Shown: positions 1 through 64,000 of the stretch, piece by piece
Position numbering within the stretch: position 1 is the first letter of the stretch
How the letters are laid out: each line of letters opens with the position of its first letter
DNA from: Thermothelomyces thermophilus ATCC 42464
Taxonomy: Eukaryota > Ascomycota > Sordariomycetes > Sordariales > Chaetomiaceae
DNA length: 64,000 nt
Reading direction: 5' to 3'
NCBI RefSeq assembly: GCF_000226095.1
Contig: NC_016472.1
Coordinates: 8,494,001-8,558,000 of the forward strand
The notes under the pieces: model-generated
Told to the model about the DNA's origin: nothing
What the model saw: the letters and a program-made list of their open reading frames with translations, nothing else
Databases searched by the model: none
Program-made: the position numbers and the translations under genes

Positions 1-1923
1 GCGCTTTTGGAAACGCGAGGGAGGCACCTTGGAAGCGTCTGTTTCGTTTAACCGTGTTTTATTTTGTTACCTTCTTGTTAGCCAGACAAGTTCCGAGCAC
101 CATAAGAACAAGCACATATGCGTCTGCGGGCTCGTGTGTATGCAGTGGTGCAGGTTTTTGGCCGAAGGCGGCAGAAAAAAAGGGGGCGAAAAGGTTGAAA
201 GGACAACGCCGGTTTTCCCTTCTTCTTCTCGTTTGGAATAGGGAGGGATAAACATACGCCCTCTCAGAGCTAGGGAGAGGGAAGGAGATCTTGCGGGCCG
301 GACAGAGGACAGATGTTAGGTTTGAAACGAAGGCGTGTGGAAGAGGAGGGAGACGAAGGAGACGAAGGAGACAGAAGGATCAAGGAAGGACGCACCCCAC
401 TCGTCGCTTAATCGGTGGTCTCTAATCTCAGCCTGAACCGGCGGGGAGGTTGGGGTCGTTGGAGCGGCCTTGGGCCCTTTGGCAAGCACTTCCGACTGGG
501 GTAATTGCTGCGTGGTTGGGTCCTTGGAGTCGGTGCTGGCGATACTTTCTTTCCAAGCGTCTGGTTGCACGACTCAAACGTTAGCTGTGTCCTAAGTGGG
601 CGGGTAAGGGGAGCTCCGGTCATGGAATTCGGGATCGAGGTTGGGATCGTGCTCTCTGCAACATGTACATACCTGCCATCGCGAGTAGCTAATAAGGCGG
701 GCGTTTACAAGGTGTTTGGTTTGGGAGATATAACTAAGGTAGCAGTTGTTTATGGCGGACAAGACGTTCGTTCGTTCAGTTCGCAACGGAGGGGAAGTTG
801 GCTGAAGTTAGAGAAGTCAGAGTCAAGAGTCTGAGCGCAGGCTGGTCCGATCTCGAGTCGACCGGGACGCTGGCGGGGTAGTCATTTACAATCTGCGATG
901 GACCTCGTAGCGTAAGACCCCAGTCACTGCGAAGCTTTCCCAATCAGGCAGGGGCGTGCAAGAGCAGGAGGTCTAGGCGTGTGGCTTTCCGTGGCAGCTG
1001 CCCAGCAGAGGGGCTCATGGTATTGCCCTTCCCCTGCCGGGCAGCCAGGCAGCCAGGGCATGCGCTGTTTCCTTCTTCGCGTGACAACAAAGCCTGCACA
1101 CGTCAAACGCGATGACATCGATTATCTCCATTTTCGGACATTGCTGTTTGCCAGACCTCTCTCTCGCCGCGCTTATTAAGCTTGCGCTAGGCGTTTGTAC
1201 TGTACGTGTATGTAAGGGATGTAAGTATATCCATTCGGCAACGCTCGTTGGCCACGCAAAGACCCGCCGAGGCTCTTGGAGGATGGTTGGAGGATGGGCA
1301 AGGCAAGCTTCTTAGATGATCAACATAAGCACGGTCTCCTTAGGGAGTCCACTGATAGGGTAGGCTTCATGTAGATACGATTTGAACGAGTGCTCGAGAC
1401 GGGACAATGGCTGTTTGAAGCGGCGAGCACTACGCACTTGACGTCATGCTGAGAAAGAATATCGAAGCCAAGCCACTAGCCTAACTAACTACCCGGCAGT
1501 AAGGTGGGCCTTGTAGCATGTATGGACCTATGTCTGTAGTGTACTGTATGTACATACATACAGTACATACACTGAACACCACATTGCGTGCGTAAGCGCC
1601 TCAGCATCTGACTAAACGAGGTTCTAGCCCCTTGTTAAAGCTGGAGTATCCCCCAGTTCGCGAGGCGCTGCCGTCCTGGGAGGCTTAACTTGTTCATTTA
1701 AGTGCGGTGGCAAGATGGCTTGAGAGTATACGGATTACTTCGCCTCATTAGTGAGCACTTCCATAGGCGTTGCTGGGCACATGATACGGAGTACTTTGGA
1801 TATGTTTGGTCACCACGAATATGCAACCACCATTTACCAAGGATGTCAAAAAAGGCGAACGAGATCAAAAAGATGCAGCTTTTCAAAAATCGAAAACATA
1901 GGCCGAGAAACAATCAAAAGATG
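1..1923. other. Intergenic, no gene recognised
   Basis: I see no convincing coding region: open frames are short, overlap on both strands and show no recognisable domain. The only structure is a near-perfect 26-bp palindrome at 1541-1566, with 12-bp arms GTACTGTATGTA and TACATACAGTAC. It belongs to a class of GTAC/TACATAC motifs that recurs in the gene-poor DNA to the right of the transposon block. Confidence 0.6.
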
Positions 1924-2008
1924 AGGTCGTGCCCGGGTTCGAACCGGGGTTATTGGAAATGTGACACCAGGTCAAAATCCAAAGTGATAACCACTACACT
2001 ACACAACC
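1924..2008 (-). tRNA. tRNA-Gln: tRNA-Gln(TTG) with a 13-nt intron
   Basis: Read on the minus strand, the sequence folds as a full tRNA. The acceptor stem GGTTGTG pairs with CACGACC (one G-U). The D arm is TAGTGTAGTGGTTATCAC, as in fungal Gln/Glu tRNAs. The anticodon stem is TTGGA/TCCAA with loop TTTTGA plus one base, and the T arm is CCCGGTTCGAACCCGGG. The anticodon is TTG (reads CAA). The stem closes only if 13 nt (CCTGGTGTCACAT) are removed right after position 37, the canonical tRNA intron site. The mature length is about 72 nt before CCA addition. No RIP damage is apparent. Confidence 0.9.
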
Positions 2009-2250
2009 TTTTTCAGTTGTCTAGCACTTACGCTCACACTTTTTATGTAAGCAGAATTGGAATTGTTTGAGGGTTAGGGTTCAGTGTATCCCCAATCACC
2101 GCCGCAACGTTAACGAGAAGGACGCAAAACACTCGAGCAGCTACATAATTTCGTTTTTGAATTATATCTATAGATTTCTCAGATCGTCTATCCCTCCTGG
2201 GATCCTCCAGTCTCGACTGCCAACCCATCTAGTCCGTTTCGCAACTAACA

Positions 2251-3919
2251 TCAGGTTTGTCGGCGGTGGATCACCCCAGCGCCAGCCTTGAAAACTTGTC
2301 AGTATCTACGTGTAGCAAGAAGTTGAGTGAACGCAGGACTCCATAGATAGCTCACCTGGTGGCTCGGGAAAACGAGGGTATCGGCAACGACCACGTTCTG
2401 CCGCCTACTCGCGACGAAGACAACCACCTCCGCGATGTCATCAGGGGTCAGGGGGTCACAGCCGCTGCAAGCCAAGGATCAGTTTAGGCTCAGCTACCGT
2501 TTTATGCCTTCATCTTTGCCATTATTTGGGGAGGACACATCATAGACCACTTACGCGTAAACGGCATCTGCCTTGGCCTTGTCTCCGTAATACCGGACGA
2601 TGGAGAACTCCTATAGAGATGAGGTTAGTAACACGCACAGCAATCCGGCTCTCTAGAGAGAGAACGGAAAAAAATAAGAAACGAGGGGGGGAGGAGAACA
2701 GAAAAAGGAAGGGAGGAGATGGAAGGGTGCGGAAAATAAAAGGTAAAAGAGAAAGAAAAGGGAAAAGGAAAAACTCACAGTCTCGACCTGCCCCGGGTCG
2801 ATCTCCATCACGCGAATGCGGGTGTCGATCAGCTCCTTGCGCAGGGCATCTGTAAAGGCGCGCACGGCGGCCTTGGTGGCGCAGTAGATGCTGCCGCCGG
2901 CGTAGGGCTCGCGGCCGGCGATGCTGCCAATGTTGATGATGTCGCCGGCGCCGCCGTCCGGGCGAGCCTTGAAGATGGGCAGGATGGCCTGGGTCATGTT
3001 GATGAGGCCGGTTACGTTGGTCTGGAACATGATGTTCATGTCGGCCTCGGCGATCTCAGGCGCGCGAGCGACTTTTTCAAGAGAGAGGGGGAGAGAGAGC
3101 CCCTTGATGTCAGCAGTTCCGCACCTTGCATTTGTCCTCGTACAGTACTACTATTCGCTTCGCTCCACTGCACTCTTGCAGCAACTGACCGCCCGGGAAG
3201 GGGAACAACCGGCATAGCATACATACCTCCTTTCACCAGGCCCCTAAATGTCCGACCTCCCATGTCAGTTTGTCGACCGAGTGCCGCTGAGATCCATAGA
3301 TCCAAGAGAGAGAGAGAGAAACTCACGCATTATTCACCAGGACGTCGACGGCGCGGAACTCTTCGGGCAGGCGGTCGACGAAGCCGCGGACCTGGTCCGG
3401 GTCCGAGACGTCGAGCTCGAGGGGCAGCACGCGCACGCCGTCGCCGACCTCGGCCCTGATCTGGTCGGCGATCTCGCGCAGCCGGTCCGCCCGCCGCGCC
3501 GTCAGCACCAGCCGGAGGTCGCGCGGCGCCGTGCGCGCAAACTCGAACGCGCAGCTCCGCCCGATGCCCGACGACGCGCCCGTGATGACGATCGTCTTGC
3601 CCTCGAGCCGCTTGGCCGCCGCCGCCGCCACCGTCGACATGGTCGCGATGCTGGTCTTGGCCTTGATGTTTACGCGGGTGATGATGCCCTTGGAAATGGT
3701 TCCGGTCCCGGTTGCTGTCCCGGTCCCGGTTGCGGTTGCGCTTCCGGAGGTGTAGAGAGGAGAAGAGAAGGGAGGGGAGAAGAAGGAGAAGAAGAAGAAG
3801 GGGGAAGGTTGCGGCCGGGTTCTAGAGGAGGAGAGGATAATGCTGCTGCGAGCGGCGGTCGTGATGTTTCTGGACACTGCCCGGGTTCGTGAGAACATGG
3901 CAGGAAGAGCAGTTCGCAA
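2251..3919 (-). CDS. Short-chain dehydrogenase/reductase, YMR226C/YdfG type (6 exons)
   Basis: This is a classical SDR close to yeast YMR226C, an NADP-dependent 3-hydroxy-acid (serine/allo-threonine) dehydrogenase. Exons on the minus strand are 3919-3327, 3243-3227, 3071-2779, 2610-2555, 2464-2356 and 2286-2251; all junctions are GT-AG and phases agree, giving 367 aa. Visible features are the cofactor motif TGASSGIG (about residues 113-120), NNAG (about 196-199), and catalytic Ser253, Tyr266 and Lys270 in GSIAG...YCATK. The family signature [12 protein letters not shown] follows, and the C-terminus is AGVIHRRQT. Exon 2 is only 17 nt and encodes the conserved GLVKG stretch. Starting at 3640 ([15 protein letters not shown]) would give 274 aa, the usual family size. 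The upstream in-frame 93 residues start [18 protein letters not shown] and are Arg/Ser/Ala-rich with no acidic residues, like a mitochondrial presequence, so two start sites are possible. Identity as an SDR is certain; the substrate is inferred. Confidence 0.9.
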
Positions 3920-4594
3920 GATCCTCCGGAAGCGGAGAGCTCGTTATTATTGAGGAACCGGAAGGTGGGGTGGGGGAGTTAAACCGCAACAGCAGATGGC
4001 AGAGCGATCCCCGCCGCGGAATCGGCGCTGGCGCTGACGCCATGGTGGGAGGTTCCACTGGCGACGCGGTCGAGCGCCGTTGCCCGGCCGGCTCCGAAAA
4101 AAAAAAAAAGAACACCCCGCATCCGCTCCATCGCGCCGGAGATAAGCACCTACCCCGCACTGCTCTGGAGGATCCTACTGCCTAAGATGTAAAAACACCA
4201 GCGGTGGAACCCCCTAAAGCCGGATGTAATCGAGAGGGGCGTGGAAGAAGCCGGCAGATCTCTGGATCAATTGCTCTCGATATCCCAATGTGGGCAAGAA
4301 AGGAGATGTGCTTCCATTCCTTTCTTCCTTTCCCCCCCCTTCCTTTCCTCCCTTGTGATCTATCATTTGATCAGGAGACACCGCTACGGGACGAGTTCGG
4401 TCCTGCCCCAGTTTGCCCGGTTCTCCTAAGTGCCCCTGAATTACCATTACCCCTTTACGACCTTCACTACCCTAAATGTGCTCAACCAGAGATGCCATGC
4501 CAGTCTAACCCAACCATGGTCTACAACCAACGCCATGCCGTCATTCGCCTTCCCATGCAGTAGATACCCAAAGTCTGTGTTTGCACACAACCCC
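3920..4594. other. Intergenic between SDR and MFS genes
   Basis: This 675-bp spacer separates two minus-strand genes and should hold the 3' end of the MFS transcript and the promoter of the SDR gene. It has a 13-A run near 4098 and C/T-rich stretches at 4320-4350. I see no further gene. Confidence 0.5.
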
Positions 4595-6947
4595 CTAAAC
4601 TATCACTCCGCCAGATTCGGCCTGGTCCCGCCTGTTGTCCGCAGCTCTCCTCCTCTCCCCCTCCTCGCGGTATCGCTGCTTCATCATCTCCTCAATCGTG
4701 ACTCTGTCGCGTTTGTAGACCCCCAGCGTGACTACCATGGCGACGGCCAGCACCGCGCAGCACACAATCATGTCTTCCCTCAGCGCCTTCGTGTATACCC
4801 TCCTGATGGCCGCCCACTGCTCCGGCGACAAGGCCGACGGGTCCGACGCCATGTGGGTCAGCATCTCAGACGGCACGCTCCCCCCAGGCGTTCCCGACCT
4901 CGTCTTGGCCCCGAGGATGGCAGATGACGCGGCGATCCCCATACTCCCACCGAAGATGCGAACCTGGGCCACGATGCCTTGTGCCGATGCTACGCAACGG
5001 AGTCAGTAAAAGGGCTTAAACAATACGGGTCAAAGAGACACAAAGAACGAATGGAAGAAACCGTAAAAGCCAAGGAAGCTCACCATGCTCCCAGACCGGC
5101 GCCTCCGCCCCAATCAACATGGTCGTCCCGGCGGCCGACAACCCGAAGCCCAGCCCAACAGAAACCAAGAAGCCCAACACCTTGGGTTCCACCGCACCGT
5201 CCGTCGTGCTGGGCCCCGCCGTCGTCTCCAGTCCGCAGCCCAGCATCATGAGCAAGCAGGCGGCCAGCAGGGTTTCAAGAAACCGCTGTTTCCTACCGCC
5301 GCCGTTGACGGCGCCCGCCAGGACAGTCCCGGCCGCCGAGGCGGCCAGCATCGGCAGCAGCATCAGGCCCGCCTGCAGGGCGCTCCGTCCGTAGACAACC
5401 TGGAATCGGACGGGGAAGGCGTAGACGCAGAGGAGGTAGGGGAACCCGGTCAGGGCGGCGTGCAGCACCGCCGCGGCGTAGACGCGGTTGCCGAGCAGCG
5501 CCGGCGGCAGGGCGAAGGCGATCTCGTTGTTTCTGCTGCCGCTTTGGCGGCGGCAGCGGCGGCGAAGATGGCGGGCGAGAAAGGCCTGCCAGGCGAAAAG
5601 GCAGGCGAGCGCGAAGATGCCGGCGAGCAGGGGCGCGAGGAAGATGGCGCTTGACCAGGCTGGCGTCCTGGAAGAGTTTTGAAAGGGAAAGATGATCAAG
5701 ACGGCGGATGCAATTCTTTGAGAGAAGGAAAATTGGGGGTTAGCGGTTAGTGGTTGGAGAATATCCATGGGTAATGGGGCGGTATAGATGAGGGACGGGA
5801 ACAGGGTGACAGAGACGACTTACAGTAAAAAGGCGCCAACAAAGTCAACATCACTCCAGGCCCGACGCTCCAAAGCGGGAAGGTACTTCTTATCAGGCCA
5901 GGCGAGGAGAAACACGGCTAGTGAAACGCCGCCAACGGGGCCACTACAGAGGGCTCGCATCAGCAACGCACACTTCATCTCCCCCCTAGCTCTCGACTAA
6001 CACACAGACACACAGGCGCGCGCGCGGACAGAGGGGACCTACTTGATCCAGAATACCCATCGCCAGCTCGTGTACTGTGTCAGGAGCCCCCCCAACACCG
6101 GGCCCAACACACCCGCCGACGCTATTACACATCCCACCAGGCCCGCGATGTACTTCTTGGCCCAGTCCGGGGTGACCTCGGGCAGAATGATCATCGACAC
6201 GCTGTACAGCCCTATCCTTTTTGTCAGCGCAACAAAGTGAGAAGAAAAAGAAAGAAAAAAAAAAAAGAAGAAAGCCACACGCACCACTGCCCCCCAAGCC
6301 CTGGACCGCCCGAAAAGCGACCAGCTGGTCCATGGAGCGGGCGAAGCCGCAGGCCAGCGAGGAGGCGACGAAGACGACGTAGGCGGCCGCGAACGCGGCT
6401 CGGCGGCCGACGACGTCGGACATGCGGGCGCACAGCACGGCGCAGCCCAGGTAGGACAGCTCGTATGCCAGGGCAACCCAGTTGAGGGCGCCGACGTCGC
6501 CGTCGCCGCCGCCGCTATCTTCCCCAAACTCGGCGGCGATGGCGAAGAGCGAGGTCGCGACGATGGACGTGTCCAGCATCGACAGGAAGAGGCCGAGGGC
6601 GACGCTGAGAAATGGCGGGAGGAAAACGGTGTTAGTCGAGATAGATCCATTTCTTTTTGATCCCCGCTCATTCTTCCTCTTCTCGCTTCTCTTCCTTTTC
6701 TGCCTTGGGAGGTTTACCCTATTGACAAAGCCATGAGGCGCAAGCCGGAGAGGGTTTGCGGTATGAGGTGATTTTCGTCGGTACCGTCGACTGCGGGAAC
6801 GCCGGTTGGGTTGTCCTCGCTAGGAGAGGAGAACCCTTCAGAGGTATGCTTTTCATGCTTCTTGAGGCCGTTTATCTTGTCCATCGCTTCTAGGGGCGGG
6901 CTGCGAGTCGGCGTCGACGAGTCACTCTCGTCGTTCGCGGGCGCCAT
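4595..6947 (-). CDS. MFS drug/solute transporter, DHA14-like (6 exons)
   Basis: This is a plasma-membrane-type major facilitator, probably a proton antiporter of the 14-TM DHA group. Exons are 6947-6718, 6604-6285, 6211-6043, 5943-5824, 5715-5084 and 4989-4595; phases agree throughout and give 621 aa. The first 60 or so residues are a hydrophilic cytosolic tail. TM1 carries LFLSMLDTSIVATSL. Motif A is ARMSDVVGRRAAF. Motif C, typical of antiporters, is SAGVLGPVLGG, directly followed by TSWRWVFWINGPVGG, a hallmark of fungal 14-TM multidrug and mycotoxin exporters. The C-terminus is a charged tail (KRDRVTIEEMMKQRYREEGE). The substrate cannot be told. It is transcribed in the same direction as the SDR downstream, but no other biosynthetic genes are nearby, so a metabolite cluster is not supported. 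Confidence 0.88.
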
Positions 6948-9062
6948 GGTGGCTCCTTTAAATGGGGTGCGAACTCAACCACAAATGTGATCAACAATAG
7001 GATACGCGAGAGACAATGTTGAGAAGCCAAGCCGTTATTCCGTCATCCGTTCGTCGCTCGGAGGGGAGGGCAGGTGGAACAATGCTGACTATATATCAAA
7101 GGCTCTGGATTCTCGTTGCTGAAATGTCGAAAACGCACAGCTACGGCTGAGCACATAGTTCAGCGATGAGCACCCAAGTTCCTTCTCAGCGTATTTCTAG
7201 ACCGCTCCCTGGCCCCCAAGCAGCTGGAGGATAACGTTATTGTAGATCGATAATGTTCCATGTTGAAAGTTGGAGTGAGCTCGCACTCGGTTTTGGAGAA
7301 ATAACTGAAAAGATGTGCGAGGATAGAGGATGGGAAAGGATCAGGCGATGGCTGGTCCTGCAGTCATCGGCTTCTCTTCCCAAACGAGCGAGGTTGGGCC
7401 CGATCGGGACCAAGCAAGCGAGAGCGCAAACGAATCCCATCCATCATCATCTTGCGGATGCCGACTATTATCAATGCTGAGACTCCTTTGCGCACATGTC
7501 TTTGTCAGTCAGTTTGGAATTCCGCAGCCCCTTGCACCTCCCTTGCTAGACAAGTTTGTTGCGCTGTCATGTCAGGTTGTAGGTTGGTCCGCGAAATCGA
7601 GTGCGTACAAGCCAATCGCACTCGCACTCGCCAAAGGAAACCGCTTTGAGCAACTGACAAGTTCCAAACTCGGCAATCGAGTTCATCTGTGATTGGCCCA
7701 TGCCTCTCAACCATGTGGGCTGTGAGGCTCGAAGAGGCCAATCGCTTTCGGCCTGCGGCTGAGGTCAGCCGCTAGCTTTTGACGTGAATCTCGTATCTCC
7801 TCCCTACTAAACTGTATCATATCAACTCTTACATCCCCAAGTTCCCAGCACTGGACCTCAACTTTATCGGTCGCATACTTTCCGGACCCAACCTACGTAC
7901 AGATGAGCTCTGACCAGCGAAAATGTCATTAAGACGGTCATTCTAGACACCACCGTAGTACAAGGTCTGTTGTCGTCGCAGAAACGGATCCCTGAGCGAG
8001 ACGCGGTCCATTCTAAAAAAAAAAAAAACGACAACGAGAGGTTGCCGGGGGTGCCCTGGTTAATGGTCCAAGTTTTTTTGGTTTCAGAGAATTCTACGTC
8101 GTCTGTCTATGTCAGAAAACCAGTCGTGACGTAGCGTACAATTCTTCGACATTGTTGGATTTTCGTGTCTGACCATGAGGTAGTACAAGCTGTAAAATGG
8201 TGTTCTAGCTTGGGCTTTTAAGACAAACAATTCCAACTCATGACACCACTAAAGCACACGTCCACAAATATTGGCTTGCAAACGTATGCCTCGCAGGTGA
8301 GAAACAACTTTGCTGAAAGCGGCCACAAAGTTCTCGGACAACATAGGGTTTTGCATGTATTTTTATTTTACTCCTGGGAATTGAGAAGATCCGCGTCTCT
8401 CTCCTTTTTAAACCAGCAACCATGAATATATGGAAGGGGATCGTAATTTGGTCACTGTTTTTCCCACAAACGACTGAAACCATCAACAGTAATTGCTCAC
8501 TTGGCACACTCGTCTTGATTGATATCGCCCTTCTTTTCCTAGGTAGTTATCCCGGTCCTCCTTGCCAGAGTCCCGTTGAAATGGCTAGTTTGCTATCTCT
8601 CAACTCGGATTACCACTCAGTTCTTCCAGATTATCAACCTTGTTTCCGACGCCGTGCATGCTGTTCCCCAAATTGGGCCGTTTGCTGTCAACTGTCATCC
8701 GTTTCTAAAGAAAGACTCTAGATGGCCAGACCGAGGTTGTTAAGAGTCAGGTTTCCGACTTTCAGCAATGAAATCAGCGCGGCATTGGTTGCTCTTAACC
8801 GAGCAGGCAAGAGTTCCCAATCGCAGGCGACTTCAGGGATGATAGGTTCCTCCTATCCCGACGGCGACACTGATGAAGCGGCTCGATGGCACTTCCCTAG
8901 CCAATCCTGCCTGCAGCAAGAAAAAAATTTTTTTTCCATGAACGGTAACAACATAGAGAAGGGAAGCACATTAATCGCTACTCTGTACTCCTCCTGCAGG
9001 TTCCAGAGCCTAAAGTTGACATTGAGCTTCTGTGTTTCCTATGCAATACCACCTCATGTTGG
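6948..9062. other. Gene-poor interval left of the transposon nest
   Basis: This 2.1-kb stretch contains the MFS promoter at its left end. I see only short overlapping open frames, a 14-A run near 8015 and no family signature. The final bases adjoin the outer retroelement. Removing the insertion joins 9067 to 39663 without restoring a recognisable gene. Confidence 0.5.
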
Positions 9063-9067
9063 ATCAT
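9063..9067. repeat. Target-site duplication ATCAT (left), outer element
   Basis: ATCAT lies immediately before the TGATAGAAG start of the left LTR and recurs at 39658-39662 immediately after the right LTR. It is a perfect 5-bp duplication expected of LTR-retrotransposon integration. Confidence 0.92.
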
Positions 9068-9307
9068 TGATAGAAGATGGTTCCAATAGATGGAAGATGG
9101 TTCCAATTGATGGAAGAAAGTTGGTAAGTTATAAATAGTTCAAAAGTGCGATATCTTCTTCCTACGTTTGCTAGCCCTGTGGCTCTGGTATAAGTAGAGG
9201 ATTAGGAACAAAGAACCCTCCGTTTGCTAGCCCGTTTACCAGATCTACAGGTCTTATCTTATCTAGCCTTACACGATAGACGCGTCCGTAGATAACGTAC
9301 TATATCA
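9068..9307 (-). repeat. 3' LTR of the outer element (left end)
   Basis: This is 240 bp, starting TGATAGAAG and ending ATATCA. Compared with the right copy at 39418 I count 13 differences, all transitions. Eleven have the A or T state in this copy and two in the right copy, matching RIP. Read on the minus strand this is the 3' LTR, preceded by the polypurine-like GGCGGGGGACT. Confidence 0.92.
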
Positions 9308-9796
9308 AGTCCCCCGCCTAGAAGGAAAAACATAGTGCCTATACTATAGCTCTAAATAGCTCTTAAACGTACCTTGTTTCTATAGCAACATTGTAACAGG
9401 AAGTAGTGGCGTTATCCTACTATTATAGTGTCCTGTATATCTTCCTCTTAGCTACCTATGGCCTTACTTTGGCGTCTTCTATCTACGGCTCCCTCTAGGG
9501 GAGTCTTTAATACCTTCTTACGAGTACGTCTATATAGGCGATTACCCTATATTGCTTAAGCTACTATAGGTTAACTTCCTTAATGTACCTAGTATTTGTT
9601 AACTAACTTACGTATATAGTATAACTAGAAGTCGGTCTTCTAGATGTTATATTTGTAGCTAAGTCCTTTTTATTTGACTAGATACTTATACTTACTATAT
9701 ATAAGCTTATAGTTCTAGATATATTCGAGTTTGTACTTGTCTCCAGATTCTAAACCGCTATCGGTATAGCTATCTTTAATAGGGTTAGGAGGTAGT
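9308..9796 (-). pseudogene. Outer element, pol 3' end: chromodomain remnant
   Basis: On the minus strand a degenerate frame contains YKLEYI, then YKLI and KYKYLVK followed by a stop in place of W, then KGLSY. This is the pattern of a retroelement chromodomain (LEYI...KYLVKWKG..Y..NTWE), located at about 9620-9720. Several in-frame TAG/TAA codons match CAG, CAA or TGG changed by RIP. The fragment continues from 17359 once element I is removed. Bases 9792-9796 (GTAGT) are the left copy of element I's target duplication. Confidence 0.7.
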
Positions 9797-10224
9797 TATG
9801 ACGAACCTAACTCAGACTTCTTCTAAAAGGGTTCAGACGAAGGTAGATTGAGCAGGACAAGCAGGCAGGTCGTCTAAGGGATTCGGTAAAGCCAAAGGGT
9901 TCATAACAACACTAGAGTTATCTCTTATAGTAATTAGCAATACTTGGTATAAGTACTTTGATTTTAGGTTACTATCACTAGTAAACTCTCAGGGTCTACT
10001 GTAACAAGTGACTATCTATATATATATATAATCCTAGGATTATTAGCAGTTGTAGTGATCCTCTATACTAGCTTACCTAGCTTATGTCGTAAGCTAATAA
10101 TCCCCTACTAAGATCATTTCTTGCTAAGTGTGATCCTGTCCTGATTAGTCCTTTATTCTTTTGGCTTAATTAGCCCGTTTGTACTAGTAGCTTAGGTAGC
10201 ATCTATATATATATTTCCGTAATA
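9797..10224 (-). repeat. Element I 3' LTR
   Basis: This is a 428-bp LTR whose left terminus is TATGACGAACC (RIPed TGTGACGAACC) and whose right terminus is TTCCGTAATA (RIPed TTCCGTGACA). It is a direct repeat of 16926-17353 and homologous to 19243-19670 and 33975-34402. Confidence 0.92.
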
Positions 10225-10241
10225 TAATGCCCTCTCTCTAA

Positions 10242-10260
10242 GGCTTTTGACCTAAAAGCC
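10242..10260. repeat. Hairpin next to the polypurine tract (element I)
   Basis: GGCTTTTG-ACC-TAAAAGCC is the RIPed version of the perfect 8-bp stem seen at 19688-19706 and 33026-33044. It lies just inside the 3' LTR of each of the three related elements. Confidence 0.6.
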
Positions 10261-11000
10261 CTCTTTAGGTCGTTTTAAATAGTATTAATATTCTTTTCTA
10301 TATATACCTTGTAATTTTTTTCCTTTTTCTATATTACTAGTAGCTAATAAGATAGTAGATTATATCTCTAAGTGCCGATCTTCGAAATCCTAATAGTACG
10401 CTATACTTGCTTCTTTTATTAATTCTTCTAGTATAGACGTTATACTATGTTTATAGTGTTTTAAGCGGAACTTAGCTTATTATATAGCATTAGGCTCTTC
10501 TTACTATAGCAAGTATATATATTAGGGTCATTCTTATAATAGTTCTAACGTAGTATCTGCTTATTCGTGACCTAGTTTATTACCTTAATGTTTATAGCTA
10601 ACCTTTTATAGTAACAAAGATTATATCTAAATAAAAACATATAGAATAAGAAGAGGCTAATACTAAAGAGGCCCTTTTTGTTCTTTAGACTTAACTTTAG
10701 ACAGCTATTAGCTAATTAGCTTATCTTCGTCGCTAGAAACGTTTCTTAAAGGAGCGGGGTTCCGAGCTGTTTCGTCGAGGTATATAGTCTCTAGAGGAAA
10801 TAGAAGCAGAAGAATGGAAGGTATAAGATTCCGAGGCACGCGTTATTAGTAATATATAGTCCTAGGGTGCTAACGTCCTATTTGACTAGTCTTCTTTAGG
10901 CCTAGATTTGTTAGAGGCTGACTTGGCCGTTTTGTCCGAGCTAGTGCCTATAGTTAATCTAAGTTCTGCCGGTAGAACTATTTTAGTTTCTTAGGGTAGT
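10260..11000 (+). pseudogene. Element I additional (antisense) ORF remnant, Zn2Cys6-like
   Basis: This lies between pol and the 3' LTR and reads opposite to gag-pol. Around 10440-10540 the plus strand keeps the spacing of a binuclear zinc-cluster segment seen more clearly in element II (FKRNL and R-G-R-S landmarks), but most Cys codons read Tyr or stop (TGT/TGC to TAT/TAC, CAA/CAG to TAA/TAG). Near 10740-10800 it encodes a KERG..L...Q.LEE-type helical stretch like that of elements II and III. It is non-functional. The assignment rests on position plus shared landmarks, not on an intact frame. Confidence 0.55.
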
Positions 11001-14000
11001 TTAGATTTTTAATAGGTTCCTATAAATTGTCTTCTAGTCTGAAATTAAGCTATTTAACTAGGTACTATAGTTCTCTATTAATAATATATAAATCTAGAAT
11101 TTCTTCGATATCCTATTCTTCTTCCTTATCTTCTGCTTCGATATATATAGCAACCTTAGCGTTTTTTAGTACTAGTTCGAGAAGCGAAATATAAAAAACA
11201 TCTATCTATAGTTATATAGGTAATGGTAACGATAGTTAGTAGTTAGATGTCGAAATTTGTTCTTTGATAACGAAGGGTCTAACCTTCTTAAAGTCTAGCT
11301 TTATGTTTAGTCGTTTGGTTTGTAAGTTTTATACAATTAGGTAGACTTTGTCTCCCCTCTCTAGGCAAGGTCCCTTAAGCCTATGTTTATTATAGTAGTT
11401 CTTTATTCTAGTCTTGACAAACTCGAGTTCCTTTTTAAGCTTTTTATATAGTATATGTATTTGTTTTACTTTGACTACTGCTCTTGGTACTATAACCTCT
11501 AGTCCTTGCCTAAGGTCTACTTTATATCTATAGTTCGCGAAGAATGGTATAACTTTAGTTATTTCTATTAGCGTTATATTATAAGCGAGTTATGCTATTA
11601 GTAATAGCATGACCTAGTTATCTTACTAGTAGTTAATATAAGAGTAGAGGTATTACTTAATAATTTGGTTTAGTCGCTCTATTTATCCGTTAGTCTATAG
11701 ATAGTATACTATTAATAGCTTGCTATTAACGCCTAATTATTATATTAATGCTTGCTAGAACTTCGATATAAACTTAGTATCTCTATTAGTAATCTATTCT
11801 TATAGCTAAGTATATACTAATATAACTTACTAATAAATTACGTCTATTAGCTATTTAGCTATCTAGGACTCCTTATAGGGAAAGAAGTATACCTATTTAG
11901 TTAGGCGATCTACTATAGTAAGAATACTATTATAGGTTACTCCTATAGCTATATTTTTAAATTCTAGTAGCTTTGTAATAAAGTCTATTATAACTAAACT
12001 CTATAGTTTGTTAGCTATTAATAATGGCTAAAGTAGCCTATATAGCTTATATCATGCCGTTTTGCTCTGATTATAAATATCGTAGTTTTATACGACTTCC
12101 TTAACTCGTACCGTTAACTATAGAAAGTTATAATGTTTCCTAACTTATACAATAGTCTTTATAACTCCTTTATATCCTCTAAGTTTTGACTTGTAAAGTT
12201 CTCGAATCATTTATAGCTATTAATCCCTATCATAGATATATACTTTGCCTCGGTACTAGAGTTTCCTATCTCTTTCTTCTACTCCGTTAGGTACTACTAG
12301 TCCAGGTGCTACTTAATACTATATCTCATTAATCCTTTCTTCTCGAAAGATTATATAATATTCTAGGAACAAGTCAAGTAGATCATCCTCTATAGGTGTC
12401 TACGTTTCGTAATATAGTGTTCTGTCTATTCGTTCCTTAAATAACGGTAGTATTGTTTCCGTTTGTCCTTCTATATGATCCGTTTGTTAGCTTAAGATAT
12501 CTATTTGTATGTTCTCTTTGCCCTTCTTATAGCGGATCTCGAAGTTAAATTCCGCGAGGAATTCTACCTATCGTATTTGTCATCTATTAAGCTCCTTTAT
12601 CATTGTAAAGTATTATAGGTTCTTATAATCTATATATACCTATATTAGTTCGGTCGTACTGCTAAGGTATAGTTACCATTCCTTAAAAGCTTTGATAATT
12701 GTAAGTAGTTCCTTATTATAGATCGGATAATTAAGACGTAGTCTATTAAGCTTCTTTAAAAAGAAGGCTATAGGATATAGCTTTCCTTATCTATCTCGTT
12801 ATCCTAACTATCCTCCGATGGCGTAATCTGAAGCGTCCGTTTCTATCTTAAATGGCTTCTTAGGGTCTAGTAGTACTAGTACTATATCTTCGGTAATGGC
12901 GTTACAAATCTACGTAAATGCTTACTTATATTATTCTTCCCATTGGAATTTAGTATTCTTCTTAGTAAGTTCGTATAAAGGTCGTATAATTGCTTTAAAG
13001 TTCCTAATGAACATCTAGTAAAAGTTTGTAAATCTAATAAAGCTTCGTACTTCTATAACTAACGTTAGTTATAGCCAATTCTTAATAGCTTTAACCTTTA
13101 AAGGTTCTATCCGAATTTATTCTAGGGATATCTTATATCCTAAAAATACCGTTTTCCTAACGTAGAATTCGCTCTTTCCCTTATTAACTAATAGTTTATA
13201 TATATATAGCGTATCTAGCACTGCTTTTACATGCTTCCGGTGTTCGTCTATCGTCTTAGAGAAGATAAGTATATCGTCAAGATAATATATTACAAATTTG
13301 TTAAGAAAGGGTTAGATAGCTTGATCAATTAGGGCTTAGAACGTTGCTAGTGCGTTTGTAAGTCCGAATAGTATAACGAGGTACTTATAGTAGCTATAGA
13401 GTATCTTAAAGGCCGTTTTCTACTTGTCGCCTTCTTTGATCTATATATAGTTATAGGCTAATAGTAAGTTAAGACGTGTAAAATATTAGGCTCCTACTAA
13501 CTAATCTCGGAGCTATAAGATTAGTAGTAACAGGTATTAGTTTTTTATAATCTATTTATTAAGTTACTAGTAGTTAATATATAACTATAGCTTTCTATCT
13601 TTCTTAGGTACAAACAGGATTAGGTAGCCTACTAGCGATATTAATAGGTAGATATATCCTCTTTAAAGGTTCTCCTCTAAATATCGCTTAAGTTCTTCGT
13701 TCTATATCTAGCTTGTATAGTAAATCTTAAAGAACTTTAGTCATACTCCTTCCTTAAGCTTGATCTTGTAATCCTATAGGCCATGTTCTAGTAGTCCTTC
13801 TAGATACTTCGGTTCGAATGCTAGGTGTCCTTTATATTCTTTTAGTACTTCCCTAGTCTTGTCTTGTCTCTTAGTTTTCTAATAGTATACAAACTTAGTT
13901 CTATCTATAGCGATGCTAGTGATTTCTTCTATCTTAACCTATTACTCTAATTATAGTGCTCCGCATTCGTTAACGGAGAGAACAGCTATTGGCGGTTTAG

Positions 14001-14650
14001 CTCGTTCCTCCTGTCGCGATATCGATGTCGTTATACTGCCTCTTCTAGAGTCTGTAGTAGTCTACCTACCACTATCTATCTCTTGTAGTAAATCCGTAGG
14101 ATATGCCTTCCTTTAAGTATTATCTGCTTATAATCCTTATATGCTTCTTATCTTACTAGTCAAATATAACTCCGTTTAGAGTCGTAGGTAGCTACTATTT
14201 TTTTAACTAATATCTAGATTATAATCTTTATATTATAGTAACCCTAATATTATATCTTTATCATTACCTATATCTATAATGTTAAATATAACTACTATAG
14301 TCTTCTCTACTATAGTGATATCGATCGGTTTAGTCTCCTTATATACCTATTACATTGGAAATAGCCCTTTAACTATACTATACTTCTGCTTCATTCTCTA
14401 AGGTATCTATAGCTAATTTACAAGCGTTGGCGAAATCAGATTTATCTCTATTCTACTATCTACTAGTATAAGCATTTCGTGCTATTTCCATTATACTATT
14501 ATCTATAGTTACTTATCTTATCGCCATCGTCTAAAGATTATAGCGATTTCCTATATTTCTACTAGGAGGTCTCGATATAGTAGTCTCTTACGTTAGTTCT
14601 TCCTATACTACGCTATTACTTGCCGCTATATAGGCGTTAATGGTTTCCGG
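11000..14650 (-). pseudogene. Element I pol remnant (PR-RT-RH-INT-chromodomain)
   Basis: On the minus strand this matches the pol of element III at the DNA level along its length. The RT active-site region is near 13260-13300, the integrase core near 11550-11950 and the chromodomain near 11000-11100. All frames are interrupted by many TAG/TAA codons of RIP type. There is no coding potential. Confidence 0.8.
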
Positions 14651-16898
14651 GCCCCTCGAAGGGCCCTAACCCGTTTCCTAGGTTAGTACTAACCTCTTCG
14701 GTTATTTAGCTAATAGCGGCTTCGTCGATTATACTCATTTCTATAAGCTATTAAGTGCTTACTACTTCCTACTATTAGGTCTATTCTACTTTCCATCGTA
14801 TATATTATAGCTTTATCTAGAGCTCCCGAATTCGCGATTTCTTTTCGTCCGCGTAATAGAGGTAGTCGTTACTTTAGTACAAGTCCTATATATCTCGTCC
14901 TATTCTATAGTACCTAGGCTAGGCTTATTTTGGAACTATTGTAATGCCTTCCAGATCGTAGGCTTTGGTCTTCTAGAGCAATTCGGCTACTCTGTTTCTT
15001 ATATCGTAGACCTATTCTACAGGGCGTAAGCTTCTATTCTCATTTCCTTGTCAAGTTAGCTAGTAATTGTTTTCGAATTTGTCGCGGAAGTAATATTAGC
15101 ATCTATATGCTATATATTAGAACTAGGGCACTTACGTATATGCCTTATGTCGAGGATATAATTATATAGCATTGCCTAGGAGGTATTAGAATTCTTTCCC
15201 GAATCCTTCCTATTGTATATAGACCGTAGGTACCCTAACACTAAGGTAGGAATATTTCTTCTAATAGCTTTCCTATATATACTTGTTTTTTTTATAGTTT
15301 GTATATATAAACTAGTATTCCAGGTTCTATATGTTGTTACTAAGTTACTAGTCGTTAAAATACTTAGTATAGCTATTAGGCCTATTATATATCATAGGCT
15401 ATTTTCCTTTAATAGTTTCTACGATATGCTGGAGTTCCCTTGTCTCATCCCTTATCTTATCGCTTTACTAGGCAAGTCAAATTAAGTGTCTATCCCGTTC
15501 GTACAGTTCTATATTAAGCCGGAAAACTTTATTACGGTACTATTCGATTTGTTCCTAGAGGAATGGAACATTAGGTCTAGGTCTTTCGATTCCTTAGGTA
15601 TTGGTTATCTACGATCTATCCTACCTCTATATAACCGTAAAACCCTACTACCTTAAGGCTAGGAGAATCGAAATTGGCGATACGTATTCTCTTACCATAT
15701 CCTATTTAGCAAGACCTATCTCTAGGTCTATAGTGACCAATTCGGAGTATAGTGCTTGTTCGTCTTTACCGTTACCGTCGTATCTAAGACTATCTATATT
15801 ACTACCCTTATCTTTATAGCTTATAGCTACTACTTCGATAACGTCCTTGGTAGTTTTGTCGATAGCCGTAATTTCCTTTCTAGGGACTATCTTTTACTCT
15901 TTCTTTGGGCTTTGATATTTTTGCTTATAATGCTCTTTCTTTCTATAGTTATAGTAGGTAATATTAGACTTATCTTTAGTCGTCTTCTTCTAATCTTACT
16001 TCTACGCTATATCTATATCTATAGCTCTAGGGTATATCCTATATAAGGTACTAGCGTACGTTTGCTTTTTCTTATTATTAGCCTTAACTATAGTTCCGTT
16101 TATTTGACCTTGTTTCTATTGCTCTTATATATAAAGTCAATTATCGATTCTAATAACCTATATAATATATTTATCTAGGGTCCTAGGCTAATTATACTTA
16201 TATAGCTTGTCTTTAACCTTTTCCTTTAGGCCGTTATAGAATAGTTACATTAACGCCTCGTCATTAAGCTAAGACTTAAGTATATCCTATCTAAACTATA
16301 TAGTATAGGAAGCTACTAACTTAGTCTATTAGAGATTAGTAAGTCTTTTTTATATATAAATCTTCTTATCTTTATTACTAAAAACCTTCTAAAGCTCTTC
16401 TTTAAAACGGTCGTAGGATCGAAAGACTGCCTATATAAACACGTCTCGGTCATCTTCGTCTTCCTTAGTAAGATAGTCATTCTATATAGGCTCGAACTAT
16501 CTAAGTGCCTTACCCTCTAGTCTCGTAGCTATATAGAGAACTTTAGCTTTATTATCTAGAAACTTGTCGTTATTAAGCCAGAAGTAGGATCAGAGGTTTG
16601 TTAGGAATCCTATAAGATCTTCCTTAGTTCCTCTGTATTTGCTAGGTAGTTCGATCTTGATACGGTTCGCTTTAGCGCCCTCGAGTGCCTTGATTTTGGC
16701 GTAGGCCTCGTTAACTAGTTTCTATAAGTGCTTTTTACCGTTCTCAAGTTCCTTAATTCAAGCTTAAGTAGCCTTATCACTCTAGTCTAACTCCTAGATT
16801 CGCTAATAGAGTTAACTAAGCTAAGCAAGCAGCTGTTCGGCTATAACGTTAGTAGCTATGTCGATATCAAGGTCGAAGTCACCTCCGTTTTAAACTAT
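14637..16898 (-). pseudogene. Element I gag remnant
   Basis: This corresponds to element III gag (26383-28644). The start ATG has become ATA (16896-16898), a TpG-to-TpA change. The gag stop TAA (14637-14639) and the GGGCCCTTCGAGGGGCC hairpin just upstream of it (14650-14666 on the plus strand) are preserved. Many RIP-type stops interrupt the frame. Confidence 0.8.
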
Positions 16899-16925
16899 AA
16901 TAGAACAAAGGGAGTGATAGTAACG

Positions 16926-17353
16926 TATGACGAACCTAACTTAGACTTCTTCTAAAAGAGTTTAGACGAAGGTAGATTAAGTGGGACAAGTAAACAGGTC
17001 GTCTAAGGGATTTGGTAAAGCTAAAGGGTTTATAATAACACTAGAGTTGTCTTTTATAGTAATTAGCAATACTTAGTATAAGTACTATAATTATAGGTTG
17101 CTATTACTAGTAAACTCTTAGGGTCTACTATAACGAGTGACTATCTATATATATATATAATCCTAGGATTACTAGTAGTCGTAGTAATCCTCTATACTGG
17201 CTTACCTAGCTTATATCGTAAGCTAGTGATCCCTTACTGGGATCATTTCTTGCTAAGTGTGATCCTGTCCTGATTGGTCCTTCATTCCTTCGGCTTGATT
17301 GGCCTGTTTGTGCTAGTGGCTTAGGCGGTATCTGTATGTATATTTCCGTGATA
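16926..17353 (-). repeat. Element I 5' LTR
   Basis: This is a 428-bp direct repeat of 9797-10224 with termini TATGACG and CCGTGATA. It is followed by the right copy of TSD GTAGT (17354-17358), after which the outer element resumes. Confidence 0.92.
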
Positions 17354-19242
17354 GTAGTATAGCATGGTTGTATAGGTTAGTACCTGGAGGTATAAATAAT
17401 AAGTATACTACTAATATTATAGGATAGATATCTATATTTGGTGGTAGATAAAGACAATAAGCTAGGCGGCTAATGTATTTAATGACTTTAAAAGGACCTA
17501 TACGTTACTAGGATAGTTTAGGTAACGGCTGTCTGGGTAAGTAGTAGCCGTGGTAGAGGTATAGATATACTCGGTTGCCCGGCTTAAATTCGATGTCGTG
17601 GTGACTAGTATCGTATCTATATTTGGCGTAGGCTACTATAAAGTCTATCGCCATCTAGGCATCTTAGTGTAGATATTTGTATAGGACCAGGATATCCTGT
17701 ACCGTTTTCGACGGCGCCGTTAGCGCTTCTAACGGTCCGGCTAGTTTGAAACTATAGAGTAGCTCGTATAGAGATATACTAATAGAGGCAGTATATACGC
17801 TATTTAAATATTACTATAGCTACGGAAGTATAGCGGTCTAATTGTTATCTAGCTTTTTATAGACAAAGAAGTGTAGAGCAATTTCTACTATCTAGTTCTT
17901 CTGCTCTATAAGACCGTCTCTTTATAGGTAGTACGTAGTAGTTATTAATAGCTTTGTACCTAACGCTTTCTATATACTAGTTTATAGCTTAGATATAAAT
18001 TTGCGGTCGTAGTCAAATATAATAGCGGTTAGTACTCCCTAGTCGGATAGGAGTAGTTATTATATCAATATATGGCCTTAGTTAGTAGTGGTATAGTTAG
18101 AGTAGCCGGGTATAAGGAGCGTTTGTTTAGATAATTTATAAGATATAGTTATTATCAAGTCGATCTTGTTATATCTATTTAAATACTATAATGTTCCGGC
18201 TAATGGAACTAATGGTAATGTTACTATAAAGTTAATAGCGATTACTTATATAGATAGCGTATTAGATAGACGAATTAGCTAATAGTTATTCAAGGAAGGT
18301 TACGATTAGTGGCGTTAACTTGGTAGACAGGGCAATGCTTTACATAGTCCTATATACACCTGGTTTTTCTATCGATCGTAATGCTATATAAGTTATATAT
18401 TATCCTATTGGTTCTAAAGTAATGCTTCTCATTGTAGGCTAAACTTAAGATATATTATATAAGTCTCGATGGAACATATAACGTACGAGTACTATCTAGG
18501 CGGATGTAGTAGAGGAGCTTGTCAATTAGGACAAACGGTAGCCCGCGGCGTAAAAAAACAGCGATACCCTTATCGTCGACAGTCCTATCCGTGTACTTAT
18601 TTTTAATAAGATCCTTAATAATAGGGGTATACATAGTATTAGCCTTATAGCTATTAACGAACTTTACCTTGAGTTTAAGATCTATCCGTACCTTAGCGAA
18701 AGCGAACCAAACGTCGTCAAGTACGGCCAATCTATCTAGGCGTTTAGAAGGTTTAGGGTTCCCTAAAGCGCTTAATCTACTTAAGGCGTCTGGTACGAAG
18801 TTAAGTCTTCTAGGTAGGTAGTAGACTTTGAGGTCGTATTATAACAGGTAGATAGACGCGTTAATCAGGTGACGATTAGCGTAGTTAGTAGAACTTGTAT
18901 CTAGGTTAATTTGTTCCATAATACTATATATAGTGGCATGGTTAGTTAGGACGATAACTAGTATATACACCAAATAGACCATTATATATAGTTTATATAT
19001 TACCTAGACTAGATAAGCGACTTTCTATTTAGAGGGTCTATATCGTATCTTAGCCTTTATTAATAGGCGGCTTAAGAACATTACTAGTAGCACTTGGTTA
19101 GCTAGGATAAGGTTACCTAGGCACTAGTCATATCCATCACAAGTATAGAAGATTATAACGCCAAATCTACGTTCTAAATAGCCGTCGAGTTAAATATATA
19201 GCTACTTGTCAGGATTAAAGTAGTAGAGGATAGTCGGGTTCT
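17354..19242 (-). pseudogene. Outer element, pol middle: RNase H/integrase fragment
   Basis: The minus strand carries a still-open stretch at 18730-18455 (AVLDDVWFAFAKVRIDLKL, then ELLYYIR-like and CVPSRLI-like segments), which precedes the integrase zinc-binding region in this retroelement family. The integrase core follows leftwards. A GPY/F-type C-terminal module (KPGNRVYLYLYHGYYLP, then QRIGPFKV and RLAYCLYLPP) is at about 17640-17480. It is RIPed, with many stops. The fragment joins 34408 on its 5' side and 9791 on its 3' side when elements I and II are removed. The last five bases (GTTCT) are element II's left target duplication. Confidence 0.78.
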
Positions 19243-19670
19243 TATAACGAACCCAACTCAGACTTCTTCTAAAAGGGCCCAGACGGAGGTAGGTAAAGCG
19301 GGACAAGCGTACAGGTCGTCTAAGGGATTCGGTGAAGCCAAAGGGTTCACAATAACACTTAGAGTTATCTCTCATAGTAGTCAGCAATGCTTGGTATAAG
19401 TACTGTGATTGTGATTGTTACTACTAGTAAACTCCTAGAGTCTACTATAACGAGTGACTATCTATATATATATATAATCCTAGGATCACTAGCAGTCGTA
19501 GTGATCATTTATACTAGCTTACCTGGCTTATATCATAAGCTAATGATCCTCTGCTAGGATCATTTTTTGCTAAGCGTGATCCTATCCTGATTAGTCTATT
19601 ATTCCTTTGGCTTAATTGGCCTGTTTGTGCCAATGGCTTAGGCGGCATCTATATATATATTTCTATGACA
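19243..19670 (-). repeat. Element II 3' LTR
   Basis: This is a 428-bp LTR with left terminus TATAACGAACCC (RIPed TGTGACGAACCC) and right terminus TTCTATGACA. It is a direct repeat of 33975-34402. It contains a TATATATATATA run that would be the U3/R TATA region on the minus strand. Confidence 0.92.
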
Positions 19671-19687
19671 TAATGCCCTCCCTCCGA

Positions 19688-19706
19688 GGCTTTCGACCCG
19701 AAAGCC
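19688..19706. repeat. Hairpin next to the polypurine tract (element II)
   Basis: GGCTTTCG-ACC-CGAAAGCC is a perfect 8-bp stem with a 3-nt loop. It is identical, in element orientation, to the element III hairpin at 33026-33044, although the surrounding U3-proximal sequence is highly diverged. Confidence 0.75.
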
Positions 19707-20450
19707 CTCTTTTAGGCCGTTTCAAATAGCGCTAACATCCTTCTTATATATACCTTGTAATTTTCCCTTTTTCTGTACTACTAGTGACTAACAAGATAGT
19801 AGATTATATTTCTAAACGCCGATCCTCGAAATCCTAATAGCACGCCACACTTGCTTCTTTTATTAATTCTTCTAGCGTAGACGTTATACCGTGTTTATAG
19901 TGTTTTAAGCGGAACTTGGCTTGTTATATAGCGTCAGGCTCTTCTCGCTATAGCGAGTATATACGTTAGGGTCGTTCTTACAATGGTTCTAATATAGCGT
20001 CTGCTTATTTGTGACCTGGTTTGTTGCCTTAATGTTTGTAGCTAATCTTTTTATAGTAACGAAGATTATATCCGAACAAAAGCATGTAGAGTAAGAAGAG
20101 GCTAATGCCAAAGAGGCCCTTTTTGTCCTTTAGACTTAACTTTAGACGGCTATCGGTCGATTAGCTTATCTTTGTCGCTAGAAACGTTTCTTAAAGGAGC
20201 GGGGTTCTAAGCTGTTTCGTCAAGGTATACAGTCTCTAGAGGAAATAGAGGTAGAAGAACAGAGGGTGTAGGATTCCGAAGCACACGTTATTAGTAATAT
20301 ATGGTCCTAGGGTACTAACGTCCCGTTTGACTAGTCTTCTTTAGGCCTAGATTTGTCGGAGGCTAACTTGGCCGTTTTGTCCGAGCTAGTGCCTACAGTT
20401 AATCCGGGTTCTGCTAGTAGAACTGTTCTAATTTCTTAGGGTAGTTTAAA
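19700..20450 (+). pseudogene. Element II additional (antisense) ORF remnant, Zn2Cys6-like
   Basis: The plus strand between pol and the 3' LTR, antisense to gag-pol, has at 19889-19985 a cysteine-cluster segment. Its Cys positions read as C or Y in Zn2Cys6 spacing, with inter-Cys residues FKRNLA, ASGSSR and IR.GRS. Further on (about 20105-20280) it has a helical, charged stretch containing GRLAYL and KRFLKERGSKLFRQGIQSL, then a Glu-rich run. Stops are TAG/TAA at positions where Gln is expected. The layout equals the element III additional ORF, but the residues differ widely. It is not functional. Confidence 0.62.
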
Positions 20451-23400
20451 TTCTTAACTAGTTCCTATAAGTTATCTTCTAGTCTGAAATCAAGCTATTT
20501 GACTAAGTACTATAGTTCCCTATTAATGATATATAAATCTAGAATTTCTTTAATATCCTATTCTTCCTCTTTATCCTCTGCTTTAATGTATATAGTAACC
20601 TTAGTGTTCTTTAGTACTAGTTTGAGAAGTGAAATATAAAAAACATCTATCTGTAGTTATATAGATGACGGTAATAATAGTTAGTAGTTAGATGTCGAAA
20701 TTCGTTCTTTGATAATAAAGGGTCTAATCTTCTTAAAGTCTAGCTTTATACTTAGTCGTTTGGTTCGTAAGTTCCGTATAATTAAGTAGACTTTGTCTCT
20801 CCTCTCTAGGCAAGGTCCCTCGAGCCTATGTTTGTTATAGTAATTCTTTATTCTAGTTCTAATAAACTCGAGTTCCTTTTTAAGCTTTTTATATAGTACG
20901 TACATTTATTCCGCTTTGACTACTGCTCTTGGCACTATGACCTCCAGTCCTTGCCTAAGGTCTGCTTTATATCTATAGTTCGCGAAGAACGGTATGACTT
21001 TAGTTATTTCTGTCGGTATTATATTATAAGCGAGTTATACTATTGGCAATAGCATGACCTAGTCGTCTTACTAGTAGTTGACGTAAGAATGAAGATATTA
21101 CTCGATAACTTGGTTTAGTCGCTCTATTTGTCTGTTAGTTTATAGGTAATATGCTATTAATAGCTTGCTATTAACGCCTAATCGTTATATTAACGCTTGC
21201 TAGAACTTCGATACAAACTTCGTATCTCTATTGGTAATCTATTCTTATAGCCAAGTATATACTAATATAACTTGCCGATAGATCACGTCTACTAACTGTT
21301 CTGCTATCTAGGACTCCTTGTAGGGAAAGAAGTATACTTACTTAGTTAGGCAGTCTACTATAGTAAGAATACTATTATAGGTTACTCTTATAGCTATATC
21401 CTTAGATTCTAACAGCTTCGTAATAAAGTCTATCGTAACTAAACTCTATAGTTTGTTAGCTATTAGCAGTGGCTAAAGTAGCCTATATAGCTTATATTAT
21501 GCCGTTTTGCTCCGATTGTAGATGTCGCAGTTCCGTACGACTTCCTTAACTCATGCCGTTAACTATAGAAAGTCGTAGTGTTTCTTAACTTATACGACAG
21601 TCTTCGTGACTCCTTTGTGTCCTCCGAGTTTCGACTCGTAGAGTTCTCGAATCATCTATAGCTATTAATCTTTGTTATAGATATACGCTTTACCTTAGTA
21701 CCAGAGTTTCCTATCTCTTTCTTCTACTCTATTAGGTATTAGTAGTCTAGGTATTGCTTAATACTATACCTTGTTAATCCTTTCTTCTTGAAAGATTATA
21801 TAGCATTTTAGGAACAAGTCGAGTAGATTATCTTCTATAGGTATCTACGTCTTGTGATATAGCGTTCCGTCTGTCTGTTCCTTAAACAACGGTAATATCG
21901 TTCCTATTCGTCCTTCCGTATGATCCGTTCGTCGACTTAAGATATCTGCTTATACATTCTCTTTGCCCTTTTTATAGCAGATCTCAAAGTTAAATTCTAT
22001 AAGGAATTCTACCTATCGTATTTATTGTCTATTAAGCTCCTTTGTCATTATAAAGTATCGTAAATTCTTATGATCTGTATATACTTATACTGGTTTAATC
22101 GTACTACTAAGGTATAGTCACCATTCCTTGAAAGCTTCGACAATCACAAGTAGTTCCTTATTATAGATTAGGTAATTAAGACGTAATCTATCGAGCTTCT
22201 TTAAAAAGAAGGCTATAGGATGTAGCTTTCCTTATCCGTCTTATTATCCTAATTATCCTCCGATGGCGTAGTTTGAAGCGTCTGTTTCTACCTCGAATGG
22301 CTTCTTAGGGTCTGGCAATACTAGTACTAGATCTTTAGTAATGGCGTTCCGAATCTATATAAATGCTTGCTCGTATTGCTCTTCCCATTAGAATTTAGTA
22401 TTCTTCTTAGTAAGTTCGTATAAAGATCGTATAATCGCTCTAAAGTTCCTAATAAACATCCGGTAGAAGTTTACAAATCTAATAAAGCTTTATACTTCTG
22501 TAACTAACATCGGTTATAGCCAATTCTTGATAGCTTTAACCTTTAAAGGTTCTATCTAGATTTGTCCTAGGGATATTTCGTATCCTAAAAAGACTATCTT
22601 CCTAATATAAAATTCGCTTTTTTCTTTGTTAACTAATAGCTTATACGTATATAGCGCGTCTAGTACTGCTTTTACGTACTTCTAGTATTTATCTATCATC
22701 TTAGAGAAGATAAGTATATCATCGAGATAATATACCGCAAATTTGTCGAGAAAGGGTTAGATAGCTTAATCAATTAGGGCTTAGAACATTGCTAGCGCGT
22801 TCGTTAGTCCGAATAGCATGACGAGGTACTTATAGTGGCTATAGGGTATCCTAAAGGCTGTTTTCTACTTATTGCCTTCTTTGATCTGTATATAGTTATA
22901 GGCCGATAGTAAGTCAAGATATATAAAATATTAGGCTCCTGCTAACTAATCTCGGAGCTGTAAGATTAGCAGTAACAGGTATTAGTTTTTCATAGTTTAT
23001 TCATTAAGTTACTAATAGTTAATATATAACTATAGCTTTCTATCTTTCTTAGGCATAAATAAGATTAGGTAGCCTGCTAGTAATGTTAATAGGCAGATAT
23101 ATCCTCTTTAAAGGTTCTCCTCTAAATATTACTTAAGTTCTTTGTTCTATATCCAGCTCGTATAGTAAATCTTAAAGAACTTTAGTCGTGCTCCTTCCTT
23201 AAGCTTGATCTCGTGATCCTATAGGCTGTATTCTAGTAATCCTTCTAGATGTTTCGGTTCGAATGCTAAGTGTCCTTCGTATTCCTTCGGTACTTCCCTA
23301 GTCTTATCTCGTCTCTCGGTTTTCTAATAGTATACGAACTTGTTTCGTCTATAGCGATACTAGCGATTTCTCCTGTCTTAACCTACTGCTCTAATTACAG

Positions 23401-24095
23401 TGCTCCGTATTTGTCAATGGAGAGAATAGCTATTGGCGGTTTAGCTCGTTCCTCCTATCGCGATATCGATATCGTTATACTGCTTCTTCTAGAGTCTATA
23501 GTAGTCTGTCTACTACTATCTGTCTCTTATAGTAGATCTATAGGATATGCCTTTCCTTAAGTATTATCTATTTGCGATCCTTATATGCTCCCTATCTTGC
23601 TAGTCGAATATAACTCTATTTAGGGTTGTAGGTAGCTACTATTCTTCTAGCTAATGTCCGGGTTATAATCTTTATACTATAGTAACCCTAATATTATATC
23701 TTTATCGTTACCTATATCTATAATACTAAATATAACTACTATAGTCTTTCCTACTACTATAATGTCGATTGGTTTAGTCTCCCTATATACCTATTATATT
23801 AGAAATAGCCCTTTAACTATGCCATACTTCTACTTCATTCTCTAGGGTATCTATAGCTAATTTATAAGTATTAGCGAAATCAGATTTATCTCTACTTTAC
23901 TATCTATTAGTACGAGCATTTCGTGCTATTTCTACTATGCTATTATCTATAATCGCTTATCTTACCGCTATCGTCTAAAGATTATAGCGATTTCCTATAT
24001 TTCTGCTAGGAGGTCTCGATATAGTGGTTTCTTATACTAGTCCCTCCTATACTATGTTATCACTCGCCACTACACGGGCGTTAATGGTTTCTAGG
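20450..24095 (-). pseudogene. Element II pol remnant
   Basis: Minus-strand homologue of element III pol. A 74-codon open stretch at 20905-20681 (MYVLYKKLKKELEFIRTR) corresponds to the integrase C-terminal region. RT is near 22600-23000. All other frames are broken by RIP-type stops. Confidence 0.8.
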
Positions 24096-25908
24096 CCCCT
24101 CGAAGGGCCCTGACCCATTTCCTAGGTCAGTGCTAACCTCTTTAATTATTTAGCTAATAGCGGCTTTGTTAATCGTGCTTATTTCCATAAGCTATTAAGT
24201 GCTTATAGCTTCCTATTATTAGGTCCGTTCTGCTTTCTGTCATACGTGCCATAGCTTCGTCTAAAGCTCCCGAATTCGTAATTTCTTTTCGTCTACGTAA
24301 TAGAGGCAATCGTTACTCTAGTACAAGTCCTACATGTCTCGTCCTGTTCTATAGTACCTAGGCCAGGCTTGTCTTAGAACTATTGTAATGCTTTCTAAAT
24401 TACAGGCTTCGATCTTCTAGAGCAATTCGGCCGCTCTGTTTCCTATATTATAGACCTATTCTATAGGGCGTAAGCTTCTATCCTCGTTTCCTTGTTAGGT
24501 CGGCTAGTAATTGTTTTCGAATTTGTCGCAGAAGTGGTATCGGCATTTGTATATTACATACTAGAACTAAGGTACTTACGTATATGCCTCGTATCGAGGG
24601 TATAGTCGTATAGCGTTACCTAGGAGGTATTAGAATTCTTTCCCGAATCCTTCCCATTATATATAGACTATAGGTACTCTAGTGCTAATATAGGAGTATT
24701 TCTTCTAGTAGCTTTCCTATATATATTTGTCCTTTCTATAGTTCGTATATATAAACTAGTATTCTAAGTTCTATATGTCGTTACTAAGTTACTAGCCGTT
24801 AAGATACTCGGTGTAGCTATCGGGCCTATCGTATATCACAGGCTATTTTCCTTTAATGGTTTCTACGATATATTAGAGTTTCCTTATTTTGTCCCTCTTT
24901 CTATCGCTCTACTAGGTAAGTCAAATTAAGCGCCTATCCCGTTTACGTAGCTCTATATTAAGCCGAAAAACTTTGTTATAGTACTATTCAATTCGTTCCT
25001 AGAGGAATAGAACATTAGGTCTAGGTCTTTCGATTCCTTAGGTGTCGGTTGTCTACGATCTATCCTGCCTCTATATGACTATAAAGCCCTATTGCCTTAA
25101 GGCTAGGAGAATCGAAACTAGCAGTATATATTCTCCTACTATATCCTATTTGGCAAGACCTATCTCTAGGTCTATAGTGACTAGTTCAGAGTACGGTGCT
25201 TATTCGTCTTTACCATTGTCGTCATATCTAAGACTATCTATATTACTATCCTTGTCTTTATAGCTTGTAGCCGCTACTTTGATAACGTCCTTAGTAGTTT
25301 TATTAATAGCCGTAATTTCCTTTCTAGGGACTATCTTCTATTCTTTCTTTAGGCTTTAACATTCTTACTTATAGTGCCCTTTCTTTCTATAGTTATAGTA
25401 GGTAACATTAGACTTGTCTTTAGTTATCTTCTTCTAATCCTGTTTCTATACTACGTCTATATCTATAGCTCTAGGATACGTCCTATATAAGGTACTAACG
25501 TACGCTTACTTTTTCTTGTTATTAGCCTTAACTATAGTTCCGTTTATTCGACCTCGTTTCTACTACTTTCGTATATAGAGTCGATCATCGATTCTAATAG
25601 CCTATACAATGTATTCGTCTAGGGTCTTAGGCCGATTATACTTATATAGCTTATCCTTGACCTTTTCCTTTAAGCCGTTATAGAATAATTATATTAATAC
25701 CTCGTTATTAAGCTAAGACTTAAGCATGTCCTATCTAAACTATATGGTATAAGAGGCTACTAACTTAGTCTGTTAGAGATTAACAAGTCTTTCTTATATA
25801 TAAATCTTCTTGTCTTTATTGCTAAAAACCTTCTAAAGCTCTTCTTCGAAACAGTTATAAGATCGGAAGACTGCCTATATAAACGCATCTCGGTCATCTT
25901 CGTCTTCC
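24081..25908 (-). pseudogene. Element II gag remnant, 3' part
   Basis: Homologous to element III gag. The stop codon lies at 24081-24083 and the conserved UUCG-loop hairpin at 24094-24110. It is interrupted at 25908/33509 by element III, whose target CTTCC is duplicated; the gag 5' part is at 33509-33947. RIP stops are abundant. Confidence 0.8.
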
Positions 25909-26355
25909 TGTCACGAATAAGCACATAGGCGGCCTGGCAGGCTGCAGCCAGGACGCAGGACATTCCGACAGCCAATCACTTGACGGACCAATCAGAAGAT
26001 TATCACCGCCAAGACTAAGGTCTTCACTGGTGATAATAACATGTCACCGTCGACAACGCAGAATTACGAAGTGAAAGGAGAAGTGGTACTGGTAATAACT
26101 ATTGAAGAAGGACAGACAATTGTATATATATAGCTAGCTAGTCACTCGTTATGGTGGACTCTGGGAGTTCACCAGTGGTAACAATCACAATCACAGTACT
26201 TATACCAAGCATTGCTAATTACTATAAGAGACAACTCTAGTGTTGTTATAAACCCTTTGGCTTCACCAAATCCCTTAGACGACCTGCTTACTTGTCCCGC
26301 CTAATCTACCTCCGTCTAGACCCTTTCAGAAGCAGTCTAAGTTAGGTTCGTCACA
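25909..26355 (+). repeat. Element III 5' LTR
   Basis: This is a 447-bp LTR and a direct repeat of 33062-33508. Its last ~220 bp (R-U5) match the LTRs of elements I and II. The first ~210 bp (U3) do not, showing a different promoter module. Confidence 0.95.
26123..26132 (+). promoter_or_regulatory. TATA-like run in the element III 5' LTR
   Basis: TATATATATAG lies at the point where the LTR sequence switches from the divergent U3 to the R-U5 shared with elements I and II. It is a plausible core promoter for the genomic RNA. The same TA-rich run sits at the equivalent point in the other LTRs. Confidence 0.45.
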
Positions 26356-26382
26356 CGTTATTACCACTCCCTTTGTTCTGTC

Positions 26383-28644
26383 ATGGTTCAGAACGGAGGT
26401 GACTTCGACCTCGACATCGACATGGCTACCGACGTCACGGCCGAACAGCTGCTCGCTCAGTTTGGTCAACTCCAGCAGCGGATCCAGGAGTTGGACCAGA
26501 GAGACAAGGCTGCTCAAGCTCGAATCAAGGAACTCGAGAACCGCGAAAAGTACTCGCAGAAGTTGGTCAACGAGGCCTACGCCAAAATCGAGGCACTCGA
26601 GGGCGCCAAAGCGAAGTGTATCAAGATCGAACCACCTGGCAAATACGGAGGAACCAAGGAGGATCTCGTAGGATTCTTGACAAATCTCCGATCCTACTTC
26701 CGGCTTAACGACGACAAGTTTCTAGACGAAAAAGCCAAAGTCCTTTATGTAGTTACGAGACTAGAGGGCAAGGCACTTAGATGGTTCGAGCCGACGTGGA
26801 ATGACTATCTCACTGAGGAAGACGAAGACGACCGAGACGCGTTCACGTAGGCAGTCTTCCGATCTTACGACCGTTTCGAAGAAGAGCTTCGAAAGGTTTT
26901 TGGCGATAAGGACGAGAAGATTTATATACAAGAAAGACTTGCCAATCTCCGACAGACCAAGTCGGCAGCCTCCTACGCCGTATAGTTTAGACAGGACATG
27001 CTCAAGTCTCAGCTTAACGACAAGGCGTTAATGCAATTGTTCTATAACGGCTTAAAGGAAAAGGTCAAGGACGAGCTATATAAGTACGATCGGCCTGAGA
27101 CCCTGGACGAATATATCATATAGGCCATTAGAATCGATAATCGACTCTACGCACGAGAGTAGCAGAAACAAGGTCAAATGAATAGAACCACGGTTAAGGC
27201 TAACGACAAGAAAAAGCGAGTATACGTCAGTACTTCATACGGGACGTACCCTAGAGCCATGGATATAGACGCAACGTAGAAGCAGGACCAGAAGAAGACG
27301 ACCAAAGACAAGTCTAATGTCACCTACTATAACTATAGAAAGAAAGGGCACTACAAGCGAGAATGTCACAGCCCGAAGAAAGAGTGGAAGATAGTCCCTG
27401 GAAAGGAAATTACGACCATTGACGAAACTACCAAAGACGTCATCGAAGTAACGGCCACGAGCTACGAAGACAGGGGCAGTGATACGGACAGTCTCGGACA
27501 TGACGACAATGGTAAAGACGAATAAGCACCATACTCCGAACTAGTCACTGTAGACCTAGAGACAAGTCTTGCCGAATGGGACATGGTAGGAGAATATGCA
27601 CTACCAGCTTCGATTCTCCTAATCTTGAGGTAGTGGGGTTTCACGGTCACGCAGAGGCGGGATAGATCGTGGACAACCGATACCTAAGGAATCGAAAGAC
27701 CTAGACCTAATGTTCTATTCCTCTAGGAACGAATCGAATAGTACCGTAACGAAGTTTTTCGGCTCAATACAGAACTGCGCGAACGGGACGGGCGCTTGAT
27801 TCGACTCGCCTAGTAGAGCGATAGAATAAGGGACGAAATAAGGGAACTCTAACGTATTGTAGAAACCATCGAAGGAGAACAGCCTGTGACATACGATAGG
27901 CCCGATAGCTACGCCGAGTATCTTGACGGCTAACAACTTAGCAACGACGTACGGAACCCAGAATACCAGTTTATGCGCGTGAACCGCGGAAAAGACGAGC
28001 GTACGTGGGAAAGCTACTGGAAGAAATACTCCTATGTCAGCACTAGAGTACCTATAGTCCACGTACAATGGGAAGGATTCGGGAAAGAATTCTAATACCT
28101 CCCAGGCGACGCCACGCGACTGCACCCTCGACACGAGGCATATGCGCAAGTGCCCTAGTTTTAGTGTATGGCATACGAATGCCGATACCACTTCCGCGAC
28201 AAATTCGAAAACAATCACTGGCCGACCTGACAAGGAAATGAGGACGGAAGCTTACGCCCTATGGAATAGGTCTACGATATAGGAAATAGAGCGGCCGAAT
28301 TGCTCTAGAAGATCGAAGCCTGCAATTTAGAAAGCATCATGATAGTTCTAAGACGAGCCTGGCCTAGGCACTACGGAACCGGACGAGATATATAGGACTC
28401 GTGCTAGAGCAACGATTGCCTCTATCACGCGGAAGAAAAGAAATTGCAAATTCGGGAGCTTCAGACAAAGCTATGGCACGCACGACGGAAAGCGGAACAG
28501 ACCTAATGGTAGGAAGCCACAAGCACTTAATGGCTTACGGAAATGAGCACGATCGACGAAGCCGCTATTAGCCGAACAACCGAAGAGGTTAGCACTGACC
28601 TAGGAAACGGGTCAGGGCCCTTCGAGGGGCCTGGAAACCATTAA
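26383..28644 (+). pseudogene. Element III gag (RIP-interrupted)
   Basis: Structural polyprotein that would form the intracellular particle. It starts MVQNGGDFDLDIDMATD, then a coiled coil (about residues 20-75, QLQQRIQELDQRDKAAQARI). The capsid core follows (GFLTNLRSYFRLNDDKFLDE, then GKALRWFEP and YDRFEEELRKVFGD). A zinc knuckle with two Cys changed to Tyr is at about 27340 (YYNYRKKGHYKREC). After the knuckle there is an unusually long linker of about 380 codons with two C-x2-H-type motifs (ECRYHFRDKF and DCLYHAEEKK). In-frame stops are RIP-type (first at about 26848, CAG to TAG). The stop at 28642-28644 is shared by all three copies, with a UUCG-loop hairpin just upstream. It is about 754 codons long if read through. 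Confidence 0.88.
28615..28631 (+). repeat. Hairpin just upstream of the gag stop (element III)
   Basis: GGGCCCTTCGAGGGGCC folds as a GC-rich stem with a UUCG-containing loop 10 nt before the gag stop codon. It is unchanged in elements I (14650-14666) and II (24094-24110) despite heavy RIP, although this GC-only motif offers few RIP sites. It may influence recoding into pol, which is in the -1 frame. Confidence 0.5.
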
Positions 28645-31600
28645 CGCCCGTGTAGTGGCGAGTGGTAGCGTAGTATAGGAGGGACTGGCGTAAGAGACCA
28701 CTATATCGAGACCTCCCGGCAGAAATATAGGAAATCGCTACAATCTTTGGACGACGGCGGCAAGACAAGCGATTGTGGATAACAGCATAGTGGAAACAGC
28801 ACGAAATGCTCGTACTAGTAGACAGTGGAGCAGAGATGAATCTGATTTCGCCGACACTTGTAAATCAGCTACGGATACCCTAGAGAATGAAGCGGAAGCA
28901 TAGCATAGTCAAAGGGCCATTTCCGACACAATAGGTACGTAGGGAGACTAAACTAATCGACATCACTATAGCAGGAAAGACTATAGCAGTCGTATTTAGC
29001 ATCGTAGACATAGGTAACGACAAAGATATGATATTAGGGTTACTATGGCATGAAGACTACGACCCGGACATTAGCTAGAAGAATGGTGGCCACCTACGAC
29101 CCCGAACGGAGTCGTATTTAACTAGCGAGATAGGGAGCGCGCAAGGATCGCGAGCGGACGATGCTCAAGGAAAGGCATATCCTACGGATCTACCACAAGA
29201 GACGGACAGTGGCAGGCAGACCACTATAGACTCTGGAAGAGGCGGCACAACGATATCGATATCGCGATAGGAGGAACGAGCTGAATCGCCAATAGCTGTT
29301 CTCTCCGTTGACGAATGCGGAGCACTGCAATTGGAGCAGTAGGTTGAGACAGGAGAAATCGCCAGCATAGCCATAGACGGAACCAAGTTCGTATACTACT
29401 AGAAAACCAAGAGACGAGACAAGACTAGGGAAGTACCGAAGGAATACGAAGGACACTAAGCATTCGAACCGAAACATCTGGAAGGACTACCAGAACACGG
29501 CCCATAGGATCATGAGATCAAGCTTAAGGAAGGAGCACGACTGAAGTTCTTTAAGATTTACCACACGAGCCAGACACAGAACGAAGAACTTAAGCGATAT
29601 TTGGAGGAGAACCTTCGAAGAGGACATATCTGCCTGTCGACATCGCTAGCAGGCTACCTAATCCTGTTTGTGCCTAAGAAAGACGGAAAGCTACGGTTAT
29701 ATGTTGACTATCGGCAACTTAACGAACAGACCGTGAAAAACCGATACCCGTTACCGCTGATCTCACGGCTCCGAGATCAGTTGGCAGGAGCCCAATATTT
29801 CACGCGTCTTGACTTGCCATCGGCCTACAACCATATACGGATCAAAGAAGGCGACGAGTAGAAAACGGCCTTTAGGACACCCTATGGTCACTATAAGTAC
29901 CTTGTCATGCCATTCGGACTTACGAACGCACTGGTAACGTTCTAAGCCCTAATTGATCAAGCTATCTGACCCTTTCTCGACAAATTTACGGTATGTTATC
30001 TTGACGACATACTTATCTTCTCCAAGACGATAGACGAACACTAGAAGCACGTGAAAGTAGTGCTAGACGTGCTATACGCGTACAAGCTATCAGTTAACAA
30101 GGAAAAGAGCGAATTCCATGTCAGGAAGACAGTCTTTTTAGGATACGAAATATCCCCAGGACAAATCCAGATGGAACCTTCAAAGATTAAAGCCATCAAG
30201 AATTGGCCACGACCGACGTCAGTCACGGAAGTACGAAGCTTCATCGGATTTGCGAACTTCTACCGAATGTTCATTAGGAACTTTGGAGCGATCGTACAAC
30301 CTTTATACGAACTCACTAAGAAGAATACTAAATTCCAATGGGAAGAGCAACACGAGCAAGCATTTACGTAGATCCGTAACGCCATTACTGAAGATCTAGT
30401 GCTGGTACTGCCAGACCCTAAGAAGCCATTCGAGGTAGAAACGGACGCTTCAGACTACGCCATCGGAGGACAATTGGGACAACGAGACGGACAAGGAAAG
30501 CTATATCCTATAGCCTTCTTTTTAAAGAAGCTCGATGGACCACGTCTTAATTATCCGATCCACGACAAGGAACTACTTGCGATTGTCGAAGCTTTTAAGG
30601 AATAGCGACTATACCTTAGCGGCACAATTAAACCGGTACAAGTATATATGGATCACAAGAACCTACGATACTTTACGACGACGAAGGAGCTTAATAGACG
30701 ACAAATATAATAGGCAGAATTCCTCGTAGAATTTAACTTTGAGATTCACTACAAGAAGGGCAAAGAGAACGCACGAGTGGACATCTTAAGCCGACGAACG
30801 GATCACACGGAAGGACGAACGGGAACAACACCACCGTTGTTCAAGGAACGAACAGACGGAACGCTATATCACGAAACGCAGACACCCGTGGAAGATGATC
30901 CACTTGACTTGTTCCTAGAATACTACGTAATCTTTCGAGAAGAAAGGATTAACGAGGCACAGTATCAAGCAGCACCCGGACCACTGGTACCTAACGGAGT
31001 GGAAGAAAGAGATAGGAAACTCTAGTACCAAGGCAAAGCGTACATCCACGACAAAGATCAACAGCTATAGATGATTCGAGAAATCTACGAGTCGAAACTC
31101 GGAGGACATAAAGGAGTTATAAAGACTGTTGCACAAGTCAAGAAACACTACGACTTTCCATAGTTGACGGCACGAGTTAAGGAAGTCGTATGGAACTATA
31201 ACATCTGCAATCGGAGCAAAACGGCATAACACAAGCCATACGGGCTACTTTAGCTACTACTAACAGCTGACAAACCATGGAGTTTAGTCATAATAGACTT
31301 CATCACAAAGCTGCCAGAATCTAAGGACATAGCCACAGGAGTGACCTACGATAGTATTCTTACTATAGTAGATCACCTGACTAAATGGGTATACTTCTTT
31401 CCCTATAAGGAATCCTGGACAGCGGAACAGTTGGCAGACGTGATCTATCGGCAAGTTATATTAGTACATGCTTGGCCGCAAGAATGGATCACCGACAGAG
31501 ACACCAAGTTCGTGTCGAAGTTCTGGCAAGCGTTAATGTAACGATTAGGCATTAATAGCAAGCTGTCAACGGCATATCACCTACAGACCGACGGACAAAC

Positions 31601-32393
31601 GGAGCGACTAAACCAAGTTGTTAAGCAATACCTCTGCTCTTACGTCAATTACCAGCAAGACGACTAGGTCATGCTGTTACCAATAGCACAACTCGCCTAC
31701 AACACGATACCAACAGAAACGACCAAAGTCATACCGTTCTTCGCGAACTACGGATATAAAGCAGACCTTAGGCAAGGACCAGAGGTCACAGTGCCGAGAG
31801 CAGCAGTCAAAGCGGAACAAATGTACGTACTGTATGAAAAGCTCAAAAAGGAACTCGAGTTTGTCAAGACTAGAATGAAGAACTACTACGACAAACACAG
31901 GCTCGAGGGACCTTGCCTAGAGAGGGGAGACAAAGTCTACTTGATTATACGGAACTTACAAACCAAACGACTAAGCACGAAGCTAGACTTTAAGAAGGTC
32001 AGACCCTTCGTTATCAAAGAACGAATTTCGACATCTAACTACCGACTATCGTTACCGTCATCTATATGACTACGGACGGATGTTTTTCATATTTCACTTC
32101 TCGAACCAGTACCAAAGAACGCCAAGGTTGCCACGCACATCGAAGCAGAGGACGAAGAGGAAGAATAGGACGTTGAAGAAATTCTAGATTCACGTATTAT
32201 CAATAGGGAACTATAGTACCTAGTCAAATGGCTTGATTTTGGACTAGAGGACAACTCATGGGAACTAGTCAAGAATTTGAACTGCCCTAAGAAACTGGAA
32301 CAGTTCTACCGGCAGAGTCCGGATCGACTAAAGGAAAACCTGGGACAGAACCAAAGACAGCGCCCCAGTCGACAGTATCGACGGCATCATTAA
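28641..32393 (+). pseudogene. Element III pol: PR-RT-RNaseH-INT-chromodomain (RIP-interrupted)
   Basis: Pol is in the -1 frame relative to gag. The aspartic protease is at about 28806 (MLVLVDSGAEMNLIS). Reverse transcriptase (29601-30370) has [28 protein letters not shown] and active site YLDDILIF (about 29995). RNase H (30399-30960) has PFEVETDASDYAIGGQLGQ and a D..SR end. Integrase (31080-31900) has a zinc-binding CN.CNRSK, the DDE core residues in IIDFITKLPES, TDRDTKF and QTERLNQ, and a GPY/F-like tail. The chromodomain (about 32165-32330) has LQYLVKWLDFGLEDNSWE and places the element among chromoviruses. Stops are RIP-type TAG/TAA/TGA. Pol ends at 32391-32393 and overlaps the 3' end of the antisense ORF by 107 bp. 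Confidence 0.9.
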
Positions 32394-32934
32394 TCTGTGA
32401 CGAGGGCATAGTAGGCGTCTCTTGCCGCTCAACCTCCTCTAACTCGTCCAAGGTCGACAGACTACGCGCTACCATATCGGCACCTTTCTCCACTAAAAAC
32501 TCCTTCTACTGATAAAGACGCCGGAGCCGTGTAAGCTTTTCGGACAACTTACGCTAGGCTTCTTCCAGACGGCATTAAGATTCATCTAGCTCAAGTTCGG
32601 CACGATATTTAGCATCCTTGATACGACGCTGCTCCTGGAGAATGCGATCCACTAGAACGAACATTAGGAATCACATTTAAAGGAAAAAAAAAAAAAAAAA
32701 AAAAAAAGAAAAGGAGACGTGCTTACAGGAAGAAAGCGGTATGCCAGAGCCATCGCAAGAATGACCTCGACGAACGTAGGCTTCGCAACGCTTCGTACGC
32801 GCGATCATTTTGCAAACGAGGCCTTGCGACGCGCACCAAGAGCAAGGCATAACGACAAAACCGTTCTCAGCGATGTTCTGAGCAAGGGAAGCACGGTAAC
32901 GTGCAGAATATGACTTCTGTTTCTCTATCGGCAT
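32287..32934 (-). pseudogene. Element III antisense ORF: Zn2Cys6-like cluster plus coiled coil (2 exons)
   Basis: This lies between pol and the 3' LTR, on the opposite strand. Exon 1 is 32934-32727 (69 codons, no stops) and exon 2 is 32651-32287; a 75-bp GT-AG intron with a T24 tract separates them, and phases agree, for about 190 codons. Exon 1 starts MPIEKQKSYSARYRASLAQN and holds C-x2-C-x6-C-x8-C-x2-Y-x6-C. The Tyr codon TAC is one RIP-type G-to-A step from TGC, which would give an exact Gal4-type C6 spacing. Exon 2 predicts a charged coiled coil (ILQEQRRIKDAKYRAELELD; then ADMVARSLSTLDELEEVE) and an acidic C-terminus, with three in-frame stops at likely Gln codons. The architecture resembles a small zinc-cluster DNA-binding protein. 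A role in element regulation is inference. Confidence 0.75.
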
Positions 32935-33025
32935 TTTGTCAACATGGCGACCACGACGTAGAAACAGGGAGAATGCAGTACTCACAAGCAAAGGGTTGTT
33001 AGCGCTATTTGAAACGGCCTAAGAG

Positions 33026-33044
33026 GGCTTTCGGGTCGAAAGCC
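33026..33044. repeat. Hairpin next to the polypurine tract (element III)
   Basis: GGCTTTCG-GGT-CGAAAGCC is a perfect 8-bp stem 3 nt upstream of the polypurine tract. It is conserved in elements I and II although the flanks are diverged. Confidence 0.75.
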
Positions 33045-33046
33045 TT

Positions 33047-33061
33047 GAAGGAGGGGCATCG
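33047..33061 (+). promoter_or_regulatory. Polypurine tract of element III
   Basis: GAAGGAGGGGCATCG directly precedes the 3' LTR start TGTCACG. The purine run AAGGAGGGG is the expected primer for plus-strand DNA synthesis. Confidence 0.7.
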
Positions 33062-33508
33062 TGTCACGAATAAGCACATAGGCGGCCTGGCAGGCTGTAG
33101 CTAGGACGCGGGACATTCCGACAGCCAATCACTTGACAGACCAATCAGAAGATTATCACCGCCAAGACTAAGGTCTTCACTGGTGATAATAACATGTCAC
33201 CGTCGACAACGCAGAATCACGAAGTGAAAGGAGAAGTAGTACTAGTGATAACTATTGAAGAAGGACAGACAATTGTATATATATAGCTAGCTAGTCACTC
33301 GTTATGGTGGACTCTGGGAGTTTACCAGTGGTAACAATCACAATCACAGTACTTATACCAAGCATTGCTGATTACTATGAGAGACAACTCTAGTGTTGTT
33401 GTGAACCCTTTGGCTTCACCGAATCCCTCAGACGACCTGCTTGCTTGTCCCGCCCAATCTACCTCCGTCTGGACCCTTTCAGAAGCAGTCTGAGTTGGGT
33501 TCGTCACA
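33062..33508 (+). repeat. Element III 3' LTR
   Basis: This is a 447-bp direct repeat of 25909-26355, followed by the right copy of TSD CTTCC (33509-33513). The few differences from the 5' LTR are transitions. Confidence 0.95.
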
Positions 33509-33974
33509 CTTCCTTAGTAAGGTAGTCATTCTACGTAGGCTTAAACTATCTAAGTGCCTTGCCCTCTAGTCTTATAGCTATATAGAGGACTTTAGCTTTG
33601 TCGTCTAGAAACTTATTGTCATTAAGCTAGAAGTAGGATCAGAGGTTTATTAGGAATCCTATAAGATCTTCCTTAGTTCCTCTATATTTACTAGGTAGTT
33701 CAATCTTAATATACTTCGCTTTAGTAGTCTTAAGTGTCTTGATTTTGGCGTAGGCCTCGTTAACTAACTTCTACAAGTACTTTTCACGGTTCTTAAGTTC
33801 CTTGATTCGAGCTTAAGCAGCCTTGTCTCTCTAGTCTAACTCCTAGATCTGCTACTAAAGTTAACTAAGCTAAGTAAGCAACTATTCGGCCATAATGTTA
33901 GTAGCTATATTAATATTAAGGTCAAAGTTACCTCCGTTCTAAACTATAATAGAATAAAGGGAGTAGTAATAACG
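33509..33974 (-). pseudogene. Element II gag remnant, 5' part, and leader
   Basis: This continues element II gag from 25908. Gag begins near 33947 on the minus strand, 28 bp inside the 5' LTR, as in element I. It matches the N-terminal half of element III gag with RIP-type changes. Confidence 0.82.
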
Positions 33975-34402
33975 TGTGACGAACCTAACTTAGACTTCTT
34001 CTAAAAGGGCCCAGACGGAGGTAGGTGAAGTGGGACAAGCGTACAGGTCGTCTAAGGGATTCGGTAAAGCCAAAGGGTTTACAACAACACTTAGAGTTGT
34101 CTCTTATAGTAGTCAGCAATGCTTGGTATAAGTATTATAATTATGATTATTACTACTGGTAAACTCCTAGAGTCTACTATAACAAGTGACTATCTATATA
34201 TATATATAATCTTGGGATCACTAGCAGTCGTGGTGATCATTTATACTGGCTTACCTGGCTTATATCGTGAGCTAGTGATCCTCTGCTAGGATCATTTTTT
34301 GCTAAGCGTGATCCCGTCCTGATTGGTCTATCATTCCTTCGGCTTGATTGGCCCGTTCGTGCTAGTGGCTTAGGCGGCATCTGCATGTATATTTCCGTGA
34401 CA
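33975..34402 (-). repeat. Element II 5' LTR
   Basis: This is a 428-bp LTR with intact termini TGTGACGAACC and TTCCGTGACA. It is a direct repeat of 19243-19670 and is followed by TSD GTTCT (34403-34407). Confidence 0.93.
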
Positions 34403-37400
34403 GTTCTCGCGATAAATGGCCTCTTATAGGGCGGCAAAGGACGCCTTTTCCTATTTGGTTAGGTCGAAGGAAGTACGGCTATAATAGCCTATCTTCCTAG
34501 TATAGTTTCCGACTTCTAGTTCGCTAGTTTTACGGCTATACACTAGTAAGTTAGTCTTATATTTCTAGAGCGGCTTGGCAATCTTTGTATAGTATAGAAT
34601 TAAGTGTTATAGAAAACTAGTAGCGCCTAAGTACTATTCTAGCGCTTTTAATATATATAGAAAGGATAACTACTTAAACGCTTTAATATACTAATCTATA
34701 TTAGTAAGGCCAAGACTATCTATACGAAAGCTAAGTAGTTCTATATTTGGGTAGCCAATATATAATTTGGTAGGCAAGATAGCGATATTCTTCTTTCGGA
34801 ATAGGGTAAAGATCATCCTTAAGTGCTATATGTAATCCTTGGCTATGTCCGAGAAGATAACGATATCGTCAATAAATATATAATAATAGGAGGAATACAG
34901 TGGTAATAGTTAATCTATAAACTATTATATATATATAGGTAAATTATAGTACCCTATAAGCGCTATAGTTAGCTATTCTAGACCGTAGGGACTAATCAAT
35001 GTAAATCTGTCGTAATATAGAAGATATATACTAAACTAATAGAAAAACGACGTAGTATCGATTACTATAATGAATTTCTTTCCTTATAGAGCTACAATAA
35101 TCTCTGATTATAGTAGTAGTAGATAGTTATTGGGAACGGTAACCTTATTTAGATTACGTAGATCGATAACGACACGACCCTTTACGACGCCTTTTACTAT
35201 ATACCAGACTACGAAAATAGGATAGGCGAAAGGAGTGGCGTCCTTCGCGAACCGTAGTTTGCCCTGTTGATAGAGGGCGTCAAAGGTTTTGTCTAGGACT
35301 TCCCTGTCTCTCTAGCTTAACGGGTACGCGCGGGAGCGTACTTTCTGGTGTTACTACCCTTCTACGAGTGGCACTTTCATCTATTCGTTCTATGGTATAT
35401 CGATCAGACTAGTGTCGTTCTAGAGTTATAGAAATTCGTTGACTAAGTCGGCGAACTTCTAGGCTAGTTTTGCGTTGCCTGTATATATATGGATGCCGTT
35501 ATTAGTGACGATCTTAGGTAGGGACCCCGATATCTTTAATCCTAATGTGGAATGCTTCTTAGGCATGTATGGCTTGCGTTCCGCTTTGCTAGTAACTTTG
35601 TTAGCGGCTTCTAGGATCGCTTCTAGCGAAATATCCTATGGTAGAAAACCTTAAGATTGCTAGGCAAGTTAGAAGACAAAGTCGCTAATAGGAGTATTGT
35701 TAGAGGCTATAAATAAGGCTATAGGCATAGGTAGCTTCGTAGAGACGTAACTACCTTCGAGGATTATACTCGAATATTAGTTTAAATTAAAGAAAGCGTT
35801 AACTAGTATAACGTTGTACTAATTAGTAAGTTTCATAGGGTTAATGTCTGTTGCTACGATAGGCATAGCCGTCATTAAGATAGTAGTGGTAATCGCTATT
35901 ATATAGAAAGTAGTATTTTACGAATAGGCAAAGTAGCTACTATCTTCCATTTCTTCGATCCTTCTAATAGGGTGCCTCTTTGGGATACGTAGCGTTCCCC
36001 GTATAGTATTTTCGACAGGTACAACCTTTAGGGTCTTTATATCTATAACGAAGTTATAGACGGCTATATAAGCTAAGTTAAACATGAAGGCGTGACCTAT
36101 TAGGAGAGGCTTGTACTCGACGGGCACCATTACCCATTGGTTAGGCAGGAGAGTGATTTCGTGGATGGTTTTGACCTTCTATATATAGGGTATAGAGTAC
36201 GTATATATAGAAAAAGGAAGACGGAAGTCAAACAACTGCAATTTGACTTCCTTATAATGGTAGTTAATATTTGCTTTGTATAAATCTAGGAATTCGTTGC
36301 CTATTAGAAGGTTTGGTACTAGAGAATCGACAACCTACACTATACGGGTAAACTTAGCTAGGGTAGGAGTACCGTTTTCCATACCTAGTAAGTAGATATC
36401 GAAAGACATCTATTTGTTAAGACTTAATATAGAGTTTTCTATGCCTTTGACTCTGCCCTTATATCGTTCGATTTGGTAGTTTAATCGCTATAGGAAAGTA
36501 CAGTCGATAAGGGAGCGGCTAGCGCTAGGATCTAGGCACACTTCTATAGCTTCTTAATCTATAGATTCGTAGTATATCCTAACGTATAGATAGGTATATC
36601 CTAACGGTAAACCGTGACAGTTAGGTATACGCCTAGGCGGTACGTCCCTAAGTTGGTATACGTTTCCCGAAGAGCCTATTAGCAATATAATAGGTTATAC
36701 GTCTATAGCTTAGTACGCGTTTTTAGGCGGCAAAGTAGGTAGATCTGACTAGTTATTTAAAGTAGAGAAATCCGCTAGGTGGCGAACGTTACTAGATTTC
36801 ACGTCTTTACAAGAATTTAAGTGCCAAAAGAGGGTATTTCGCGATTCTAGAGTAGTATTATAGAAACTATAGGTATTGTAAGCTAAGTCTATAAGATTGG
36901 CTTTATAATTACGGACAGAAGGAAGAGAACCAGTTCCCTAGTATCGCTTTACATAGGTATATAGTTTAACTTGTAAGTTAAAGGATTTGTAACACTTATA
37001 ATAAGTAAGCTACGAGTCTAAAACGATATACACGATACTAATGTCGCTACCCAAAGATTCGGATCTAGATTTAGATTTAGGGGCGCTTTTGGCTAACTAT
37101 ACGTCAGATTGATCTAGCTTAGAGCCATCATTAGCTTCTTTAGCAAAGTGGGTATAGTCACGATATTCCTTTCGCTAGTGGTTATCTTTACTAAATCTGA
37201 CCTACTTTTGGCCACGATTACCCTGCTTATAGCGATCCTAATTATAGCAATCCTGGTCACGGCGATCTTGGTCGTGGTTACAGTTAAATCCGCGATCACG
37301 ATTAAACTAGCGATTATAGTCAAATCCGCGGTTACGTTCAAATTCGTGGTCGTGCTAGTCGTATTTGGGAGACTTGTCGTATCTGTAGCCGAATTGGCGT

Positions 37401-39417
37401 GGTCGATTAGCATTATAGCGTATAGGCTTGTAAGGGCGGTCTTTAGCCTTGCCATCTTTAGATATCTTCTTTTCTAGATACGGGTAGTGGTTAAGAGCAG
37501 CCGTTAGAACGATAGATCGAGATTGTTCGATGTACTATATATACGTATTAAGAGAGGAGTATCGCTAGGGAAGATCTAAATACTGTTTAACGTAGAGGTC
37601 TATAGCTAACTAGACTTAAATTATAATTCCTTGCTAGTTATCGTTATATTCGTTAAGTATATATATTAAGCGTGCCTAACGAAGCATCTTCTGAACGAAG
37701 AAACTAAGCGCTTGCTCGTCCTTTGTAATATCCTTTAAATGTAGACAGGCTTCGTTAAACTTACGAGTAGCAGTTATAGCATCGGGTATAAAGCGTTCCT
37801 ATAGTTGATCTATAATGGCTCGAAGACCTAGTTCGTGTAATTATCTATATATAGAGCCGTTTAACTCGTTGGTCTACCAAATGATAGCTAGGCCGCTAAG
37901 AAGGGTTTGGAAGAAGGATAGAATCTATATCTTAATGCTACTGTTAGGGTCGCTTTCTAGGAAGGTTTTAATGCGGTTAGTAAAGTAATAGATATTAGTA
38001 AATATTAGATTCTTACTGTTATTAATAATACCTAAGGAACGTAGGTTAGGGAAAGAAGGATCGAACTAGCTAATATTGTCCCTCTTGATCTTAAAGTCTA
38101 AGCAGCTCTATATACTTATAGTAATATCATACGTTAATTTATATCCATAACATTTATTACCATTGTTACTATTATTACTACTACCGTTACTAGGGTATAG
38201 AGCGCTATGATAGTGTCCTAGATTCTAGTTACCTAAAGGTTAGCAATAGTTAAATGGCTTGTTGTCGCTATCGTTAGAGCTCGAGGAACCGGGTTCTTTA
38301 CCTCTACTAGCTATAAAGTATAGGATCTTATACAAAGGCTATATACGTTTAGGGTAGTTAAGATTATAACAATAGCCGATATTAATGCCCTTGGAGGGTA
38401 TAGGGAAAGTACTACTATTATATTATATATCTTCTATAAAATTACTAACTTATTATACTTCTTCTACAATAATACTAAGTTTAGTAAAGTCAAAAGAAGA
38501 TTACTAATAACTAGGTAGTTAATCGTTAATCTCGCTTTCTATACCGTATATTATATTAACTAATTCCTTTATTTAAGTTATTACTCGGCCAAGTATATTA
38601 CTATACTAATTTATATAGATTTCTAGTCCTTTAATATAATTAGCTAATAGTGCTATCGTTTCTTCTATATATTTCTCTAGGCACTAGGAAATTTAATCTT
38701 TAGCTTCTTATAGGTAATAAGTAAAGTTATGATCTATCTTAGTAAGATTCTTCTTAAGTATCCATAATAGCTTATAGATAGCTCCTTTAGTCTTGTTAAA
38801 AATATAGTCGGTTCGTTCCTTTAGCTAATTAAACTAAAGATCTATCTTACCGTTTAACTAAGCTAACATTTCCTTATTAGTACCGAACTTGTCAGGTTTA
38901 GCTTACTATAGCTTATATTTATTAATAAATTTGAATAGTGATTCCGGCTCCTATAGATAGGGGAGCTTCTTCTTATAGTTAGCCTTTAGGATTATAATCT
39001 AATACCTATACCTATAGTATATAGGGCATCTTATCGTGCCTCCTTAGAACACTCGCGGCATAGTTAGACAATTCCCTAATATTTAGTTTTTTAATAGGAG
39101 TGTTTAAAGGATAGGAAGATCGAGGAGGATCTTCTATAGGAAAAGATCCTAGGGTTAATATAAGATTTGCCTAGCTACTAGTTACCAAGTCGCCGGGGTC
39201 AAACGAAGATAGGGTTAATAGATAAGAGGAAGACCTAGTTACCAAGTCGCTAGGAAGAGAGATTTTGTAGTGGTTACAACAGAATTGCTTAGTTCGGTTA
39301 CCAAGTCGCCGAAACTGAACGTAACTATCGCGAAAGTGGTACTAAACTGTTCGTCAACGCGAAACGAATCCAGTACTAATGGTTTTAGATGGTTAGAGTA
39401 GAGTTTCTGCTACCATT
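34403..39417 (-). pseudogene. Outer element, gag-protease-RT fragment
   Basis: Read right to left. The leader near 39250-39400 has three repeats of a GGTTACCAAGTCGCCG-like motif. Gag (about 39000-36900) has a basic, Asn/Asp-rich region with repeated RGF and YNR-type motifs (about 37380-37200). A retropepsin-like LDPSASRSLID follows at about 36530. A still-open 70-codon stretch at 36130-35918 (MVPVEYKPLLIGHAFMFN) lies between protease and RT. RT is at about 35260-34800 with FAKDATPFAYPIFVVW, KGRVVIDLRNLN and active site FIDDIVIFSD. Many stops of RIP type break the frame. The sequence stops at the element II insertion and resumes at 19237. Confidence 0.8.
39401..39415 (-). other. Candidate primer-binding site of the outer element
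   Basis: On the minus strand TGGTAGCAGAAACTC begins two bases after the 5' LTR end. TGG at this place is standard, and TGGTAGC matches the complement of a tRNA 3' end ...GCTACCA, as in initiator-Met primers. The match beyond 7 nt is not confirmed. Confidence 0.5.
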
Positions 39418-39657
39418 TGATAGAAGATGGTTCCAATAGATGGAAGATGGTTCCAATTGATAGAAGAAAGTTGGTAAGTTGTAAATAGTTCAAAAGTGCG
39501 ATGTCTTCTTCCTACGTTTGCTGGCCCTATGGCTCTGGTATAAGTAGAGGATTAGGAACAAAGAACCCTCCGTTTGCCAGCCCGTTTGCCAGATCCACAG
39601 GTCTTATCTTATCCAGCCTTACACGATGGACGCGTCCGTAGACAACGTACTGCATCA
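39418..39657 (-). repeat. 5' LTR of the outer element (right end)
   Basis: This is a 240-bp direct repeat of 9068-9307 with plus-strand termini TGATAGAAG and GTACTGCATCA. It is less RIPed than the left copy and is followed by TSD ATCAT at 39658-39662. Confidence 0.92.
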
Positions 39658-42600
39658 ATCATTTAGGTTTATTGTGCAGTCCATCACTTCCAGAAGCGGC
39701 CGGCAATGCCCCAAGAGTCCTTGATCCACGCTCAATTGAACAGTCCGTCAGTGTTACCACTCGGGGGAACAAGAATAGAGCTGCCGGGCTTGCTGATTTT
39801 CGGTCTGCAGCCGTCCCGCGTGTGCATACCAGCGTGCCCAAGGAACCAAAACCACAATTCAAGTGCCAGTATTCAGGTCGCACACAACCGTTGCGCACCA
39901 GACTGCAGCCGGTACCGCCGATAGCACCTGGGAAACTACGCATACACAAGGTCCTTCGTGATGAGAAAGATTGCGGCAATGCCAAAGCCAGTTCCGAACC
40001 CTTCTGGGGGATTGGACTCATTGATTGGAATGTGCCGTCAGGTCCGGCCTCGCTATGACCCTGCGACCGTCTGCTGTCTACGGAGTACACACCCCCGATA
40101 CTTCACAGATCTCTTTCAACCTAACTTCCGGCAGCGTGATCCGCCAAGGACCGGCCCCGTCCCGATGTCCGAGGTCGACACCTGGCACCGGGCGGGCTTC
40201 CCGTGTGCCGTAACGTCCGGGAACAACCGTAGACATTTCCCAGGGGCGAGGCCGCCTCTGACGGGACAAGCCCGAGCCCAGAACGGAGTAGGCTCTCACT
40301 CTTCACGGGCACATGAGCCATTCGCAAAGTCCCACACGTCACCGGCAATGATCCAAGAGATGCCAAATGCAGGCTGAGGTGGAGTTTCGGTTCGTAAGTA
40401 CTCTCTGCTTCACCATCGGTTGATGACCGCCAAGGGTTGAATAGGAGAGGGAGGGAACATGAATGCGCGCCTGTCAGGTCTCTTGGTTACTGTAGTTCAT
40501 ACGTACGGATGTACATACATACATACACAGTACACTACAGGAAACTGCGGAGGTGGTCACATTCAGGTAGTTACAGTACTCCACAATTCTCGATCCACTG
40601 CTGAACCCGAATCAAGTGTCCCAGGGAACCCTGTGGTCGGTTGCTCTCGCCGGATTATGTTACCGTCCCGAAGCAGCGGGGCGTTCAGAGTACCACAGTA
40701 GTGTACGGAAAAGGCGAGCCTGTTGCGTTGCCTTCTCCATCACCTTCGGCTAGAAAGGTCAGGTGGTTTGACTCTGCAGTCGCGAACTGAGTGGATGGAT
40801 CTTGTCCCCGCATCGCCAATTTTCTGCCCCCAGGTCACAGAGCTGGGGTGCATATTACCCCGCACTCTCCAACATCACTTGCAGGAGTCCCCGCTCTTGG
40901 AGAGCAAGGTACGCCCAAAGTACCGGTACGCTCGCATCCGAGTTCTTCTGGTGCCAAGACGCCGACAACATGCTCAGGAAGCAAGTACAGGTACCGGTAC
41001 TGTAATTACACGCAACCGTTCATTTGTGACACAACCTGCGCGACGGGCCGCGGATCCAGATTGCCAAGCGAACTTCGATGCGAAATCCCGAAGCAATTCT
41101 GCCACCCAATCGGTTTTTGCCGTTTTGGCTCCCCTGCTCCGCTTCAGGAAACCCGTTTTTTCACCTACATCGGATGCCGCGGCCGCTGGATGAACGCTCT
41201 CGTCGGATCTGAGCCCTGAGCTTGACTACTACGTCGCCATGATCCCCTCGATGAGTGGGCTCGAGATGCAGAGGGTCCGGGGTAAATCGTGACTGGGCAT
41301 GTGCGTCTTCCCAGGACATCAAAACGTTTATGCCGTCCCCTCGACGATTTGTGGTTGGCGGCTGCTCATCAGGGTTGGCGGGCTCAAGCTCATCCCCGGA
41401 TCCCGGATCCGAAAACGAAAGTGCCCGAGACGTGCCTGTACACTATGTATGGATACAGTACAGTACATAACTAAAGATTACAAAACAAACACCGAGGACG
41501 ACGCCAAGGATGACACTCAAACCTTTTCTTTTCCAGGGCTGCCGTAGCCCAAACAGAGGAGGCTTCTTTTCCCTGCCACATCAAAAGATGGTACTTCGTA
41601 CACTGGAGAAACAATCACGGAGAGGAAGCCATGGTGGAGGTGTGCTCGCAGATCACAGCCGCGACGAGTAAAGCCCAAGGTCCAAGCACCGCTTGGCGCT
41701 CTGGCGCGTCGGCCCTAGCATCCAGCTTGCCATCGCGACCCACCACCCGGATCTTTCGTGAGGACGCGACAGGTCACATTCGGCCGCCGTCAACGGGCTG
41801 AGTGAATCTAGCGGTGTTTTTTCCCCTCCCTTTGCATTTGAAAGGTGAACCCGAGTGGAAAGCCGGATCCTTTGGTCAGAGGGCACCTTCGCGCTCACCG
41901 CAACCGACTTCCCACCCTTGCCCGCCTGCTTGCCGACGAAACTAAGCATTGAGAAGTATGTACACAAAAAAACGGTTGAGCGCCGGTAAATGCTCATGTT
42001 AAAAGTGCACGTCCATACCTAGGTACATACATACATATAGTACAGTATATCACACAAATACATACACCATAGAGCACCGTAGTATACATATATGTACATA
42101 CATGCCACGACAGCGATGATCCCGATGAGCGAAAAGGCCGGTTCCAGCCCGCCCTTCAGCGGCGGCACATCCTCATTGGATGTCGCCGTTACGCTAGAAC
42201 TCTTCGCGAAGCCTTCCACGAATGTCCGGGGGTTGGTACGGACACCATCACATGCAGTCAAGACCATCCAACATGAGCTGTGGGAACGCGTCCTGCATCG
42301 TGCCTTCTGCTGCAGGTCGGAGAGAAACAGAGAGGGGAAGGGTAAGGGAGGAGTAACTCGCAGGGTCGTGGCTCGAATAAAAATCATCCAGCCAGTGAAA
42401 AGTGAGCACCGAGTTAACTAGTTAGTTACTAGTACTTTACAGTACATACATACATACATACAAGGCCCAGCCTGTTATACCCTCCTTGCCTAGTTGAATG
42501 TGCCTTACCATTTCGGGACATTCCACCAACACAATCGGGACCACACGCCAATTTTGCCTACCCAATCTCAAGCCGCCCATTACCCCGAGTTTTCAGAAAG

Positions 42601-42991
42601 CAGGTGAGCCAAGCAGGTGCAATGGTTGAGGACACCAAAAGTTGATTTTGCCAAAAGTATAGACGGGCAATGGTAGACTGAGAACAGAACCGCGCCTTTT
42701 CCAGTGCACACCGCAGAAATCCCCCTTTCCCCCTTTCCCTCCCCATCTCTTTTGTTCCCCTTTGCCGTGCCCTGCCAATTCCGCGCCTCCCCACCCCTTT
42801 CCTGCCAAACCTGAACAAGTAGCGAATGCATGTACATACACATACATGGGTCGTGAGCAAAAAAAAAAAACCTTCCTGGTATATCCGTCATCCATCGAGC
42901 GAGAACCCAGCCCGTCATCATGAGAGAGAGAGTAAAGGAAAAAAAAGGGTAGGGTGTATGTACAATACCCCAAAACTCCCGAACCACACAC

Positions 42992-43050
<59 letters not shown>

Positions 43051-43415
43051 GACACTTAAATAAGAGACGTCACATTCATCCCCCTTTCCTTTCCAGCTTT
43101 GTTCCCTCTGTGCTGCACCCCACATTTTTCCGGGGAAGAATGCCACCCACCCATTTCGGCCCGAACAGTCCTATTCCCAAGACTACTACCCAGGTAGGCG
43201 AGGGGTATAGGGCAAAAGAGAAGAAAAAAAAAGGAGAAGACGAAGAAGAAAAAAAAGTAGGGAGCAAACGTATCATCATAAGCGTCTGCCCAAGAGGGAA
43301 GAACAAGAAGAGGAATGAAGAATGAAAAAAAAATTCGAGCCCGAGATGCTGCTACCTTGCCCGCCTCAGTGGTTGGTAGTAGTGGAGGGAGGGGGCGGCC
43401 GAGGGAGGAGTGGGT
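39658..43415. other. Gene-poor interval right of the transposon nest
   Basis: It starts with the right TSD copy (39658-39662). Normal base composition returns at once. Open frames of up to 156 codons exist on both strands (39659-40090, 40723-41219) but overlap one another and show no family signature, so I do not call them. GTAC/TACATAC motif clusters occur at 40497-40543, 41444-41470, 42012-42110, 42430-42465 and 42830-42850. Confidence 0.55.
42995..43049. repeat. (CA)n microsatellite
   Basis: About 27 uninterrupted CA units lie about 370 bp beyond the 3' end of the transcription factor gene. Confidence 0.97.
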
Positions 43416-45985
43416 TCACTGGACGTAGCCAAACTCCATGCCCTGCTGGTGGGGATGAGGAGGTTGGTGAGGATGGCCCATGAGGCCGCTGTAGTCAACG
43501 GCGTGGACCATGCCGTTGGTGTCGTGCGGGCTGGCGACGCCGCCGCCGGCCGTGGTGACGACGGGGCTGTGGTAGGCGGCAAATTCCGCCGCCGCCGCCG
43601 CCGCCGCCGCCATGCATGCCGACTCATCCACGGGGCTGCCGAGGCTAATGTGCGGCGGTTGTTGTTGTTGTTGTTGTTGTTGCTGTTGGTGTTGTTGTTG
43701 TTGCGGGGTTAACGGTGCGGGAGGGGGGGATGGCCCGCCCGGCTGGGTCCAGTACATGCCGTCCAAATCCCCCCACAGGCCGCCCTGGTCGAGGAGGCCC
43801 ATGAGGCCGAGCCCGTCGACGGGCTCCAGGCCGATGGGGCTCATGTGCATGCCGGCAGCCTCGGCGGCGCCGGGGCTGGGCATGAGCATGCCGTCGGCGG
43901 TGGCGCCGCCGGCGAGCACCTGGATGCTCGGGGAGGCGCTGGCGCGCTGCTGCTCGACGAGCTGGCGGGCGGCCTCGTACATGCGCCAGACGACCTCACG
44001 CGAGCGGCGGGCGGCCAGCGACCACTCCTCCATGATCTCGAGCAGGTCGAGGACGGCCTCGATCTGCTTGAGCCACTCGGGCACGCGCGGGTTGCCCCAT
44101 TGCCGGAAGACGCTGACGAGGGGCACCATGGCGGCCTGGTAGAGGAACCAGACGGCGTTCCACCCACTCATCTGGTTGCGGGCCCACTCGCGCGCGATGT
44201 CGTCGATGGTCTGGGCGGCGAGCTCGCGGCAGACCTCGATGGCGGCCAGGTCGGCGTCGCAGGCCTGGGTGTGCGGGTTCAGGCCGGACGAGGCGAGCGA
44301 GAGGAGGACGGGCCGGTGCAGGAGCATGCGCAGGTTCTGGTAGCGCCACTTCATGATGCAGCGCGCCATGTAGAGCGGCTCGGCGCAGGGGTCGGTGGTG
44401 CGCAGGAGCCAGGGGAGCGAGTTGTACCACGAGACGAGCTGGGCGTCCAGGTGGCAGCGGTCCTCGGTGCGGAGGAGGGGGCTGATGGCGAGCATGTCCT
44501 GGATCTGGGTGGCGATCTTGCAGAACTTGATGTTCTCGATCAGGGGCAGGATGCCGGCGTGCTGGGACGAGTCGCGGTTCCCGTTGATGCCGAACTCGGG
44601 CGGGCGGACGTTGATGGCGGGGCCCCAGCGGCCGAAGGACGGGCGGCCCATGGTCGTGGTGGCCCACGTGTCGAGGCAGAAGAGGGACCACCAGGTGCGG
44701 CGGCGGGTCTCGGCCGCGACGATGTCGCTGCTCGACTGGACGAGGGACTCGCGGTGCAGGCCGAGGGCGCTGGCCATGCGGATGGCGGCGCCGAGGACCG
44801 CGTTGGCCATGTTGGGGCGGTTGATGTAGTGGAGGTAGTAGCCGCCGATGAGGGCGAGCGCCTGCACCGTCTCGATGTGGCTGCTGCCGAAGGCGTCCAT
44901 GGGCAGGTGCTCCATGGCGCGGTTGTAGTAGTTGACGTGGTTGTAGTCGTCCGACTTCATGGCGGCGATGCTGCCCATGGCGAACACCATGTTGAGGAGC
45001 GCGAGCCAGGGCGCGTCGGTGCGCTGCCCCTCGAGGTAGTCGGCCCGGAAGGTGCTCTCGTCGAGCATGGGGATGAAGACGTGGATGCGCTTGAAGTAGG
45101 CGTCGATCAGGGTCTGCCCCTTCCAGGACCAGGGGATCCGCTGGCCTTCTTTCTGGGTCCCCGACGGCTTCTGCCGGATGGCGGGGAAGTTGTGCGAGAT
45201 CTCGACACCGCTCAGGGGCGCGGCCAAGGTGTGCCGCAGGCTGGGCTGCACCTTGAGCATGACCATCAGGGCGGCCTTGATGGACGAGGCGCCCAGGTAG
45301 GACGTTTGCCGGTCAACCGAGAGCGAGAGGGCGTTGATGTCGTCGGCCTCGGCAGGGATCGGATCCCGGCCCCTCCGCTCCTCGTCCCATTCGGTGTCCC
45401 TCGACGGAAGCTGCTCCAGGATGCTCTCGGACTTGGGCATCATGGGCGAGCCGAGGTCCGAGATGGGCGAGGTGTTGATGGGCGGTGATGGCAAGCCGCC
45501 AATCGAGGTATCTATGACGGGCCTGTCCAAGAGGTTGAGGAGCTCTTGCCGTGACAGGGGCAGCAAGGCCTGGACCTCATGGTTGGGGTACAGCCGCTTC
45601 AGGATGGACCGGCATTCTTCGAGTGACTGCGACAGGGCTTCGAGGGTCTTGCGAGAGGGAATCACCCGCTGCCGGTGCTTGTCATAGAAACACCGCTTGG
45701 GTGCCCTGCTGGAGAGGCACTGGCCGCATGGTTGCTGGCCATCGCAGCGGCTGCGAACAAGACCTCGGTCAGTCCCCGTGTCAGTTCCGAACGCTGTTGT
45801 TCCACAACTTACATCTTGCGCCGCTTGCACTCGGCACAGGCGTGTGGTGTGGTTATCCTCTTAGCGGTGCCTGACCCGTTGGTCTTGGTGCTGTCCTGTG
45901 AATCCGTGGATGTCTTGCGTGGGGTAACTCCTTGAAAGGTATGGAACATGCCGCCCTGTGTGGGCACTGGGATGGTTGGTGCCAT
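43416..45985 (-). CDS. Zn2Cys6 fungal transcription factor (2 exons)
   Basis: Nuclear DNA-binding regulator of 835 aa. Exon 1 is 45985-45813 and exon 2 is 45750-43416; the 62-bp intron splits the zinc cluster after KRRK, a common position. The cluster is CAECKRRKIRC then C66, C69 and C78 (C-x2-C-x6-C-x5-C-x2-C-x8-C, residues 50-78), followed by basic linker DKHRQRVIPSRK and a leucine-rich coiled coil (ALSQSLEECRSILKRL). The fungal-specific regulatory domain occupies roughly residues 230-600, with YYNRAMEHLPMDAFGSSHIE, MASALGLHRES and RRRTWWSLFCLDTWATT. The C-terminal region has a polyglutamine tract (about 740-755), a polyalanine run (about 770-777) and a His/Pro-rich end, an activation-domain type. 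The frame stays open upstream to an ATG at 46258, but that part contains a GA-repeat-encoded REREREKER stretch and is probably 5' leader. The target pathway is not identifiable here. Confidence 0.92.
43660..43705 (-). repeat. CAA/CAG trinucleotide tract coding polyglutamine
   Basis: On the coding (minus) strand this is a run of CAA codons with one CAG and one CAC, encoding about 14 Gln with one His near the C-terminus of the zinc-cluster factor. It is likely length-variable between strains. Confidence 0.9.
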
Positions 45986-48900
45986 GGCGGGTTGGAAGAC
46001 TCTTTTGAGGACCGAAAGGGGGGTATCAAGGGGTATCACTGGCTCTCCGAGTCTTTCTTTCTCTCTCTCTCTCTCTCTCTTCTCTTTTCTTTCCTTGTCT
46101 GTGAGATGTTGGGGGCCGGCCCAAGTAGTGACGCCCGAGTCGTGTGAAGGTCGTGACGAGGCTGATGAATTTACAGAAACTTGTTGTTGTTGTACATGAA
46201 AAACCGTGACGGCGGATGGGGACCAGCAGCCACAATGGTAAAGATAGACATTGGGCAATGACGGTGCGAGGCGGAAACATGGGGAGCAGATGCAGACTTA
46301 TATATCTACGTTGATGCTCTGCAGCTTGGAGTTGTGGATGGGGCTCTCGGAAAGTGTGGGGAGAGAGCGAAATTGGGAAAGATGGTCGGCTGCCCAGGCC
46401 GGTCCCGAAGTGGAGAACAAGTTTCTCTGCGGGCCTCCCTTACCGTAGTAGATCTACTACGCTACTACACTACTCTGTAGCTGGGGAGTGCAGCAACTGG
46501 CGTAACGGGCGCTTGCGCGGGACTGGGGGCAATTCCCGTTCCCCCAGCCATGCCACTGTAATTTGCCATGGTACGCAACCCCAGCAGACCTTGCTTGATC
46601 AAGGCACGAACAAGCGCATGAGGTAATCTCGAATATCCTGCTGCTGGGTGAAGAGAGGAGGGGCGCACCCGCCGTGGTCAATGCCGTCCACACTCGTGAG
46701 TCTGGCATCAGCTAAACACGAGACATCAGCAGGGTCCATGCCTGCTGCTCACTAAGGTATGTACAAGCAAACGGGCAGAGTGAACCGCAGGTACCTGGGT
46801 TTGCATATTAGTGTCAGGCCCAGTATAGGTCACCGCCGCCCGCCATCCCGTAGCGCAGCTCGACTTGCAAAGAGGGTGGGAAGGCGAAGAGGGACAGGGC
46901 GGAAGGGGAGGGGGAGGGGGAGGGGTGGTGAAGTGAAAACAAAGAAAAAAAAAGTTAGGTTCAAGTCTGCAGCCAGTGGGCGGCTTCTGAGCGGCGGCGT
47001 TTCAGCGCCAGGGTCTGGGTGCATGAGGGAATGGAGAGAGGAAGCTATCAGATGTGTGGCCTTCCCCCCACTACCGCGTAAGTACGAAGTACGTCCGTAC
47101 ATACCTCATCGGCCCGTGCTATGCAAGCAAGGTTGGTATGTACGTACTGCGTACCTGCGCCACGTATGTACATACATTACCTGATGTATCCGTACGGAAT
47201 GGTGTATGTACCTAGGTATGTAAGTACGTGAACGTCAGCCAGCGGTGGCCCATGACGCTACACGTGGGGCTGCGTTGTAGTGTACTGGAGTCTCTCTCGA
47301 ACCCTGTCCCGCGGAAAGCAATCGAAGACTTTGTGTACTACTACACTAGACTGCCTAGCCGAATACCCTGATGATGTTGCAGTCGAGTATCGGATGCCGA
47401 GGCCGTGAAAGTAGTGTAACAGGCGAGAGCGCTGCCTGCAGGAGACCCGCATTGCCACTTTTGGGAGATTGGCAAGACAGCAATCCCATTCTCCTGACGT
47501 CGGTCGACCACCAGCTTTTGGCTATGGAAAGCTTTGCCGCTCGTCCCATCCCCTGTGATGCCGTCGTCGAGAAAGTGAGGGATGCGAGATGAGAGGGACG
47601 GCTCCACGCGTCGCAAATCGTACCACTATTTCTGTCGCGCGTTGGAGTCTAGGCCGGGAGGGAGAGGGGGCGCCTTCGAGGCGAGGAGGGAATTGGAGAA
47701 CGGTGGAGATGGCGTTGGGGGAGGACTGGAAAGAGGGACCGTCGGCCCCAAAGGCGCCTCGATCCAGGGTGCCAGTGTGCCAAGGCGGGTTGTGGGGAGG
47801 ACGGTCGCGCCTTGGTCGTCTGATTGGTGTCCGGCTTTGCTCAACGGCGAGCGCCAGGGATCCTGCCGGTTGGCGCCCCTTCGATCAGGGCAGACAGGGG
47901 TAAAATAAAAGTCCGGGGTGGTGGTGGTGTGGGTCTTAGGCTCTCAGCTCCACCGTTCACACCGGGAAGCTCGAGCGCCTGCCTCCAAATCTTTTGGCAA
48001 GTTTGGGCGAGCAGGCGGCATGGCGGGCGGCCGAAGCAGGCGTGTCGCGCCTAATGGGGAGTCGGTGCGTCTGGTGGTGACGCAGCACTCCAGTCCGTGT
48101 TCCCGTCGGTCACCAGGGCCTTCATTACGGGCGTGCATGTGTATGTAAGGTATGTATGTATGAACTTAGACACGGACGGTTCCTGCGACGCTCCCGGATG
48201 CGGTCACTAATCTAACCCCCCTCTCCAACCGACCGCACTCACGAAAGAAAGGCGTACGCATCGTACCGGACGGCCTTTTGAGACGATCACGGCCGAACCA
48301 TGAGAGAACTCAAAGTTCTGGCCTGATGCTCCGCTGTGGTACTGCGGGGCGCCGGAGTCGAGCTGCGGGAAGATGGCTGCATGGGATATATGAAGCCAAT
48401 GGCAACTTCGGCTTCTGACAAGGCACATGACTGCGCGTCGTCAGGGACCCGTGGGCTGGTGGGAGCCGGCCGAGCCGCCTCTCCACCCTCGAGCGTCCCC
48501 CAATTCCGCGCGGCAAGGGAAGGTTCAGTTGCGAAACGGAGTCTTTCCTGGTCCACACTGTTCCTTCTCCTCTCGCCTATCCCTTTCGGTCGGAATGCTC
48601 ACGTCAGTGGTTCGTTCGCTGGGCCTCGAACTCACGACGGATGCCGGCCAGTCTTCGGTTTGTGCCGTTTTGCGTCCTGTCATTTCGGAACCGCCGCGTG
48701 CCTTTGTGACGCAACGTCCTGGGAGTGGCAGGTCCCTTTCCCAGCGTTTCGACCAGAAATTTGGCGGCAGGATGGCATCGGGTTGTCTGTGGTTCTTGAT
48801 CATCATCTTGGTTGGTCAACTGGTGACATGACTTGGTTTTGTTTTCTTGCCGCGCATGGGCACGAGAATTGAAACGGAATCGCTACCGCTATCTGAGGTT

Positions 48901-51900
48901 AGAAGATCAACCATCATGTGCCCTAATGAACGTCTCCTTGATAGTGTGTTATCTAGTGTATGGAGTACACTCCTGCGGTTGAATAAGAGTACCGGCAGCG
49001 CGCATGAATGTGTGGATGTAGTCCATATGTATGTATGTGTGTATGTAATCCGTACATCCACGGCGCATACTTTACGTGTATGTTGCACAGCTTCCGCTGG
49101 AGCCCTGACTTTGTGCGAGATCGAAGCGGCCGGGGCAGAGCCGGTGCGCCGCGGCCGAGTAGCTGGAAACTTGTCGGGGTCCGGCAACACACCGAAGCGA
49201 TTAAAGGCCCCACGTTCGACTGGGGACCCTGCTAGCGTACGGAGCTACTGTGCTATGTACATACACTACACTAGTCAGCAAGCCATCCTGGCAGGCATCG
49301 CCGATAGCGCAGGGCCCGGGCGACGGCGATCTTCAGCTGCCGCCTTCTAGAAGTCGGGGCAGAAGACTGCCATAGCGCACTGATGAGTGGATCTGTGCAT
49401 CGTCTCCAAATGGCCGCGGCCGAAATTTGAGAGATGGCGTTCGGAGGGTGCGGGCTTGTAACATCAGTCATTTTCAAATGTTCGGTTTGGCAGTGTCGGC
49501 AGCGGCATGGGAAAAAAATTGTGTGCGAAGACTCGAGCTAATGCCCTAGTGTGCACAGTCGAAGTGAATGCTTGCCCGAGTTGAGGAAGGTGCCTTGTTT
49601 AGAGGGAGTGGGGCAGTACCTGTGGCTTTCGAAGTGGCTTCGGAAAGACGGCTTGCACCTCCACGTTCCTGGTCCATGTCATTCTCAGCCCTGAAAACAA
49701 TCTTGAAACGGCATGCATGCGCGCTTCGTTTCGCTTCCTTTAACTCGAACGAGAGACCCCACGTGCGCCTCTTCGTCACAGATACGCGCTGCCGCACCCT
49801 ATAATAGGGCAAAGCGGGCAGTCGGTTTATTATGCCGTCATACGGATACTTACTGCGAGTCTAAATCGGTGTTCCTATGGGCTGTTGCACGCTTGGGCGG
49901 ACACGCTAGACAGTGAGATGACGGTATGTAACTTTGGGCACCGCCCGGCAACGAGCCCGAGTGTCCCTACACACCGCCGCTCGAGAACCCGTCACGCCAG
50001 TCAGACGACCTAAGCACGACTAGAAGGCACCGAGTGGGGTGCCCCCTCTTCTGATTCTAGTGTACATACGAGTAGTGTGCGTTTTACTAGTTCCTGCGTT
50101 CCTGCGTATGTTTGCTCTGCGCAGCAGTCCACGCTGGCCGTGGAGCGGGTATAGCGGGCGGGCAGCGGTTTTGCACATTGACCCGAACGAGCCCCTGCGG
50201 CCCCTGCCATCTCGGCTCCTTCGACAATTGTTCTTCCCCACATTTCCATCGTCCAATAAGAAGTGCAGGAACGCCTGGAATCACGGCAAAGCGAGCCTAG
50301 CGTCGGTCGGCTGCGCTACCCCTGCCTCGACCTGCCTCGACCTGAGCATCGCTCGCCCGTTAGGTAAGCTGCTGGCGCCGATCGCTGAGCTTGCGTCGAC
50401 TTCACCCGGCTCTAACCCTGGAATAGATGATGGTAGCATTTTGAGGTTACAGCCGTTAGATTTCGTGTGTTGTCCCACAACATGAAGAAGAATCTGGAGC
50501 CGGGCATTGATCAATCGGCTTAGCCGCCAAGTGGTGAGGGGACGATTATCTTATGAAAGTTTTTCCACATATAATATGCTTTGTTAACCTTCCACGACAT
50601 CGCTCCAGAGCGCCTTGTACACCGCTTGCTATTCTTAAAAAGCAGCTGCAGCCACATGCCAAATGCAGTTGGAGATGCAGTTGTAAGGGTGGTGTGCACA
50701 ACGTGGTGCGGTGGGCAGCTTGAAGCGGCGGCTCGCTCGGCCAAATACAACTAGTACGAGGTAGGTATGTTCATCGCACTACGAATGTACTCTGATTGTA
50801 CGCCACGGTTTACGCATTAGTGTATGTAGTCCGTATGGAGTAGACTCTTACCTCACTACAACCCGGCAGGTTCTATAGACCCTTTTCTATAAGATCTGGG
50901 AAGGCTTGACCTGTGACGTGAAGCTTGTGCGGAGAAAGCGGCCATACCCAAGGCGGCTTAATGATGGCAGAGCTTTGGCATCGGGGTCCCAAGCGCATTC
51001 TGTTCCCACCACACTAGTGTATGTACTATACTAGGACGTGCTCTGTAGGGAGTTATTGCACAGACTACGCTACACAGTACTGTATGTACGGATTACATAC
51101 ACTAGCTCTTCCCCGCAGGCAAAAACCGAGGATCGAGTGGACACCTCAAATGTTTGATGGCGCCAGCCACATCAACCAGACAAAACTTTGAAAGGTTCAC
51201 GCCAGATTAACTGCCATTCCAACCAGCCAAGCACTCGTTTTCCTTCCCCTTTTGATCTGCGACAGCGAGCGCACAGACAAGTATCCTTGCACACGCGAGT
51301 GTTTAGTGTACGCTTTGACGCTTCCGAACTTCTCGAAGCCTGCAAGGGCGAGGAGGAAGCCCCATCGACTGCCGACGATAGCTCGTAAGTGCTGCCCTCT
51401 GGTCGTGGGGAGTTTGATGAACCACGCGTAGGTGTGCATGCGTGTTCACAGTCCGGCCATCCCAGATTGATTGTGTGGCTTTTTTTTTTCTTGGGCGAGA
51501 CAATCTAATGCCCATTGAACAATTTCCCCAAACCCAGCTCTAGCCGTCAATGCCCGAGCCTTGGATTCAAGCTCGGTCTCGGATGGCCCCTCTAACCTAC
51601 TGCATGCCCCTCGCTTGCCATTCTCATGCACCCACCCAATGGCTCATCTGACTTGCTTCCATGGAGGTGAGATGGTGTGGTGCGTGCTGTCTGGCTGGGT
51701 GCGTGAGACCGGCGCGATACCGCACTGATCAGCATGCGCGATGGACTGTCGCGGCGATATTGAACCGCCCCGGGAGAAAGGGAAGAAAGACGCCTCAGCT
51801 GAGGTTTGCCTCGATCTCCTCGTCCTGACCGACCGACCGGCTCTCAACATTCTCACGGCACACCACGTATCCGACACGAGACTCGAGTCTCCACGATCAC

Positions 51901-54647
51901 GGCTCCGAACGCGAACAGAGCCAGATACGGGTGCCGTATGACATGGTGTCATTTTGCCTTGGAAGATGGGTCTTGCTCGGTTGGGTACTACGCCAATGCC
52001 TGTTTCGCGGCTCGCACCATCTCACCTATCAGCTTCCAAGGGGCGAGAGAGGTGGACGAGACGGGAGGCCCTCCCGGAAGAATGCTTCTGGAAAACTCCA
52101 AACCTGATGTTTCTGCAAATGCCAGTGCATTTTCTCCACTCCTCCTGGGTTTGAGATCTGCTCTTGATCTGTCACTGGGGACGGCCGTGTCCCAAGCTGG
52201 GATCCCCCCCCCCCTTTTCCGTGTCGTTTTATTTTTATTCCTCATCTGACATTTCCCGCCCTACTCTCACGCCTCCCCGCAGGACAGCAGATATTGCTTT
52301 TCTCAGCGACGCAAACTCTCCGGCCTGGGATATGTGCTCCGTCCGTGCAGCTCTCTACTTTCCCGCTCCCGCTCCCATCCCCGTTCCTGCTCTCGTCCCT
52401 CGTGCTTGGGCGTGGTTGATGGTCTCCCCGAACAAGGAACCGAGCAGTACAAGCCGGTACGGAGAAGTGGACGTGTACCTGACTTTAGCTGCATATGCGT
52501 AGGCACCCTAGTGTATTTGCCTATCGGCCGAATCACCCATCTTTCCGAACAAGACGTCGGAGAAATCGCCACACTGATCCGCTGATAAGTGGCAGCGATC
52601 GTCATCCCCAGCTCCCCTTTGTGTGGCCTCGATGGAGCACTCCCCGCTTCCCCCGCACATTCTTTCCCCAAGCCTTCCCCAGACTTCTTCCTGCAGACAT
52701 GAGGCACTGGCTGGCAAGATCTCCCCTCTGCTGCAGTTGTGGCTTGCAGGTTGATCGAAGCCAAGAACTGGCATCGGGTGCTCTTACCGGACCTGCTGAC
52801 CTTCGTCGTACCATATACACACATACCGTGCTCCGAAAGGTGCTATTACGCAGTATGTCAGGTAAACACACAGCACCAGCGGTAGTAGAAGTACTGCGTA
52901 CTAGTAGACTCGGGAAGCAATGGCGGGAATACATCTTGCGACCCAGCTCGACATGACCACAAAGAGCACCACCACATTACGAGCGAGGACCCTCCATTGC
53001 GGCAGCACACAATGGACACCAATACCCTTACTACGGCTCACCCAAACCGGGCTCATCGTTCGTGGCCCTGCGTCTTTGTCTGCGTTCTGCCGCTTTTCCA
53101 ACCTCTTCACCTTTACTCCCCCCCCCCCCCCCCAAAAAAAAAAAAAAAACCGTTCCTCCCCTCCTCCCTTCTTCAAGCGCCAAGTCTCTGTCCCCACTGT
53201 GTAGTAGCAGCATTGGCAGCATCAGTACATGAGTACCTGCTGGGGCCCGGCCGGTCCCTGGAAAAACTCGAGCCACATACGACGGCGCGAAGGTACAGAG
53301 GGTTCCATCCAGGCCCTGCGGTCCGAAGTGTGTACGGATCAAATCCCTTTGCTTCCTTGGGGGTTTTTCCCACAACCGGGCGGAGGGGCCGGGCGCGCGT
53401 GAGAGTGCTTTCTTACGCTCGCTGCCGGAAAAAAAGAAAAGAACAGAAAAAAAAAGTGCACAGCTCATCGGCAGTCGGCCACTTTTTGTGTTTCGCCCAC
53501 TCCGACGTTAGCAAAACGCACGGCGGGCTGCCGCGTCCTGCGTTGCCTGCCCACCAAATGGGGACAGAGGTGACGATGTAGCCGAACAGAACGGACGGCG
53601 GCAGCGGCAAGAAGCGGCTCACCAGTCGTTCGACACCTCCGTAACGCACACTCGGGCTGTGCTGGCGAGTATTGTGCCGTACTGTATGCACGTAGTCCGT
53701 ATTGTACATACAGCCGTGATCGGTTGTGCTCACAGCAGAGTTCTGGCCACGGGTGCATATATGCCCAGGGTCGGCGTTCCAACCTCATCAAGGGACGAAT
53801 AGCCGTCCCAGAGACGGTGACGGCGTAGAACTTGACACTTGGGGGGAAAGGGGTGCTGCCTTGACTGTGTTGCCTCAGAAAAAGGAGGTCCTCAGTAGCA
53901 GGCCCTCGCTGCCGAGCATTCAGCAACAAATTCTAGCTCGACAAAAATTTGACAGGGCAGAAGCGCTGAGTTGACCCTCGGATCTGCAGACTTCCAATGC
54001 CGAAACGCGCTCAGCCCGAGATATGGTGGATAAAAGCAGAAAGATAGGGAAAGAAATGTCCATCAAGGTGTCTTGGCCATGCATGCCTGTCTATTCATCA
54101 TCATCATCGTCATCCATCATTTCCGCTAGCACCACCACCTGTAACCCGGCCGTTGTCATGTTTCTATGAAGCCGCCAATTCCGCGCATATCCTGTTCCTG
54201 TTTGTGGATACCGTGCGCCTGTATGCTGTCATATCTGATGTGCCTGCCTCCCGCTCTTGATACCCGGCTGCTTGCTCCTTATTTTCCGAAGGAGGGGGGT
54301 GAGAGAGGATGAGAAAGAAGGGGGGGAAAAAAACTCAAAAACCCCTAGCCGGCTCAATCGGAGCCCAGCCCAGCCCAGCCCAGCCCGGCTCGGGACTTGC
54401 AAGTCCCTGTTATGTTAGTCTGCTTGTCTCCAGGCGGGGAGACGAGGGCCCAGCTCGCTTCAGCATGCCCTTGGAACTTGCAAAAGGACGACGCGAGGGA
54501 CTTAAGACCCGAAAGCCAGGCGCCTTGCCACTTTCATCACTTTCAGCACTGCAAGGGCATCTCATCTCGCCAATTGGAACACGTGACCTTCACTTTCCTT
54601 TCCCTCTCCCCCTTCTGTTTATCCCCACACGGGCCTTGGTGTTGTTC
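45986..54647. other. Long gene-poor interval (8.7 kb)
   Basis: This lies between the start of the zinc-cluster factor and the 3' end of ULA1. It has normal GC content and no RIP signature. I find no conserved domain, spliced gene model or tRNA. Features seen are a (TC)n run at 46058-46080, a C16A16 junction at 53118-53149, a CCCAG repeat at 54361-54385, and many GTAC/TACATAC palindromic motifs (47080-47230, 48135-48160, 49015-49060, 49250-49275, 50755-50830, 51015-51105). The part nearest 46000 should contain the promoter of the transcription factor. A lineage-specific or non-coding gene cannot be excluded. Confidence 0.5.
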
Positions 54648-56763
54648 TCAAAGCCTCAGCACCTGCACCCGGCCGCCAATTCCGTCGTAGATAACCGTGT
54701 TGTCGGCAGGTATGTACTGCTTCGTGATGATTTTGATGGCCTCCTGCGCCACCATACCACCGGTCAAGGCCGCGACATTGTGCAGCTCCCCGCCGGCGGC
54801 GCGTGCCACTTCGTTGGCGGCCTGCACAACGCGCTCCCGCTTCTCGGCGCCGGGCACCCGCTGAGCCACGGCCGCGAGGATCGCGTCGGCAGTGAAACCT
54901 TCCCGGGAAGACAGGTCCACGTGGGCCGTCGCTTGTAAAGCGAGGTAGATTGGCAGCAGGGAAAGCGGGGAGAGGGACAAGGCAGCCGTCTCGTCGTTGG
55001 CAAACTCGAGCTCTGTGTGCGTGTGTGGCAAATGTTACCCTTCTCGTTAGCCTCTTTCTCGCTTCCTCTTCTTCGCTTCAGACTCATAGTTGTTTTGGCC
55101 TGTCTTTCGCTTCCTTTCATTTCCCCGCCTTTCCGCTTCTCGTGTTGATCCAGCCAGAAACGTGGAGCTGCCCACACACAGGCGGTTCGAGACCATCACA
55201 AGAGGAAAGGACCAAGAAAGATCAGGTGGTGGGGGCCTGTGAGTGAGCGCTTACCTGCCACTGACTTCAGACGATCTTCCCTGCTCATCTGCGCGTCGCT
55301 CCCGCTGCCCCCTCCCCTCCGCGCATTGATTAACTTAACGAATGCTGCGTTCTTGCAGAAGAGATCCACTTCTGCGGGATCAACGTGCTCGCCACCTGGC
55401 GTAGCCTGTACTATTTGCAGTACCTCGGCTGCGTCCTTGCGTGCCTTGGCCTTGTAAATGTTTTGTAGCTGGATGTACACCTTAGACTGCGCCTTCATGT
55501 CGGGAAGTTTGCCAGGAAGGGGCAGACAGTGATGTTTCTCATAGAATTGCTTGACGGCATCGGCGATAATCCAAAAACCCGACCTCTTTTCGGCCTGGCG
55601 ACCCGTGTCAGCGGTCCGGGAGGCCGAGTTGGGCATGTGTGCGCGCGTGTGGACGCAGGGTGAAAATCCGGGAAAGGGGGGGGGGGAACAGGAGATGGGG
55701 AGTGAGCTTACCGGGTCGGTATGCTGGTATTCGAATACTTCCTTCAGCCCGGACGGCAAAGACGGTTGCACCACCGTTTTGACAACGGCAGCAGCCGCTT
55801 CATCAAAATTCTCCTCGCCACCTTCCGGGTTATTGGTCCTCGCTGCACCCTGCACGATCTTGCGGAACTCGGACTTCTCCTTGAAGGTTGCGGGGTACTT
55901 GCCGTCGTGTCCCGCTTTCCACTTCTTAAGGTAGTGGAGAAGAATCACCACATATGGCAGGTGACCATGTTGGAAGTCGTCTAGACCGTCGATATCCTTG
56001 GTCAACTCCTCGGCGAAGGCCACCAGCTCCGGCCAGGGATTCAGTAACCGCAGATCGGTCGTTGCCGTCTCGTCAGGATGCGTGTCGACAATGGGGAACG
56101 CCCCTGGAAGGTTGATCTGAAAGTAGGAGTAGAACCCGGCCGAGTGAATCGCCACGAGCGGGGTTTTGTGCTGTTGACCATAGGCCTCAAGCTGGGCAAG
56201 CTGCTCTGGGCGAATGGGATGTGTGTACAAGATGATTGTGAAGACCGGTGAGCGTTCCAGGAGGGTGTCCAGTGTCTTCACCTCCTGAAAATGGCAGCCA
56301 CGTGAGCATGCGGTCTACTGCAGCAGTCGAGGCCGAACTCTCGACCTACCTCATCGGGATACCAGGTGCCTTGGACGTCCGGGTTGAGCTCGAGGATGAG
56401 CTGGGTCAAGCTCTGAGCACGAGACTTGCCCAGGCAGTCCTCATCCAGAAAGAAGTTGACTCCCAGGTCGGCTTCGCTTACTTGGGTCTCATCATAGATG
56501 GCGAAGCGACCGATCCCTAAAGCCGGGTGTTAGTATCCAACCCCATTCTGTCACAATATCCACACGGTACCTGGCAGCACGAGGTTCTTCAGAGTCTCTG
56601 CACCGACCGTGCCCGCCCCCGAGTTCACCAGCAGAATGTTGGCTGACTCGAGTGCTGACTGGCCACTCGCGGCCCACAGCCGCAGTTGTCGGTCATATTT
56701 GCGCTCCTTTTCTGAAGGCCCGAGAAGGACCGGAGGCGTCTGGTTCATGATAATTTCCGTCAT
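54648..56763 (-). CDS. ULA1: NEDD8-activating enzyme E1 regulatory subunit (ULA1/AXR1/NAE1)
   Basis: Non-catalytic half of the heterodimeric E1 that, with Uba3, activates the ubiquitin-like modifier NEDD8/Rub1 for cullin neddylation. Exons are 56763-56571, 56516-56350, 56284-55712, 55594-55255 and 55012-54648; phases agree, giving 545 aa (human NAE1 is about 534). The N-terminus carries the E1 signature [19 protein letters not shown], followed by [20 protein letters not shown] (residues about 40-60) and [33 protein letters not shown] comes next. The C-terminus has [20 protein letters not shown] and the typical [10 protein letters not shown]. No catalytic Cys domain is present, as expected for this subunit. 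An internal ATG (MNQT) five codons downstream is an alternative start. It is arranged head-to-head with the HEI10-like gene. Confidence 0.95.
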
Positions 56764-57480
56764 TCTGCGTCAAAACTGGGAAACTGGGCGAGCAGATGCA
56801 GAGTTGTTACGAGGCTGTCGTGAGCATGAGGTCTTGTTCTTCTCTATGGAGTCGGTGTTTTGTGGATCCTACCATTATGTTGTTGGTGCTGTTGACAGTC
56901 GGTGCTGCTGACAGCTTGCTTGCCAGGCTGCAGCCATTCAGCGGGGTGGTGAGGACTGCCGACCAAGTGTGGGGTGCAGCTGGTGCCAGAGGCTTGGCGT
57001 GGCTGACTGCCCGAGGCGATGTGGCGCCTGTGGCTCTATTGATCCGTTTCAATGACGGCCAACGTCTCGTAATACGTCGTCTTCATTCATTTCTTCTCTC
57101 CTGAGGAGCGAAAAGAATCAAAGCTTTGTTTCTAGCGCACCTAATGGATAGAATAGTATAATGGAATTCAATGTTTATACCTGCCCTATTGCGTACCGAT
57201 GATCACAACATGCTCTGTAGCTGTCCCCAGTTCAACGGGGAAGAGCAATGCACAGAAGGGTCTGAGTTCTCGGAAAGGGCGGCCATGGAAAACAACTTTG
57301 TGTGGTTAGTTCTGTTCTTGTGGAAGGAGCATGTGACTGTTTTGTCAATCCCAGCTCTCTCTCTTCTTGCCGCCATTCGCTTTGCCCAGGTGCATCACAG
57401 CCAACTTTGCTGAGGGCCGGCCAGCTTCACCCTTAAAGAGCCGTGAAGAGTTGCTTGTGACGGGAGGAGCTTGAATCGAG
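56764..57480. promoter_or_regulatory. Shared upstream region of ULA1 and the HEI10-like gene
   Basis: This 717-bp interval separates two divergent start codons, so both promoters must lie here. I see no TATA box or repeated operator that I can defend. Short open frames on both strands are not conserved in appearance. Confidence 0.5.
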
Positions 57481-58914
57481 ATGGAACAGAATCTGAGTTG
57501 CAACATACAAGACTGTGGTGTCCAGCTTACAACACACGCAGTGGTAACTGTATGCAGGTGAGTCACTGTTGGCTTCCATTGTCGACTCTTCTGCGGAGTC
57601 CTGCCACATTCCACTAACCCTCGAGGAGCCATGTCCTCTGCTTACGGTGTGCAAATAGCCATGGGTTTGGGGGACAGGCTCCGTATAAGTGCCCGGTCTG
57701 CACACAATCTCTGAACGCGTCTGAGGTATGCGAACAACTTCTTCAACCCTCCGAAGAATGGAAGTCGGTAGCGCTCAGCGGCCTGAGTCCGACTGTCGTC
57801 ATGGAGTGCGCTGGAAGGGCCTTGGGCTTCTGGTCTTACCAGATGACGAACCAGATGTTTGTTCTTCCCTAACCAGAAACCTTGCTCGGACAAAACTTAC
57901 AAATGGAAGCTCATACCAACTACGGAAACACAGCAAGCTGAAGGAATACTGTGCCGAGCTGCAGGGCGAGATTGAGAACATCTGGGGTCAGGCCAATCAG
58001 AGAATCATAACTCTGACAACCAAGATACGAGGTTAGTCCGTACTCTGCGCGGGTGACCGATGTTAACAAGATTGACGCCTTCCAGATATGGAACGAGAAG
58101 AGCACTCGTTGAAACGACAATGCGAAGGGCTTCGCCTTGCCCTCGAGAGCCGAAGCAGAGAACTTGCACAATTCCAGGAGCTCTACAGCAAACTCAAGCA
58201 GCGAGTTCTGCATGGTCAAGCGCAAGAGGTCCCGCCTAGTGTTTTGAGAAGCCGGACGCCTATACGAGCACCCGGCGCTGCACCCGAATCTCACAACCGA
58301 ACACAACCACAGCTTGGCCGTCCCACGATGCCGGCTAGCGTCAGAACGGAGATACCCAATTACTTCCCAGCCAGCCCTGGATTCCCAGAAACTCAGCCCA
58401 GATCAGAAGCTCTGGTGGAATGGAATACACCAGAAATTCCTCAGCGTAGGCATTAGCACGTCCTTATGCATAGACAACGTGTGCTAAATGCTCGGAGGTA
58501 GAAATACCCGCTACGCCGGGCAGCCACTTGCCTTTGAGAAATCCGACGTCCCTGTCATATGTGCCGTCGCCAAGGACAGGCGTGGGAAGAGCAGTCGCTA
58601 CTCTGGGACCAGGTCGACAGCACCAGACGGCTCGCGCTTCTCAGAGCAATATCACGGCCGGGCCCGTAAGGGGGTTCTCGCGGACCGGACCGGGTGTCAC
58701 TTCTCAAATAGGGCATCCCCTGGGTGATAGCAGCTTGAACGTGGCCAAGCCTCTCCAGGAAACAATAGAAGGTTCGTGCTCTTGTGCCCCTGTACCGAGT
58801 ATTCGCTTACTCATTGCAACAGCCATATCAGGGACACCCTCAAACCTGCCACAGGTGACGAGAAGTACAACGCAGCACTTCGAATCTTCAGGCCAGATCC
58901 TTCGTCGCCGTTGA
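57481..58914 (+). CDS. hei10: HEI10/CCNB1IP1-like RING E3 ligase (5 exons, apparent frame break)
   Basis: Meiotic crossover-associated RING protein family. Exons are 57481-57557, 57626-58031, 58086-58445, 58502-58771 and 58823-58914. The RING comprises CNIQDC, VCRSHVLCLRC and KCPVC. The conserved block SGLSPTVVMECAGRALGFWS follows, then YQMTNQ. A central coiled coil (LKEYCAELQGEIENIW; REEHSLKRQCEGLRLALESR) and ELYSKLKQRVL precede a Ser/Pro-rich C-terminal tail. In exon 2 the frame used by the RING half stops at 57870-57872, while the coiled-coil half reads in a different frame, open from before 57728 (shift equal to one missing base). The candidate introns across the break are 20 and 44 nt; the first is too short and the second creates a TGA. 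So this is either a frameshift mutation, a sequence error or recoding. With one base restored it would be about 401 aa. Confidence 0.8.
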
Positions 58915-60495
58915 CGGGGTTGTGGTTTCTCTTCTGCAGATGGTTCGTTCGTCAGTTGAGACGACACTAGGAACTTCGGCACACACATGATCAAGAATTT
59001 AAGCCGAAGAAGGAGGCTCAACCCAGTACCCGCGTCCAAAGGCCGTTTTCCCGCAAATACCAAGCCACTTGCAAGCGTGTGGTGTGGTCACGATTCTTGT
59101 GGCATTCGCTCGGAATGTTGTGCTGAGTTGTTAACAGCCTGGCACATCCCATCAGGACAGCCTCCATGCGATCTATCATTATACAAGATCTGTTTTCTTC
59201 TGAATGCGACCAACTGTGTATTGATCCGCAAACCGACCGTGCCCAGGCTAATGTTTCAAGCGATCTTGTTCCGACCAACGCGCAATAGTTCCAAACACAT
59301 CAAGGGAATGGGGACTCCGACTTTCAGGTGGATTTCATCTCCAGGCGATGTTTTTCATCATTCCTAGGATCCGATATACAGGTCTACTGAAGCTTTCTCT
59401 TCGCATCTGAGAGACCTCTACTAGCCTACGGGTATGGGGGGACACAGAGGGTGGGGTCGTGCTTTGGTTCGTTTGTAGCAGGAAGTTATGTTCTTTAGTA
59501 AACCGAGGTACTACAACACATGAACAACGTCATGCCGAAGCCACGTTTCTGACTGGGAACTGGGATCCAGGGTCATTTTGTGTATTTATAACGTCGGTTT
59601 TGTAATCATTTCGGTTATTGAATCGAAACAAGCGGGAGCGTCTCGAGAAACCAGAGGTCTATGCCTCTGGTGCATCATTCCAGCTGAGAGTTTCTTGGTA
59701 ACGGTGAGGGAAAACCCTCACGTAGCAACACTACGGCCTCGTTCGGCATGATCGAGTTTCGTGCATCATCCTGAGTGCTGTTCTTGGATCTGCCTACAGT
59801 TCTGCGCACGGCATTTCTATACCTTTCCCTTACCTACCCGGCTCCTCCCCCCGCGTCGCTTTCCTCCTCCTCCTCCTCCTCCTCCCCCTCCTCTTTTTCC
59901 GTGGCGCTTCTGCCGCATGGCGGCGACAGCGTGGTCCCTACGGGAAAGGCAAGCCAGCTAGCGGGATAGCTAGCGAGCGAGCCGACTGGCGGGCTTTTCT
60001 GGGGGTTCAGAGTCAAGAAGGAGATTAGGAGCGCTCACGTCATTAACAGAGAGGCCGCCCCTTGATACGAGTGTCACTCTGCGAAGAAAGCTTTGACTTG
60101 ATCTGTGGGCTGAATTCGAATCGGATCTTGAGCTAAGACCAAGTCAAATCTTTGCTGATCTGCCACTGCCGACGAAAGTTAGAACCTCATTCTCGACGTA
60201 ATCCATTCAGCACTTCATCTTGGATGGCATAGCGGGCGCGGAAACGGCAGCACTCTGGCCCTGTCGAGGTCACCGCCGTGTCTCAGCACTCAAGGCTTTG
60301 CTGAGCATGGACATAACCGCAACCACCACCAACGTGTTTATTTTTTTTTCTTACTACCCCAGCTCTGGATACTTTTACAAATAGACACGCTTCACCAACG
60401 CCCGCCCATATCTATCAGTGGTATCTCAAGGCATCACACCAAAGGCAAACACACCATATCCGTACTCTACTCTCTGATCATTAAACGCAGACCAT
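58915..60495. other. Intergenic between convergent HEI10-like and CHO2 genes
   Basis: No gene is recognised in 1.58 kb. Two neat hairpins lie side by side at 59651-59670 (CCAGAGG-TCTATG-CCTCTGG) and 59704-59721 (GTGAGGG-AAAA-CCCTCAC). A (TCC)n run is at about 59864-59890. The right end should contain the 3' untranslated region of CHO2. Confidence 0.5.
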
Positions 60496-63400
60496 TCATC
60501 GTCGACAACACCGTGATTCCGCTCTAAAACGAGTCCGAAAACTTGTCCCTAACTGGTGTCGACGGACCTTGTCTATGGGACATGCTGTAAGGCGCCTGTG
60601 GTGTATCCTGTTAGCATCTTCATCGTAAGCGACCAGTACCTCGAAGGAGAATCTTACAAGGACTTCCTTGGCGCTGCAAATCCGCCAAGCCAGCTTCCGC
60701 ACGTTCCCGTCGGCCGGTACGACGGCGGGAGCGAACTCGATGCCAAACATGTGATGGATTGCATAGACGACACGTTTGGCGTATTTGCTGTCGCGCTCGA
60801 CGTGGCCTCCGAATCGCTCCTCGGGCGTGGTGGGCGCAATATCCGGGTCGCGGTCGAGGCAGTTCCGGACAATCGGCAACAGCGCGCGCTCGACATCCTC
60901 GGGCCCGGCATCCTCGTCCTCCACCTTGGCCAGACGCACTTCGAAGGGCTCCGAGATGGACATGACGTTGTGGCTGCCGCCATGGTGGTAGCGGAACTCG
61001 AAGACACCCTGCGTCCACCAGAGTTTGTCGCCTTCGAAGACCATCTCGCCTTGCACGAGGTTGACCTCGGGCGATGCTGACGAGGTGGCGGTCGGCTGGT
61101 CGTACGAGACGATGCCCTGGTCGGTGGTGATATCGTACTCTCCCGGGCGCGTCGGCACCCAACGGCCGAGGGACGGGACCTCAGTGACCTCGCGCGAGGT
61201 GTTATCCGTGACCATGTAAAGGCCGACCCAGTCCTTCTTGGCGTGGTTTGCGGGAGCGGTCCACTTGACGCGGATCGGGGCGCCGTACTCGAACACCTTG
61301 GTCTTGACAGCCTTGGACACGCGGGCGTTAGCGCTCTCTTTGCCGGTCGCCCTCTCGTCGGCGCCCACCAGGGGTGTGCCCTCCACGGAAATGCTGTAGT
61401 GCTTGGGGTCGTAGCCGGCGAGATCGGGTGAGATGCGGCTGAGGGTGAGACGAGCAGGGTACTTATTGAACAGAGCCGACGTGTCTCGGACGATGGTCGA
61501 GGATCCGGCACCCAGCTTCGTGCGAGCGACATCGACAAAGTCGTCGAAGAAGTGCTTGGAGTCCTCCCAGACCTTGTCCACGCTCTCCTGCAGCTCCTTG
61601 ACCGGCTGGGGAAGCGAGCGCTTGATGAACTTGGTGAGCCCAGCCTCCTTGCGCAGGTTCTCGCCGTAGATCTTTTGCATGTGCGGCTTCTCAACATATG
61701 AGATGAAGCCGAGCGTCAGGATATGTCCGATGAGGGCGACCAGGAAGATGGCTTTGCTCCACGTGATGAGGGCCATACCCCACAAGCCCGCAGTGCCAAT
61801 GACACGCTCGGGGTTGTTGAGGAAGCGGTAGATGAACTTGTAGGTCAGCTTCCCGTTGCTATCAAAAAAGAAGTCGCCGTAGAACCAGCCGAACTCGCCC
61901 AGGGAGTCGTAGATGCTGGTGGCGGTCCAGATCTGCAGTGCTACACAGCTCAGACCGACCACATGCTTGAGGAGGACCCAGCCGTAGCCCCAGTCGGCGG
62001 GGTAGTGGTACATCTTCCAACACGCAGCGAGGAATGAGGAGTGGCACAGCGCCATGCTCAGGTGGTACATGCCCTTCCACTGACGCCAGGCTTCGGCCGG
62101 AGTCTCGCCGAACTTGAGGAAGTGCCTGGTGAACATCTTTTCTTTGGACTGCTTGGTCAGGATGATACCAAGGCCGACCGAATACCACAAGCGCCACACG
62201 ATAGCGTTCAACACGAAAAGGCCTTGGTAGAAGGGAGTGGACGGCGTCACAAGGGCGAGCGCTGCAAGGTAGCCAACAAGGAGCACTGACGCGCAGTCGG
62301 TGGTCCGGAAGGGGTCAAAGTTCTTGAAGCCAACCATGTTGTGGACGGGTAGGGGAGTGGCGGGCGCGGCGGTCGCTTTCCTGGCCGACTCGGCAGTTGC
62401 CTCGGAGTGGCCGGTGATCTCCGACTCGGCGCGCCGGCGGGGCGGGGGCGGGTTGTAGGTCTTCTCGATGTGAGGATTCTCAACGATGGCCAGAAAGGCA
62501 AACTGGGCGGCGTGGGCAAGAATGGAGATGAACAGCACGTCATAGCTGGCAGCCATCATCGAGATACCGTAATACCCAGCATAGCCGATGGAATACATGG
62601 GGTGCGGGGCCATCTCGAAGACGCCGTCAAAGGTGAGTTCCTGCTCAATGAGGTAGAAGAAATCTGGGTATCGTCAGGTTCGCAAGAACACGCTGAAGCA
62701 AGCGGTTGGCAGCAGTGCAGTTGCTTACCACCCCAGTACCAGGCATAATCTTTGACGACTCGGTGGGCATCCAGCTTTACCCACAGGTTGAAGCCGACGA
62801 GAGCAATGCCGAAGATCCAACGAGCCGCGGCAATGGCGAACCCCTCGCCGGCCGGCTTGTGGGCACAGACAATGGCAAACAGGCAGTACGAGACAAAGTC
62901 GCACATGAGAATGAGATCCACCAGACGACGGAAGACAAGCCAGGTGTTGTACTCAATGGGCGCCTGGCCCATCTTGTAGTCCTTAGGGATCTTAGTCTCT
63001 AGTTCGGTTTTGAGCAGCTGATACAGCCACGGGCGCGGGTTCTGGCCCGCCGAGGGGTCCTCAAAGAGCCGAGACCGCTTGGCCCATGTCACGAGCAGCC
63101 TGTACTTGGACTGGACGGTCAAGAGGAAGCCTATGCCCACATTGTACGAAGCCCTCCAGAAGAGAAAGACGAGCGCAAAGACGGGGCGCTTGAGGCTCCA
63201 GGGCAAGGCGTACGCGACCCAGATGTGAAGGGCGAGAATGGCAAGCACCACAACATCGGAAATGTTCTTGGGTTCGCGCGGATCTAGGAGCTGAGACACC
63301 ATGTCGTGAGTCTCAGGGACAACGAAGACTGTATTAACAGGCAATGGCCGGTCAGCATATACGTCCTAGAAACGCACGCTTGGGGAAGGTGAACAAGATG

Positions 63401-63584
63401 ACAGACCTGTCCCATCCGGAGTGCGCCCGTACGTCCTCTTCGAGCGGCCCTGGCCCACGTCCTCTGTAACCGAATTGGCCCCCTCGGCAGGGCGGAGTAC
63501 ATTGTCAATCGAGTCTGACGACTGCTCTCGTGCGCGGTGGCGAACGTTGTCGAGCCCCGAGGGCCCAGCTGCTGATGTGCTCAT
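60496..63584 (-). CDS. cho2: Phosphatidylethanolamine N-methyltransferase (3 exons)
   Basis: ER-membrane enzyme that uses S-adenosylmethionine for the first methylation of phosphatidylethanolamine on the route to phosphatidylcholine. Exons are 63584-63407, 63328-62729 and 62663-60496; phases agree, giving 981 aa, close to other fungal CHO2 proteins. The N-terminus is a hydrophilic 55-60-residue stretch. Two multi-span methyltransferase halves follow. The first contains [34 protein letters not shown] and [13 protein letters not shown]; the second contains [38 protein letters not shown] and [15 protein letters not shown] long soluble C-terminal region (from about residue 640) has [20 protein letters not shown] and [15 protein letters not shown]. 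The last ~40 residues ([18 protein letters not shown]...) look unlike family members and could be misread 3' sequence if an unseen intron exists. It is convergent with the HEI10-like gene. Confidence 0.95.
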
Positions 63585-64000
63585 CCTCAGGATTCGGTGT
63601 TGAAGACCGACTTAGCAGAGAAAAGCGTTGAGCTTTGCCAGCATCACCGGGCAGCAGTGATGTCGTCGGCAATTGTCGGAGAGGTGGAGATGCGGGTGGA
63701 AGTACTAGTGTAGTGTAGTGTAATAGTCGAGGCGCACACGCGGAGATGGATGATCGAGCGGCTCGTGACCCGCAAAACAACTACCAACGAATTTCGTAAC
63801 GCCAAGACAAATTAAGCTCGCTGTGCCGTCGTGGAGCGCGGGTTGTGCGGGTAGCCTCTTCCTTTTTGCCGCTTAGACAATGCACCAACCGACCTTCACG
63901 CAACGGGCGGCAGTTTTGCGCGATGAATGCGTTCGAGCGAAATTCCCGTGTGAACCCAGAAGAGCCAGGTTGGGGCCAGGAGTTGGAACCGGGGCTCCTC
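63585..64000. other. Upstream region of CHO2, window end
   Basis: This 416-bp stretch should contain the CHO2 promoter. A TAGTGTAGTGTAGTG-like repeat is near 63707-63723. I see no second gene before the window ends. Confidence 0.4.

What the first reader, a model, noticed from the sequence alone, without database searches (positions are those of the whole stretch)
32287..32934. Antisense Zn2Cys6-like, coiled-coil ORF inside a chromovirus
Between pol and the 3' LTR of element III, on the opposite strand, lies a two-exon ORF. It has a cysteine cluster in Gal4-type spacing (C-x2-C-x6-C-x8-C-x2-Y-x6-C, where the Tyr codon is one RIP step from Cys), a predicted coiled coil and an acidic tail. Zinc cluster, coiled coil and acidic end together are the layout of a fungal transcription factor, yet the gene is carried by a retrotransposon and would need its own antisense promoter in or near the 3' LTR. 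Inference: a self-encoded DNA-binding regulator of LTR transcription or of host silencing. Additional antisense ORFs are known in some LTR elements; I cannot check whether this zinc-cluster reading has been described.
Basis: partly seen in the sequence, partly recalled or inferred. Interest (0 to 1): 0.78.

Follow-up and report, generated by a model that had tools for sequence, protein, structure and literature searches.

The report
Retrotransposon's antisense zinc-cluster regulator gene
A fungal retrotransposon carries, on its opposite strand, a small spliced gene for a zinc-cluster protein that probably controls the element's own promoter, and the gene and the promoter appear to be exchanged together between otherwise similar elements.

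Summary
The antisense two-exon ORF is real. The window copy is RIP-damaged, but 18 of the 39 other copies fetched from this genome (Thermothelomyces thermophilus) encode one identical 196-aa spliced protein with six cysteines, C-x2-C-x6-C-x8-C-x2-C-x6-C. Homologues are spread over Pezizomycotina (79 and 133 proteins); pN is half of a saturated pS between two classes. Four gene models from three other genera run on into the antisense of the pol 3' end, so the gene sits at the same place there. New here: elements sharing pol and TATA-R-U5 (about 84-96% identical) carry different 3' cassettes. The antisense gene and the U3 upstream of TATA are at or little above shuffle-level DNA identity between classes; gene class and U3 class agree in 59 of 59 loci, four being the references. 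Three of four U3 classes hold an over-represented repeated site; class B has three GGATCAC-N10-GTGATCC-type pairs. Best reading: a self-encoded dimeric DNA-binding regulator inherited with its U3 operator. Not shown: transcription, DNA binding, direction of regulation. It is not recognised by Pfam Zn_clus. Antisense genes in LTR elements (brtn) are known; I found no description of the gene-U3 pairing.

The parts
25909..33508 (+). Element III, Ty3/gypsy chromovirus; CTTCC duplicated at 25904-25908 and 33509-33513
   Evidence: LTR ends TG...CA and flanking CTTCC; Chromo and SH3_Tf2-1 domains in the pol 3' end of close copy L009
25909..26355 (+). 5' LTR, 447 bp
   Evidence: 95.53% identical to the 3' LTR over 447 bases
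33062..33508 (+). 3' LTR, 447 bp; U3 upstream of TATA about 33062-33277, then TATA-R-U5
32727..32934 (-). Antisense gene, exon 1 (69 codons and 1 base)
   Evidence: the same exon is open in 18 of 39 other copies
32652..32726 (-). Antisense gene, intron, 75 nt with a T run
   Evidence: GT...AG; 66-80 nt in the 18 intact copies, 57-80 nt over all
32287..32651 (-). Antisense gene, exon 2, RIP-damaged (three internal stops, then TAG 32289-32287): coiled coil and acidic tail
32755..32844 (-). Cysteine cluster, residues 31-60 (Tyr at the fifth position in this copy)
32391..32393 (+). Pol frame end matching the pol stop of L009 1105-1107; lies inside antisense exon 2
   Evidence: window position read
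33026..33044 (.). Inverted repeat GGCTTTCGGGTCGAAAGCC between antisense start and 3' LTR
   Evidence: block alike in classes A-C
33153..33251 (.). Candidate U3 sites: TTATCACC 33153, GGTGATAA 33182, GTGATAA 33245
   Evidence: 8-mer occurs three times in L009 U3, reached by 3 of 500 shuffles
26000..26036 (.). Same candidate sites in the 5' LTR: TTATCACC 26000, GGTGATAA 26029
19841..19996 (+). Remnant of an antisense exon 1 of a different class in element II
   Evidence: tblastn 35-37% identity, with stops
10725..11000 (+). Remnant of an antisense exon 2 in element I
   Evidence: tblastn 33% identity, E 4e-5, with stops

Best explanation
The ORF is an accessory gene of Ty3/gypsy chromoviruses. 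It encodes a small regulator with a Zn2Cys6-like DNA-binding head, a long coiled coil that pairs two molecules, and an acidic tail with a conserved Asp-Trp that may contact the transcription machinery. The dimer binds repeated sites in U3 just upstream of the LTR TATA box. In the 5' LTR this sets gag-pol transcription; in the 3' LTR the same sites lie beside the start of the antisense gene, so the regulator also acts on itself. In reverse transcription both U3s of a new copy are made from the 3' end of the RNA, next to the antisense gene. Regulator and operator therefore travel as one cassette, and a template switch near the end of pol can give an element a new matched pair. Shown: the gene, its conservation, purifying selection, its place in elements of other species, parallel divergence of gene and U3 on a shared backbone, and repeated sites in U3 of classes A-C. 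Inferred: DNA binding, that gene and U3 are paired for function and not merely linked, activation rather than repression, and the exchange route.
Against: No transcript, DNA-binding or zinc-binding data. PF00172 does not match the product and none of the 40 class A places is among its 125 matches in this genome. Gene and U3 are adjacent, so agreement could be linkage. Class D's U3 shows no significant repeat (234, 481 and 287 of 500 shuffles for 6-, 7- and 8-mers), and class A's is modest (143, 13 and 3 of 500). The shared core ATCRC was chosen after looking. B and C U3s keep some likeness (72-77%, shuffle about 63), and both have GATCAC, so class-specific sites are not shown for that pair. 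The 79-column block between gene and U3 is 98.7% identical A-B, which a single crossover does not explain unless the block is constrained.
Confidence: 0.62

Rival explanations
1. The protein is a real accessory protein but does not regulate the LTR: it guides integration, counters silencing or RIP, or binds nucleic acid in the particle. U3 agrees with it in class only because the two are neighbours.
For: Adjacency of gene and U3; no binding data; basic N-terminus and cysteine cluster would fit other nucleic-acid roles. Functions of such antisense ORFs are recorded as undetermined (passages of PMC7264820).
Against: Does not predict the over-represented inverted sites in U3, nor that U3 upstream of TATA is just the part of the LTR that differs.
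Confidence: 0.18
2. U3 diversifies for host transcription factors, or through chance recombination, as proposed for Podospora crapaud; the antisense gene is a passenger of the same exchanges.
For: PMC10787394 (abstract, sections 8 and 12 read) reports 14 LTR subfamilies differing in U3 with R and U5 conserved, suggests promoter selection or recombination, and finds little association between LTR and internal-region relationships. Class A sites contain TGATAA, a GATA-factor-like word (recalled).
Against: That paper's main text has 0 occurrences of 'antisense' and of 'zinc', so it did not look at such a gene. A passenger gene need not stay under purifying selection.
Confidence: 0.14
3. The antisense strand acts as RNA: a transcript that pairs with gag-pol RNA and feeds or blocks silencing; the ORF matters little.
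For: Proposed for antisense transcription of LTR elements in general (passages of PMC7264820).
Against: Protein-level conservation across genera with six cysteines, pN/pS 0.50 with saturated pS, and a spliced frame kept where the DNA no longer aligns.
Confidence: 0.04
4. A chance ORF opposite pol or a T-rich spacer.
For: The last 125 nt overlap pol.
Against: Homologues in many genera and selection outside the overlap.
Confidence: 0.01

Closest known systems
brtn, antisense gene of Boty-like elements of Botrytis cinerea (Zhao et al. 2011, Virology; not held; known to me from its title in reference lists and short mentions)
   Same: Additional gene on the antisense strand of a fungal Ty3/gypsy element whose gag-pol ends in a chromodomain; cited among ORFs between pol and 3' LTR
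   Different: I could not see BRTN's sequence, cysteines or function, and no listed hit bears that name. Pairing with U3 is not mentioned in the passages seen.
Antisense aORF-3R genes of plant elements (Grande gene23, RIRE2, Retand, PvRetro13; passages of PMC7264820)
   Same: Place and orientation; nuclear location reported for the Grande product
   Different: Their proteins are said to lack clear similarity to other proteins, apart from an SMC domain in PvRetro13; no zinc cluster or U3 pairing in the passages seen
U3-diversified LTR subfamilies of crapaud, Podospora (PMC10787394)
   Same: Chromodomain element, U3 differs between subfamilies, R and U5 conserved
   Different: No antisense gene reported; internal region said to show little association with LTR subfamily
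Zn2Cys6 transcription factors (Gal4, Pho7)
   Same: Six-Cys spacing, following coiled coil, inverted candidate sites, weak fold match
   Different: Not recognised by PF00172; K/R are commoner in the second x6 loop (mean 2.97) than in the first (1.80; n = 61), whereas three host clusters seen have a basic first loop
HBZ-type antisense genes of HTLV (search listing of PMC10186651 only; bZIP nature recalled)
   Same: Antisense regulator gene expressed from the 3' LTR side
   Different: Unrelated protein and host; analogy only

Membership tests
Zn2Cys6 binuclear cluster (PF00172) | C-x2-C-x6-C-x5-12-C-x2-C-x6-8-C (spacing recalled) | tested here: met
   18 of 39 copies; 56 of 81 homologues, 45 with x6/x8/x6
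Zn2Cys6 binuclear cluster (PF00172) | Pfam score at or above the curated cut-off (21 bits) | tested here: not met
   No match for the window pieces or the 196-aa product; P0008 16 bits; 11 of 50 homologues match at E <= 0.1, best 0.0011; no class A place among 125 matches in the genome
Zn2Cys6 binuclear cluster (PF00172) | Basic first loop as in PROSITE PS00463 (pattern recalled) | tested here: not met
   9 of the 147 six-Cys homologues match the recalled pattern
Zn2Cys6 binuclear cluster (PF00172) | Fold of the cluster | tested here: inconclusive
Zn2Cys6 binuclear cluster (PF00172) | Zinc and DNA binding | not testable with these tools
   needs bench work
Ty3/gypsy chromovirus (the carrier) | Integrase with C-terminal chromodomain, LTRs, target duplication | tested here: met
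   Chromo 50.8 bits against 25.1 in L009; rve 31.8 against 32.6, just short; LTRs and CTTCC
[quoted passage not shown]
brtn | Sequence homology to BRTN | not testable with these tools
   sequence and paper not held

The most novel reading that the evidence does not exclude
Fungal chromoviruses carry swappable regulator-operator cassettes: an antisense-encoded Zn2Cys6-like transcription factor of their own together with its cognate U3 site array, replaced as one unit on a conserved pol backbone, with specificity drifting between classes (GATCAC, GATCGC and GGTGATAA types). This would give elements private control circuits and explain U3 subfamilies such as those of crapaud.
Probability: 0.5. 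Interest if true: 0.88.

Novelty: new variant of a known kind. Interest (0 to 1): 0.8.

Why it matters
[quoted passage not shown] A family spread over Pezizomycotina in which regulator and U3 change together would give such a gene a testable function, would explain why U3 diversifies while pol and R-U5 stay alike, and would supply natural protein-site pairs for studying how zinc-cluster specificity evolves. It also shows that some fungal gene models named 'Zn(2)-C6 domain-containing' are retrotransposon genes.

Tried and rejected
Chance ORF: rejected. Artefact of overlap with pol: the selection test was repeated on the first 150 aligned codons, away from the overlap; over all 190 codons dN is 0.43 and dS 1.36. 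Led nowhere: viral contigs and genome-contig scans, PDB by sequence, Foldseek and VIA-align with the full-length model, where the long helix dominates. The third protein search was meant to reach BRTN; no listed hit bears that name (120 of 133 listed). L090, fetched as a possible further class, proved to be an old RIP-damaged class A. Class D's site array was not significant. Controls: 24 tests on 12 other segments; 21 had 84 or more of 300 shuffles reaching the observed value, and the exceptions were poly-A in the class A antisense region (0 of 300, two tests) and CTAGCTA in class A R-U5 (21 of 300). Rows dropped: 25 of 81 homologues lack the six-Cys pattern; P0047 and P0078 span nearly the whole cluster region without it, two more (P0006, P0016) are frameshifted T. 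thermophilus copies, and the others cover little or none of the region. The 50 rows of alignment A5 were chosen among those with the pattern, so the invariance of the cysteines in that alignment is partly by choice. Two further tblastn rows (P0074, P0076) were in sense frames and weak, and were not counted.

Full report
Host and element. The window lies on the longest of 7 contigs of a 38.7-Mb genome. Contig lengths 4127677, 5454242, 4342007 and 10931058 equal those given for named Thermothelomyces thermophilus ATCC 42464 proteins. Element III spans 25909-33508, with 447-bp LTRs and a CTTCC duplication. The pol 3' end of close copy L009 has a chromodomain and a Tf2-1-type SH3 domain.

The observation. 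The window copy is damaged: three stops in exon 2 besides the TAG at 32289, and 33 of 38 mismatches to L009 are C>T or G>A. A DNA search scored 40 of 323 candidates in the genome, one being the window itself; I fetched the other 39. Of these, 18 encode exactly the same 196-aa product, with the cluster C31-x2-C34-x6-C41-x8-C50-x2-C53-x6-C60; 17 of the 18 share the same coding DNA, and the other 21 copies carry stops or frameshifts. The intron is 66-80 nt in the intact copies. In L009, pol stops at 1105-1107 and the antisense frame ends at 983, so the two overlap tail to tail.

It is a conserved gene. A first search found 15 relatives, an alignment search 79, and a search from distant members 133, of which 120 were listed. 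Named hosts include Chaetomium, Corynascus, Canariomyces, Staphylotrichum, Apiospora, Verticillium, Metarhizium, Colletotrichum, Pyricularia, Cryphonectria, Pseudogymnoascus and Penicillium. Of the 81 proteins P0002-P0082, 56 carry a six-Cys pattern, 45 with exactly the window's spacing. Of the 25 without it, two (P0047, P0078) span nearly the whole cluster region. Four of the 81 (P0004, P0015, P0018, P0025) continue into the antisense of the integrase C-terminus and chromodomain (34-58% identity over 31-61 columns; E 2e-4 for P0004 and 5e-12 for P0015). That places the gene in the same position in chromoviruses of Chaetomium globosum, Corynascus similis and Staphylotrichum tortipilum.

Selection. 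Between class A (L009) and class B (L052, lightly mutated; its pol piece has 3 stops) the first 150 aligned codons have pN 0.371 and pS 0.748, which is saturated. The pol 3' ends of the same two copies have pN 0.020 and pS 0.174. So the protein is under purifying selection, and the gene does not share the recent history of the pol beside it.

Cassettes. Protein searches of this genome found further classes, here called B, C and D, and elements I and II of the window carry remnants of yet another. In global alignments A-B identity is 94.2% in pol, 65.9% in the antisense region (shuffle mean 61.6), 94.1% in the PPT block, 69.8% in U3 upstream of TATA (shuffle 63.3) and 94.8% in TATA-R-U5. A-C gives 88.0, 63.3, 83.5, 66.5 and 94.8%. 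B-C U3s are 72-77%, above shuffle. Assigned to the nearest of four reference loci by BLAST, gene class and U3 class agree in 59 of 59 distinct loci (40 A, 7 B, 10 C, 2 D); the four references are among them, and four duplicates were dropped first. The loci were found through the antisense gene, so only the U3 class is an unselected observation. Class D keeps a cluster with x8 in the first loop and, read from L088, an in-frame intron at the same place.

Candidate operators. In class B U3, GATCAC occurs six times in alternating orientation, 16, 18, 16, 18, 16 bases apart, i.e. three pairs of the type GGATCAC-N10-GTGATCC, the last with one base off. Two class C copies have it 7 and 9 times. Both classes exceed all 500 dinucleotide shuffles for 6-mers and 7-mers. 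Class A has GGTGATAA three times: 3 of 500 shuffles for 8-mers, but 143 of 500 for 6-mers. Class D is not significant. A core ATCRC, chosen after looking, is enriched in A (3 of 1000), B and C (0 of 1000 each), not clearly in D (52 of 1000), and not in R-U5 (144-239 of 1000). Elements I and II and a right-flank fragment also show several GATC sites in U3.

Mechanism. Head, coiled coil and inverted sites fit a dimeric DNA-binding regulator. The U3 sites lie upstream of TATA in the 5' LTR and beside the antisense start in the 3' LTR. Since reverse transcription makes both U3s from the 3' end of the RNA (established retroelement biology), a regulator gene placed there is inherited with both operators. 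This is inference. Linkage alone also predicts agreement of classes, though not the site arrays. The block between gene and U3 stays 98.7% identical A-B over 79 columns, so either it is constrained (PPT, LTR end, inverted repeat) or the exchange was not one crossover. A hint of splicing: some homologues from unannotated contigs read straight across the intron place while others keep in-frame extra sequence there; whether the former come from RNA is unknown.

Known work. [quoted passage not shown] A Monilinia transcript resembles both pol and BRTN (one passage of PMC5987419). Podospora crapaud has 14 LTR subfamilies that differ in U3, unexplained (PMC10787394: abstract, sections 8 and 12); 'antisense' and 'zinc' occur 0 times in its main text. 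Nine paper searches listed nothing that I recognised as a Zn2Cys6-like antisense gene paired with U3. I saw only listings for nearly all of those papers, and the library lacks most subscription journals, the brtn paper included, so this does not prove absence.

Noticed in passing
window 9799-17400 and 19247-25908: Elements I and II, inverted and heavily RIP-mutated (TA/AT 1.61 and 1.54), share pol with element III but carry remnants of a different antisense-gene class and other U3s.
   Followed up: partly
window 33026-33044: A perfect 8-bp inverted repeat around GGT lies between the antisense start and the 3' LTR and is kept in classes A-C; it could be a promoter element, a second binding site or a PPT-side structure.
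   Followed up: no
window 32925-32945 (-): A six-codon upstream ORF overlaps the antisense start codon (read); possible translational control.
   Followed up: no
P0006, P0016, P0045, P0063: Annotated T. thermophilus proteins (MYCTH_105130, MYCTH_66448, MYCTH_2308322, MYCTH_2294124) are pieces of this retrotransposon gene; one is named by UniRef as a Zn(2)-C6 domain protein.
   Followed up: partly
L009-L025, L028: 18 copies with an identical antisense product and an open pol 3' end suggest recent amplification in a genome that otherwise shows strong RIP.
   Followed up: no
P0097: A 337-aa Pseudogymnoascus destructans gene model joins a member of this family to a PF11917 domain; fusion or mis-annotation not checked.
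   Followed up: no
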